From Ipomoea triloba (Eukaryota; Streptophyta; Magnoliopsida; Solanales; Convolvulaceae), in assembly GCF_003576645.1 (NCBI RefSeq), contig NC_044925.1:7721482-7785481 (forward strand): a stretch of 64,000 nucleotides of DNA, written 5' to 3'. The number at the start of each line of letters is the position of its first letter. Position 1 is the first letter of the stretch. The notes under the pieces were generated by a model, which was not told where the DNA came from, did not search any database, and saw only the letters and a list, made by a program, of their open reading frames with translations. The position numbers and the translations under genes are program-made. Of this stretch, positions 1-64,000 are shown piece after piece.

Positions 1-62
<62 letters not shown>
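1..62. repeat. (TA)n microsatellite
   Basis: Uninterrupted AT dinucleotide run at the window edge, probably continuing upstream. It is followed by degenerate atac/atat sequence to about 90. Confidence 0.97.
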
Positions 63-69
<7 letters not shown>

Positions 70-184
70 TACATACATATATACATATTTTCCTAATTTA
101 TAAAAATCATAAATAATGATATATAAAATCTCTAAAGTTCCAGCACCGCATACGTACATCTACACATTAGCTATTAAATAAGCA

Positions 185-361
185 ATTATTTGCTGGAATT
201 CAAACAATGATAGCATTAGAAAACATAATTGATCCAAAACATATCTTCAATCGCACTATATAATATTTGATGTTATAATTTATATAATTATATATCGATC
301 CAAATATTCTTAATATATTATAACAAATCCATTCCGTGCACCGCACGGGTGAAAATACTAG
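185..361 (+). mobile_element. Helitron-like 3' terminus
   Basis: A perfect 6-bp hairpin, ccgtgc-acc-gcacgg (334-348), is followed nine bases later by CTAG (358-361) and then T. That is the 3' signature of plant Helitrons, which end in CTRR and insert before T. The preceding 150 bp recurs inverted near 18337-18500 and direct near 29430-29590, so this is a dispersed family. The 5' end lies outside the window. No Rep/helicase coding is visible. Confidence 0.6.
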
Positions 362-371
362 TAATAACAAT

Positions 372-1018
372 AACAATAACACTAATAAGTAAGGGCATAT
401 TGTCATTTCATCCCTTTATTCCTTTCCATGAAGCACCGAATTGCAATTCATGTGTTATACCCATGAATTGACACATGAATTGCAATTCAGCCAATGAAGG
501 AAATTGTAATTCAGTGAAATTGCAATTTCCTCCAACCAAACAACGTAATTGAGGGAATAAAATAATTACAATTCAATTACAACGAAATTACGCCAACCAA
601 ATGGCCTGTAAAGGCTTTCACAAATAATTTGGTTTTGTAGGCATTATTAAATTTTTTGTTAAATCATGAGTTATCTTGAGTAAATCCTAACTATATGAGG
701 GACGTACTATATGAGGGACGTTTAAGTCCGTACCAAACTTAAAATTTAACAATTAAGCATTATACTCTGTAATATAAATAGAATTACAATTCATTATGGA
801 TGCATATCCATTAGGTGACCATATAACAAAAATTGTTAGTGTGTCAATGAGGAACCGAGAGGTTAATTGGGAAAAAATGATGGTAAATGCATTCTCAATG
901 TATGCTTATTAATGGTGATATTTTATCCCATCACTATTTGCTTTCATCTATGAAAGAAATAATGAAAGGTCGCAATAAGAAATAATGAAAGGTCGCAATA
1001 AGAAATAATTTTGATTAA
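372..1018. repeat. Diverged copy of NBS-LRR 3' flanking DNA
   Basis: This stretch matches the DNA downstream of the resistance gene at 13668 (compare 9722-10272 and 13002-13552) over several hundred bases with many small changes and indels. Shared landmarks are the cattcagccaa, tatgagggac and aaccgagaggtt blocks. No LRR coding sequence follows it here. It is probably the leftover flank of another cluster member that has been lost. There is no gene within it. Confidence 0.75.
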
Positions 1019-1204
1019 TTATTGTGTATTATTGTATATACTAGGTATTAATATTGTGATGGTTGAATTAAAAAAATTGTGTATTATGCATATCTATATA
1101 CTTGCTATTATACGTTTTATATGTAAATAGCTAGTTTTAATTAGTATTTTAAAATTTAAATTATTTAGTTAGTTTTAGTTGGTAAAATATTTAATTAGTT
1201 TTTG

Positions 1205-1555
1205 GTAGTATTTTAAATTTTCAATTATTGAACTTGAGCCTATAAAGTGTCCAATAAGTAATAAGAAGCTAAGTAATTATAAACAATTCAAATAAATCAA
1301 ATAATTATCAATAAAGTATATAATTAAAATTAACAAAGTGTCCAATAAATAAGAAATAATTATCAAATTCAAGTATATAAGTAAATACTCAATAAAGTAT
1401 ATAACCAAAATTAACAAAGTGTCCAATAAATTTTTAATTAGTTTTTTATAGTATTTTAAATTTCCAATTATTGAACTTGAGCCTATAAAGTGTCCAATAA
1501 ATAATAAGAAGCTAAGTAATTATAAAAAATTCAAGTAAATCAAATACTTGCCATC
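1205..1555. repeat. Direct duplication of about 95 bp, 244 bp apart
   Basis: The block containing cttgagcctataaagtgtcc at 1218-1310 recurs at 1462-1550 with few changes, and the sequence between is also partly repetitive. The whole 1019-1555 interval is AT-rich and shows no coding signal. Confidence 0.7.
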
Positions 1556-2385
1556 GGTGAGAAGAGTGTCATCATGTGTTAGTTTTGAATTGTGAGCCAT
1601 CGGGGTGTTGGCAGGTTTGTAGCCCAGAAAACCAGCTTCATCTAAAATTTCCAGAGCATACTTGCGTCGACACAAGTTGAGTCATTTTTCTGTTGTGTGT
1701 GCCCCAATCCCCAAGAAGTAGCCAAGAGTGCCTAAGTCCTTGATTTTAAAAGTGTTGTCCAGGAATAGCTTCAACTCTTGGATTAGATCAAATCTGGCAC
1801 TTGCCACCAAGATATCATCAACATAAGCCAACAGAGCTATAAAGTTTTCAGCATCTCCTTTGGTGAATAGTGACGGATCGGCTTTGGATTGTTTAAAGCC
1901 GATGTGAGATAAAAGCAGCAGTAAGTTTCGAATTCCATTGCCGGCTAGCTTGCTTGAGCCCATATAATGATCTTAACAGTCTGCATGCTTGATTTGAATT
2001 CTCATTTTGAAAGCCCGGTGGAAGAACCATATTAAACTTCTTCATTGAGATCACCGTAAAGGAAGGCATTGTTGATGTCCAATTGATGAATGTGCCAGGC
2101 CTTTGAAGTAGCCACTCTCAGAAATGTACGAATGGTCGTGATTCTTGCTGGGGAGAATGTCTCAAGATAATCCACACTAAGCTGTTGAGTATACCCTTTC
2201 ACCACAAGTCTTGCCTTGTGTCTTTCTATTGTGCCATCAGATTTCAGTTTGGTTTTGAATACCCACTTGCATCCAATGGGAATCTTTTCGAGAGGGAGAT
2301 CGGTTAGTTCCCAGGTACTATTGTTTTCAAGGGCTTGTATTTCTGCAGTCATTGCCTTCTGCCAGCATTCTACATCCAAGGGCTT
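1556..2385 (-). pseudogene. Copia reverse transcriptase pseudogene
   Basis: The polymerase that copies element RNA to DNA. Fragments in order on the minus strand: [15 protein letters not shown] and [14 protein letters not shown] (fingers), [16 protein letters not shown] with a conserved catalytic Asp, then after a one-base frameshift near 2035 VLPPGF and SLYGLKQASRQW, another frameshift near 1920, then LLAYVDDILVAS with the YVDD catalytic motif, GYFLGI, a stop near 1682, and YALEILDEAGFLGYKP. The RNase H domain is missing. The frameshifts and stop show a dead copy. Confidence 0.88.
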
Positions 2386-3360
2386 GTACTGCCATTGTCA
2401 TTGTTTCCAAAAGTAGAAGCTGCCATCATAGCCTGCTGTTTCCCTTTGGATTTGTAACCGGACACCCAGCTGGGGGGAAAACCGTGTTTCTTATAACATT
2501 TTTCAATTGTGTGTCCTGTCATATCGCAGTACGTACATTTTGCGGTCTTATTTCCACCATTGAAATTGTTCTTTTTGCCATTATAGTGATTGAAAGCTGC
2601 TGCTATGATGTCCTCTGTATTTCCTTGATTAGTCTGAACAGCATTGGTGTGGTTAAGTTCCAAGCCATTCATACTCAGATTCACAAAGTTCATTTGTCTT
2701 TCAGTTTTCTCTGCCATTACGAACACTTTGTGCATGTCCGGTAGTGGATCAAGAACAAGAACTACAGATTTCAGGGCGTTATATTCTTCATTCAGACCTT
2801 GGAGAAACCTAATAACCTGATCGACCTCACGTTCGCTCCTTATTTCATCAAGAAGATCACAAGAACACCGTGGATCGCACCTACAGATTGGTAGAGGTCT
2901 GAGCTCGTTCATCTGCTCCCAGAGTGTGCGGCACTTCGTGAAGTAATCGTTCACTAACAGATTACCTTGTTTCAAAGCATAAATCGCAGTTTGTAAAGAA
3001 GAAATTCGCTGAGCATCTCTTTGATCGAATCTCTTCTTTAGATCATTACATACCTCCTTGGCTGTGTCCATATGCATAAGGGACTGTGCGATTGACGGAT
3101 GAACAGATTTCATGATCCAACCACAGATCATTAGATTGCACCGCCTCCAAGCGGCGTGTTGGTTGTGCGATTTGTCTGGCGTAACTATGCTACCATTGAC
3201 GATCGTTCATTTGTTCTTCACCTCCAATGCATTTCGCATGGAGATACTCTAGGTGCCATAATTCCCGTTGCCTGTGAGGGGAGGGCTAACAAGAGTGGCA
3301 TTCGCATTCTCATTGCTACTCAGGAAGAACGGATTCTCGATATCATCCGCATTGCTATTT
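2386..3360 (-). pseudogene. Copia gag pseudogene (UBN2-type with zinc knuckle)
   Basis: Gag packages element RNA in virus-like particles. On the minus strand the N-terminal part reads NADDIENPFFL, then TGNGNYGT, then a stop (TAG at 3249-3251) where the family has Trp, then RNALEVKNK, then a second stop (TGA, 3207-3209), then TIVNGSIVTPDKSHNQHAAW. The middle, ICGWIMKSVHPSIAQSLMH, is typical of copia gag. A CCHC zinc knuckle (CTYCDMTGHTIEKC) lies near the C-terminus, followed by YKKHGFPPSW. The frame from 3131 to about 2385 is open. Two nonsense changes near the N-terminus make it non-functional. Confidence 0.88.
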
Positions 3361-3478
3361 CTCTGTGGCGTTAAGCTCCTCTGCTGATTGACTGTTGGAG
3401 CTGGTGATCGATCGAGTGGAGTTCTCTAGTTGGATTCCACGGTGCCGGAGACGGTAACCGCGTAACTTCCCGGTCGCC

Positions 3479-3490
3479 GCTCTGATACCA
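3479..3490 (-). other. Primer-binding site (initiator Met-tRNA)
   Basis: The minus strand reads TGGTATCAGAGC, the standard plant copia primer-binding site complementary to the 3' end of initiator Met-tRNA. It fixes the inner edge of the 5' LTR at about 3491. Confidence 0.88.
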
Positions 3491-3708
3491 TAACGCAAAG
3501 TAAAGTAAGAGCAAGAAGGAAGAAGAAGATTGGCTGAATATTGCAGTTGGTTTTCATTGTGTTTCAACACGTGTATATAGAGGTTTATATAGGTGATATG
3601 TGACGGTTGCAACTGATTCTAGAGATTACAAGAATACCCTCAATTATTTTGCTCATTTCCCTTATTGTCCAATAATGTCATCAAGGAGGCAACTTCGCAA
3701 GGAGAAAG

Positions 3709-3966
3709 GAAATTAAAGGCTGTTACAAAGGAACCAACAAACCTGCGGGTGGAGGAGCAGTTCTTAGAGACAAGGCTGGAGGTTGGGTTGAGGGGTGCAG
3801 TTTCTCCTTCACAACAAGCAACGCTATGGAGGCGATGGTGAACGCTATCAGTGATTCAAAGCTTTGGATAGGGCCTAGGGGACTGCAGTGGATTCAAATG
3901 AAACGGATGGTAAACCTTGAAATTCAAAGCGACTGCAAGGAGATGGTGAACGCTAGCAGGGCCTGG
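3709..3966 (+). pseudogene. RNase H-like fragment of a LINE-type element
   Basis: An open frame reads GCYKGTNKPAGGGAVLRD, GGWVEGCSFSF, NAMEAMVNAISDS and then EIQSDCKEMVNASRAW. This is the RVT_3 ribonuclease H-like fold found at the C-terminus of plant non-LTR retrotransposon polyproteins: a glycine-rich strand, an acidic AMEA helix and a SDC strand. The block around 3860-3900 looks partly duplicated or scrambled. No upstream polymerase is present, so it is an isolated fragment. A domesticated RNase H gene is less likely because no start or full domain is visible. Confidence 0.65.
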
Positions 3967-5918
3967 TCGTCTTTTGTTTCACCCTTGGGTTCCAATTTTA
4001 CACAAAAATTTAAAAAAAATTACAATTTTTTTTAAAAAGACATATAACGTCTATTTTTTTTTTCACAAAACCGACTTATATGTCATTAAAATAAATAAAT
4101 ATATATATATATATACAATGTCGGTTTTACAGTATACCCGACACCATAACACTATAATTTTTTTAAAAAAAGAAATAAATATAGGCCCTGTTTGGTAAAT
4201 GGCTATTAGCTTATTGGGTTGGCTGTTTGAGTTAGAATATATGATTTGTTGATAACATTAGCTTATTGCAGAAAGTTGTTTGATAAATTAGCTGTTAGCT
4301 GATAGCTGTTTGGTATAATTTCTTTTCTCAAAAAGCTAATTGAAAAGGCTACTTTGAGTAGCTTTTTGACTTTTAGCATTTTGGAGTTACAAAAATCTTA
4401 TTAACCAAACACTTATATTGATTTAATAAGTCAAGATTGGCTGATAGGCTGATTATTTACCAAACATGGTCATAGTATACAACGTGGGTTGTGTAATAAA
4501 CAGACGTTGTAAACATTTTTAAAAATTAAAAGAAATTAATAACTATACGACGTCATTCTAGTATAACTGATATCGTATAGTTATAAGTATTTTCTTTTAT
4601 TTAGGCAACGACATTGGTTCTACAACCACCAACCATTACCATCGTCTCTTCTCCTTGTCACCACAGCCACCATTGTAGCGCCATTACCATACGCCTTCAC
4701 CTCCGTCAACCGCACACGCCACTGCCAACACCACCGCACGCCTCCGCCGCCTGGCAAATCATTTTTTCAATATTTATTTATTTATTTCGAATTTTATTTT
4801 ATTTATTTCGAATTTTAGTTTATTTGTTTATTTTATTTATTTCAAATTTTATTTTATTTGTTTATTTTATTTATTTCAAATTTAAGTTAAAATTTTGATA
4901 TTATATATTAATATGTTGATTTGGGGTTATTTTCGAATCTTATTAAATATGGAAAATCTTCTAATAATCCATTATGTTCACATGCATATCTCATTTCTAC
5001 CATAACAAGGTTTAAGTTAACAAAATATCTACTTTTTTGAGTACTAACAAAAATATATACTTAATAATCAAATTAAATAAAAATATAATAATAACACGCT
5101 AATAAGTGAATATTAAAGAGTGATTTTAGTGTATGTGTATATGTATATATATTAAACCATTTAATGATATTATTATTATTTTCAAATAATGTTTTGTTAA
5201 GCAAAACAATAATTAAAAAAAGAAATAAAAAAATTATTAAATTGATCAATCTTGTGGTTAAATGATTTTAGTTTAAATAATAAACTTTCAGCTTTCCCTT
5301 GTGCATCCGGTGATTGGCTACACTGTGGTTTATGATTATTTATGTTTAACTAATTTAGTTGATGGTCTAAGTTGTTTATTGAGATTCATTGTAATATTTA
5401 TTAGTTTGATCAATTATGAGATTTTGAATATCAAATTGTTGGACAGGTTCTGAAAATTGATGTGAATTGTAAAATTGTACAAGTTTGGGTGGGAAATCAA
5501 AATATATAATTAATAAATTTTAAAAAAACAACAAATGACTTTGGTTTTTTAAGAAAATCGACGTCGTATATTAAATTTTAAAAAAATAAAAAACATAAAC
5601 GACGACGTCGTTTATTTTATTTTTATTATTAAAAAAAGCATACGACATTGGTTTTTAAGAAAAATCGACGTCGTATGCTAATTTATTTTTTAAAAAAAAT
5701 TATACGACGTCAGTTTTTACTAAAACCCGACATCGTTTCTTAATTTTAAAAATTTGTAAACAATATACAATGTCTATTGTTTTTATAAAAAACTAACGTC
5801 GCATATTAATTTTAAAAAAATTAAAGAATATACGTCAGTTTTTTTAACCAACATCATATCATTTATTTACTACGTCAACAGTATCAACGTTGACAAAAAA
5901 CCAATGTTAAAAGTAGGG
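3967..5918. repeat. Region of ACGTCG-type subterminal repeats; no gene
   Basis: Both sides of this stretch (4030-4130, 4480-4600, 5530-5900) carry short degenerate repeats of the form ACGACGTCGRTTTT in both orientations. Such repeats are typical of the subterminal zones of CACTA transposons. The right end near 5915 could be a mutated CACTA terminus, but no clean pair of ends or target duplication was found. An open frame at 4614-4898 is mostly Phe/Tyr/Leu low complexity and is not credible. The hAT-like MITE at 4184-4471 lies inside. Confidence 0.4.
4184..4471. mobile_element. hAT-like MITE
   Basis: The left end ggccctgtttggtaaatggc and the inverted right end, gtttggtaaataatcagcc after reverse complementing, form imperfect terminal inverted repeats around a 288-bp body rich in AGCTTATT/AGCTAAT motifs. 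That is typical of small non-autonomous hAT elements in plants. The flanking 8-mers (taaatata / atagtata) match only partly, so the target duplication is unproven. Confidence 0.6.
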
Positions 5919-6406
5919 GAGGGCATTTCAGTTCGGTTTACCCGAACCGAACCGAAAAACCGATCGGTTCATGTTTTAGATGAACCGATCAGTTCGGTTG
6001 AACCGAAAAACCGAACGGTTTTTTTTTAAAATAAAAATATATTAATATTAATAAAAATATATATAATATATAATAATATTAATTATATATGATAGTTTTG
6101 GTGTTATATAACACTATTACCAGTGTTATATAATAATAAATATATATAATATATAAACTATTAATAAAATAATACTCCGCAATAAGTTTATTAATAATAT
6201 TAATAAAATAATACGTCCGAAAAGTAAGAAATATTGAAATTTGAGGGCCGTAAACCGAACCGAGACCGAACCAAAATAAATCCGAACCGTTTCAAAACCG
6301 AACCGAAACCGAACCGAACTTTAATGTTAAACCGAATGGTTTCATTTTTTCTAAAACCGAAACCGAAATAAACCGAACTAAAAACCAAAATACCCACTCC
6401 TAGTTA
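5919..6406. mobile_element. CCGAACCG-rich inverted-repeat element
   Basis: Dense ccgaaccg/cggttcgg motifs occupy both ends (5930-6020 and 6245-6390) around an AT-rich core. The ends are imperfect inverted repeats: gggcatttcagttcggttta against gggtattttggttttt followed by agttcggttta. It resembles a widespread type of short plant interspersed repeat. It has no coding capacity. Confidence 0.5.
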
Positions 6407-6480
6407 AAAGTGCCAAAAATTTAACGTTAAAAGCATTATTTGTAGTATTGTAAGTTTGGAATGGGTGTGAGTTTTATATA

Positions 6481-6797
6481 GATCACCCGAGAAAATTGTA
6501 GTTTATGTCCCTCCATAATATGTCAATTTATCAATGTTACCCCTGAATTATTAGTGGTGTAAATGGTGCCCCTCAATTTTTAAAACGATACATATATTGC
6601 CCCTCCCAAGTGTAAATATTGCCCATCAATTTTCAAAATAGTACATATATTGCCCCTCCCATACGGTACGGGAGGGGCAATATGTGTAACGTTTTGAAAA
6701 TTGGGGGGCAACATTTACACCACTAATAATTCAGGGGTAACATTGATAATTGACATGTTATGGAGGAGCATAAATTACAATTTTCAATTCCCTAGAT
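6481..6797. mobile_element. Fold-back MITE
   Basis: The two halves are reverse complements over about 150 bp. Shared blocks are acccctgaattattagtggt, tgtcaatt, cctccata and attgcccctccc, meeting at a short turn, atacggtacgggag, near 6661-6672. The arms have several mismatches. The outer ends carry tagatcac / tagatcactc, which may be a degenerate target duplication. A single transcript would form one long hairpin. Confidence 0.7.
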
Positions 6798-8330
6798 CAC
6801 TCAAGTAAAATTTGAAAAAAAAAAAATCAATGTTTGAACTTTAAACTTTAGTTTTCAATGAATGAAATGTATTTGAAATGTAACAGAGTCAGTAGTACTA
6901 AAAAAAATGTATTTGAAATTTTGATGAACATTTATCCACCTTTGACGTGATGTTTTATAGTGGTGTGAAGGTACGGTGGATGGAAAGGTAGATCAGAAAT
7001 GAAATCCCCGAATGTCGTTCTCTAAGGGTGGTAAATTTGGAAGCAAAGAGAGATCCTAGTGAGTTAACAAGGGAATTATTCAAGCTTATCACTTACGAAA
7101 TTCAAAGTGAGCATTGTGTAACAAAGTAAACGAGAGAAAGAGTGCAAGAGTAAAGGAAAGTAAGCAAGTAGAAATCAAGTAGAGAGAAACGGGTGTAGGA
7201 TTGCTCCTTCGAATTCGTTGCAAATCTGCATTTTAGTGTCTAAGATAGGAGTTGTGAGATTGTGAATCTTGTATTTCAAGAGAAGTGTTTAGCAATGTCA
7301 TAGCCATTTCGGTTTCTACGGCCTATCATAGGGCAATGTAGCACTCGAGTGTCAACATTCCTCTATGAGTCAATTCAACAAACACGTAGTCTACACTTTA
7401 TCCTAGGCTACGCCCTCCCGGATCCAAGACGGGGATTGCCAATGGAATTAAGCTAAGGCTATCTCACACTAACAATATCTTATCTAGAGTGATGAATTCT
7501 AGGATATTCATGAAGTCGGCCCTACTCCAATAATTCAATACAAATCATCCATTTCTAACATGAAATTACACAATCATTACAATCACAACTCCAAACAATC
7601 AATTCAACATCACACTTATTCATGGTCTTGGATTGCAAACACGTGAAATTGAAGACAAGCATATTGTAAGAGAAATTGGAAATAAGAAATTGAAATGAAA
7701 GATGTTACCAATCTTAAATCCAAGATGAATTGCAATCAACAATTGAGAAGAATTAGGCTCTAGATCAAAAGTGTTGTCAATACTTCCAAGCTATTTCTTC
7801 TTCTTCTTGATTTAAGAGTGTTCTTTGAGAGCTAAAAATATCTAGAGAGAGAATGAAATCTAGAAAAATGATCTAACTCCCTAATTACTACTAAAAATCT
7901 TTGATTTATAGACAAAATACTGCGCCAAAAAGTTTCACGCCCTCGGCCACGCATGTCACCACGATTGTGGCTAGCGCCACTTATTCGCCTAGGTTCTCCG
8001 CCACGATTGTGGTGAGCTACGTGGCAGAGTCTGATCCTTAGCCACGAGTCTCCACCACGACTCGTAGTCTTGCCTCTGTTGATTCCTCCTTCCCACTCTT
8101 CCCAATTCAAATTGCTTCGTTTCAAGCCCCTATACAACCTCGTTAGTCCAAGGGTCCTTCAAAGCACTTGAATGCGCATGTTTTAGAACTTTGAAACACA
8201 TTAGTACATTTCATAGATTTTTCCTCATTAATAAAATACAAGTGATTCCAAATAAGTATAGAATAACCCCAAATTGATGACCCTTAGAAGTAGCATCTTT
8301 TGGCACTTATCAACCTTAAAAAAAAAGTAA
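6798..8330. other. Retrotransposon-like noncoding remnant
   Basis: There is no credible gene. The stretch has gypsy-like untranslated character: a cctctatgagtcaattcaac block, a long AC-rich segment (7540-7640) and a GC-richer block at 7920-8140 whose minus-strand open frame (101 aa) lacks any recognisable domain. A similar arrangement is seen at 56700-57900, suggesting related non-autonomous LTR-element pieces. No LTR pair was identified. Confidence 0.35.
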
Positions 8331-9419
8331 AAAAAAAAAATTATTATGTTAGACGTAGTAATTATATTATATTAAGTGTTAGGAAAAATTACATTTTTGG
8401 TCCTCTAGTTATAAGTAGCATAGCATAAATTTAAAAAAATTTAATAACAAAATTAAATAAAATGTTAGAAAAAATATAAAGAAAAAAAGTAGAAACGAGC
8501 CATTGGTGGCAACAACCAGTTTTTATATAAAAAAAAATAATAATAAAACTACAAAAGTTTAGAGTGGCCGCTAGTAGAAGCGCCCTAGCTACACTCGCCC
8601 GTTGGGGTGAGGCGTGAGCTAGGGGTGTCAATGCGGGCCAGCCCGCCCCACCGCTGGCTTTTTATTTCGCGTGTCGACCCGCGGGTTAGGGTAATGCAAT
8701 TCTAATTCACCTCATGTGGGCTTGCGAGCTAGCTCGCAGGCCTAACTTCAACAGAAAAAAAAATTATTATATTATTATTTTATATCAAATAATTTAACCT
8801 GAATGATATTAAATTTTTTCGTGTTTAAAAATAAATTAAATGTACATTTTTTAAAATTTTAATGACATATATATATATATATAGTAGAGTTGAGGTGTGG
8901 TCGCGCCTTTCCATCCGTCGGTGCGGTTTACACCACTAGTGTTAACAAAATACACCACTCAATGTTAGAAAATGCAGAACATAAATATGCACCATTAAGG
9001 ACACATCACCAAAAAACACACCACTAGGTATGCAAATATAACCCCACATAGTGTTCAAAAATGCACAATTAGGAGTTGTGGGAGTTATGTGGGTGTTTTT
9101 GTGCATTTTCCAATCACTAGTGGTGTATATTTTTTTTTAACACTAGTGGTGTGCAAATCACACACACACACACACATATATATATATTGCTTTTTTTTTA
9201 TTTGTATATATATAATTTAGATGTCGGACTTTAGAGGATTCTAATGATATTAAAAATATAAATTTTGAATAAATATAAACACTACAATAACTAACAACTA
9301 TTAAGGGTAATTAGATTTTTAAAATAAAAATGCAATAAGCTGATATCAATAATTTGTTCAAAGTAGTTTTTCGTTTTTAGTTTATTGGCATCAATAAGCT
9401 AAGCCAAAAAACTGCTTAC
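8331..9419. other. MITE-like fragments and simple repeats; no gene
   Basis: It holds a GC-rich gtcaatgcgggccagcccg block (8625-8745), an element with repeated caccactag(t)g motifs in both orientations (8930-9150), a short (CA)n then (TA)n run near 9160-9188, and an AGCTAAG-type MITE piece at 9340-9419. No open frame in it has protein-like composition. Confidence 0.45.
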
Positions 9420-9672
9420 AAAACACTCATATTTGCTTGTTTGATTAATCAAACAACTAAAATTGGTCAAGCAAGCTAGACTTTGACTATAAATTAGGGA
9501 TAACATGGTGTTTGGTTGGAATGAAGGTAATTAGAGGGAAAATGAAATGTAATTCGGTGAAAAAAGAATAAGGTTGGAATAAAGTAAGAATTCAAATTAC
9601 ATTGTTTGGTAGGGAAAAAGAATTATTGGAAATGAAAAAGAAAGAATGGTATAAAGACTAAAATGTCCTTGT

Positions 9673-9722
<50 letters not shown>

Positions 9723-10957
9723 TAAGGACATATTGTCATTTCATCGCTTTATTCATTTCTATGAAGCACCGAATTGCAATTCATGTGTTATACCCATGAA
9801 TTGCAATTCAGCCAACGAAAGGAATTGTAATTCAGTTGTATTGCAATTCCCTCCAACCAAACAACGTAATTGAAGGAGAAAATAATTACAATTCAATTAC
9901 AACAAATGGCTTGTAAAGGCTTTCACAAATAATTTAGTTTTGTACGCATTATTAAATTTTTTGTTAGATCATGAATTGTCTTGAGTAAGTCCTAACTATA
10001 TGAGGGACATTTAAGTACATACCACACTTAGACGTTATCAATTAAGCATTATACTCTGTAATATAAATAGAATTACAATTCATTATGGATGCATCCATTA
10101 GGTGGCCATATAACAAAAATTGTTAGTGTGTCAAAGAGGAACCGAGAGGTTGGGAAAAAAATGAAGGTAAATGCATTCTCAATGTATGCTTATATATTAA
10201 TGATGATATTTTATCCCACCACTATTTGCTTTCATCTCTAAAAGAAATAATGAAAGGTCGCAATAAGAAATCTCACACCAAGTACGGTAAATCTTTTATG
10301 ATGATTTAAAAAAGAAAAAACAATTTTCTTGTAGTACCTACATTTGACACCTGATCGGCATGTGGAGTGTCACATATTTCACTCGATCTATTCAACTTTG
10401 AGACTCGGACAATCTTTTATCTTCAAAGACTCCAGCCTACTTAATAGGTGATGTGGCACTGTCTTAAGTTTCCTGCAATCATCTAGTTCCAACTCCTTGA
10501 TGCATGGCATTATTATTGTTGTTGCTTCTTCTTTCAAGTCTTCCCACTCCTCCCACTCTCGACAGTCGTAGAACTCCAATTCCTTCAGCTTTGGAAAAGC
10601 AACACCACCTACTTCTGTTACTCCCAAAAACTCTCTCCCTACATATCTTAGCTCTCTCATGCTCCATATGGAAAGAGTCTCCAGAGATGGCAGTTTGCCT
10701 AATGGAGGCAATGATGAACAATTTCTGCACATCCGGATTTTAAGAATCCTTAGATTATGAAGGGACAGTGTAATCCAGGAAGGGAAGTGGGTTCCTCCGT
10801 ACCCATTAAATTCCAAGGTTTGCAGTTCCAGAGGTGGTTTCAGAGCATCTATTCCCACACTGACTCCCGGACAGTCATTGATCTTCAAAGACTCCAGCCT
10901 ACTTAAGAGGTGATGTGGCACTGTCTTAAGTTTCCTGCAATAACTTAGTTCCAACTC
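9420..10957. repeat. Exact 1538-bp duplicate, copy A
   Basis: Base for base, this block equals 12700-14237 (offset 3280), including the same length of the (AAT)n microsatellite at 9675-9721. It carries the last 190 codons of the resistance gene at 13668-17159 plus its 3' flank. Outside the block the sequences differ abruptly: ...ctgctta on the left and ...tctcgg on the right. Either it is a very recent duplication or an assembly error; unlike the other identical pairs here, no N marks a join. Confidence 0.95.
10388..10957 (-). pseudogene. NBS-LRR C-terminal fragment (LRR only)
   Basis: The minus-strand frame reads LELSYCRKLKTVPHHLLSRL, INDCPGVSVGIDALKPP, FPSWITLSLHNLRILKI, LPPLGKLPSLETLSI, ending CPSLKVE. 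These are the terminal leucine-rich repeats of the intact gene at 13668-17159, with identical sequence. It lacks coiled coil, NB-ARC and most LRRs. The open frame continues rightward to 11083 only because it reads into retrotransposon DNA, so the apparent Met start there is accidental. It is not a functional receptor. Confidence 0.92.
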
Positions 10958-12699
10958 TCTCGGTACTTCAGAAGGATTTTTATAAGTGAGACTAGTTATT
11001 AATAAGCTGCGATCTACGTACCGGTCACGAACCGTAAAATTTTTAAGGACGTATATACAGTTCGTGAATGGATTATTAAGCATGATACGATTAAGCGTGA
11101 ACTTCCTACTCAGTTCAGTGAAGATTAGACGAACTGTAAGAGTGAAATTTGTTACGGACCCTCGTACCTGTATTTCGCGGAATACCGAAAATTCCCAATT
11201 TTAGCAGTTATTGACAGGATTATTTTTAGGATAATTTTGGTATTGAAATTTTCCCGAATTAAGTTATATTCCTCCGAACTTTTATCTGATTTAATCCCTA
11301 ACTGGCAAAGGAGTCTTATTCTACAAGGCACACCATAGGATTGTGACAAGTGGCATCCCCATTGACCACATGGTAATAAATAATTAATTAATGGGAAGAG
11401 TGTGGGATAAGTTAAGCTATGTTTACACTCCAAGTCTTCCCCATCTCTCCCACACTCATTTTCGAAATTGGAGAAGGAAAAAGAGAAGGAAAAATATCAT
11501 TTTCCATCTTTGGGATCCAAGAACTCCATAGCCATGTTCTTCAACACAAGTGCTTCCATAATAGGTAAGACTTCGGTTTTATTCGGTTAATATGGCTAGA
11601 ATCCTTCCTAGAACTTAAATTTAAGCTAAGGATTCATGAAAATGTGGTTATTATGGTGATTTTGTTTAGGATCTTCGGTGAAAAGTTTGAAGGAGAAGAT
11701 CACCATCTTTCTACGGTTTAAAAATCTTCTTAGGAGGTAAGGAATCCCTTAAGTTGGCTTAGTCACTTGAAGGTGATCAAATGCTAGTAAATTATGTGAC
11801 TAGGAATTTTATGTGAAAATTATGTGTTAAGTTTATGGATCTACAAGTTGGCTCAAAGACTACACTTTGATTTTTGGTAAATTTTAATATGCATGTTCAT
11901 AGTTACTTTATGCATGTATATGTTGTGTTAGGTCCATATATGCTTATACTTGTGAAAATGGTGGAAGATCGGGTCGTTACAACCCCGTTCTTGCGGCCCA
12001 AAGTGGGCAGAATCGGATGGACGCGACAGTGGACGCGCGTCCACCGCGCGCCCATCGCGGGAGACTCTTTGGCGTCACGGCCGAAAGGCCGGACGCAACC
12101 ACGGACGCGCGTCTGCTGCGCGTCCGTGGCGTCCAGACTTCGGCGAGAAATGCCGAAGCAGCGGACGCGGCTCGGACGCACGCGTCCGCTGTGTGTCCGC
12201 AGCTGCTGCCAACTGCGAGTCCGCGCGACGCGGACTCGTTTTTGACTCGTTTTCGACCGAATTTTTCCCCGATGTTTTTAATCCCGAGTGTTATGATGTT
12301 TGGAAGGCCTACGGACAACCGAGTAAATTTTTGAAAGCTCGAATATTATTTTGTGAATTATATTCATTAACTTGGAGGAAAATTGTGTTTTAAGAAACAA
12401 ATGTGACTCTTGTCACTTGGAAATTTTATAACGAAAAGTCATTGACAAATATGGGTATTTTGGAAACATATTTGGATAAGAATGATTGTTTTGAGTCATC
12501 ATGTGAATGTACTAATTAAACTCAAGGAAAATAAAGAATCATGTTTTCAACCCTTAGTCCTGGAATAAGGTGGGGACTTACGGGAAGGCTTAAATGCCAC
12601 AGCCCGGGGTTGGAATAAGGGTGGACCTACGGGAGGGCTGGAGTGCCATGGCCCGAGGTTGGGATAAGGAGACCTACGGGAAGGCTGGAAATGCCACGT
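10958..12699. mobile_element. Ty3/gypsy LTR-like segment between the duplicate blocks
   Basis: The sequence has plant gypsy LTR/UTR character: attttggtattgaaattttcc, a GATCGGGTCGTTACAA stretch near 11968, and a splice-donor-like ataggtaag near 11562. It includes a strongly GC- and CpG-rich block at 11990-12240, where overlapping open frames on both strands are composition artefacts. Near the right end, 12559-12697 holds about 2.8 copies of a 49-50 bp repeat (ggaataagg...cctacggga...ctggaatgcca). No protein domain is present and no LTR pair or target duplication was found. Confidence 0.55.
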
Positions 12700-12952
12700 A
12701 AAACACTCATATTTGCTTGTTTGATTAATCAAACAACTAAAATTGGTCAAGCAAGCTAGACTTTGACTATAAATTAGGGATAACATGGTGTTTGGTTGGA
12801 ATGAAGGTAATTAGAGGGAAAATGAAATGTAATTCGGTGAAAAAAGAATAAGGTTGGAATAAAGTAAGAATTCAAATTACATTGTTTGGTAGGGAAAAAG
12901 AATTATTGGAAATGAAAAAGAAAGAATGGTATAAAGACTAAAATGTCCTTGT

Positions 12953-13002
<50 letters not shown>

Positions 13003-14237
13003 TAAGGACATATTGTCATTTCATCGCTTTATTCATTTCTATGAAGCACCGAATTGCAATTCATGTGTTATACCCATGAATTGCAATTCAGCCAACGAAA
13101 GGAATTGTAATTCAGTTGTATTGCAATTCCCTCCAACCAAACAACGTAATTGAAGGAGAAAATAATTACAATTCAATTACAACAAATGGCTTGTAAAGGC
13201 TTTCACAAATAATTTAGTTTTGTACGCATTATTAAATTTTTTGTTAGATCATGAATTGTCTTGAGTAAGTCCTAACTATATGAGGGACATTTAAGTACAT
13301 ACCACACTTAGACGTTATCAATTAAGCATTATACTCTGTAATATAAATAGAATTACAATTCATTATGGATGCATCCATTAGGTGGCCATATAACAAAAAT
13401 TGTTAGTGTGTCAAAGAGGAACCGAGAGGTTGGGAAAAAAATGAAGGTAAATGCATTCTCAATGTATGCTTATATATTAATGATGATATTTTATCCCACC
13501 ACTATTTGCTTTCATCTCTAAAAGAAATAATGAAAGGTCGCAATAAGAAATCTCACACCAAGTACGGTAAATCTTTTATGATGATTTAAAAAAGAAAAAA
13601 CAATTTTCTTGTAGTACCTACATTTGACACCTGATCGGCATGTGGAGTGTCACATATTTCACTCGATCTATTCAACTTTGAGACTCGGACAATCTTTTAT
13701 CTTCAAAGACTCCAGCCTACTTAATAGGTGATGTGGCACTGTCTTAAGTTTCCTGCAATCATCTAGTTCCAACTCCTTGATGCATGGCATTATTATTGTT
13801 GTTGCTTCTTCTTTCAAGTCTTCCCACTCCTCCCACTCTCGACAGTCGTAGAACTCCAATTCCTTCAGCTTTGGAAAAGCAACACCACCTACTTCTGTTA
13901 CTCCCAAAAACTCTCTCCCTACATATCTTAGCTCTCTCATGCTCCATATGGAAAGAGTCTCCAGAGATGGCAGTTTGCCTAATGGAGGCAATGATGAACA
14001 ATTTCTGCACATCCGGATTTTAAGAATCCTTAGATTATGAAGGGACAGTGTAATCCAGGAAGGGAAGTGGGTTCCTCCGTACCCATTAAATTCCAAGGTT
14101 TGCAGTTCCAGAGGTGGTTTCAGAGCATCTATTCCCACACTGACTCCCGGACAGTCATTGATCTTCAAAGACTCCAGCCTACTTAAGAGGTGATGTGGCA
14201 CTGTCTTAAGTTTCCTGCAATAACTTAGTTCCAACTC
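12700..14237. repeat. Exact 1538-bp duplicate, copy B (in the intact gene)
   Basis: Identical to 9420-10957. This copy is continuous with the intact NBS-LRR gene and includes its 3' flank with the (AAT)n tract at 12955-13001, so it is the parental location. Confidence 0.95.
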
Positions 14238-17159
14238 CCTGATGCATGGCATTATTATTATTGTTGCTTCTTCTTTGAAATCTTCCCACTCCTCCAACTC
14301 CTCACACCATGTGAACTCCAATTCCTTCAGCTTTGGAAAAGCAACACCACCTACTTCTGCTACTCCCAAAAACTCACTCCCTACATATCTTAGCTTTTTC
14401 ATGTAGAATATGATAAGAGTCTCCAGGGAAGGCAGTTTGCCTAATGGAGGCAAAGATGGACAATTTTCGCACCCCCAGATTTTAAGAATCTGTAGATTAT
14501 GAAGGGACAGTGTAATCCAGGAAGGGAAGTGGATTCCTCCGTACCCATTAAGTTCCAAATTTTGCAGTTCCGGAGGTGGTTTCAGAGCTTCTATCACATC
14601 TATTCCCACATCGACTCCAGGACTGAAATGCAAATGCAATTCTTTAATGTGCTTCTTCTTTCTCAATTCTGCTTTCTTTGCTTCCTCCACATCTGCTGGG
14701 CTATTCAGATCGCACAAAAAAAATATGGATAGCTCCCCTTTGAGTTGGTTCAGCTTCTCCATGTATCCCAACTTACTTGACTCTTTCCCCACCTTAAACT
14801 CACTTAAACTACAAAGCTGAGTTAGCTTTGCCATACCTTGGGGCATCATCTCTAGCCTCTTGGTGCCTCTGATGTCAAGGTGTCTCAAGTTTATCAAATT
14901 GCCAATCCCTTTGGGTAACTCTTCCACATTTTCACAATCATTTAAATTAATGTACCTTAACTCAACCAAATTTCCAATCCCTTCAGGTAGTCTAGAAAGA
15001 CGCTCACATTTTTTGAGAACTAAAGTTCGCAAATTCTCCAAAGAACAAATTGTATCGGGTAACTTCTCTACTTTGCTCTCACTTAAATTAATGTATCTTA
15101 GCTGACTCAAATCTCCAATCTTATCAGGCAGTCTAGAAAATTGCTCACATCCTTCAAGATCTAAAGTTTGCAAACTAAATAAAGAGTGAATTGTATCAGG
15201 TAACTCCTCTACTTTGCTCAGACTTAAATCAATGTACCTTAGCTGACGCAAATTTCCAATCCTTTTCGGCAGCCTAGAAAAACTCATACATCTTCTAAGA
15301 TCTAAAGTTTGCAAGTTATATAATGAACAAACTGCATCAGGTAACTCCTCTACCTTGCTCCAACTTAAATCAATGTACCTTAGATGAAGCAGATTTCCTA
15401 TCTCCTTTGGGAGTTCTTGCAACTTCCAGCCATGCAATCCTAATACTCTCACAGATTTCAGACCATTGAACAAATTAGGAGTAAGTTGTACGGGAGAAAA
15501 GCCTACAACAAAAAAGCTGCGAAGTTTTTCAATATCACAAATGGAAGGGAAATTCATATTCATAGTAGTGTTCAGCCATGACAGATGACGTAGATTTGTA
15601 AATCCGACCTTATCCTCCTGTTGGTCAATACTATAGCATTCATTTTTTGTAAGAAACTGGGCAAAATCATGCACTATGTCATGCATTTTGCAAGATATGA
15701 TAATGTTGGAATCCATGTCATCTTTCTCCAAATCTTGGAAGAAAGAACGCATTGCTAAAACCCCAAATAACTCCCTGCCTTCTGATTCCATGGTCACATA
15801 ACCTTGTGCCATCCAAATTCTGATGAGCATATCTACCTTTATTTCATAATCTTTGGAAAAGACAGCACAGTATGAGAAACATTGCTTCATCTTTGGGTTC
15901 AAATCATTGTAGCCTAGATACAAATGAGGGAAGAGTTCTGTTACCACTTCCTCCAACTCCCAAATTTTATTGTTTAAAACATTTTGCCAACCATCTCTTG
16001 TGTCTTTGAAAAATAGCAGGCTTCCCATGACCCTAGCAGCAAGGGGCAGTCCTTTGCACCTTTGAGCAATTTTTTGACCAATATCTTTCAGTTCCTCACA
16101 ATCCTCTTTCCTTCTCCCGGAAAATGCTATCCTGCTAAGCAACAACCAAGCTTCCGAGTCAGATATTAGATGCAACGGATGCACATGCACACTTCCCATC
16201 ATTCTAGCAACCCTCTCATTCCTAGAGGTCACCAAGATTCTACTCCCGGGGAGTCCACCCTTGAGAGAGTTCTTCAATGGCTCCCACTTTGCATACTGCT
16301 CTGTCCACACATCATCCATCACAAGTAGGAACCTTTTCCCACACAAAGTGCTTTTGATCTTTTCCAGTAACAGTTGGAGTTGGGACAGATCCGTGGAGCT
16401 TTTAGTGATTGACTCAACAATGGCTTTTGCAATCTTGATCTGGTCAAAAGGGTCGGAAACACAAATCCACACCCTTTCATCCCCAAAATGAGTCTTGATC
16501 TGTTCATCCTCAAAGACTAGTAGAGCAAGGGTAGTTTTCCCTATCCCTCCCGCCCCCACTATGGAAATCACAGGGGGACCATTTCTTGCTTCTTCTTCTC
16601 CAGAATTCTCCACTAACTTGCTTATTAAAGCACTGGCATCGGATTTCCTACCTTGAATCTCTGACACATCCACATCAAACGTAGTGGTGACTCGTTTCGA
16701 TTCTTGATCAGAGTGTGATGCAGCACAAGTGTTGAATTTGAACTGATCTTTCTCTTTCGTAATCCGATCAAGTGTTGAATCAAGCTCCTTTATTTTCTTG
16801 GCGATGTCTCGATGCATATCAAACCTTTTGAATTGGATACACGAAGGCAGGAAAGAGCTGCAGCTGCTTTCTGGAGCTGAACTCTCAATCTGTTGTCTCA
16901 GACTTCTGGTTCTCCACTCGTCAAGAACATCGTCCACTTCGTAGGAGAAGTTTTTGATATCTTCGATCCAGAGCTTGATGCCCTCTTCCGTAAAGCTTTT
17001 CTTTTCTGCATCATCCAATACCTCCCTGATTTTCTCGAGCTTTGATGATAGGTTTTTGATCTCCTTCTCCACACCCAAAGTTCTTTTTAGCTCCTGGGCT
17101 TGGTGCGTCAGGATGTTGATCAGCTGTTCCACAACAATGGAGATGAGAGCGTCGGCCAT
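13668..17159 (-). CDS. CC-NBS-LRR disease resistance protein (RGA type)
   Basis: Intracellular immune receptor that senses pathogen effectors and triggers hypersensitive defence. It is a single 1163-codon exon, a usual length for the class. The coiled coil spans about 1-140 with an EVDDVLDEW (EDVID-like) motif at 74-82. NB-ARC follows: P-loop GAGGIGKTT (202-210), RNBS-A FGDERVWICVSDPF, kinase-2 LLVMDDVW (278-285), RNBS-B GSRILVTSR (305-313), GLPL (370-373), RNBS-D CFSYCAVF, MHD (492-494). About 25 LRRs run from 525 to the end. The C-terminal LRR module (GYGG.HFPSWITLSLHNL...LESLKI) is present twice in tandem, about 150 residues each. The MADALIS start is typical of the family. All ATP-binding motifs are intact, so it is probably functional. 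Its paralogue is at 59754-63107. Confidence 0.96.
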   Translation of the reverse strand: MADALISIVVEQLINILTHQAQELKRTLGVEKEIKNLSSKLEKIREVLDDAEKKSFTEEGIKLWIEDIKNFSYEVDDVLDEWRTRSLRQQIESSAPESSCSSFLPSCIQFKRFDMHRDIAKKIKELDSTLDRITKEKDQFKFNTCAASHSDQESKRVTTTFDVDVSEIQGRKSDASALISKLVENSGEEEARNGPPVISIVGAGGIGKTTLALLVFEDEQIKTHFGDERVWICVSDPFDQIKIAKAIVESITKSSTDLSQLQLLLEKIKSTLCGKRFLLVMDDVWTEQYAKWEPLKNSLKGGLPGSRILVTSRNERVARMMGSVHVHPLHLISDSEAWLLLSRIAFSGRRKEDCEELKDIGQKIAQRCKGLPLAARVMGSLLFFKDTRDGWQNVLNNKIWELEEVVTELFPHLYLGYNDLNPKMKQCFSYCAVFSKDYEIKVDMLIRIWMAQGYVTMESEGRELFGVLAMRSFFQDLEKDDMDSNIIISCKMHDIVHDFAQFLTKNECYSIDQQEDKVGFTNLRHLSWLNTTMNMNFPSICDIEKLRSFFVVGFSPVQLTPNLFNGLKSVRVLGLHGWKLQELPKEIGNLLHLRYIDLSWSKVEELPDAVCSLYNLQTLDLRRCMSFSRLPKRIGNLRQLRYIDLSLSKVEELPDTIHSLFSLQTLDLEGCEQFSRLPDKIGDLSQLRYINLSESKVEKLPDTICSLENLRTLVLKKCERLSRLPEGIGNLVELRYINLNDCENVEELPKGIGNLINLRHLDIRGTKRLEMMPQGMAKLTQLCSLSEFKVGKESSKLGYMEKLNQLKGELSIFFLCDLNSPADVEEAKKAELRKKKHIKELHLHFSPGVDVGIDVIEALKPPPELQNLELNGYGGIHFPSWITLSLHNLQILKIWGCENCPSLPPLGKLPSLETLIIFYMKKLRYVGSEFLGVAEVGGVAFPKLKELEFTWCEELEEWEDFKEEATIIIMPCIRELELSYCRKLKTVPHHLLSRLESLKINDCPGVSVGIDALKPPLELQTLEFNGYGGTHFPSWITLSLHNLRILKIRMCRNCSSLPPLGKLPSLETLSIWSMRELRYVGREFLGVTEVGGVAFPKLKELEFYDCREWEEWEDLKEEATTIIMPCIKELELDDCRKLKTVPHHLLSRLESLKIKDCPSLKVE

Positions 17160-18336
17160 GGTTGTTGACTCTGTAGTTGAAAGTTGAAACGTACTTTGAG
17201 AGATGATAAGGTTTGCTAATGCATGGTTGTGAAAATTTTGGTAAATGAAAAATTGGTAAATATACAGACCAACAAAATTGGTTAATTAATTTTTTAATTA
17301 AAATATTTTAGTTGGACTAGTGTTTAAGAATTTAAATTATTGATTAATTCTGTTTGAAATTTTGATTAACAGATATATATATAGTCCGTGTATATAGCTC
17401 TGTGAGTACGGGAACTAAGAGCATATTCATCAATGGGGTTATTTCACGGTATAAGAGGAGTTCTTGTAGGTGTGATTAGAAAAGAGAAAATGGGAGGAAA
17501 AAAATAATAAACAAATCTAATTTAAAAATTTAAAAAAAAAAAAAGAAAAAAAGAATGTCGTGCGCACAACACGCACAGCAGGTGAAGGCTGGATGATTGC
17601 TGATCAATGGGTTACTGTTCCATGCACCTCTCATTTGCAGATGATCCATTCCCTTTCTCTCTCTCTCCCCTTCTCTCATGCCATGGTGGAAGATCCCTGA
17701 CATTATCCCCAACATAAACCATTGATGGCCATGCTCTAAGAGAAGGAAAGATTTGAATGCTTGATGGGACTACTATGTGAGTATGGGACACAACTACACA
17801 AGAGAAGGAAAGATTTGAATGCTTGATGGGGCTACTCTGTGAGTATTGGACCCAATAAGAGAAGGAAATAAGAAATTAAACGTGTCAACATTAAAATAAA
17901 TTTGTAATTTCATATTTTAATTCTAATAATATGATATCAAAATTAAATACTACATTTATATTGTATAAATATTTGTCCAAATTTTGTGAATTTTACAACA
18001 ACATTAGATAGTGTTTAAAAAAAAAACAACAACAACATTAAAGGAGAAAAACTTAAAATGGTTAGTTTAAAAAAACAAGACTGATTTCAGAATGGTCGTC
18101 CGCTGGGGTGACCGTGAGCTCAAGCACACGGTGTTTTTTTTTTTTGTCTGACAAAAACTTTCACTTGCAGGAATAAAAATTCCTCAGAATCTTCCTCTCC
18201 CATTAACTAAAAACCCATGTTTAGTTTTTCCCCTCTACAAAAATCCATAAAAGTGCACTGACGAGGAAGTTCTAAATTGTTTATTACTCCGTATTACTTA
18301 AGTAATCATAAATTATTTTATGTTATTAAATTACAA
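17160..18336. other. 5' flank of the NBS-LRR gene and intergenic DNA
   Basis: The first 60 bp (gttgactctgtagttgaaa...agatgataag) match the 5' flank of the paralogue at 63108-63160, so this is the shared 5' leader/promoter edge. Further out, 17739-17790 and 17801-17850 form a direct repeat (gaaggaaagatttgaatgct...). A minus-strand open frame at 17530-17715 has no domain. No other gene is seen. Confidence 0.55.
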
Positions 18337-18770
18337 CTAGTATTTTCACCATTGTGTTGCACAGAATGACTTTTGATATAATATTTTAAGAATATTTGGA
18401 TCGATATATAATTATATAAATTATAACATCAATATTATATAATGTAAATAATGAAATTGGTTGGATCGATTATGTTATCTAATTTTATTCTTGCTTGAAT
18501 TCGAGCAAATAATTTCCCAATAATACGTGCTCACAGATAAATTTTTTTAATTATATATTTAGATAATAAAATTAAAGAAAATTATAAAAAAAATTCTAAT
18601 ATTGAACGTGTACAATTATTTAATTATAAGATTAGTGCAAAAATATCACTCAATTAATTAAAGTGTTTGCAATTATTATCGATATGTAATATGATTTATG
18701 TAATTATATTATTACTAAAATAAATATGGGAAAAATGTGAAATAATTTAATTGTAATCTATATCTATCTA
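18337..18770 (-). mobile_element. Helitron-like 3' terminus, inverted
   Basis: Read on the minus strand, the end gtgaaaatactagt matches the terminus at 349-362, and the following 150 bp (cgatccaaatattc..., ttataatttatataat) matches the same family. The terminal hairpin is less perfect here (ctgtgcaacacaatgg). CTAG is at 18337-18340. No coding sequence. Confidence 0.5.
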
Positions 18771-19330
18771 TCTATTATCTACTATACTAATGAAAGCCAA
18801 AGAAAGTTAAGCCTATAATAGGTAGAAATAATGACGGGTCAAATTATTAAATCAAGAGAAATAAACTTATAATATCGTAGTTGCTCATAATTATTTTGGC
18901 CAATGGATGGTTCAGATTGTTTAGATTTATATTTTTCCTTAAGATTTCCTAATTTGTCATTAATTATATGATTTTCCGTTAAATTTTCTGTTAAATAATC
19001 TCTTTTACGTTAATATTCCGTTAACATTAACTTACCCATTAATTTCTATAAGTAAAGTCTTAGGTTCGAATATCATCCCAATCAGAGTTGGCATAAATAT
19101 GATTACCCGTTAAATGTTCCGTTAAATATTCTCTTTTCCGTTAACTTTTAACTTACCCATTAATTTCTATAAGTAATTAAGGTCTTAGGTTTGAATCTCA
19201 TACAATCAAAGTTGGCATAATTGTTGAACATATACTACAAATATGTTAGAGTATATTATTCAAAAGTAAGTACCTCACTTTATTACTCTTATTAAATTAA
19301 AAAATTAGTAATTACAACAAAAAAAAAATA

Positions 19331-19432
19331 CATATACTTCATTGATTCGGGGTTGATGTGACCCACCAGCGTTGGATCAATGATCTTGTCCAGTAATACC
19401 TTCTGCTTCAATTGCAATGCCCAGTGAAAATT
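19331..19432 (-). pseudogene. CrRLK1L-type receptor kinase fragment
   Basis: Minus-strand reading gives NFHWALQLKQKVLLDKIIDP followed by TLVGHINPESMK. This matches the C-lobe segment of FERONIA/THESEUS-family kinases (LAEWA...GLLEQIIDP.LVG.INPESL). Only about 34 residues remain. No catalytic loop, ATP site or malectin domain is present and no open frame extends it. A copy at 21747-21848 belongs to the duplicated assembly block. Best explained as an exon piece captured by the surrounding element. Confidence 0.6.
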
Positions 19433-20548
19433 CGGCGCCCCCCGTGATCGCTGATACTTTCTTCGTCTTCCCCTTGAAAATCGACACGGCTCTATAACAA
19501 AATACGTTGCTTTTCATTGTGAGCCCCATCTTCCCGCCGGTGTTTGCCTAGTGGTGGCAACGAGCCTTTGGTCGGAGTCCGACTGCACCCACGAGCCTCT
19601 GCTAATCCTGGCCCTCCTGCACATGTAGCAGCAGCTATCGTGGCAGGGCTGGAGAAGGTGTTAGAAGAAAATTTTTTTAAAAAAAAGTCTATGTCAACAT
19701 AGATTACCTGTAACCTGTAGGTTACCTTGTAAAAATTGCTAGATTAAAAAAAATTAATAGTTTATGTATTGAAATAGACCTTATGAAAGATCATGGTGCG
19801 GTATGAATAATTCAATATAGTTCATGGTGCACAATGGCACTTTAGCCTTTATAATTCGACGTCTATAATGCCTTTATTTAAAAAAAATCATTATCAAAAA
19901 ATTTAATTAATGCAAAGATTATATTCACTACATTGTTAATTCACTTTATAATTAATGCAAAAATCATTATAATTCACTTTAGTTATATTGTCAATATTTT
20001 CTCTAATGCAAAAATTCCTTACCTTCAAATTTATTAATTAATTATATTCACTACATTGTTCATTGTTTTTTTTTACACTATCTTGTAATTAAATATCAAA
20101 GTTATACTAAAAAATAATGTTATATATTTATTTACCAAGTATTATGCTAAAAACATGAAAGAAATTAAAAAAAAAAGTTCGAAACTAATCATATTAACTA
20201 CTTAGGGATGATTTTTTGAGAAATAAGACATTAAAAATAATAACACAATAAATTAATTTAAAACTTATTCTTAAAAATGTGAATGCAGGGCAATAAAACA
20301 CTGTGACACACTTGTTACATTGAAAAGATGTTGAAACTAAAACATTGCTGGAATCAATCTTTTAAATTCAGAAAATGAAGAAATTTAAAAAATAGCCACC
20401 GTTGAAGCATTCATTAATCTTGTATGTAAAATACTTATTGTGCATTCTTTAAATATATTAGAACTAATATAAATTTACAATTCATTTCATTTTCTACAAT
20501 CAACCTGCTTGGATTAAAGACAATCAGCATCAATCTTGACAACATAAA

Positions 20549-20886
20549 TAATTGGTATATAGAATGTAGCCATTGTTTAAAAATATTTATGCACAAAGCG
20601 GCAAACTATTTAACTGCATGCATTGTGATGAAATGCAGCAGTGGGTACTCCAAGAGTAATATCAAATCAACAAAAAAAATTTACCAAAAAAAAAGAAAAT
20701 ACATACACACACACAAAATCAAGTACTACACTAATTCATACTAATTTCAAAATTATAAACTTCAAAATAAACAAGTGCAAAATGGATGTAAAAATTGTTG
20801 ATGAAACTGGACATATTGCAACATCAGTATTCGGACTACTTGCAAAGTTATTGTTGTTATTATCAAGTAAACAAGTTATGAAACTA
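20549..20886 (+). pseudogene. RPA-like (replication factor A C-terminal) fragment
   Basis: Three pieces in three frames follow the order of the single-stranded-DNA-binding C-terminal OB fold of RPA70: WYIECSHCLK (first C-x2-C of a zinc ribbon, frame from 20553), NCMHCDEM (second C-x2-C, near 20612) and CKMDVKIVDETGHIATSVFG then LLAKLLLLLSSKQVMK (OB strands, DETG). Plant Helitrons often carry RPA-like genes, which fits the context. The frames are broken and no upstream DNA-binding domains are seen, so it is a remnant. The 114-codon frame from 20641 starts at GTG and mixes this with noncoding sequence. Identical copies at 22965-23302 and 25350-25687 are in the assembly duplicates. Confidence 0.5.
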
Positions 20887-21627
20887 GAACAAAATGTATT
20901 ACTTATTTTTTTTTTTTTGAAAAGAAATGTATTACTACCTCCGTCCCAAAATGGTTGTCTGGTTCGTTTAACGAGGCTTGACTGAAATAATTTTTAATCC
21001 AATTTTTCATATTATTAAGTTTAGCATTAATATATAAAATTTATATATTTAGAAACTACATTAAAATTACTATTAAACACAACAAATTAAATTTAAAAAT
21101 AATAAAAAATTACTAAAGAAAATAAGCAAAGAAGGAAGAGTTGGTTTGACCAATGAATAGTAAATAGGACAGGTAAAATGGGACATGGGGAGTACTTATT
21201 AATCTTCTACAAATATAATAAATATTAATATTTTTTTCAATACTTTCACATGAGAATGTATGACACATCTCACATCACATGAAACATATAGGGGGAAAAA
21301 CTATCACTGTCAAATATCAATAGGCACTTGCAAGATCAAGACTTCATAGGATAACTAAGATCTCAGTCATATATACAAACACAACGCGACAAATCCACAA
21401 CTACATCATAATCTCATTGCATGACGCTGCCCTCTATATACTACTACAATAACTCAATTGCACATGACACATTACCAAATACCAATAAATAAATTTAAAA
21501 AAAAAAGTAGTGAAGATAAAGACACTGACAATGCTACCCGAAAGAGAATTAAAAAGATTTAGAGAAATTCAAACAAAAAAGTAGTACTCTGTATTTATTT
21601 ATACTATTTTAGACTAAGTATTTATAT

Positions 21628-24043
21628 NTGGCATAATTGTTGAACATATACTACAAATATGTTAGAGTATATTATTCAAAAGTAAGTACCTCACTTTATT
21701 ACTCTTATTAAATTAAAAAATTAGTAATTACAACAAAAAAAAAATACATATACTTCATTGATTCGGGGTTGATGTGACCCACCAGCGTTGGATCAATGAT
21801 CTTGTCCAGTAATACCTTCTGCTTCAATTGCAATGCCCAGTGAAAATTCGGCGCCCCCCGTGATCGCTGATACTTTCTTCGTCTTCCCCTTGAAAATCGA
21901 CACGGCTCTATAACAAAATACGTTGCTTTTCATTGTGAGCCCCATCTTCCCGCCGGTGTTTGCCTAGTGGTGGCAACGAGCCTTTGGTCGGAGTCCGACT
22001 GCACCCACGAGCCTCTGCTAATCCTGGCCCTCCTGCACATGTAGCAGCAGCTATCGTGGCAGGGCTGGAGAAGGTGTTAGAAGAAAATTTTTTTAAAAAA
22101 AAGTCTATGTCAACATAGATTACCTGTAACCTGTAGGTTACCTTGTAAAAATTGCTAGATTAAAAAAAATTAATAGTTTATGTATTGAAATAGACCTTAT
22201 GAAAGATCATGGTGCGGTATGAATAATTCAATATAGTTCATGGTGCACAATGGCACTTTAGCCTTTATAATTCGACGTCTATAATGCCTTTATTTAAAAA
22301 AAATCATTATCAAAAAATTTAATTAATGCAAAGATTATATTCACTACATTGTTAATTCACTTTATAATTAATGCAAAAATCATTATAATTCACTTTAGTT
22401 ATATTGTCAATATTTTCTCTAATGCAAAAATTCCTTACCTTCAAATTTATTAATTAATTATATTCACTACATTGTTCATTGTTTTTTTTTACACTATCTT
22501 GTAATTAAATATCAAAGTTATACTAAAAAATAATGTTATATATTTATTTACCAAGTATTATGCTAAAAACATGAAAGAAATTAAAAAAAAAAGTTCGAAA
22601 CTAATCATATTAACTACTTAGGGATGATTTTTTGAGAAATAAGACATTAAAAATAATAACACAATAAATTAATTTAAAACTTATTCTTAAAAATGTGAAT
22701 GCAGGGCAATAAAACACTGTGACACACTTGTTACATTGAAAAGATGTTGAAACTAAAACATTGCTGGAATCAATCTTTTAAATTCAGAAAATGAAGAAAT
22801 TTAAAAAATAGCCACCGTTGAAGCATTCATTAATCTTGTATGTAAAATACTTATTGTGCATTCTTTAAATATATTAGAACTAATATAAATTTACAATTCA
22901 TTTCATTTTCTACAATCAACCTGCTTGGATTAAAGACAATCAGCATCAATCTTGACAACATAAATAATTGGTATATAGAATGTAGCCATTGTTTAAAAAT
23001 ATTTATGCACAAAGCGGCAAACTATTTAACTGCATGCATTGTGATGAAATGCAGCAGTGGGTACTCCAAGAGTAATATCAAATCAACAAAAAAAATTTAC
23101 CAAAAAAAAAGAAAATACATACACACACACAAAATCAAGTACTACACTAATTCATACTAATTTCAAAATTATAAACTTCAAAATAAACAAGTGCAAAATG
23201 GATGTAAAAATTGTTGATGAAACTGGACATATTGCAACATCAGTATTCGGACTACTTGCAAAGTTATTGTTGTTATTATCAAGTAAACAAGTTATGAAAC
23301 TAGAACAAAATGTATTACTTATTTTTTTTTTTTTGAAAAGAAATGTATTACTACCTCCGTCCCAAAATGGTTGTCTGGTTCGTTTAACGAGGCTTGACTG
23401 AAATAATTTTTAATCCAATTTTTCATATTATTAAGTTTAGCATTAATATATAAAATTTATATATTTAGAAACTACATTAAAATTACTATTAAACACAACA
23501 AATTAAATTTAAAAATAATAAAAAATTACTAAAGAAAATAAGCAAAGAAGGAAGAGTTGGTTTGACCAATGAATAGTAAATAGGACAGGTAAAATGGGAC
23601 ATGGGGAGTACTTATTAATCTTCTACAAATATAATAAATATTAATATTTTTTTCAATACTTTCACATGAGAATGTATGACACATCTCACATCACATGAAA
23701 CATATAGGGGGAAAAACTATCACTGTCAAATATCAATAGGCACTTGCAAGATCAAGACTTCATAGGATAACTAAGATCTCAGTCATATATACAAACACAA
23801 CGCGACAAATCCACAACTACATCATAATCTCATTGCATGACGCTGCCCTCTATATACTACTACAATAACTCAATTGCACATGACACATTACCAAATACCA
23901 ATAAATAAATTTAAAAAAAAAAGTAGTGAAGATAAAGACACTGACAATGCTACCCGAAAGAGAATTAAAAAGATTTAGAGAAATTCAAACAAAAAAGTAG
24001 TACTCTGTATTTATTTATACTATTTTAGACTAAGTATTTATAT
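21628..24043. repeat. Assembly duplicate: N plus 2415-bp exact copy of 19213-21627
   Basis: A single N at 21628 is followed by 21629-24043, identical to 19213-21627 (offset 2416). The first copy ends exactly at the N and the second continues into new sequence, which is how the end of one contig and the start of the next look when an overlap was not merged. Treat the features in it as duplicates. Confidence 0.9.
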
Positions 24044-24202
24044 TAGCGTTTTTAGAAAATTACAAACATTTATTTTAGTGACAATTTTAATAAATCTCTC
24101 ATATATTATCTTGCATTCATAAACTTTGAATTACCGATTTAAATAAAAAAATTCAACATTATTCAATTATTACAAATGCATGAACATCTCCTATATATAA
24201 TT

Positions 24203-24357
24203 AACCCAATGTGGTAGCTCAAGTGGCAAATGGGCTCTCTTTGTGGGGAAGAATTCTAGGAGAACCCGGGTTCGATTCCCACGAGTGACGATTTCTCTTG
24301 GGCCAGCTCCCGTGCCTCCTGGAGCGAACGTGGGTGAACTTACCAAAAAGAAAAAAA
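24203..24357 (+). mobile_element. tRNA-derived SINE (Au-like)
   Basis: A 155-bp element with a polymerase III A-box-like gtggtagctcaagtgg and B box ggttcgattcc, ending in an A-rich tail. It is bounded by a perfect 17-bp target duplication, atctcctatatataatt, at 24186-24202 and 24358-24374. Sequence and layout fit the Au-type SINEs of angiosperms. It is transcribed by RNA polymerase III and mobilised by LINE machinery; it encodes no protein. Confidence 0.9.
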
Positions 24358-24430
24358 ATCTCCTATATATAATTTTGCATTGATATACTTTAAAATAAAC
24401 ATTGGACATTATCTTATTCACGCAATGCGC

Positions 24431-24534
24431 ATGAAAAACTAGTACTATATATAAAAGTAAATCATCATATTTCATTACCCTCATGAAAAACTAGTACTAT
24501 ATATAAAAGTAAATCATCATATTTCATTACCCGT
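24431..24534. repeat. Two tandem copies of a 52-bp unit
   Basis: The unit beginning catgaaaaactagtactata is repeated head to tail at about 24430-24481 and 24482-24533. It includes the proposed Helitron 3' end (CTAGT), so the duplication contains the terminus. Confidence 0.85.
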
Positions 24535-24726
24535 CCAAACTTTTGTAGTCAATTAATTAAATATTTTATTGGTCAAATAATTAATAAAGTTTATTTCGTA
24601 AGAAAATGGAAAATAAATAATATTAGTGTAATAACATAATACCGTGTAAAAAAGATATATTAACTAGGCAATAACATAATAGTAGGTAATATTATGTATG
24701 GTATTCTATAATATAATTGGTAATAT

Positions 24727-27111
24727 NACTACATTGTTAATTCACTTTATAATTAATGCAAAAATCATTATAATTCACTTTAGTTATATTGTCAATATTT
24801 TCTCTAATGCAAAAATTCCTTACCTTCAAATTTATTAATTAATTATATTCACTACATTGTTCATTGTTTTTTTTTACACTATCTTGTAATTAAATATCAA
24901 AGTTATACTAAAAAATAATGTTATATATTTATTTACCAAGTATTATGCTAAAAACATGAAAGAAATTAAAAAAAAAAGTTCGAAACTAATCATATTAACT
25001 ACTTAGGGATGATTTTTTGAGAAATAAGACATTAAAAATAATAACACAATAAATTAATTTAAAACTTATTCTTAAAAATGTGAATGCAGGGCAATAAAAC
25101 ACTGTGACACACTTGTTACATTGAAAAGATGTTGAAACTAAAACATTGCTGGAATCAATCTTTTAAATTCAGAAAATGAAGAAATTTAAAAAATAGCCAC
25201 CGTTGAAGCATTCATTAATCTTGTATGTAAAATACTTATTGTGCATTCTTTAAATATATTAGAACTAATATAAATTTACAATTCATTTCATTTTCTACAA
25301 TCAACCTGCTTGGATTAAAGACAATCAGCATCAATCTTGACAACATAAATAATTGGTATATAGAATGTAGCCATTGTTTAAAAATATTTATGCACAAAGC
25401 GGCAAACTATTTAACTGCATGCATTGTGATGAAATGCAGCAGTGGGTACTCCAAGAGTAATATCAAATCAACAAAAAAAATTTACCAAAAAAAAAGAAAA
25501 TACATACACACACACAAAATCAAGTACTACACTAATTCATACTAATTTCAAAATTATAAACTTCAAAATAAACAAGTGCAAAATGGATGTAAAAATTGTT
25601 GATGAAACTGGACATATTGCAACATCAGTATTCGGACTACTTGCAAAGTTATTGTTGTTATTATCAAGTAAACAAGTTATGAAACTAGAACAAAATGTAT
25701 TACTTATTTTTTTTTTTTTGAAAAGAAATGTATTACTACCTCCGTCCCAAAATGGTTGTCTGGTTCGTTTAACGAGGCTTGACTGAAATAATTTTTAATC
25801 CAATTTTTCATATTATTAAGTTTAGCATTAATATATAAAATTTATATATTTAGAAACTACATTAAAATTACTATTAAACACAACAAATTAAATTTAAAAA
25901 TAATAAAAAATTACTAAAGAAAATAAGCAAAGAAGGAAGAGTTGGTTTGACCAATGAATAGTAAATAGGACAGGTAAAATGGGACATGGGGAGTACTTAT
26001 TAATCTTCTACAAATATAATAAATATTAATATTTTTTTCAATACTTTCACATGAGAATGTATGACACATCTCACATCACATGAAACATATAGGGGGAAAA
26101 ACTATCACTGTCAAATATCAATAGGCACTTGCAAGATCAAGACTTCATAGGATAACTAAGATCTCAGTCATATATACAAACACAACGCGACAAATCCACA
26201 ACTACATCATAATCTCATTGCATGACGCTGCCCTCTATATACTACTACAATAACTCAATTGCACATGACACATTACCAAATACCAATAAATAAATTTAAA
26301 AAAAAAAGTAGTGAAGATAAAGACACTGACAATGCTACCCGAAAGAGAATTAAAAAGATTTAGAGAAATTCAAACAAAAAAGTAGTACTCTGTATTTATT
26401 TATACTATTTTAGACTAAGTATTTATATTAGCGTTTTTAGAAAATTACAAACATTTATTTTAGTGACAATTTTAATAAATCTCTCATATATTATCTTGCA
26501 TTCATAAACTTTGAATTACCGATTTAAATAAAAAAATTCAACATTATTCAATTATTACAAATGCATGAACATCTCCTATATATAATTAACCCAATGTGGT
26601 AGCTCAAGTGGCAAATGGGCTCTCTTTGTGGGGAAGAATTCTAGGAGAACCCGGGTTCGATTCCCACGAGTGACGATTTCTCTTGGGCCAGCTCCCGTGC
26701 CTCCTGGAGCGAACGTGGGTGAACTTACCAAAAAGAAAAAAAATCTCCTATATATAATTTTGCATTGATATACTTTAAAATAAACATTGGACATTATCTT
26801 ATTCACGCAATGCGCATGAAAAACTAGTACTATATATAAAAGTAAATCATCATATTTCATTACCCTCATGAAAAACTAGTACTATATATAAAAGTAAATC
26901 ATCATATTTCATTACCCGTCCAAACTTTTGTAGTCAATTAATTAAATATTTTATTGGTCAAATAATTAATAAAGTTTATTTCGTAAGAAAATGGAAAATA
27001 AATAATATTAGTGTAATAACATAATACCGTGTAAAAAAGATATATTAACTAGGCAATAACATAATAGTAGGTAATATTATGTATGGTATTCTATAATATA
27101 ATTGGTAATAT
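24727..27111. repeat. Assembly duplicate: N plus 2384-bp exact copy of 22343-24726
   Basis: A single N at 24727 is followed by 24728-27111, identical to 22343-24726 (offset 2385). The earlier copy stops at the N, and the later one runs on into unique sequence (tattgtttgc). It contains repeat copies of the RPA-like fragment (25350-25687), the SINE (26588-26742) and the 52-bp tandem pair. Confidence 0.9.
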
Positions 27112-27181
27112 TATTGTTTGCAATTCTGTGTATTTTCTTTTTACGTTTTTATAATATCCATGCTATATTGTAATATAAGCA

Positions 27182-27185
<4 letters not shown>

Positions 27186-27234
<49 letters not shown>
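27186..27234. repeat. (TA)n microsatellite
   Basis: Perfect TA dinucleotide run of about 48 bases. Confidence 0.95.
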
Positions 27235-27237
<3 letters not shown>

Positions 27238-27350
27238 TAGGGGCTCACCGCCTTACCCAAAATTGAAATTGATGTAATATTTAATAATCTTACAATTGCT
27301 TAGTTATATTCATAAAATACTAATATTTAATATAATAATAATAATTTTAG

Positions 27351-27657
27351 GAGTTAATTCCATTTTTTATCCTAGATTTATTAGTGACAGTCCACTTTTA
27401 GTCATTTTTATCAGAACATCTACATTTGGTCATACTATTATTGTGGCATGACCATTTTTATCATCCGTAAACAAAATCGTTGAAATACTGTTAAATACAA
27501 AAGCATTTCGATCATTTTCATACAAAGTAAGTTGACCTAACTATATTTTTATGTTTATTTTTTTTTGAAAAAATTCGTCATTGAAGACGGAAATACATTT
27601 TTATTTAACGACATTAAAATTATTTTGTTGATACAGGACCAAAATTGGTCATTACAC

Positions 27658-27728
<71 letters not shown>

Positions 27729-27810
27729 GACCAAATGTGGATGATTTGATAAAAACGGACTAAATGTGGACTGTCACCTACAAATCTAGAACAAAAAATG
27801 AAATTAACTC
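27351..27810. mobile_element. Small Mutator-like MITE with (AAT)n core
   Basis: The terminal inverted repeats begin gagttaattccattttt and extend about 80 bp with mismatches (gacagtccac.tttagtc shared). A perfect 9-bp target duplication, taattttag, flanks it at 27342-27350 and 27811-27819, the length made by Mutator-like transposase. The interior holds a 72-bp (AAT)n tract at 27657-27728. There are no genes. Related copies form part of the NBS-LRR 5' flanks at 53330-54000 and 63250-63600. Confidence 0.85.
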
Positions 27811-27819
27811 TAATTTTAG

Positions 27820-28714
27820 TATATACGAATTGATATTTCTATTAAATAAAAATAATTAATTTTCACAATGAAGAGTAAACAGTACAAGTAGAATGCATTG
27901 AAAAAAGTGTAAATAAAACGGAATAGAGAGTGTAATAATAAGTACATTAAATGATATAACTTTATTTTATAAACGAAACAGTAAATATATAATATATTCA
28001 TTCTTAAATTGTGTATATTAAAATATCGATAACTAAAATAGGATAAGGAATGAAGATCAATTTTGAGGAAATATATTTAATATTTAATAATTGTATAATA
28101 TTTAATAAATTTAGTATACAGTAATAAAGTAATTAATTATCTATTCTATTAATTCTATTCTATGAATATTAATTCTATTCTCTTATTATTAATTATTAAT
28201 TATTCTGTTATTATTAATTGTTAATTATTAATTATAATTATATAAAATCTATCTAAAAGCTTAATTGGTGGCAAAATTTATTTACCAAATTCTAAGAATA
28301 ATTAAATTATTATAATTGTGAGAATAATAGAAACAAATTCTGTGTAATAAATAAAAAATTCTTTGAATTCTGCGTAATTTTATTAAGAAATAATAATTTA
28401 TTAATTATCATTTATACCAATAATAATAATTGTAATATTTATCTATACTTCTATACTATATTAATAAAAATAAAATCCCCCTTTGTGAAATTTCCGCCCC
28501 AAACAATGATAAAAGTAAAATGGAAAAGGAAACTCATATTTCGAATTGATTGAAAATATAAAAGTATCCAAATAGAAAAGTAAACAAAAATTATGCAAAT
28601 TAGAAAAGGAAAATAATATCACTAATTGACTGAAAATTATTTTTTTGAAGAAGAAAATTATTTAAAATCTTTAAAAAAAAATTAATTACACTTTCCTTTT
28701 GAAAAAACTATACA
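27820..28714. other. AT-rich intergenic DNA; no gene
   Basis: Very AT-rich with many att/taa repeats. At 28449 the sequence tctatactatattaataaaa resembles a plant Helitron 5' end. The open frame at 27816-28001 (minus) is Tyr/Leu/Phe low complexity and not credible. Confidence 0.4.
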
Positions 28715-30690
28715 AATTTACAATTTTCCACAAACTATTACTATATAAAATCTAATAACTATTATGTTAATTAAGCTACTAATTACATGAATATTAATAT
28801 AATTACATTTTAACATGGTATAAAAGTATAATTGCACAATATTAGTATAATCACCTAATAATTATTAAGGTAATTAAGAAATTAATTACACAGATATTAG
28901 TATAATTGACTAATAATTATTATGTTAATAAAGCTAATAATTACACACATATTAGTATAATTACAATTAAACATGGGTTGTTGGATTTTATATAATAATT
29001 ACAATTAATTAATTCGGATATGGAAGAAGAAGAAAAAATTAAATGCGATATGGTGAAAATGAATATACTTAAGGTATAAAAGTATAATTGCACATATATT
29101 AATGTAATTAACTAATAATAATTGCCTAATAATTATTATGATAATTATGCTAAACATTGGTCGGATTTATTTTTATAGTAATTACAATTAAATTATTTCT
29201 CATTTTTTCAATATTTATTTTAGTAATAATATCATTAGATAAGTCATATTACATATCGATCTTTTTAAGATAATTGTAGACAAACAAGTCATATATTATT
29301 TAATTAATTGAGTGATACTTTTGCACTAATCTTATAATCAAATAAATGTACACGTTCAATATTATAATTTTTTAAAATTTCATCTTTTATTTTATTATCT
29401 AAATATATAATAAAAAATTTTATTAGTACATCACACGGGTAATTGGAAAATTATTTGCTATAATAATTCAAGCAAGAAAAACATCAGAAAACATAACCGA
29501 TCCAATCAATTTCATCAATTGCACCATATAATATTTGATGTTATAATTTATATAATTATATATTGATCCAAATATATAACAAATCCATCATGTGCCAGCG
29601 TTGGTCCCTTATAGGTGTTAAATCTATGTTAAATAGGTGTTAAAATTGAGGGCTAAAATGTAAAACTAAATACTTGAGGCTTTTATATATTACTACAATG
29701 TAATATATACTTCGTAATATTTTTTTTTATTGTATATTTTATTGTTGTATTAGGCTTTTTTTTTTTTTTTTTGCTTTATTTGATAGCAAAAATGGTAGAA
29801 AAGGGCACCGGTATGTTAATTTTTTTTTTTTGGCTTTATTATGTGTTTTTTTTGACTTTATGGTACAACTCATCCATCACTTTGATTACCAGATTTTCAA
29901 ACAGAAAAAGACAAATTAGAACAGTAAAAAAATTAACATAGAATAAAGAAAAAAAACACATAATACAACAATAAAATATAAAATAACACTCCACATCCAG
30001 TTAGAGAATTTACAAAAAGAAAAAAAATATTACGAAGTATATATTACATTGCAGTAATATATTAAAAGCTCAAATGTTTGGTTTTACTTTTTTGCTCTCA
30101 ATTTTAACACCTATTTAACCTAGATTTAACAAAAGGACCAAAATTGATACAAAATCAATAGTTAAGGGACCAACTTTGGTCAAATTAAAAGTCGAGGACA
30201 AAAATTGGTAAAAGTCAATAGTCGAAGGACCATTTCTGGAATTAACTCCAAAAGTAAATCCAACGACCAATGTTTAGCTTAACTACCATAATAATTATTA
30301 GCCAATTATTATTAGTCAATTATACTAATATATGTACAATTATACTTTTATACCTTAAGTATCATCACATTTAGTTTTTCCTCCTCCTCCATATCTGAAT
30401 GAATTAATTTTAATTATTATAAAAATCCAAAAACCCATGTTTAATTGTAATTATACTAATATACGTGTAATTATTAGCTTAACTAAATTAATAATTATTA
30501 GTCAATTATTCTAATACTTGTGTAATTAATTTCTTAATTACCATAATAATTATTAGACAATTATACTAATATTGTGCAATTATATTTTTATATCATGTTT
30601 AACTATAATTATAATAATATTCATGTAATTATTAGCTTAATTAATTATTATATTTTATATAATAATAGTTTGGTCGGGAAATTGTAAAAA
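28715..30690. repeat. Large imperfect inverted repeat (arms about 440 bp)
   Basis: The left arm 28715-29170 and right arm 30255-30690 are reverse complements with indels. Matching pairs include aacattggtcggattta / taaatccaacgaccaatgtt, aacccatgtttaa and caattttccacaaactatt / aatagtttggtcgggaaattg. The central 1.1 kb holds a Helitron-family piece (29430-29590) and a second nested inverted repeat (about 29600-29760 against 29955-30120, sharing aatatatacttcgtaatatt). No coding sequence. Confidence 0.7.
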
Positions 30691-31110
30691 TATAATTTTT
30701 GATTTTATTAGTAGTATAGATAGATTTATAATTAAAATAATTACATTTAGAAATTTAAAAGTTAGCATTTAATTTTTGTATGATTAATATAGTGTATAAG
30801 TATATATATGTATTTTACAAAAATTTAATGGTTATAGGATTCATAATATATTATTATTATTATTTAAAAGTACCATAATAATTACACAGAAAAACAGAAT
30901 GATAATCTATTTTTGTACTAATAATATTATACCTTAAATATAAAATAAAAATATTAGACAATTATGTTAATAAATAATTAATATTTTGGTACATTAATTT
31001 CAGCTACGAAATAATTAGGCTGAAAATAATTAATAAGAATATTAGGTATTATCAATGTCATGAAAATGAGGTTTTGGAATTTAATTTTTGGACTCTCTCA
31101 TAGTTATGTC
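30691..31110. other. AT-rich intergenic DNA; nothing recognised
   Basis: No open frames, repeats or termini of note were seen in this stretch. Confidence 0.5.
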
Positions 31111-32026
31111 GTGGACCTAGGTCCACCTTGCAAGGTGGACCTAGGTCCAACACGACGTCGTTTCACAAATTTTTTTTTTATTTAAAAAAAAATTAACGGT
31201 GGCTCCTCATCGCAGCAGAACACAAACTCTACATTTATAGACCCTATACTCCACATTCACACATTACAGGGCTATATGTTTAGTAACTATATTACCACTG
31301 TTATGCATTCACACATTCAAAACTCTATATTTACAAGTCCTATACTCCATATTAACAACTTGGGAACTCCACATTCACACATTACAGTGCTACAAGTTGC
31401 TAGAACTCTGTTAACTCTACTACAGATTCACACATTCATAACTCTACATTCACAAATTTTATACTCCATATTCACAATTTGAACCCCCACATTCACACAT
31501 TTCAGGGCTGCTAGAACTCTGTTAACTCTACTACAGATTCACACATTCATAACTCTACATTCACAAATTCTATACTCCATATTCACAATTTGAAACCTCC
31601 AAAGTCACACATTTCAGGGCTGCTAGAACTCTGTTAACTCTACTACAGATTCACACATTCATAACTCTACATTCACAAATTTTATACTCCATATTCACAA
31701 TTTGAACCCCCACATTCAGACATTTCAGGTCTGCTAGAACTGTGTTAACTCTACTACAGATTCACACATTCATAACTCTACATTCACAAATTTTATACTC
31801 CATATTCACAATTTGAAACCTCCAAAGTCACACATTTCAGGGCTGCTAGAACTCTGTTAACTCTACTACAGATTCACACATTCATAACTCTACATTCACA
31901 AATTCTATACTCCATATTCACAATTTGAAACCTCCAAATTCACACATTTCAGGGTTCTATGTTTAGTAAATTTAAAAAATATATATATATAGTGAAACGG
32001 CATCGTTTTGGACCCAGGTCCACCTT
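31111..32026. mobile_element. Terminal-repeat element with amplified 112-bp minisatellite
   Basis: The ends are inverted repeats: left caaggtggacctaggtcc followed by aacacgacgtcgtttcac (31130-31165), right the complement of aaggtggacctgggtcc followed by aaaacgatgccgtttcac (31991-32025). Between them, about five copies of a 112-bp unit run head to tail. The landmark cagg(g)ctgctagaactctg recurs at 31503, 31615, 31727 and 31838, with the last partial copy at 31950. An open frame through the array reflects the repeat and not a protein. The left end also forms its own short palindrome. Confidence 0.7.
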
Positions 32027-33002
32027 CCACCGCATAATTTGCGTCCATTCACATCGTCGTCCTCTTTAGCCCACCTCCCACTAAAAATTGTCTTCGACCC
32101 ATTCCACTTTTGATGAAAAAAGCTGCCACCTATAGTCATCCCAAAAATTATTGTCTTGTAGCTTTTACCACTGCATCTTCACATGCCGAACAGAGAATTC
32201 AGCTACCACTTTTTATAATATTTTAGCTTTCAAGTGGGGCAAAGGCACCACTAACTTTCTCCTTATTTTCTTCCAAAAAAAAAAGAAGAAAATTATCCTT
32301 AATTACCTCCACATGGAGGGACCCGACAATTATACTGCAATACTATATTCGAAAGATGGAAACAAGAACAAATAACACTTCGACCTTAAATCTCTAAATC
32401 AACTGTCTATCCAATAAAAATGTCTACAATCTAGCGAAGAAATTAGTCTGTCCGAAGATGGAAACCCTGCTAGATACAAAAAAAAAAACACTTCATTAAA
32501 TATTTAAATTAATGTAATGACTCAGATGTCAAAACTTCAAAAGCTAGCTAGCAATATGTTGTGGCAGACAATGGGCTGTGAACGTGACCCACCACAATCC
32601 TTTAAGCATTGTGGTCTCACATCTCAATAATGGACGATTGAACGCTGGCAACAATAAAGGGCAAAATAGGACATTCTGTTTGCAAAGAACAGCTACACAG
32701 AACAACTACAAATGCACCTAATACAAATAATATTGTCGGGAAAAAGCCGTGGGCAAATATTACTGAGCTTTTATAAGATACAGAGGTTAATATTATTCTC
32801 TACACATGAAATTGATTTTTATTTGTTTCTATGAAAATATATTTAACAGTATATTTTTCATTCATTCAAAAATAATTAATGGTTGTCTAAAACAATGTAT
32901 ACAACATTTTTTTTTTATTAATAATCTACTATATTACTGTTTAATTTGTCATTATTATGTTTATCATGTTGATTATTAAAATTTTTATATATTATATCAT
33001 TT
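32027..33002. other. Intergenic DNA; no gene recognised
   Basis: It contains short open frames only (such as 32151-32375) without domains. There is an A-rich tract at 32476-32490. It ends at the LINE target site. Confidence 0.45.
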
Positions 33003-34075
33003 AACAATTAAAACTAATTAACGTTGGTACTTCGTCTGGGGAGTCTTTGTTTGATTCCATTATTCCCAGAGTCTCACAGAGCCAGAATGACACTCTCCTT
33101 AAGCCTTTTGAGATTGAGGAGGCTAGGGCTGCTTTATTCTCCATGTTCCCTAATAAAGCACCAGGCCTAGAGATGAGATGAACCCAGGGTTCTATCAGCA
33201 GTTCTGGGACGTGGTAGGTGGTGATGTGTCGTCTTTTGTGGTTAACTGTCTAAACAGCTGCACTTTCCCGGAGGGACTCAATGATACTAATGTGGTTTTG
33301 ATTCCGAAGAAGCCGTGCCATGAGGAAGTGTCTAACTTGCGCCCTATTGCCCTATGTAATGTTGTCTATAAGATAATGTCTAAGATGGTGGCCAATCGAA
33401 TGAAACCTCTGTTAGGGGAAGTGATATCTTATTCCCAGAGTGCATTTATTCCTAATAGGTTGATCACTGATAATATTTTGATTGCCGCAGAGATTGGCCA
33501 TTATTTGAACAGGAAACAAGGTGGTAAAGTGGGTTGGGGGGCTCTCAAGCACTACAAGAAAAATCACGATTCGCGAAAGAAAAATTCCGTCGTGAAAACG
33601 TGAAATTCCGTCGCAAATCGTATTTTACGACAGAATTTTTCATTTTCGCGACGGAATCCATTCCGTAATGTCAAGGCTTGTCGTATTTCATTTCGTGACG
33701 GAAATAATCTGTCGCGAGCGGTGGCGACGGAAAATGGTGACGAAATTTTCCGTCGCAAAGTAGGCGACAGAAATCATTCCGTTGCGAGTCTGTCATGGTT
33801 TTCGCAACAGAAATGTTTCTTTCTGTCGCCATCGCGTTAAAAAATATTCCGTCGCGAAACTCATATTCCGTTGCATATTTATGTCGTGAAATATAACGAC
33901 GGAAATAATTTTTGTCGTGATTCCGTTGCTAACCTTTCCGTTGCGAATTTTATATTCCGTCGCACAATTACGTCGTAAGAAAAGGACGGAACAAATTTCC
34001 GTTGTGATTCCATCGCTAGAGATTTCGTCACAAAGTTTATTTTCCGTCACAAAATTTAGTCGTAAAAAAATAATT

Positions 34076-35334
34076 GAGTGAATGCCTTTTTTGGTCCTAC
34101 TGTTATTGGCGCTTTTCCAATTTTAGTCCGCTTTAGTTATTTTTGCCACATTGAGTCCACAGTTATTAAACGTGTTCCACTTTTGGTCCAGCGTTAAGTA
34201 TTCCGTCTAATGGCCGTTGGAGGGAGGGCTACTTTCGTCTTTTTACTCTGGTTTCCTCCTTTTACTCTGGTCGCCGCCCAGTTCCTCATCATTGAACGTG
34301 GAAGCTCCGGCATTCTTCTATTGCTCGCGATTCTTGCCCTCATTGTGATGCTTCCGCTAAATATGTACGCTGGGAAGGCTCCAATTGCTTATCAGTTCTC
34401 CAAAACTACTATCAATCATATAGAAAAAGGTCTGCCTTTGCTCTGGATTCACTTTATATTTGTTGTAGTTGTCGTTTTCTTCATGCATCACGGTATAAAT
34501 CAACTTCAACTAAGGTTGAAAGTAACTAGGCTTAGAGGTGTGTATGGTAATCCGAGTCAATCAAGTGCAAATTCTAGTGCGCCCCTGGCAACTGACATAT
34601 ATTGAAATCATCTGGGATCTACAAAGTTCTCGCTGAAATTGCGCAGGGTGTTTGTAAATACATGCCTGCTGTTGATGCTTTTGCTTTGCAGTTCCCCCCT
34701 TGCTATCATTAGTGCCATTGAGAGTGCATGGAGAATAATTAATGCAAAGGCAATGGATAATGCGCAGATGTGGCTTGCTTGGGTGCAGAGCTCAAGTTGG
34801 TTTGCGGCCATAGTCTTTCAGTTTCTGCCTAATGTTCTTATTTTTGTTAGCATGTACATCATCATCCCATCAGCTCACATTTATCTTTCTAAATTTGAAT
34901 GACATCTTATTGTGTTTGGAGAGCTAAGAGCGGCATTATTGAAAATGTCTGGAGAGCAAGAGCGGTGTCGGCACCACAGTGGTGGGCGATCTCACCGCGG
35001 TGGCGTGCCAGGCAGCGAGGAGCTTGGAGACAATTGCGATGGGTTCAGGCATGCGCATGTGGTCGCTGTGAAGCTTAATTAAAACAAAGATAAGGAGGCA
35101 TTCGAGGGCTTCGATGGCGGAGATGTTAAGCAGGTACTGAAAGGGTAAAGGGAGGATACCAGAGTAAAAAGACGAAAGTAGCCCTCCCTCAAACGGCCAT
35201 TAGACGGAATACTTAACGCTGGACCAAAAGTGGAACACGTTTAATAACTGTGGACTCAATGTGGCAAAAATAACTAAAGCGGACTAAAATTGGAAAAGCG
35301 CCAATAACAGTAGGACCAAAAAAGGCATTCACTC
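34076..35334. mobile_element. Pack-MULE inside the CACTA element
   Basis: Terminal inverted repeats of 177 bp (34076-34252 and 35158-35334, starting gagtgaatgccttttttggt) differ by about one base. A perfect 9-bp target duplication, aaaataatt, lies at 34067-34075 and 35335-35343. Long near-identical ends plus a 9-bp duplication identify a Mutator-like element. The interior has no transposase but carries pieces of a host membrane-protein gene, so it is a gene-capturing Pack-MULE. The high end-to-end identity suggests a fairly recent insertion. Confidence 0.96.
34282..34969 (+). pseudogene. Captured OSCA/CSC1-like channel fragments (RXW8 type)
   Basis: Two coding pieces of a calcium-permeable, stress-gated channel family protein. 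Piece one (34282-34602) reads GILLLLAILALIVMLPLNMY, AGKAPIAYQFSKTTINHIEK, PLLWIHFIFVVVVVFF, RLKVTRLRG: a transmembrane-rich N-terminal region. Piece two (34642-34969) reads [60 protein letters not shown], then FE, a TGA stop at 34900-34902 where Arg is expected, and [12 protein letters not shown]. The pieces come from separate parts of the parent protein, with the intervening cytosolic region missing. The upstream frame begins in the terminal repeat. It probably makes no working channel. Confidence 0.85.
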
Positions 35335-38300
35335 AAAATAATTGATCTAATCATTGTCGTGATTCCGTCGCATTTTGGGAGACAAAAATCGTTCTGTCAT
35401 AATGTTCATCGCCATAATCACGATGAATATTCAATCACTAAAATCATATTTCGTAACGATTATGCTAAATTATTTTTTTTTAAATATTTTGGTTATTATT
35501 ATTATTTTGTTAAAATTCTAATATTTGTATTTAAAATGTTAATATGCAAACTAAAATACAATATAATTTGTAATATAAAAGTGATACTACTTTGTAGTTC
35601 AAATATTAAATATTGTATTTAATACCAAATTCATGTCTAAACAACAATATAGTAATCCATTGAAAGAAAAATCAATATCAAGTTGATTTCGGTTATGATG
35701 AGAGTGATGATGAAGTACCGGCCCTCTCACTTTCAAGAACATCAAATCTTAGCTGCATAAAAACCATAAAAGCCTTCAAATTCTCAATCTCATCTTGCAT
35801 CTTTGCAGAACTAGCATTGTCCGATGACTGCGATGTTGATGATTCCATCGTCGTAGCGTGACGGACATGTGGGGGGTCGCATTTTCTATCGCTAATGTGT
35901 TAACATATTGACAACGAACTCGATTTTGTCGTCTCATTCTGTAGCAAAAAAAAAAAACAAAAAAAAAACTTTGCTTCCAAAAAAAAACTTTACTTAAAAA
36001 GTTAAATATTTTAGTGACGGAAAGAACGATCGTCGCAAGTTCCGTCGCCAACCTCAAACGTCAAAGCTATCTTTGCGCCAAACATCGAAACCGAATTAAT
36101 TTCTGTTGTAGATTCCAACGCTGTAGCACGACGGACATGATGGACTTCACATTTTCTGTCGTTAATGTGTTAACATATTGGCGATAGAATCATTTTGTCG
36201 TCTCATTCTGTAGCAAAAATAAAATTTAATTGAAAAATTAAATATTTTAGTGATGGAAAGAACGAGAGTCGCAAGTTCCGTTGCCAACCACAAACGTCAA
36301 ATCTATCTTTGCGCCAAACGTCGTAACAGAATTAATTTCCGTTGTTGATTCCATCGCCATAGCGCGACAGACTTGTAGGGCGTCACATTTTCTGTCGCCA
36401 CGTATCAATAGATTGGCAATAGAATTGATTTCGTCGTCCCGTTTTGTAGCAAAAATAAACTCTACTTCTAAATTTAAGTATTTTCGCAACGGAAAAAATA
36501 CTTGTCGCAATTTCGGTCGTCAACCTCCGTCGTCAATTCCTTGGTGCAAAGATAACGTGGGCATATTTTTCACTTTGCGCCAAATATCACAACATAATTT
36601 ATTCTCGTCGCTGATTCTGTCGCAAAATCGCGACGGAACCATTGGCCGTTGTCGTCATTGTGGTGACATAACTTAATTCCGTCATAAAATCCGTCACTGA
36701 AATTTGGGCGCCGAAATTTCATGGGTTTTGTCTCACTTTGCGCCAAAAATCACAACGGAATTGAATTTTGTCACCATTTCTGACGCAAATTCGTGACGGA
36801 ACACGTTTCGTCGCAAAAAACCGTCACAAATCGATAACGAATTACGTTCCGTCGCGATAATTCCGTCGCTTTTCGTGATTTTTCTTGTAGTGAAGCTTGA
36901 CATGGCTAAAGCATATGACCGAATGGAGTGGTCTTTTCTCCGCAAAATGCTTTTGGCGCTGGGATTTGCAACTGAATGGGTTAATCTCGTTATGCTGTGT
37001 GTCACCACGGTGTCATATAACATACTGGTTAATGGGGAGGTTGCTGGTCAGATTACCCCCACTCGTGGTATTAGGCAGGGTGACCCGCTCTCACCGTATT
37101 TGTTTATTATTTGTGCAGAGGGGCTCTCTTTGTTGCTACAGAAGGCTGAGTCACGTGGTTTGTTTCATGGTTGTAGGGTTGCTAGAGGGGCACCTTCGGT
37201 CTCACATTTATTTTTCGCAGATGATAGCCTCTTGTTTTTCAAAGCAACTAGTCAAGAAGCTGGAGTGCTTAAACAATGTTTGAATGAATATGAGAGTATG
37301 TCTAGGCAAGTAGTGAATTTTCACAAATCTAGTGTGTGTTTTAGTAGGAACACTACCGAAGTAGGCAGGGAAGAGGTGGCATCGGTTTTAGGGGTCATTC
37401 AGGCCACCAACTTTGGTAAATACCTGGGCTTGCCTTCATTTGTAGGGAGAAATAAGAAAGCTGTTTTCTCTTATATTGAGGATAAAATACGACACAGGAT
37501 TGGTTTGTGGAACAAGAGACTTCTGTCCCAGGCAGGTAAGGAAGTTTTGTTGAAAAGTGTGGCTCAATCAATGCCAACCTTTTCGATGAGTGTTTTCTTA
37601 CTACCTGACTCAGTGTGTGTGTCTATTGAAAGGGCTATGAATCGCTATTGGTGGGGGTCAGGAGCCGAAAGGGATATTCACTAGAAAGCCTGGGATCGTT
37701 TATGTGTCCCTAAAAAATATGGAGGGCTAGGTTTCAAGGAGTTGAGAGCTTTCAATTTGGCATTGTTGGGCAAACAGGCCTGGCGCTTCCTAACTATGCC
37801 TCATTCACTTGTGGCAAGAATATATAAGGCTAGGTACTTCCCAAGATCCTCCATTATTGATGCTACCACGGGCAATTGCCCAAGCTTCTGCTGGCACAGT
37901 ATCATGGCCTCCCATGAGTTGATCTGTAAAGGGATCAGGAGAAGAGTAGGGAATGATGCAACCACCTTAATTTAGGGTCACCCCTGGATGCCGGATGAGT
38001 CTTCCCCAATGATTCACACTGATATGCCGCCCCAGCTTGCAGGTTCCCTAGTGTCTGGCCTGATTAACCAAGATTCTAATACTTGGGACCTGGAGATCAT
38101 ACGTGATATTTTTGTGCCCACTGATGTGGAGCGCATTTTGAAAATCCCAATCAGCCCCACCTATGAGGACACTTGGTTTTGGTATGGACATCCTACCGGT
38201 TGCTACACGGTGAAAGACGGGTACAGGAGCATTGTGGGTGATTTTGTTAATGCCCCCGGGGCTTTTGATAATTGGTTACATTTTTAGAAGATTAAAGCCC

Positions 38301-39303
38301 CACCAAAATGGAAGATCTTTATTTGGAGAGCTATCTCTAATATCATTCCCACTACTTCAAACCTAATTTTAAAGAGGGTTGATTTAGATCCCTCATGCCC
38401 AATGTGTGGTCAATACCATGAGAACACAATGCACTCCCTCCTATTGTGTGAATTTTCAACAATGGTTTAGCATGAGTCCTCTATACCCATTCATAGTGTG
38501 GTTGGGCATGATTTTTGTATGTGGTTCACTAATGCAATGCATGTTCTTAGGGAAGAAGATTTATTTTGGTTGTAGCAGTGCTGTATCACCTATGGAGAGC
38601 TCGGAATTCTGCTGTCTGGGATTGCTGCCTGCCACGGCCGAAGTCAGTATGGCACAGCGCGAAGGCGGCGGCTGCTGCTTGGCGGCAGTTCCGATCCACG
38701 TCTATTCCAGCCCAGGCGTCGGCGTTACCAGCTTTGGCCGATCAGTCCATTGCTCCGCTGCTTGGTGGTCACACTGTCTACTGTTACTTCGACGCAGGGT
38801 ATCAGCCGGCGTCAAAGAGAGCCACCGTGGGGGTTGTCCTCTACTCACCCGACGGATCATTTTTAGCTGCTCGTGGTGGACCGTTATCGAATTGTTATTC
38901 CCCGCTTATGGCTGAATCTATGGCTTGCAAGGAGGTGCTATCTTGGATCAAGGATCGTGGGATCACTTCTGTAAGATTGCACACCGATTGTTCCAATCTT
39001 CAGAGTCTGTTAACCTCGGATCAAGTCAATATCTTTTCTTATGTTGCTTTCTCTATTGACGCTTCTAGAACTATTATGTCATCTTTTAATTCTTGTTCTA
39101 TTAGTTTAGTTTCTAGAACAGCCAATCGGGCTGCTCATACTCTTGTTACTGCGGCCTTTTCACAGGCTACCACGCTCTATTGGGATTCTATCCCACCTGA
39201 CGCTATTTCAGCTTTACTATAATATACCGTTCTGCAGTTGGTTTTCAAAAAAAAAACAATTAAAACTAATTAATTTATCGTTGGACACTTGGACATAACG
39301 TTT

Positions 39304-39329
39304 CGCGCAAAGCGCATTCCTGTAACTAG
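39304..39329 (+). other. Helitron-like 3' terminus
   Basis: A gcgc-aaa-gcgc hairpin (39305-39315) is followed by ten bases and then CTAG (39326-39329) and T. This is the expected Helitron 3' end. It lies 56 bp beyond the LINE target duplication, so the LINE may have jumped into an older Helitron. The matching 5' end was not established. Confidence 0.55.
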
Positions 39330-40335
39330 TATATATATTTGTGTACCTTGAGACATGAAAAATGTTCCTTGTTCTTTTGGATTTATGCACTCACGTGATG
39401 GAAAAGAAGAAACACAAAGAAAGAAACAAAAGTTGGGGGAAGAAAACTAGGCTGCCTAAACAACCTCCCCATTATATTTTTTTTTCTTTCTCTTCTTTTC
39501 CGGAAGGGGGTAGGGGAGCCGAACTCACTCATATTATTTCCCCTCTAGCTTCTTTCTTTCGGGGGATGGAGATGGCCGACCATTTTCTTTATATGTTTAT
39601 GCGCAAATGATGCTTAGTACCTCAATAATAATTTAGTAAGCATCAATAATTAATTTATGTAATTTTTGGAGTTATAGTTATTGAAATAATTGAATATGAG
39701 AAATTTATTTTGTTTAAATGGAATTTTATGAAACTTCTAGAATATTTGGGTGTGTGTAAATATCTTGTTACATATATTTCGAATATATTTACACACATAA
39801 TTATAATGGCTGGATGGTTTGGACTTGTGATATTAAGTACGAGCTCCTTAATTAATTATATTTATAGGCGAATGCATGTACATACACATGAATTAGAGTG
39901 GTTTGGTGGTTTGGAATTGTGTTCTTGTGCATGAGGTCCTTCGTTCAAATCTTATTATTATGGTTTGATTTTTGAATATTGCACCTGTATTTATACATAA
40001 TTTGAATACATGCACACCCCCTATCCTATCTATAATAAAGCACAATCTTTTGGTGAAAAATTTTGGCTTCAATTCCCACCCAGTAAATACGGTGACGTTT
40101 TGGACGGAGGAATCTGAACGGCTGTGTTAAATACAGAATTGATTTTGGATGGCTACATTTATCAAAAGCCTGTTGGAATTACAACTGAAATCCTTTGGTT
40201 TCCCAAAAATTTTTATCAAACATTTAAACATCATGGTATCCGAACATTTTCATGATGAATTAAAATCTGAAATGACTTATGCAATTTTCAAGATTAACAT
40301 TAAATATACACAAGCTTTTATAATCCTACACAACA
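39330..40335. other. Intergenic DNA; no supported gene
   Basis: Two small open frames (39362-39610, 39710-39934) have no domain or codon support. At 40029 the sequence tctataataaagcacaatc resembles a Helitron 5' end. An open frame starting at 40149 (113 aa) runs through the putative promoter at 40336 and is probably noncoding. Confidence 0.4.
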
Positions 40336-40344
40336 CTATAAATA
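40336..40344 (+). promoter_or_regulatory. TATA box (ctataaata)
   Basis: A canonical plant TATA element lies 60 bp upstream of an ATG in strong context (aaaaaatggct), with a short CA-rich leader containing no ATG between them. The spacing fits transcription starting near 40370. Confidence 0.4.
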
Positions 40345-40395
40345 GTCCTCACAATTCGAAAGATAGCCACCACTTTGAGTTCATCATCGTAAAAA

Positions 40396-40503
40396 ATGGC
40401 TCAAAGTTGCAGGAGAACCATTCATGTATTTTCATGGCTGCGGCGGAGGAGGCAGAAGACAGCAGAATGGAGAGGAAGAGGAGGCTCTAACAATCACTCC
40501 TGA
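40396..40503 (+). CDS. Possible 35-aa Arg-rich small ORF
   Basis: The frame begins MAQSCRRTIHVFSWLRRRRQ and ends GGSNNHS at TGA 40501-40503. The only support is the TATA box 60 bp upstream and the good start context; there is no known domain. Downstream, a 26-bp motif (cagagtt.atggagccagacatgaag) is repeated at about 40565 and 40609. It could be the first exon of a longer gene, a gene piece carried by a transposon, or chance. Confidence 0.2.
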   Translation: MAQSCRRTIHVFSWLRRRRQKTAEWRGRGGSNNHS

Positions 40504-40910
40504 AAACAAGAAAAAGAAAAAAAAAAAGAAGGAATAAGCAGAGGAGAAGAATCATTGAAAGAGGCAGAGTTAATGGAGCCAGACATGAAGACAAGAAATA
40601 TGAAGAGGCAGAGTTGATGGAGCCAGACATGAAGAGGCTCTAACAAGGCTCATACCTGCTTTGTGTTCTTTGTGGATTCCAATCTCTTCTCAAATACGGT
40701 CTAATTCCATTTATTTTGGATGTCTCCAACAATGAACCTGTCAACATATTACAGGAAAATGAAGGAAAAACTTGCAAATTAACTTTTAATTGTCCGAAGC
40801 TTAACAGTGTATAGTATTTAGGAAAATGAAGGAACAACAACTTGCAAATTGAGTTTTAGTGTTCCAAAAATTTATTGACACAGCCAAGTTTTCTATTATT
40901 GAAAGCCGCA

Positions 40911-40928
40911 TATATATATATATATATA
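40911..40928. repeat. Short (TA)n microsatellite
   Basis: About nine TA units. Confidence 0.8.
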
Positions 40929-41805
40929 GAGCCTATATCACAGATAACTATATACATTCTCAAAGAGCATCTTAATATATAGGAATAAGGGTCAAATAGG
41001 TCACTGAACTACACACAAAAATGCAATTAGGCCATCGAACTAAAAAACAATGCAATTGGGTCCCTGAACTATATAAATTCATGCAATTTCATCCAAAATG
41101 ACCTGTTTTACCTGATATACCGATTACCAATCATTGAATCTCTATGTAATGAACACCTTCTATGCCATTTCTGATAGTGTATTTCCTGATAATTAGATAT
41201 AATTTCAAATCAATTAAACCATATTAAGAGTGGAGTTTTGGTATTTTAAATTTAGTTTCTCATTGTTTGTGCTTCTATATTAAACATGCCTTTTTACAAT
41301 AACAGGAGAGAAAACTAAAAGAATTTTAATCTGCTTTTTTTGTTTTTTTTCTCATTATGATACAGTAACAGTACATTCAGCTCATAGCTTTTTTTATATC
41401 TATTTTTTATAATAAATTTGTCTTATTTTTATTATAAAAAAGATAGATTTAAGATGTACTTATCTTTAACGCATCCTTCTTTCTGAATGCCGGAATAAAC
41501 CAATCTACTAACTCAACTGCCTGCATGTACTAGAAAATGAGATTTTTGACATTCTTTTTTTTTTATTCCTGTCATTTTTTGATTGAAAGTAGTTATTGAG
41601 TGACATATTAAATAGTTAGGATTTTATCTAATAACTTTAAATGAAAGTTTCATGTAGAAAATAATCTAAGCTTATTGGATCTTATGAACTGCTCTGTATA
41701 AAAAATGGACGACGAACTATTTCACAGCAATCTTGGTCTGCATGTACACATAGCAGTGTTTCAAATTGAATGTTAATGTGTAAAACTTCAATTTTGTCCC
41801 GTAAT

Positions 41806-41942
41806 AGTAAGATCTGTAAAATAAAAAACTTAGGGTTTAGATCATCTAGTAAGATCTGTAAAATAAAAAACTTAGGGTTTAGATCATCGAATTTAGTCTG
41901 TAAAATAAAAAACTTAGGGTTTAGATCATCGAATTTAGTTTG
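41806..41942. repeat. Three tandem copies of a 42-47 bp unit
   Basis: Units of the form tctgtaaaataaaaaacttagg followed by gtttagatcatc(gaattt)ag occur at about 41812, 41854 and 41897. On the minus strand each unit contains a branch-point-like ctaaac and an acceptor-like ttttttattttacag, so the repeat multiplies a potential 3' splice site. The plus-strand frame repeats KICKIKNLGFRSS. Confidence 0.85.
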
Positions 41943-42330
41943 TTTGTTTGGAGTAGAAAATGATCAATACTTACTGTTAATGGATGGAAGCTCTTTGTAT
42001 CGCCATGGTTGCCGAAGTTTAATGCTCTGATTATGAAGCTGCTATGGCGGTGTGTAGAGGATTTGCTCTTCAAATACTGACCTTAGTGAATTAACACCCA
42101 AAAGATTTATTCATACTTAGAAAAATCTGGCGGAAGGCAGAGAATGAATTGATTTCCAAATCGGTAGAGGTTGCGTTCGAAGACATGAGAGCTGAGAGGA
42201 TGAAATAGAACGGCGAAATGGTGAAGGATTGCGAAATGTTGTCCTGAAACGGGTTGGATGGCAATTTATACTTGGGCTTAGATTCTGGTTGGGCGGAAAT
42301 GGAAATGGGTTGACCAGACATGTCAAATTA

Positions 42331-43074
42331 ATTGTTTACTAAACTATTTTCAAAAAAAAAATTGTTTACTAAACTGATTAGCCCATTAATTATATATATA
42401 TATATTGCTTTTTTTTTTTTGGAAATATATATATACATTGCTATTTCTCTATGTACACATTATTTATAAGATTTCTCTATATATTCACAAAATGTTTATA
42501 ATTTATAAGATTAGTTCATACAAAAATCAATGTTCAAACACAAATGTCAATTGTAAGCTACTAGCTTATTTTAGGAGCATTACCAAACAGAGCTTATAGC
42601 TTATTAGTAGCTTAAAATAAACTATAAACTCCTAAATAAGCTTTGCCAAACAGAGCCAATAAATTGAAGACATTGCAAAGGATTTGAGAAATCTCAATTT
42701 TTTTGAAAAAAAAATGTACTTTATACATGGACAATGGTATGTGGGCCTATCTAGAGTTAGTTTTAATTTTTACACTTTTTGTAATATTTATATCAAATAT
42801 ATTTTAATGTATTGGTAATACATGAACTTATGTTTATATTAAGTTGTACATTATGACTTAATACTAATATTGTTAAATTGTCTAAAATTTATCCCATGCA
42901 TCGCACGTTTGGCATATTAGGATCAATTGTACGTTTATCATGAAATTATTAATAATGTGTAATATTCAATTTATTTTTATTAATTAATAATAATAAGTTT
43001 TGATTTTTAATTTAAATTTTAAATTCATGTATCTATTTATCTATTTATTATATTTAAATAATAAGTGGTAGAGG
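42331..43074. other. Intergenic DNA with hAT-like MITE piece
   Basis: AT-rich. The section at 42570-42660 contains two ccaaacagagc(t/c) blocks around AGCTTATT motifs, as in small hAT-like elements. At 42890, cccatgcatcgcacg resembles a decayed Helitron-type end. No gene. Confidence 0.4.
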
Positions 43075-43709
43075 TAGCATGAACGGTAGGTGATTGACGC
43101 CCGGTACTATGCGGCTCGAGTACAGCAACATTGTTCTCCTTCAATTTTGCTAATTTTCGGCAGAATTTGGTGTCATGTCCGGGATAGTTACAATAATTAC
43201 AATACCGATCAGATCGGTTACCTGAATTTCTGAACTGGTTCTGCCGACCATTTGAGGAAGCAAAACCACCTCTACCACGCCGACTGGAATCAGCCGAGCC
43301 ATTAGACCGTCATTGTGTGGCATTGGCTGTAGGCATGTGAATAGTAGAAGCGGCTTCGTTGTCTTTCAACAACCTTTCGTAGTCGGTGAGGACATCATGC
43401 AACTCACCAAACGATATTGCCTCCGTCCAGACACGGAGAGCAGCCACAATCGGATTGTATTCCTCACCAAGCTGCGTGAATATATGGATCACGAGGTCTT
43501 CTTCCGTGATCGGGCTTTGGTCAAGAGCCAAATCGTCAGCAATCGCCCGCATATCTCTCATATACGACTCAATTGACCGGTTGGCTTTTGGATTTTTGGC
43601 TAGCTTCGTTTTCAACGAAACTACACGGCCGCGAGACGCAGCGGCACAACTAGTGGACAAACGAGCCCACGCATCAGAAGCAGAAGTAGCAGATGAAATT
43701 ACCGGTTGC

Positions 43710-45527
43710 NAAGATCTGTAAAATAAAAAACTTAGGGTTTAGATCATCGAATTTAGTTTGTTTGTTTGGAGTAGAAAATGATCAATACTTACTGTTAATG
43801 GATGGAAGCTCTTTGTATCGCCATGGTTGCCGAAGTTTAATGCTCTGATTATGAAGCTGCTATGGCGGTGTGTAGAGGATTTGCTCTTCAAATACTGACC
43901 TTAGTGAATTAACACCCAAAAGATTTATTCATACTTAGAAAAATCTGGCGGAAGGCAGAGAATGAATTGATTTCCAAATCGGTAGAGGTTGCGTTCGAAG
44001 ACATGAGAGCTGAGAGGATGAAATAGAACGGCGAAATGGTGAAGGATTGCGAAATGTTGTCCTGAAACGGGTTGGATGGCAATTTATACTTGGGCTTAGA
44101 TTCTGGTTGGGCGGAAATGGAAATGGGTTGACCAGACATGTCAAATTAATTGTTTACTAAACTATTTTCAAAAAAAAAATTGTTTACTAAACTGATTAGC
44201 CCATTAATTATATATATATATATTGCTTTTTTTTTTTTGGAAATATATATATACATTGCTATTTCTCTATGTACACATTATTTATAAGATTTCTCTATAT
44301 ATTCACAAAATGTTTATAATTTATAAGATTAGTTCATACAAAAATCAATGTTCAAACACAAATGTCAATTGTAAGCTACTAGCTTATTTTAGGAGCATTA
44401 CCAAACAGAGCTTATAGCTTATTAGTAGCTTAAAATAAACTATAAACTCCTAAATAAGCTTTGCCAAACAGAGCCAATAAATTGAAGACATTGCAAAGGA
44501 TTTGAGAAATCTCAATTTTTTTGAAAAAAAAATGTACTTTATACATGGACAATGGTATGTGGGCCTATCTAGAGTTAGTTTTAATTTTTACACTTTTTGT
44601 AATATTTATATCAAATATATTTTAATGTATTGGTAATACATGAACTTATGTTTATATTAAGTTGTACATTATGACTTAATACTAATATTGTTAAATTGTC
44701 TAAAATTTATCCCATGCATCGCACGTTTGGCATATTAGGATCAATTGTACGTTTATCATGAAATTATTAATAATGTGTAATATTCAATTTATTTTTATTA
44801 ATTAATAATAATAAGTTTTGATTTTTAATTTAAATTTTAAATTCATGTATCTATTTATCTATTTATTATATTTAAATAATAAGTGGTAGAGGTAGCATGA
44901 ACGGTAGGTGATTGACGCCCGGTACTATGCGGCTCGAGTACAGCAACATTGTTCTCCTTCAATTTTGCTAATTTTCGGCAGAATTTGGTGTCATGTCCGG
45001 GATAGTTACAATAATTACAATACCGATCAGATCGGTTACCTGAATTTCTGAACTGGTTCTGCCGACCATTTGAGGAAGCAAAACCACCTCTACCACGCCG
45101 ACTGGAATCAGCCGAGCCATTAGACCGTCATTGTGTGGCATTGGCTGTAGGCATGTGAATAGTAGAAGCGGCTTCGTTGTCTTTCAACAACCTTTCGTAG
45201 TCGGTGAGGACATCATGCAACTCACCAAACGATATTGCCTCCGTCCAGACACGGAGAGCAGCCACAATCGGATTGTATTCCTCACCAAGCTGCGTGAATA
45301 TATGGATCACGAGGTCTTCTTCCGTGATCGGGCTTTGGTCAAGAGCCAAATCGTCAGCAATCGCCCGCATATCTCTCATATACGACTCAATTGACCGGTT
45401 GGCTTTTGGATTTTTGGCTAGCTTCGTTTTCAACGAAACTACACGGCCGCGAGACGCAGCGGCACAACTAGTGGACAAACGAGCCCACGCATCAGAAGCA
45501 GAAGTAGCAGATGAAATTACCGGTTGC
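43710..45527. repeat. Assembly duplicate: N plus exact copy of 41897-43709
   Basis: A single N at 43710 is followed by 43715-45527, identical to 41897-43709 (offset 1818, 1813 bp). The first four bases after the N (aaga) differ because the second contig starts in a different unit of the tandem repeat at 41806-41942. The earlier copy stops at the N in the middle of a copia gag, while the later copy continues through it, so the later one is the complete version. Confidence 0.9.
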
Positions 45528-45740
45528 AAAGTATCCGAGAGGCTGCCCAGGATGACACTCAAGATAATTTGGTCCTGCCTGAACCAAGTAGTATATGCAG
45601 GATTCAGCGTAGTGCGGGCTTCATCGGAGTATTTAGTCGGAGTAGCGGTAGAACCCGTGACATACCCGAGAAGATCAAGTCCTACGAGCGTGGATTCTAC
45701 CTATTTCTTCCAAATAGGAAATTCACAGAGGTAAGCTTGA
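44893..45740 (-). pseudogene. Copia gag pseudogene with zinc knuckle
   Basis: Minus-strand translation gives LLGYVTGSTATPT, TTWFRQDQIILSVILGSLSD, DAWARLSTSCAAASRGRVVS, IESYMRDMRAIADDLAL, the gag signature FTQLGEEYNPIVAALRVW, FGELHDVLTDYERLL, then a TGA stop at about 45128 (a CGA Arg codon is likely ancestral), then RSNGSADSSRRGRGG and the CCHC knuckle CNYCNYPGHDTKFC. An earlier in-frame stop lies near 45700. It forms the particle shell in live elements and is not functional here. The truncated copy at 43075-43709 is the assembly duplicate. Confidence 0.88.
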
Positions 45741-45843
45741 TAGGTAGGTGAGTCGGGGCGTGGATGTGAATGATAGTTGGGGACGTAGCAACAGCCATGA
45801 GTAATAAAGAGGAGGGGGAAAAAATTTTCTCGTTTAGAGGGAA

Positions 45844-45856
45844 GGCTCAAATACCA
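45844..45856 (-). other. Primer-binding site
   Basis: The minus strand reads TGGTATTTGAGCC, a variant of the Met-tRNA primer site (TGGTATCAGAGCC), lying directly inside the presumed LTR end. Confidence 0.6.
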
Positions 45857-45960
45857 TATGAGAATATAAACTTCTGTGTTTATTCACTGTAAGCCAATGA
45901 GCTTAAATAGTAATACAAAGCCACTAGGAAATAAGACTAGATTAATTCTTAACAGTAAGT

Positions 45961-47887
45961 GACTTGTGCAACATAGACATCCAAACAAAGAACAAGCAAG
46001 GAACGAATCGAGGTGGTGATTTCATGCCTTTTTATCTGTTTAAGAAGTTAGATTTGGGTATTCTTAAACCAACACGTATTTGCATTCAATTGGTTGATCG
46101 GTCCATTACGCATCCCAAGGGGATTGTTGAGGACGTGTTGGTTAGAGTCAATAAGTTTATCTTTCCTGTGGATTTTGTCATTTTAGACATAGATTTTGAC
46201 ATTGAGGTGCCACTTATCCTTGGTAGGCCATTTTTGGCAACTACGAGGGCACTTATTGATGTTGGGAGTGGGAAACTAGCCATTCGTGCTAGTGACGAGT
46301 GTGCTAGTTTTGACGTGTTTAAATTGACAAAATACCCCATGTCTGCTGATGATTCTTGCTATTTTGTTGATATCTTGCATAACCATATTGAGTCGGTAGT
46401 GCCCCATTTGATTCTTGATGAAAAAAACAAAAGAGATTTTGATAGGTTTAGTTGGGGCACTACTATTGCTTGTTGTGAAAAGAATTTTGAACTTGTTGAT
46501 AATAATCTTGTTGGTTGTGTAAATGATGAATCTTTGGATGTTGATGAGTTTGACAATGTTGATTCTTGTACTTGTGATTCTATTTCTGTTGCTGAAAATG
46601 ATAATGTTTGTTGTGATATGAATGGTGAAGTCGAGGAGGAAATGGTTGGATTAAAAAGGGTTGCATTAGTGGCTGATAATGTTAAAGAAAAACAAGAGGG
46701 GGGAATGGAAGAAAGTGGTGCGAAGAGTGAGCTTAAACCTTTACCCGAGCACTTTTTTGGGAGAGGATTCGACACTTCTAGTGGTGATTTCATCCTCACT
46801 AGAAGAGGACCAAAAGAATAGACTTGTGGGGGTGTTGAAAAAGAATAAAGGGGCAATTGGGTGGAAATTAGGTGACTTGAAGGGGATTAGTCCCACTTTG
46901 TGTACTCATAAGATCCTTTTAGAGGACGAAGCTAAGCCCGTAGCCCAACCCCAAAGAAGATTAAACCCCAATATGAATGAGGTTGTGAAAAATGAGGTAG
47001 TCAGACTCCTAGATGTGGGGATGATTTACTCCATTTCTAATAGTGCTTGGGTGAGTCCGACCCATGTTGTGCCAAAGAAAGGAGGGATAACTGTTGAGAC
47101 CAATGAAAAAAATGAATTGATTCCTGTTAGGAAGGTCACGGGTTGGCGGGTATGCATTGACTATAGAAGGTTGAATAATGCCACCCGTAAAGATCATTTT
47201 CCCTTACCTTTCGTTGACCAAATGGTAGAGAGGGTAAGTGGCCATGGGTTTTATTGCTTTCTAGATGAGATTAGTGGATATTTCCAAATCCCTGTGGCTT
47301 TAGAAGATCAAGAAAAAACCACTTTCACCTGTCCTTTTGGAACCTTTGCATACAGACGCATGTCATTTGGCCTGTGTAATGCACCAGCCACTTTCATGAG
47401 GCGCATGATAGCCATATTCGGGGATTACATTGGAGACTTTATGGAGGTCTTTATGGATGACTTTACCATTTGGGGGGAATCTTTTGAACAATGTCTTGAA
47501 AATCTGGAAAAAGTAATAGTAAGTTGTCAAGAGGTAAATCTTGCATTGAGTTGGGAAAAGTGTTATTATATGGTGGAAGAAGGAATAGTGTTGGGGCATA
47601 AGGTTTCAAAGAAGGGAATTGAAGTCGACAAAGCAAAAACATCTGTTATAGAAAACCTACCTCCACCCAACTCTGTTTCTAGCCTAAGAAGTTTCGTGGG
47701 TCATGCGGGGTTTTACCGAAGGTTCATTAAAGACTTTTCTAAGATAGCCAGACCCTTGACCAAGCTTTTAGAGAAGGATGTTGAGTTTGTCTTTGGAGAA
47801 GAGTGCCTAGTTGCCTTTAGGACTCTTAAGGATTTGTTGGTGAGTGCCCCTGTTCATGTGAATGATGAACATATGGCATTCAAGTGA
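45961..47887 (+). pseudogene. Ty3/gypsy (Athila-like) pol pseudogene: protease tail and RT
   Basis: Frame one (45964-46821) has FYLFKKLDLGILKPTRICIQ, FPVDFVILDID and PLILGRPFLATTRALIDVG, the C-terminal part of a retropepsin. The catalytic D-(T/S)-G strand that should precede it is absent. Frame two (to 47887) has AIGWKLGDLKGISPTLC, SNSAWVSPTHVVPKKGG, WRVCIDYRRLNNATRKDHFP, FGTFAYRRMSFGLCNAPATF, the catalytic FMDD, VLGHKVSKKGIEVD and FVGHAGFYRRFIKDFSKIAR. The switch between frames is at a run of six T near 46751-46757, a one-base slip. The element is cut off within the RT thumb at about 47880, so RNase H and integrase are missing. Both ends are truncated. Confidence 0.92.
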
Positions 47888-47950
47888 AGAGCTAACAATT
47901 GCAAGAAGAATGAAAAAGTTTAAGGTGTCAACTACTATATTGAAGATGGG

Positions 47951-48402
47951 TCACACTTGTGTGAGACCGTCTCACGGATCCTTATTCGTGAGACGGGTCG
48001 GGTCGAAGCACCATGCAAATGTCACACTTATATGCGCAAATGTCATACTTATATGATCAAATATAATACTAATAGGAATACAATTTTTGTTACTTATAAG
48101 AGAAAAAGTATTACATTTTCCATAATAAGTAATGTTGACAAGTTTTCCTTACTTATAACGGAAAATATAATACTTTTGAGGAAAAATGTAATACTTTTAA
48201 ATTGAAATGTAAAAGTATTTTATTTTCCCTTAAAAGTATTACATTTACCCTTATAAGTAACAAATTTTTTTTTATTCACGATTAGTATTACATTTGAGCA
48301 TATAAGTATGACATTTGTGTGTATAAGTGTTACATTTACATCGTGACCCGACCCGACTCGTCCCGTCTCATGGTGAGACGGTCTCACACAAGTTTTAGCC
48401 AT
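47951..48402. mobile_element. Fold-back MITE (TGTGTGAGACCGTCTCAC type)
   Basis: The ends are inverted repeats containing cacttgtgtgagaccgtctc, followed inward by gggtcgggtc. The inner parts are also complementary, with repeated tgtaatactt/aagtattaca motifs meeting near 48210-48230. It has no coding capacity and can form one long hairpin. This end sequence recurs in many angiosperm genomes. Confidence 0.8.
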
Positions 48403-49379
48403 TGAAGATAAATGTACAATGGAAGCATTCCTGTTATTTTAGATTCAAACTCTTTATCAATAGGATCTAAAATTGTATTCTTTAAATATATCTAAAGCAC
48501 TAATGCAGTAATAAATAAACTTTTATTTTCATTCTATGAACAATATATAAATAATATTCGAGTAACTAAACTAATACCAATATAGCACATGAACATAATG
48601 TAGAAAATACTTGACTCAAAAATTATAGGAGGCAAGAGGAAGCGAAGTATATCAGATAAAAGGTATGTTGAAATCCCAAAATTACTGTATTTCTTTCATT
48701 TTCAAAATAATGACTAGCAAATAATGACATTGATGTAGTAATCCCAAAATTACTCTATTTCTTTCATTCTTCATTAAGTTTTATTTCAAATGTTTATTGA
48801 ACTAACTCTTTATTTTATACAATATAATTTTAGGAACGATCAGTAGGGGATGGACTCTACAATGCAAGAAATTAATAAAGATGGAGGGCCTTTGGACGTT
48901 GTTGATTGAGGGCAATTATATTTTATTAAATGTTTGAATTACAACAGGTTTTGAGTTCTATGTATAAAAAAATTTTGAGTTCTATTTATTTAATAATTAT
49001 TACCGATATGCAATTTCACTCCCAGCCACACTTTGCATTCACAAAGATCTATACACAACATTTATACAGTTCATCCATTTAAGCCCAAAATATTAGCCCT
49101 AATTCGTGTAAGATATATTAAATATAATATATATATATATATATATATATAGGCCGTTGTTCATATGAAGACTATGTGGGCAAATCATATCCATCCAATT
49201 CAATACCTTAACGGCTGAGATCATGCATCCATAATTAAGGAGATTCATGCCTAAATATATTAATGGAGGGCAAAAAAGGAGATTTAATTTGATACCAATT
49301 ATAATTAAGGAATGATTTAAATTAACAAACATAGAGATAGAGTTCAAGTATAATTATGGTAGAGACTCCTTTGTTCCTT
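48403..49379. other. Intergenic DNA with (TA)n tract; no gene
   Basis: A (TA)n run is at 49119-49150. At 48670-48770 a short direct repeat (cccaaaattact.tatttctttcatt) occurs twice. No credible open frame. Confidence 0.5.
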
Positions 49380-51170
49380 AGAATCGAGTGCTGTCACGGT
49401 GGATATTTACAACAATGTTAGAAAAACTATTTTTGTATTATTTCTAGATGCATGAATATAAAATCTAGAAAACACATAGAGTGATTAGTCGTTTGGGAGG
49501 AGTGTGTGCCAATTGTCAATTAATTGTGTGCCAATATTTGGAACATTATTGTGTGCCTAATATAATAGACTGCTTGCAATACTTGCTTTAGATGGTGAGG
49601 AATAATTCTGAAGGTAGTATAGTATGCATATTTTGAATTTATGCATATTTTGAATTGAATATTGATAGCAATCGAAATTAGAGAACACAACATTTTTAAA
49701 AAAAATTTGCATTATTTTTAGATGCATGAATATAAAAATTGGACAAATTCTGGAGTGATTAATAGTCTATGAATAATGTGTGCCAAGGGTTATACAATTG
49801 TGTGCCAGTTTTAAATATATTACGTGTCAAACATGAGTCGTTGAATATAGCATGCATATAGGTGTCCAAATTTTGAACTTGTTAGAACTGAGTACATAAT
49901 CATATCACGCTTGTGCACGAAAACATAGATCAAAATCATATAAGTAAAACTGAATTATTATACGGTAAAATGCGTCGGATGTGCATACTCTAAGTCATGG
50001 TTTAATATAATGTGTGTCACGATTTGATGTATTCAGTGCCACGATTTTATATATTGTGTGCCACAACTAAGTATGTTGTATGCACCCACCATCCAGACGG
50101 ACAGGACAACATCGATGTAGTGTACGAGGTAGAAACCGGCCAAATATGGTAGGACGAATTTACACCGGATTGAGACAACGAAATAAAATACCCTCATTTT
50201 TACACAAATTCGTGATTCAAAAAATAAATTACCAAAAAGAAAATTGCTAAAAATTTAAAACCCATACGATACTAACATTTAAAAAAAAAAACAATATGCT
50301 TAATTTTCCCCTAAACACTATCAGGCACACAACTACCCACAATGTGCACACAATAAACCTAACCGCCCACACAACATAAACACATCCAGTTTATCAAACT
50401 CATAAATGAATAAAATAATATCTAAAAAATAAATTACCACAAATTTAAAAATCACACGGCCCTAACAGATTAAAAAACAAAGATAACACTATGACTATGA
50501 TTAATTCCCCCCTAAATATTAACAGGCACATAATAATTATTAAGCACATAATTCAATTTTTCAGCTCGTTAATTGCGTAATATGATTATATACTCAATTA
50601 TTACAATCTCGATGATCGGGACACATATATGCATGCTATATTCACCGAATCATGGCTAGCACGTAATATATCCAAATCTGGCACACAATTGAAGACAAAT
50701 GACACACAGTATTCACAAACTAGTAATAGCTCCATGTTTTGACCAGTTTTTATGTTCTTGCATAAAAAAAATGCTTATGCTGCATTCACTAATTACGATT
50801 TCAATTAATATTCAGTTCAGAATATGCATACTATACCACGAATGGAATTTTTCCCAAACACCTAAAGCATGTATGGTTGTCAGTATATATACATATACAT
50901 AGGTACACAATATTCCCAACTTTGGCACATAATTAAATTACACTTGGCACGTAACATTCTCAAAAGAGTAATAACTCTAGGTTTTGCCCAGTTAAACTTA
51001 TGATTAATTTTTCCCTAAATAAAATTGGGCACACAATAAGTGAAAGTAGGGAACACAATATATCTAATCAGGGCACAAAATTACCCCATACATTATTGGC
51101 CAGTACCATAATGACACAACTTATACTCAAAATGTTTTTTTAGCCACAAAATTGCATTAGTAAGGAAGAA
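49380..51170. repeat. Large fold-back element rich in GTGTGCC/GGCACAC
   Basis: The left part (49490-50090) carries repeated gtgtgcca motifs, and the right part (50290-51100) carries their complements. The arms align as imperfect reverse complements, for example tatattacgtg...atgagtcgttgaatatagcatgcatat at 49815-49860 against the complement at 50628-50670. The loop is at about 50095-50290. It has no open frame of note. Termini and target duplication were not resolved; the superfamily is uncertain. Confidence 0.65.
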
Positions 51171-51282
51171 GCAAAGGGTTGAACTATTGTACTAGTCAAC
51201 ATAAAAACCATTGACAAATTTTATACAAAATATACTACTGCCAACAACACAAGACAATGTATGTATGACTCAATCAAATACA

Positions 51283-51651
51283 TCACATAGCACCTTGATA
51301 TATTGTTTCTTCACATATCAACACAAACACAGGAGGCCAGTTCTTATCACTGGCAAGGGCACCAGCTCCAGCAACAGCATCTTCTCGGCACCTGATGTCC
51401 CTTTCTCTCCTTTTCAAATCTGCTTCCCAAGCTGCCAATTCCATCTATTTTTTCTTGGGGTCATTCATTGAATCAAGTGGTATATCAATAGTGGCATCAG
51501 GTTTCTGACCAAAATCAAGAGTATTAGCAACCATTTGAGGAATGTGTGATTTTGATCCTGGAGCATTATCACCATTCGAAAATAGATTGACTTCTTGCTC
51601 TTCCTCATCGAAATGGTTGGGATTTGTCAGGAGAGAGTACGTGTCCTCCAC
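51283..51651 (-). pseudogene. SCAMP (secretory carrier membrane protein) N-terminal pseudogene
   Basis: SCAMPs are four-span trafficking proteins of the plasma membrane, trans-Golgi and cell plate. The minus-strand frame reads NPNHFDEEEQEVNLFSNGDN (NPF-type endocytic motifs), DATIDIPLDSMNDPKKK, a TAG stop at 51445-51447, MELAAWEADLKRRERDIRCR (the cytosolic coiled coil), EDAVAGAG and KNWPPVF, then diverges and ends at 51283. Exons that are usually separate are fused, so it may be a processed copy or a captured transcript piece. All four membrane spans are missing. One internal stop and loss of the membrane core make it non-functional. Confidence 0.85.
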
Positions 51652-52149
51652 CGCTTTCAGCTACGACACTTTCCTTAATCTGTCAACTTACTCAAAATGT
51701 TAAAACCTCCCATTACTGTGTCTCTTTATTTCATAAAGCAAAAATGGCCTATATACATACAACTCTATACACAATACCAACATACAAAATCACTCCAAAC
51801 ACGAACAAAAAAAAAAAAAAAAGTGTTTTTTTTTAAGTAATTGATTATAAGGAATCTCACACCAAATACTATAAAAATTTTATGATGATTTAAAAAAAAA
51901 AACTATTTTCTTTGAGTCCATACATTTTTTATTTTTTTTGAAAATTCTTGAGTACATACATTAGTGGCCCAAGTCATAAAATATACAAGCTTAGACATGT
52001 CATTCGATACCTTGTTCAAGTCAATAGTTAGAAATTATATCATAACTCGTCAAAACAAAGCTTGATAAATATACACAACTTGCAAATCATTTATATTATA
52101 GAAAAATTATTAAAACACACTTTATAATAATCATAAATAGGAATAACAA
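51652..52149. other. Intergenic DNA including NBS-LRR 3' flank remnants
   Basis: The segment at 51850-51950 (aatctcacaccaa.tac, atgatgattt) matches the resistance-gene 3' flank at 10270-10345. The segment at 52030-52150 matches 59385-59510, the flank of the second intact gene. No gene. Confidence 0.6.
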
Positions 52150-52690
52150 AAACTCAAGAGGTGGTTTCAGAGCATCTATTCCCACACTGATCCCCGACAG
52201 TCTTGGATCTTCAAAGACTCCAGCCTACTTAAGAGGTGATGTGGCACTGCCTTAAGTTCCCAGCAATAATTTAGTTCCAACTCCCTGATGCATGGCATTA
52301 TTATTATTGTTGCTTCTTTGAAGTCTTCCCACTCCTCCCACCCTGCTGCATTATTCAGATCGCACAAAAAAAATATGGACAGCTCCCATTTGAGTTGGTT
52401 CAGCTTCTCCATGTATCCCAACTTACTTGACTCTTTCCTCACCTTAAACTCACTTAAACTACAAAGCTGAGTTAGCTTTGCGATACCTTGGGGCATCATC
52501 TCCGGCCTATCGGTGCCTCTGATGTTAAGGTGTCTCAAGTTTATCTAATTGCCAATCCCTTTGGGTAACACCTCCACATTTTTACCATAATTTAAATTAA
52601 TAATACCTTAGCTCAACCAAATTCCCAATCCCTTCAGGTAGTCTAGAAAGAAACATACAATCTTTAAGAACTAAAGTTTGCAAGTTCTCC
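52150..52690 (-). pseudogene. NBS-LRR pseudogene, LRR pieces only
   Basis: On the minus strand, from the right: LRR sequence with frame breaks (GLPEGIGN-like region 52560-52690), GN, a TAG stop near 52542, INLRHLNIRGT, MMPQGIAKLTQLCSLSEFKV, YMEKLNQLKWELSIFFLCDL, then a deletion joining NNAA to GWEEWEDFKE (about 110 residues missing relative to 59754-63107), and ELKAVPHHLLSRLESLKIQD before the frame ends. The coiled coil, NB-ARC and half of the LRRs are lost. The expected 5' flank of the gene survives at 53257-54370, so the whole front of the gene was deleted and replaced by about 560 bp of other DNA. Confidence 0.92.
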
Positions 52691-52692
52691 AA

Positions 52693-52861
52693 AAATAAAA
52701 AGTACATTATTTTTGTATTGAATGTACATTATTTTTATACTGTAGGTACATTATTTTTGTACTGTAAGTACATTATTTGATATATACTGTCAAATAATGT
52801 ACCTACAATACAAAAATAATGTACATTCAGTATAAACATAATGTACTTTTTATTTTTGGTC
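52693..52861. mobile_element. Fold-back MITE in the NBS-LRR pseudogene
   Basis: The left half aaaaataaaaagtacattat is mirrored by the right end ataatgtactttttattttt, with internal gtacattatttttgta repeats in both directions. It is almost a full-length palindrome of 169 bp, located exactly where the LRR homology stops. Confidence 0.8.
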
Positions 52862-53017
52862 CACACAGCTGTGTGAACCATGGTCCATGCAATAATTAAC
52901 TGGCTAGCAGGTGAATTCGGATGGATTTGCGCTATTTAGTGATGTAATTGCACGTTTTTTGGTCGAGTGACCTGATTGCACTTTCGCGTTACGTTCAGTG
53001 GCCAATTTGGCCCTTAT

Positions 53018-53018
<1 letters not shown>

Positions 53019-53071
<53 letters not shown>

Positions 53072-53106
53072 TTACTACTACTACTACTACTACTACTACT
53101 ATTACT
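53019..53106. repeat. (ATT)n-(ACT)n compound microsatellite
   Basis: Perfect ATT repeats change at about 53070 to ACT repeats. Long poly-Leu and poly-Ile/Thr open frames across it are artefacts. Confidence 0.95.
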
Positions 53107-53256
53107 ACACCTTGTGTTCCGTATTATGAAATTTGTATATGAAATTAGAAAATTGGAGAAATGGAAAACTGGAGAAATGGAGATAGAAAATTAGAAAAAT
53201 GAAGAAATGGAAAATTGAAAAAGAAAAAGCAGAGAAATGAAGTAAACGACCCCATA

Positions 53257-54370
53257 ATCTTTGCAATATTTTGGTATAATTTAAAGTAGCACAAGATATT
53301 TTAGTCTCTGAACATTAGACAGAAAAATAATAAATGGTTTTAATTCTATTTTTGGTCCTAAATTAAAACATTCATTTTTTATTCTAACACTACAAAAAAA
53401 CGCGAAAATAGCGAAGGAATTTTCCGTCGCTAGAAAGGAAAAATCCGACGGAAAATTCCGTCGCTAGATCGTTATTCCCGGGGTTATTTTACTTCTAAAA
53501 TATGGGCGCGAAATTTTTTGACAAAATTCGTCGCTAATCTGTCGCTAAAATGTCTCAATTTTATGCGTGTTAATTTACCGCCAAAATTAGCTACGGATTT
53601 AGCGATTAAATTTTCCGTCGCTAAACCGTCTCTATTCCGTCGTTAAATTAGCAACAGAATGAATCCGTCGCTAAATCCGTCGTTATTTACGCGTTTTTTT
53701 GTAGTGTAATATTATTGTGGCTTGACCATTTTTAATTATCTATCAACAAAATAGTTTAAATTTTGCTAAACTCAACTATATTTCGATCTTTAATTATAGA
53801 TTTTTTTTTTAAAAAAAATCAACATAAAAAAATATAATTGGTCAACATACTTTGTATAAAAAAGATCGAAATGTCCGGCATTTCAACGATTTTGTTTACG
53901 GAAGACAAAAAATAATCATATAACAATAATATTAGGACCAAATGAGAATGTTAGGACAAAAAAAGACTAAAAATAGACTATCACCTATAAATCTAAGAGA
54001 TCTTCTATAAATACACATCACATGATAATATTTCATGCATATGCAAGTATAAGACAAATAAGTATTTCATGCATATTCAAGTATAAGACAAATAAGTATT
54101 TTAAATGTGTGAAAATACTTTAAGAAAGTCACCAATATTACCAGGTAAACACCAAGTAAAAAAAAAACCTCAATTCACAATTTTTACAACTCAAGCATAT
54201 CAATTGTTTGTGAGCGATGGATGTCTGCTTCGACAGATGGCGGCGAATGACAACAAACAACGTTTTTCTTCACAGGAGTCAGGAGGTAACTAGTTTGAGC
54301 AAACGAAAGTAGAATAGTAACAATCTCTATTTTATTTTTCCATTAAATATGTTTTGAATACATTTTGTTT
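53257..54370. repeat. Duplicated NBS-LRR 5' flank
   Basis: It matches 63183-63910, the upstream flank of the intact gene at 59754-63107, from aatctttgcaatattttggt through the gcatatgcaagtataagaca region to cattaa, with small indels. It marks the former start of the pseudogene at 52150-52690. The 319-bp CACTA MITE at 53388-53706 is an insertion relative to the other copy. There is no gene within it. Confidence 0.88.
53388..53706. mobile_element. CACTA-type MITE with empty site nearby
   Basis: The ends are CACTACAAAAAAACGCG and its complement cgcgtttttttgtagtg. The 3-bp target duplication taa is at 53385-53387 and 53707-53709. The paralogous flank near 63312 has uninterrupted ttctaatattatt, which is the empty target site with a single taa, proving insertion. 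The interior is filled with ccgtcgct/agcgacgg motifs similar to the larger CACTA at 33550-36892. No coding. Confidence 0.95.
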
Positions 54371-54382
54371 CCGTATTTTATT

Positions 54383-54608
54383 CACTGCTGGAAAGCTCTC
54401 AATTTCCGTCCAACGAAAATTGGACAGAAAACGGGAGTTATTGGTCGGAAAACGAGTTTCCGACTAAAATGAAGATTCGGAAAAACGAACATCGATTGGT
54501 CGGAAATTCCGGATGGTAACCCACCATTTTTAAAATGGGAATTTCCGTCTAACTTTGACCCGTTGGACGGAAATACCGACCACATGTTGGCCGGAAATTC
54601 CCGTAGTG
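54383..54608. mobile_element. Probable CACTA-type MITE
   Basis: It starts CACTGCTGGAAAG and ends cggaaattcccgtagtg, whose complement is CACTACGGGAATTTCCG. The interior has repeated ggtcggaa/ttccgacc and tccgtccaac motifs. The flanking triplets (att / cat) do not match, so it is old or the left end is altered. Confidence 0.6.
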
Positions 54609-55690
54609 CATTATGTTGACTTCCTTCCAACTGTTGGTCTGAAATTGTGACCAATTGTTGGCAGGAAAATCTATATTTATATAAATTATTTCTATTATTT
54701 CGATCTTACTATAGTTTTATTTTATCTGTTGTCAATACATTCTATATCATTTACAAAATAATGTACACACTATCTAAATTCAAAATGAAAATATATTTAA
54801 ATATCAAAATTATTTACAACAAAAAGATAGTATCATGTCTGATCCATAAATATTTAATCAATGCACTATTGCCATACATACAAAAAAGTTGTTAGAAAAA
54901 GTGCTGGTATTCTGTAATACATTTGAAATACAACAAAACCCGATCATTTGATATCTTCAGGCGTGTACTAATCACTTTCCTATAAGCTTTAAATCTCCAT
55001 CTGAAAAAAGCAACAAGGTTCAAGATTTAATCTTATGAGATACAAGAAGATGAATGAAATTCTTAAGTTGCTTTGTTTAAGAATTTCCTGTATAATTGTA
55101 ATACTATGAAATATCTTGGTGTCTTGCAAGCTAATTGCATGTTCATTGTCTGTCTCTTTCAAATGTCTCTCCAAAATGTTTATATGAAATATTTTAACTG
55201 TTGGGAGGCGTTACAGGGACGTTTATGACAGTTTAAAATTTCAACTTCCATAAAATATATCTTAAAAGATATATTAGTCGTGAAAAATATAATTACGTAG
55301 ATATATCTTAAAAGATATAATAGTCCTGGAAAATATAAGTACATGAACCATATATAAAATATACATTTTTCATAAGTTATGTACCCTCGTAGGTTCATAG
55401 ACTGCATGAAAATTTATAAAGTAAAATATATACTGTATATATTTTATATGTTTATTAAATCATTGCATATTGCCATGCAAAAATAATAAATAAATAAAAT
55501 ATACATACTACACACATGCAGCATTGTAGCCGAATGGTTAAGCAAAATGAAAACATGAATCCATGTATTCGGCCAAATTTATAATGACTTCATTTTGAAT
55601 CCATGAAATCTATGTATTCAGCCACATTCATGCTTTATGTCTTCAGTCAACATTGACATCAAATTGTCATTTTATTCTACCGAACTAAAA
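54609..55690. other. AT-rich intergenic DNA; no gene
   Basis: A 55-60 bp direct repeat (atatatcttaaaagatata.tagtc.tg) occurs at 55255 and 55302. Minus-strand open frames at 54989-55174 and 55180-55407 lack domains. A tRNA-like A box at 55529 has no partner B box. Confidence 0.45.
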
Positions 55691-55699
55691 TAATATTTA

Positions 55700-56502
55700 G
55701 AGCAAATTGCCATTTTGATCCATTGACTATAGGGGTCATGTTAATTGTATTCCACAACTTTTAAAACTGTTAATTGCATACCATGACTATTCAATTTTTA
55801 TCAATTTTGGTCACTCCGGCCAAATGTCGCCGGAAGTTAAAATAATGAGGGCATTCTAGTCATTTCACATCTTTCTCTTCTTCCCCGGCGAATCTTTCTC
55901 TTCTTCTCCGGCGAACCAATTTTTCCGGCGGACATGGTCTCTCTCCCTCACCGAGGCGTCACGGTCCATCGACCACCAACTGTTGGCGGTCCATATATTT
56001 GGCGGTTGCGAAGGGTTTATGATTTTTTTTTGCCTGGTTTGGCGGTGGCAAGGGTTTTTATTGCCTTGTTATACACCATTGTTTTGATATTTCAATTTGT
56101 AGATGTAAATTGTAATAACTATTGTTACTTTTTTAGAGTGCAGGTGGTTTTGAGTGCAATAGAGGTAGCATCTCTTCGATATGAAATCAATGATTTAGAA
56201 GAAAGAAAGTCACACTTGTTTTTCTGGAGTGCAGGTGGTTTTGTTTCTCTACAGGATTATACAAGCTTCCATTTTCCCCCAAAATTATCCTTGTTTTTCA
56301 TTCTTCTCCGCCGGAAAAATTGGTTCGCCGGAGAAGAAGAGAAAGATGTGAAATGACTAAAATACCATCATTATTTTAACTGCGACATTTGACCGAAGTG
56401 ACCAAAATTGATAAGAATTGAATAGTCATGGTATGCAATTAACAGTGTAGACTGCAATTAACAGGACCCTTATAGTCAGTGGACCAAAATGACAATTTGC
56501 TC
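55700..56502. mobile_element. Compact Mutator-like element, possible Pack-MULE
   Basis: Terminal inverted repeats of about 200-230 bp (55700-55930 and 56300-56502, starting gagcaaattg) with modest divergence. A perfect 9-bp target duplication, taatattta, lies at 55691-55699 and 56503-56511. The interior of about 370 bp carries an open frame across 55934-56356 (140 codons), including VVLSAIEVASLRYEINDLEE, which is not part of the repeats and could be captured host sequence. No transposase. Confidence 0.92.
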
Positions 56503-56511
56503 TAATATTTA

Positions 56512-57900
56512 TAACTCTACAACTCTAAATATTATTTAAGATTTCATGGTAGTCCATCTGAAATATTAATCCACATTATTATATAAATATCCAATAATCC
56601 TCCTCTATTTATATAGTAAAAATTAATATTGTATCAAGATAAATCCCAAATTCATGCATAAATGAAAGTGTCTTAGAGATTAAACTTCCACATAGTATTA
56701 TGCGTGATGTAAGTTTGGTGGTCATGGTGAAAACGGGTGTAATGTCGAACCACGAGGATTGGGGTTTATGGCACGTAGAGAGTGGTAACCTAAACTCTAG
56801 GCAACAAGGTCTTGGAATCCATAAGGATCCAAGTAAATCATATTTGGTTTTGGAATAAAACTAAAGTTCTTTTTTTTTTTGGTGGTTTGGATAAAAGGGA
56901 AAACAGATTAAATCTAAGATTAAATTCAATTGGAAAGATGGGTTAGACTAGGTGTATTACCCTATTGATGCATTTAACACTTAGATTGGGGGATGAACAA
57001 TAACCCTAGGTTCTTAAGGCAAGCACTAAAGAATCCAAGTTTCCGCAAAGATTAGAACAAGGATTGCCCCATTTCCATGGTGAATCAACCCAAATCTTTA
57101 AGAACAAAAGCTTTGTAAGCCCCAATCTACCCCTTATTTCCATGGAAGGGAAATTGAGTTTGAGATTGGGAAGGCTCAAATCTTCCATCCAATTCCCATT
57201 GTGATGGAAGATTTTCCAAAGACAAACAACAATCATTGCGCATTAATCATTGAAAGATATAACAAATAACACATCTCAAACTCAAGAACCCTAAATGGGT
57301 GTTCATCCCCTTTATGCAATAATCATATAAATAGCATCAATAAGAGTAATAAACACCAAATCTAACCCATACAACGGACTACTCACTCATTTCTAGAGTA
57401 GACATAGCAATATCAAGCAAAGAAAGCATTAAATAGCAATAAATGTAAAGGAGAGAAGAGATGAAGAAATAGACCACTTATGGAAGAGAAATGATGTTGA
57501 GATCCACTACAAATCTTTGTATTCAATGCTCCCAAGAGTTTTTAAGAGTAAATCTAAGCTAATCTAGGCTAATAAGTGCTAAGGAAATGAGGAAAAATCG
57601 TTCTAAACGAGCTAGGGTTCGGAATCCTCCTCAAAATGCAGAAAAACAGCTTTTATACTGTGCAGGGACCGCGACATCCGGCTGTGTGCTAGGCCGAATG
57701 GCTGGACAAAATCTGCGGCCGGGCATCCGGCCGTTTGCTAGGCCGCATGTGTTCAATTTTCCAACTTTCCTCCCGCTTCGCGTTTCGCTGTTCCAATCTT
57801 CTTTGAGTGAAATCTAGACCTCCAAAATTGTTCCATTATGCTTCAAGAAGCCTCCTATTGACTCTCGTTGTGACCCATTTTATCTATAATAAAAAATAAC
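56512..57900. other. Retrotransposon-like noncoding remnant
   Basis: The block gtcgaaccacgaggattggg (56743) is of a kind common in the untranslated regions of plant gypsy elements. The GC-rich block 57660-57760 (gcatccggccgtttgctagg) and the long AC-rich middle parallel 7300-8140. Open frames at 57006-57236 and 57587-57817 have no domains. No LTR pair was found. Confidence 0.4.
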
Positions 57901-58622
57901 ATTTTAAGTGGTTCGAGCTATCAAGATAGCTTACTAAATTTCGGGCTAGCCCTTTCACGCCACCAACCTTATAAAGCTAAAATATTTTGAACCTAATCTT
58001 ATAATTTTTTAATTTTATCGAATCAATCCATGAAGTTCAGATTAAGATTGACATCCTACATAGAATTGTCATCCCTAAGCATAACTCTACGTACACATTC
58101 CTATTTCACTACTGTACTTTGTATGAGTATACTACGATTACAGTATAGTGCAGTTTTACTTGGTCTAACTTTAAAAATAAAAAATAAAAGTGTGGCATTC
58201 TCTCTATCATACTTTCATTACTATATGTTTCATTAGCTATTTTATTATATTAAAACTTGCTTTAAAAAATTATTTGAACACCAAAATATTTGGACTCCAT
58301 TATATTAACTTACAGTAACTACCATGAAGGCATGAACATTGTCAGTGACTTAGTTACAGTATCAGTGGAAAGAACTAATTTCCTGCATAATCACTAACCA
58401 CAGAAGACAAAAGTACACAAAAGGGACATCAACAAAGCCAAAATTGCCACACATCCATAAAACTGAAAATAGTCAAAATACCAAAAAGACACATTTTGCA
58501 AGCTAGGAATAATGCTACTGAGATGGTAGCTAGGCCTCTAGCAATATCTGATCTATACTGCTTAATTCTTGTTTATCAAGTAACACTATATATATATATC
58601 CTCTAATCCTCTTCTTTTCGAT
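57901..58622. other. Intergenic DNA; no gene before the CHUP1-like terminator side
   Basis: Nothing coding was recognised. The part nearest 58622 is downstream of a minus-strand gene end and may hold its 3' UTR. Confidence 0.4.
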
Positions 58623-58948
58623 CTACATCTTGTTCAAAGCCAGTGCAAGATCGCGAAGTTCCTCAAATGCATCCATAGTTTCTGCATCAAATCCTCCAGC
58701 AAACTGCATATATATAATAATAATGATCCACAAGCTAAGGTTGATAAAACTTTGTAATCTCAAACATACCGATGCTACACTCAAGATATGAAAGTAGTAC
58801 AAACCTGATGAATTCTGAAAGCAAATCTCACACCTTGGAGTAGCATATAGTCCATGGAAGTATCTTTATCTGATGCCCCCTTCGATTGAAGTTCCATAGC
58901 CACCCTCTTCATATACATTCTCGCCAGCTTCACCGACCCTAACTTTAT
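58623..58948 (-). pseudogene. CHUP1-family gene fragment, last two exons
   Basis: Two exons with correct splice signals. Exon 58805-58948 (acceptor gacag, donor CAG|GTTTGT) reads IKLGSVKLARMYMKRVAMEL, QSKGASDKDTSMDYMLLQGV, RFAFRIHQ. After a 101-bp intron ending atgcag, exon 58623-58703 reads FAGGFDAETMDAFEELRDLA, LALNKM and stop. This is the conserved C-terminus of the CHUP1/IPGA1 family (actin- and microtubule-linked organelle positioning). The sequence is clean, with no stops or frameshifts. No upstream exon is visible between 58951 and the resistance gene at 59754, so it is probably a fragment. An alternative is an intact gene whose next intron contains the NBS-LRR gene, with earlier exons beyond 63.2 kb or outside the window. 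Confidence 0.75.
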
Positions 58949-58951
58949 CTG

Positions 58952-59753
58952 TCATATTCATTGCAACTTAATTAGTCAATCTGCAAATTATACTTTTAAT
59001 TTGTTTCCAGCTCTAGCTGATTTGAGGGAGAGACATGGTTGCTCGATCTAGCTAGCATTTGGAGAGGTATCATATGTACGTTATTAGGAGCTGCAATCTT
59101 GTCCAGAAGCTAAGGGGGCTACGAATCACATGCGCAGTGGGACTGATGATGACAACACCGGGAACTGGGACACAGGAGAGGTCTCACTACCAATGATAGA
59201 TGCGAAACTTAATTGCCATGAGACTCATGAAGATATATAGGGACCACATACATTTTCAGAAAATGCCTGCCGTGCTGCTCATGAGATCTGGAAGAGTACA
59301 GTTTGATACCTAGATAGAGGAGAAAGACAAAATTTAAATTTATTTAAATTCATAATAACAAAAAAAATTGCGTGCAAAACACTAGTTATATCATAACAAC
59401 TCCTCAAAACATAGCTTGATAAATATACACAACTTGCAAATCATTTATATTATAAAAAAATTATTTAAACACACTTTAATAATCATAAATAGGTATAACA
59501 AAAACTCTAAGATATATTTAGTTCACACCTTCACATCAAACAAAATAGATATACAAAGTAGTACAGATTCAAAGTGTAAAAGAGATAAACTTGATAGTTT
59601 TTGTTCAAATGATCAAGTTGGTCACACTGTTAACATAGTAATCATAAGGTTATGACTTCCATCCAGTAGGAGCGGTGGCCTTACCTAGAAGCACGATGAT
59701 GTCACCATTTTGACACATGATTGGCATATGGAGTGCCACATATTTCGCTTGAT
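58952..59753. other. Intergenic DNA and NBS-LRR 3' flank
   Basis: From 59385 it matches the flank at 52030-52150 (tatatcataac, agcttgataaatatacacaa). The segment 59080-59335 is of mixed composition with no recognised domain on either strand. Confidence 0.5.
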
Positions 59754-62700
59754 CTATTCAACTTTGAGACTCGGACACTCATTGATCTTCAAAGACTCCA
59801 CCCTACTTAAGAGGTGATGTGGCACTGTCTTAAGTTTCCTGCAATAACTTAGTACCAACTCCTTGATGCATGGCATTATTATTATTGTTGCTTCTACTTT
59901 GAAGTCTTCCCACTCCTCCCACCCTCGACACCCGTGGAACTCCAATTTCTTCAGCTTTGGAAACGCAACACCACCTACTTCTGCTACTCCCAAAAACTCA
60001 CTCCCTACATATCTTAGCTCTTTCATTACCGCTATCAAAAGAGTCTCCAGAGAAGGCAGTTTGCCTAACGGAGGCAAAGATGAACAATTTAAGCACCCAT
60101 CGATTTGAAGACTCCGTAGATTATGAAGGGACAGTGTAATCCAGGAAGGGAAGTGGGTTCCTCCGTACCAATTAAGTTTCAAGGCTTGCAGTTCCAGAGG
60201 TGGTTTCAGAGCATCTATTCCCTCACTCACCGGACAGTCTTCTATGGTCAAAGACTCCACCCTACTTAAGAGGTGATGTGGCACTGTCTTAAGTTTGGTG
60301 CAAGTAATTAGTTGCAACTCCCTGATGCATGGCATTATTATTATTGTTGCTTCTTCTTTGAAGTCTTCCCACTCCTCCCACTCGGAACAATCGTGGAACC
60401 GCAATTTCTTCAGCTTTGGAAAAGCAACACCACCTACTTCTGCGACTCCCAAAAACTCACTCCCTACATATCTTAGCTCTTTCATCTCCCATATCAAAAG
60501 AGTCTCCAGAGAAGGAAGTTTGCCTAATGGAGGCAAAGATGAACAATTTTTGCACCTCCGGATTTCAAGAATCCGTAGATTAAGGGACAGTGTAATCCAG
60601 GAAGGGGAGTGGGTTCCTCTGTACTCAATAAGTTCCAAGGTTTGCAGTTCAAGAGGTGGTTTCAGAGCTTCCATCACATCTATTCCCACATCGACTCCCC
60701 GACTGAAATCCAAACACAATTTTTTGATGTGCTTCTTGTTTCTCAATTCTGCTTTCTCCGCTTCCTCCACATCTGCTGCGTTATTCAGATCGCACAAAAA
60801 AAATATGGACAGCTCCCCTTTGAGTTGGTTCAGCTTCTCCATGTATCCCAACTTACACATGGATTTCCCCACCTTAAACTCACTTAAACTACAAAGCTGA
60901 GTTAGCTTTGCGATGCCTTGGGGAATCATCTCCAGCCTCTTGGTGCCTCTAATGTCAAGGTGTCTCAAGTTTATCAAATTGCCAATCCCTTTGGGTAACT
61001 CTTCCACTTGTTCACAATAACTTAAATCAATGTACCTTAACTCAAGCAAATTTTCAATCCCTTCAGGTAGTCTAGAAAGGCGCTCACATCTTTTGAGAAC
61101 TAAAGTTTGCAAGTTCTCCAAAGAACAAATTGTATCGGGCAACTTCTCTACTTTGCTCCAACTTAAATTAATGTATCTTAGTTGACTCAAATCTCCAATC
61201 TTATCAGGTAGTCTAGAGAACTGTATACAGTATTCAAGATCTAAAGTTTGCAAGTTATATAATGAACAAACTTCATCAGGTAACTCCTCTACATTGTTCC
61301 AACTTAAATTAATGTACCTTAGATGAAGCAAATTTCCTATCTTCTTTGGGAGTTTTTGCAACTTACAACCATACAATCTTAATACTCTCACAGATTTCAG
61401 ACCATTGAACAAATCAAGAGTAAGTTGTGCGGGGGGGAAAAGGTCTTCAACAAAAAAGCTACGAAGTTTTCCAATATCACAAATGGAAGGGAGATTCATA
61501 TTCTTACCAGTCTGCCATGACCGAAGATGACGTAGATTTTTAAATTCAACCTTATCCTCATGCTGGTCAATACTGTAGCATTCATTTCTAGTAAGAAACT
61601 GGGCAAAATCATGCACTATGTCATGCATTTTGCAAGATTTGATAATGTTGGAATCCATGTCATCTTTCTTCAAATCTTGGAAGAAAGAGCGCATTGCTAA
61701 ACCCCCAAATAACTCCCTGCCTTTTGATTCCGTCATCACATAACCTTGTGCCATCCAAATTCTGATGAGCTCATCTATCTCTATTTCATAATCTTTGGGA
61801 AAGACAGCATAGTATGCGAAGCATTGCTTCATCTTTGGGGTCAAATCATTGTAGCTTAGATACAAATGAGGGTAGAGGTTTGTTACCACTTCCTCCAACT
61901 CCCAAATTTTATTGTTTAAAACATTTTGCCAAGCATCTCTAGTGTCTTTAAAACATAGCAGGCTTCCCATGACCCTAGCAGCCAGTGGCAGTCCTTTGCA
62001 CTTTTGAGCAATTTTCTGATCAATATCTTTCAGTTTCTCACAATCCTCTTCCCTTCTCCCGGAAAATGCTATCCTGCTAAGCAACAACCAAGCATCTGAG
62101 TCAGATATTAGATCCAACTGGTGCACATACACACTTCCCATCATTCTAGCAACCCTCTCACTCCTAGAGGTCACCAAGATTCTACTCCCTTGGAGTCCAT
62201 CCTTGAGAGAGTTCTTCAATGGCTCCCACTTTGCAGACTGCTCTGTCCACACATCATCCATCACAAGTAGGAACCTTTTCCCAGACAAAGTGCTTTTGAT
62301 CTTTTCCAGTAACAGTTGGAGTTGGAACAGATCCGTGGATTTTTTAGTGGTTGACTCAACAATGGCTTTTGCAATCTTGATCTGGTCAAAGGGGTCGGAA
62401 ACACAAATCCACACCCTTTCATCCCCAAAATGAGTCTTGATCTGTTCATCCTCAAAGACTAGTTGAGCAAGGGTAGTTTTCCCTATCCCTCCCGTGCCCA
62501 CTATGGAAATCACAGGGGGCCCATTTCCATTTATTGCTTCAGAATTCTCCAGTAACTTGCTTATTAAAGCAAAGGCGTCGGATTTCCGCCCTTGGATCTG
62601 TGACGCATCCACATCAAACGCAGTGGTGACTCGCATCAATTCTTGATCAGAGTGTGATGCAGCAGAAGTGTGTGTTATAGATGCATAATCAAATTTGAAC

Positions 62701-63107
62701 TGATCTTTCTCTTTCGTAATCCGATCAAGTGTTGAATCAAGCTCCTTTATTTTCTTGGCGATGTCTCGATGCATAACAAACCTTTTGAATTTGGAACGCG
62801 AAGGCAGGAAAGAGCTGCGACTTGTCTTTGTCTCGATCTGTTGTCTCAGACTTCTGGTTCTCCACTCGTCCAGAACATCGTCCACTTCGTAGGAGAAGTC
62901 TTTGATATTTTCGATCCAGAGCTTGATGCCATTATCCTTAAAGCTTCTCTTCTCTGCATCATCCAATACCTCCCTGATTTTCTCGAGCTTTGATGAGAGG
63001 TTTGCAATCTCCTTCTCCACACCCAAAGCTCTTTTCAGATCCTGGGCTTGGTGCTTCAGGATGTTGATCAACTGTTCCACAACACTGGAGATGAGAGCGT
63101 CGGCCAT
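59754..63107 (-). CDS. CC-NBS-LRR disease resistance protein (RGA type)
   Basis: Paralogue of the gene at 13668-17159: an intracellular immune receptor, single exon, 1117 codons. The coiled coil spans 1-140 with EVDDVLDEW at 74-82. NB-ARC: P-loop GTGGIGKTT (204-212), RNBS-A FGDERVWICVSDPF, kinase-2 LLVMDDVW (about 280), RNBS-B GSRILVTSR, GLPLAA (about 372), RNBS-D CFAYYAVFPKDYEI, MHD (about 494). The LRR region from about 525 has two fewer N-proximal repeats than the paralogue. It also carries two tandem C-terminal modules (FPSWITLSLHNL in the second; SPSWITLSLNLR, one residue shorter, in the first). All NB-ARC motifs are intact. Start MADALIS. It shares 5' and 3' flanks with the pseudogene at 52 kb, indicating origin by segmental duplication. 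Confidence 0.96.
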   Translation of the reverse strand: MADALISSVVEQLINILKHQAQDLKRALGVEKEIANLSSKLEKIREVLDDAEKRSFKDNGIKLWIENIKDFSYEVDDVLDEWRTRSLRQQIETKTSRSSFLPSRSKFKRFVMHRDIAKKIKELDSTLDRITKEKDQFKFDYASITHTSAASHSDQELMRVTTAFDVDASQIQGRKSDAFALISKLLENSEAINGNGPPVISIVGTGGIGKTTLAQLVFEDEQIKTHFGDERVWICVSDPFDQIKIAKAIVESTTKKSTDLFQLQLLLEKIKSTLSGKRFLLVMDDVWTEQSAKWEPLKNSLKDGLQGSRILVTSRSERVARMMGSVYVHQLDLISDSDAWLLLSRIAFSGRREEDCEKLKDIDQKIAQKCKGLPLAARVMGSLLCFKDTRDAWQNVLNNKIWELEEVVTNLYPHLYLSYNDLTPKMKQCFAYYAVFPKDYEIEIDELIRIWMAQGYVMTESKGRELFGGLAMRSFFQDLKKDDMDSNIIKSCKMHDIVHDFAQFLTRNECYSIDQHEDKVEFKNLRHLRSWQTGKNMNLPSICDIGKLRSFFVEDLFPPAQLTLDLFNGLKSVRVLRLYGCKLQKLPKKIGNLLHLRYINLSWNNVEELPDEVCSLYNLQTLDLEYCIQFSRLPDKIGDLSQLRYINLSWSKVEKLPDTICSLENLQTLVLKRCERLSRLPEGIENLLELRYIDLSYCEQVEELPKGIGNLINLRHLDIRGTKRLEMIPQGIAKLTQLCSLSEFKVGKSMCKLGYMEKLNQLKGELSIFFLCDLNNAADVEEAEKAELRNKKHIKKLCLDFSRGVDVGIDVMEALKPPLELQTLELIEYRGTHSPSWITLSLNLRILEIRRCKNCSSLPPLGKLPSLETLLIWEMKELRYVGSEFLGVAEVGGVAFPKLKKLRFHDCSEWEEWEDFKEEATIIIMPCIRELQLITCTKLKTVPHHLLSRVESLTIEDCPVSEGIDALKPPLELQALKLNWYGGTHFPSWITLSLHNLRSLQIDGCLNCSSLPPLGKLPSLETLLIAVMKELRYVGSEFLGVAEVGGVAFPKLKKLEFHGCRGWEEWEDFKVEATIIIMPCIKELVLSYCRKLKTVPHHLLSRVESLKINECPSLKVE

Positions 63108-63925
63108 GCTCGTTGACTCTGTAGTTGAAACTTACTTTGGAGATGATAAGAAGAGTAAGCACTAAGCTGGCATCAGAAGAATAATCTTTGCAATATTTTG
63201 GTATAATTTAAAGTAGCACAAGATATTTTAGTCTCTGAACATTAAACAGAAAAATAATAAATGGTTTTAATTCTATTTTTGGTCATAAATCATAACATTC
63301 ATTTTTTGTTCTAATATTATTATGCATGATCATTTTTATCATCTATCAACAAAACAGTTTAAATTTTGTTAAATGCAACTACATTTCGGTCTTCAATTAT
63401 AGATTTCTTTTTTAAAAAAATCAAAATAAAAAATATAGCAGGTTAACATATTTTGTATAAAAAAGATCAAAATGTCTGGTATTTCAACGATTTTGTTTAC
63501 GAAGGTAAAAAAATAATCATACCACAATAATATTATGACCAAATGAGAATATTTATGACAAAAAAAAAGACTAAAAATAGACTGTCACTTATAAATCTAT
63601 GAGATCTTCTAGAAATACACATCACATGATAATATTTCATGCATATGCAAGTATAAGACAAATAAGTGTTTTACATGTGGCCAAAGACCTTGTGGTTTAG
63701 TGGCACCTGATTTACACTCTCACATGGAAGGGAGTGTGACTGAGTCGACTGACTCTTTGTGCTTCATTAAGTTGAGAAAATAGTTACTAACACCAAGTGA
63801 AAAAAGCATATGGCGACGAATGACAACAAACAACGTTTTTCTTTACCGGAGGTAGCTAATTTGAGCAAACGGTGGTAAAATAGTAACAATCTCTATTTTA
63901 TTTTTCCATTAAGGGTGTGTTTGGA
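63108..63925. repeat. 5' flank of the second NBS-LRR gene
   Basis: The first 50 bp match the leader of the other intact gene (17160-17210). From 63183 it matches 53257-54370. It contains a diverged MULE/MITE of the taattttag family (63250-63600: tttttggtc...gactgtcac). An extra 120 bp (63680-63800), absent from the 53-54 kb copy, replaces part of it. No gene. Confidence 0.75.
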
Positions 63926-64000
63926 AAGCATGAAAATGACTTCTGGAAAATGATTTCTGGAAAATGAGTCATTTTCCAAAAAAATATTTTCTTTTCTTGT
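63926..64000. other. Start of a further MITE at the window edge
   Basis: The sequence from ggtgtgtttggaaagcatga, with repeated ttctggaaaatga motifs, is typical of hAT-like or related short plant elements. It is cut by the window end. Confidence 0.4.

What the first reader, a model, noticed from the sequence alone, without database searches (positions are those of the whole stretch)
33003..39273. Three-level transposon nest with all three target duplications intact
The LINE (19-bp duplication) is interrupted by a CACTA (3-bp aag), which is interrupted by a Mutator-like element (9-bp aaaataatt). Each level can be removed on paper to restore the older sequence, including a continuous LINE reading frame (GALK-LDMAKAYDR). 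This gives a strict order of insertion.
Basis: seen in the sequence. Interest (0 to 1): 0.75.

Follow-up and report, generated by a model that had tools for sequence, protein, structure and literature searches.

The report
Three nested transposons, innermost carries gene
Three mobile elements sit one inside another in a plant chromosome, each with its insertion footprint intact, and the innermost turns out to carry rearranged pieces copied from one of the plant's own ion-channel genes; nests like this are ordinary in plants, but this one has an unusually readable history.

Summary
Other copies support it: 39 of 39 LINE relatives examined have no CACTA at that site (38 join within 8 bases); 0 of 19 other CACTA loci carry the MULE and 14 of 19 run through its site. 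The Pfam RT profile stops at 68 and resumes at 70 across the CACTA.

A sister with its own 10-bp duplication lies on C4 (interior 98.3% identical). Three longer elements with the same ends carry MuDR-type transposase domains.

'Strict order' is only partly right: the LINE came first, but the CACTA could have carried the MULE in. No second CACTA+MULE was found, and the divergences (MULE ~1 My, CACTA 5-9 My, LINE ~9 My, upper bounds) fit the proposed order.

Ordinary in kind: new member of a known kind.

The parts
33003..33021 (.). LINE target-site duplication, left copy
   Evidence: AACAATTAAAACTAATTAA, 19 of 19 identical to 39255-39273
33022..33549 (+). LINE 5' part (5'-truncated; start of RT; last 3 bases are the AAG duplicated by the CACTA)
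   Evidence: RVT_1 profile 1-68; 87.6-87.7% to nearest held relative
33547..33549 (.). CACTA target-site duplication AAG, left
   Evidence: single AAG seen at the homologous place in the 7 relatives printed
33550..34075 (+). CACTA left part with subterminal repeats (end includes left AAAATAATT)
   Evidence: end inverted 20 of 20 with 36873-36892; 195 candidates in the genome, 40 scored
34067..34075 (.). MULE target-site duplication AAAATAATT, left
34076..34266 (+). MULE terminal inverted repeat, left
   Evidence: 191 sites, 4 substitutions to the right one; 1392 candidates in the genome, 40 scored
34272..34580 (+). captured piece A of the OSCA/CSC1-like gene (L099 849-1157)
   Evidence: 94.5% identity; PF13967
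34576..34947 (+). captured piece B of the same gene (L099 1723-2094)
   Evidence: 94.6% identity
34948..34961 (+). 14-base filler resembling a second copy of gene sequence from L099 2062 on
   Evidence: first 11 bases identical
34962..35139 (-). captured piece C of the same gene, inverted (L099 854-676)
   Evidence: 90.5% identity
35144..35334 (-). MULE terminal inverted repeat, right
35335..35343 (.). MULE target-site duplication AAAATAATT, right
35344..36892 (+). CACTA right part with repeats, several at 236-base spacing
   Evidence: no Pfam match at E up to 0.1 in 7 of 7 open frames scanned that lie in or overlap CACTA sequence
36893..36895 (.). CACTA target-site duplication AAG, right
36896..39254 (+). 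LINE 3' part: RT remainder, RNase H-like RVT_3, A-run (39247-39254)
   Evidence: RVT_1 profile 70-194 and RVT_3 E 6e-20
39255..39273 (.). LINE target-site duplication, right copy

Best explanation
A 5'-truncated plant LINE inserted by target-primed reverse transcription (19-bp duplication). A short non-autonomous CACTA element (2,075 bp without the MULE and one duplication copy) cut-and-pasted into its RT region (AAG). A non-autonomous Pack-MULE of 1,259 bp inserted into the CACTA (9-bp duplication). Shown: the structure, the empty sites in other copies, the parent gene, a full sister copy, and MuDR-type transposase domains in elements with the same ends. Inferred: the enzymes that moved them (mobilisation in trans); sequential rather than joint arrival of CACTA and MULE (about 0.75); and the way the Pack-MULE was loaded: from both MULE ends the single-exon OSCA-type gene was copied inward in its sense direction (left from gene position ~849 towards 2094, right from 676 to 854), the two copies were joined after a short re-copied filler, and a lineage then lost about 565 bp before it spread.
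For: Ends and duplications. RT profile resumes across the CACTA at 68/70. Empty CACTA site: of 40 LINE places listed, all 39 others were examined; 39 of 39 have both flanks and no CACTA-end match; 34 of 39 join with the offset expected of a single 3-base copy, 4 more within 8 bases, and 1 (L023) at offset -33 projected over ~100 unaligned bases (AAG itself read in the 7; L002 and L003 belong to one tandem duplication). Empty MULE site: MULE in 0 of 19 non-self CACTA loci (3.4-3.5 kb each), 14 of 19 span its site. MULE interior in 5 places (5 candidates, 5 scored): self, C4 sister with perfect 10-bp TAAGAATTTA and 98.3% interior identity, partial copies on C3 and C9, and the parent, an unbroken 901-codon frame with PF13967, PF14703 and PF02714. 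The C9 copy shares the joint between pieces B and C, filler included (88.75% over 80 bases), but lacks the 1157|1723 joint. Of three longer same-end elements scanned, two carry PF03108 and PF04434 above cutoff and one PF10551 above cutoff.
Against: Topology does not prove that the CACTA entered the LINE before the MULE entered the CACTA. 5 of 19 CACTA loci do not span the MULE site by the rule used, and two of the 14 that do (L062, L063) align only at 73-76% with gaps. No orthologous site in another species could be examined. Dates conflict in places: the C4 sister's own ends differ at 12 of 184 sites and its left end is only 90.6% like the window's while its interior is 98.3%. Against the loading model: piece C is less like the parent (90.5%) than A and B (~94.5%); in the C3 copy a ~160-base dispersed repeat lies between the MULE end and the gene piece and the gene match begins at 835, with a gap, not 849, so the tight left joint may be derived; the C9 copy has ~280 unrelated bases between gene 1622 and 1620 and shows neither piece A nor a left end in the 2.1 kb held. 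Searches with the LINE 3' part, the CACTA right part and the outer flanks did not complete.
Confidence: 0.9

Rival explanations
1. Joint arrival: the MULE had already inserted into this CACTA elsewhere, and the CACTA carried it into the LINE as a passenger, so that only two insertions happened at this locus.
For: Cut-and-paste leaves no donor copy, and a 1.26-kb insert away from the ends need not stop a CACTA (general knowledge); the CACTA ends are still matched 20 of 20.
Against: MULE in 0 of 19 other CACTA loci; in the DNA held around the other three Pack-MULE loci (4.5 kb at C4, 6.0 kb at C3, 2.1 kb at C9) no CACTA match longer than 40 AT-rich bases was seen; the nearest CACTA relative found is 88-92% identical while the MULE sister's interior is 98%, which points to an older CACTA.
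Confidence: 0.22
2. Assembly artefact or chance similarity: the three levels are stitched from separate copies or the duplications are accidental.
For: 3-bp AAG alone is weak (chance ~2%).
Against: Three element-appropriate duplications coincide with element ends, RT frame and profile run on across the CACTA, and other copies show both empty sites.
Confidence: 0.02
3. The MULE interior is not a capture but a degraded gene relocated by some other means, with MULE ends acquired later.
For: Two of the four MULE-associated copies (C3, C9) have only one recognisable MULE end in the DNA held.
Against: In the window copy gene pieces abut the inverted ends within 2-5 bases on both sides, and both the window and C4 copies have perfect 9- and 10-bp duplications outside the ends.
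Confidence: 0.04

Closest known systems
Pack-MULE (Mutator-like element carrying host gene fragments; e.g. tomato PM-ZIBP, PMC3310237, passages seen)
   Same: Long inverted ends, 9-11 bp duplication, small size (that paper reports tomato Pack-MULEs most abundant at 1000-1200 bp), host gene fragments, no transposase found.
   Different: Single pair of ends, not tandem as in most PM-ZIBP copies; the interior is pieces of one OSCA-type gene, one piece inverted; sits inside a CACTA.
CACTA (En/Spm) non-autonomous element; Tpn1 family of Ipomoea nil (PMC5105172, passages seen)
   Same: CACTA ends, 3-bp duplication, subterminal repeats, no transposase match.
   Different: Tpn1 has 28-bp ends; here the first 20 bases match perfectly. 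The Tpn1 end sequence was not compared, so no membership is claimed. The gene pieces here are in the MULE, not captured by the CACTA.
Plant L1-type LINE with RNase H-like domain (recalled, not tested by a tree)
   Same: RT then RVT_3 domain, A-run, long duplication, 5' truncation.
   Different: Nothing unusual seen; defective by change of frame and stops.
Multi-layer TE nests in plants (wheat 3B: 30,199 nested insertions reconstructed, up to 8 layers; PMC4290129, passages seen)
   Same: Element in element in element with recoverable order.
   Different: LINE, CACTA and MULE together with all three duplications intact; the innermost carries gene pieces.

Membership tests
LINE (non-LTR retrotransposon) | RT domain, A-run at the 3' end, long target duplication directly outside | tested here: met
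   RVT_1 and RVT_3, A-run and 19-bp duplication
LINE (non-LTR retrotransposon) | Placement in the L1 clade by RT tree | not tested
   No tree built; 'L1-type' is recalled from domain order
CACTA (En/Spm) | CACTA/TAGTG inverted ends | tested here: met
   20 of 20
CACTA (En/Spm) | 3-bp target duplication | tested here: met
   AAG both sides; single AAG in the 7 LINE relatives
CACTA (En/Spm) | Subterminal short repeats in both orientations | tested here: met
CACTA (En/Spm) | Transposase (TnpD-type) in this copy, as an autonomous member would have | tested here: not met
   0 of 7 open frames scanned match Pfam at E up to 0.1; filed as non-autonomous, where it is not a requirement
Mutator-like element (MULE) | Long inverted ends and 9-11 bp duplication | tested here: met
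   ~191 bp, 9 bp here and 10 bp at C4
Mutator-like element (MULE) | Same ends on elements encoding MuDR-type transposase | tested here: met
   3 of 3 longer elements scanned: L097 and L098 PF03108 and PF04434 above cutoff, L096 PF10551 above cutoff; whether any is intact was not tested
Pack-MULE | Host gene fragment between the ends with an identified parent gene | tested here: met
   Three pieces of L099
Pack-MULE | Movement after capture (more than one copy with its own duplication) | tested here: met
   C4 sister, TAAGAATTTA
Tpn1 family | 28-bp Tpn1 end sequence | not tested
   The Tpn1 end sequence was not looked up or compared

The most novel reading that the evidence does not exclude
The Pack-MULE family is a stepwise fossil record of gene capture: both MULE ends copied the same host gene inward in its sense direction, met end to end after local re-copying, one lineage lost an internal stretch and gained a stop, and then spread; and its inverted piece makes a read-through transcript of the element antisense to the 5' part of an OSCA-type channel gene, so the element could feed small RNAs against its parent.
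Probability: 0.15. Interest if true: 0.5.

Novelty: new member of a known kind. Interest (0 to 1): 0.33.

Why it matters
As a nest it is ordinary. Its value is as a clean worked case: three insertion footprints, empty sites for two levels, and a Pack-MULE with a known parent, a full sister and partial relatives that differ in their joints. PMC8277862 (passages seen) says that whether gap filling or fork switching also forms plant Pack-MULEs is worth exploring; a small family with visible steps bears on that. If the genome is that of Ipomoea trifida, whose split from I. triloba PMC6214957 puts at ~2.2 My (passages seen), the MULE (~1.2-1.3 My from its sister) should be absent from this site in I. 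triloba, which is a direct test.

Tried and rejected
Considered and rejected: (a) Strand-biased G>A decay in the LINE as a sign of editing: a first count of 37 G>A against 10 C>T became p = 0.03 when scaled by base content, with an opposite bias in the nearest relative (p = 0.03) and none in the three others counted (p 0.80, 0.26, 0.53); dropped. The five TAGs were not pursued. (b) A second host gene in the right part of the MULE: it is the inverted 5' piece of the same gene. (c) An intron inside the captured piece: the parent frame is unbroken there. (d) A coding role for the captured frame: a TGA stands for TGG at 34603-34605, shared by the C4 and C3 copies, and the window copy has a further TGA and a one-base loss against C4. 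(e) MULE-end divergence as a clock: window ends 4 of 191 sites, C4 ends 12 of 184, so it is not steady.

Little use: solved-structure search of the second MULE frame, 0 matches. Paper searches: listings only; passages seen in PMC3903597, PMC5105172, PMC3310237, PMC8978399, PMC6214957, PMC4624379, PMC4290129 and PMC8277862; no paper was read whole. Nine papers hold both 'Pack-MULE' and 'Ipomoea', and of 160 for the OSCA terms ten were listed, none holding 'Pack-MULE'; beyond these two searches I make no claim that this element is unreported.

Dates use K2P and 7e-9 per site per year (PMC6214957 passage), against the nearest copies found, not family consensuses; they are upper bounds on insertion, since copies split at or before the insertion. 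Constraint on the parent gene makes the capture date (~4.6 My, 52 of 849 sites) rough.

Full report
What is there. The window lies at G000:C10:7721482-7785481 of a 461,989,178-base, 17-contig genome. The size equals the 462.0 Mb published for Ipomoea trifida (PMC6214957, passages), and the 15 contigs from which loci were fetched (C1-C15) are each 21-38 Mb; the species is inferred, not shown.

More than chance. Chance of the duplications at fixed places from base content is about 3e-11, 2e-2 and 7e-6. The weak middle one is carried by other evidence. The CACTA ends match 20 of 20. The Pfam reverse transcriptase profile is matched to position 68 on one side and from 70 on the other. Of the 40 LINE places listed (163 candidates, 40 scored), all 39 others were examined: all 39 have both flanks and none a CACTA-end match; 34 join with the offset of a single 3-base copy, 4 within 8 bases, and L023 at offset -33 projected over about 100 unaligned bases. 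The bases themselves were printed for 7 relatives, each with one AAG. L002 and L003 belong to one tandem duplication, so the 39 are at most 38 independent sites.

Empty MULE site. For the CACTA left end 195 candidates were found and 40 scored; 20 came as loci of 3.4-3.5 kb, one of them this one. The MULE matches none of the other 19. By the rule that the best alignment covers at least 30 bases on both sides, 14 of 19 run through the site without the MULE; L054, L055, L057, L059 and L060 do not satisfy the rule, and L062 and L063 pass with gapped alignments of 73-76%. The nearest, L045, is 90% identical over 160 bases without a gap across the site.

The innermost element is a Pack-MULE. Its first open frame matches PF13967 (E 1.3e-6, 28.6 bits against a cutoff of 27) and solved TMEM63/CSC1-like channels (E 2e-6). 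The interior was found in five places (5 candidates, 5 scored; the tool warns that counts are lower bounds): here; C4:3512163-3513034 (98%); C3:18567861-18568407 (94%, first 537 bases); C9:23727425-23727989 (92%, bases 307-871); and C3:4816275-4817693 in three pieces. The last is an unbroken 901-codon frame with PF13967, PF14703 and PF02714 and matches solved OSCA and CSC1-like chains (18 sequences at E up to 1e-10). OSCA4.1 is the single-exon OSCA in rice (PMC4624379, passages), so the parent is probably OSCA4-like, which I did not test by a tree.

How the pieces lie. Relative to the gene locus L099: MULE 197-505 = 849-1157 (+), 501-872 = 1723-2094 (+), 887-1064 = 854-676 (inverted). Between the last two lie 14 bases that resemble gene sequence from position 2062 on. 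Thus from both ends of the element the gene is read inward in its sense direction. The C9 copy (L100) has gene 1379-1622, about 280 unrelated bases, gene 1620-2094, the same joint with filler (88.75% over 80 bases), the inverted 676-854 and a MULE end, without the window's joint between 1157 and 1723; piece A and a left end are not seen in the 2.1 kb held. The C3 copy (L094) shares the 1157|1723 joint; in it a ~160-base repeat, also found beside other loci held (L053, L060), lies between the MULE end and the gene piece, and the gene match begins at 835 with a gap. The simplest history (inference): capture; loss of about 565 bases, with a two-base (GC) match at the joint by my reading; a TGG-to-TGA change shared by the window, C4 and C3 copies (C9 has TGG); then spread. 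The C3 left joint leaves open whether the window's tight left joint is original.

Family and mobility. The ends recur widely (1,392 candidates, 40 scored). Three longer elements with these ends, chosen for length, were fetched: those on C11 and C2 carry PF03108 and PF04434 above cutoff, that on C9 carries PF10551 above cutoff; C2 also has a sub-cutoff PF10551 and a 10-bp duplication. Whether any is intact was not tested; mobilisation of the short Pack-MULE by such elements is inference. The CACTA here has no Pfam match in the seven frames scanned and is taken as non-autonomous.

Ages. With K2P and 7e-9: Pack-MULE against C4 sister 14 of 873 interior sites, 1.16 My (22 of 1,246 over the whole element, 1.28 My); MULE ends against each other 4 of 191, 1.5 My, but the C4 sister's ends 12 of 184; Pack-MULE against the gene 52 of 849, 4.6 My; CACTA against L045 5.3 My (right part) and 9.3 My (left part); LINE against its nearest held relative 9.1 My. 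These are upper bounds for the insertions here, taken against the nearest copies found rather than a family consensus. They agree with the order LINE, CACTA, MULE without proving it.

Order. Each outer element must exist before the inner one enters it. That makes LINE before CACTA strict at this place. It does not make CACTA-in-LINE before MULE-in-CACTA strict, because a cut-and-paste element can carry a passenger. No other CACTA+MULE copy was found in the loci held. I put the sequential order at about 0.75 and joint arrival at 0.22.

Verdict. Nests with up to eight layers are known from wheat (PMC4290129, passages), and Pack-MULEs of this size from tomato (PMC3310237, passages). The added value is the partly readable capture history of a small Pack-MULE family, relevant to the open question of how Pack-MULEs form in plants (PMC8277862, passages).

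Noticed in passing
13668-17285 (-) and 59754-63131 (-): Two long open frames with Rx_N, NB-ARC and LRR domains: the nest lies between two plant NLR genes; direct repeats 3,280 bases apart (9420/12700, 10343/13623) copy part of one.
   Followed up: partly
19213-25027: Identical 300-base samples recur at spacings of 2416 and 2385: a ~2.4-kb unit in two to three tandem copies.
   Followed up: no
45128-47887: A copia-type gag frame on the minus strand (PF14223) beside a reverse transcriptase frame on the plus strand (PF00078).
   Followed up: no
41897-42196 and 43715-44014: Identical 300-base direct repeats 1,818 bases apart, possibly the long terminal repeats of a short, recent element.
   Followed up: no
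28767-30644: Nested long inverted repeats (223, 104 and 121 bases, 88-91%) and a partner at 18431-18757, a foldback-like structure.
   Followed up: no
L009 (G000:C11:17701500-17711400): The nearest LINE relative is in a 99.9% identical direct duplication of at least 2,792 bases, spacing 4,575 bases.
   Followed up: no
L094 3730-5702: About 0.8 kb beyond the truncated Pack-MULE copy on C3 lies a stretch with six overlapping long open frames on both strands, as a simple tandem repeat would give.
   Followed up: no
L095, G000:C4:3511981-3513227: In the C4 sister the left MULE end is 90.6% like the window's while the interior is 98.3%: the end has diverged much faster, or was exchanged.
   Followed up: no
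37682, 37973, 38285, 38468, 38573: All five stops of the LINE frame after the CACTA up to 38600 are TAG; by recalled plant LINE sequence the first four replace tryptophan codons.
   Followed up: partly
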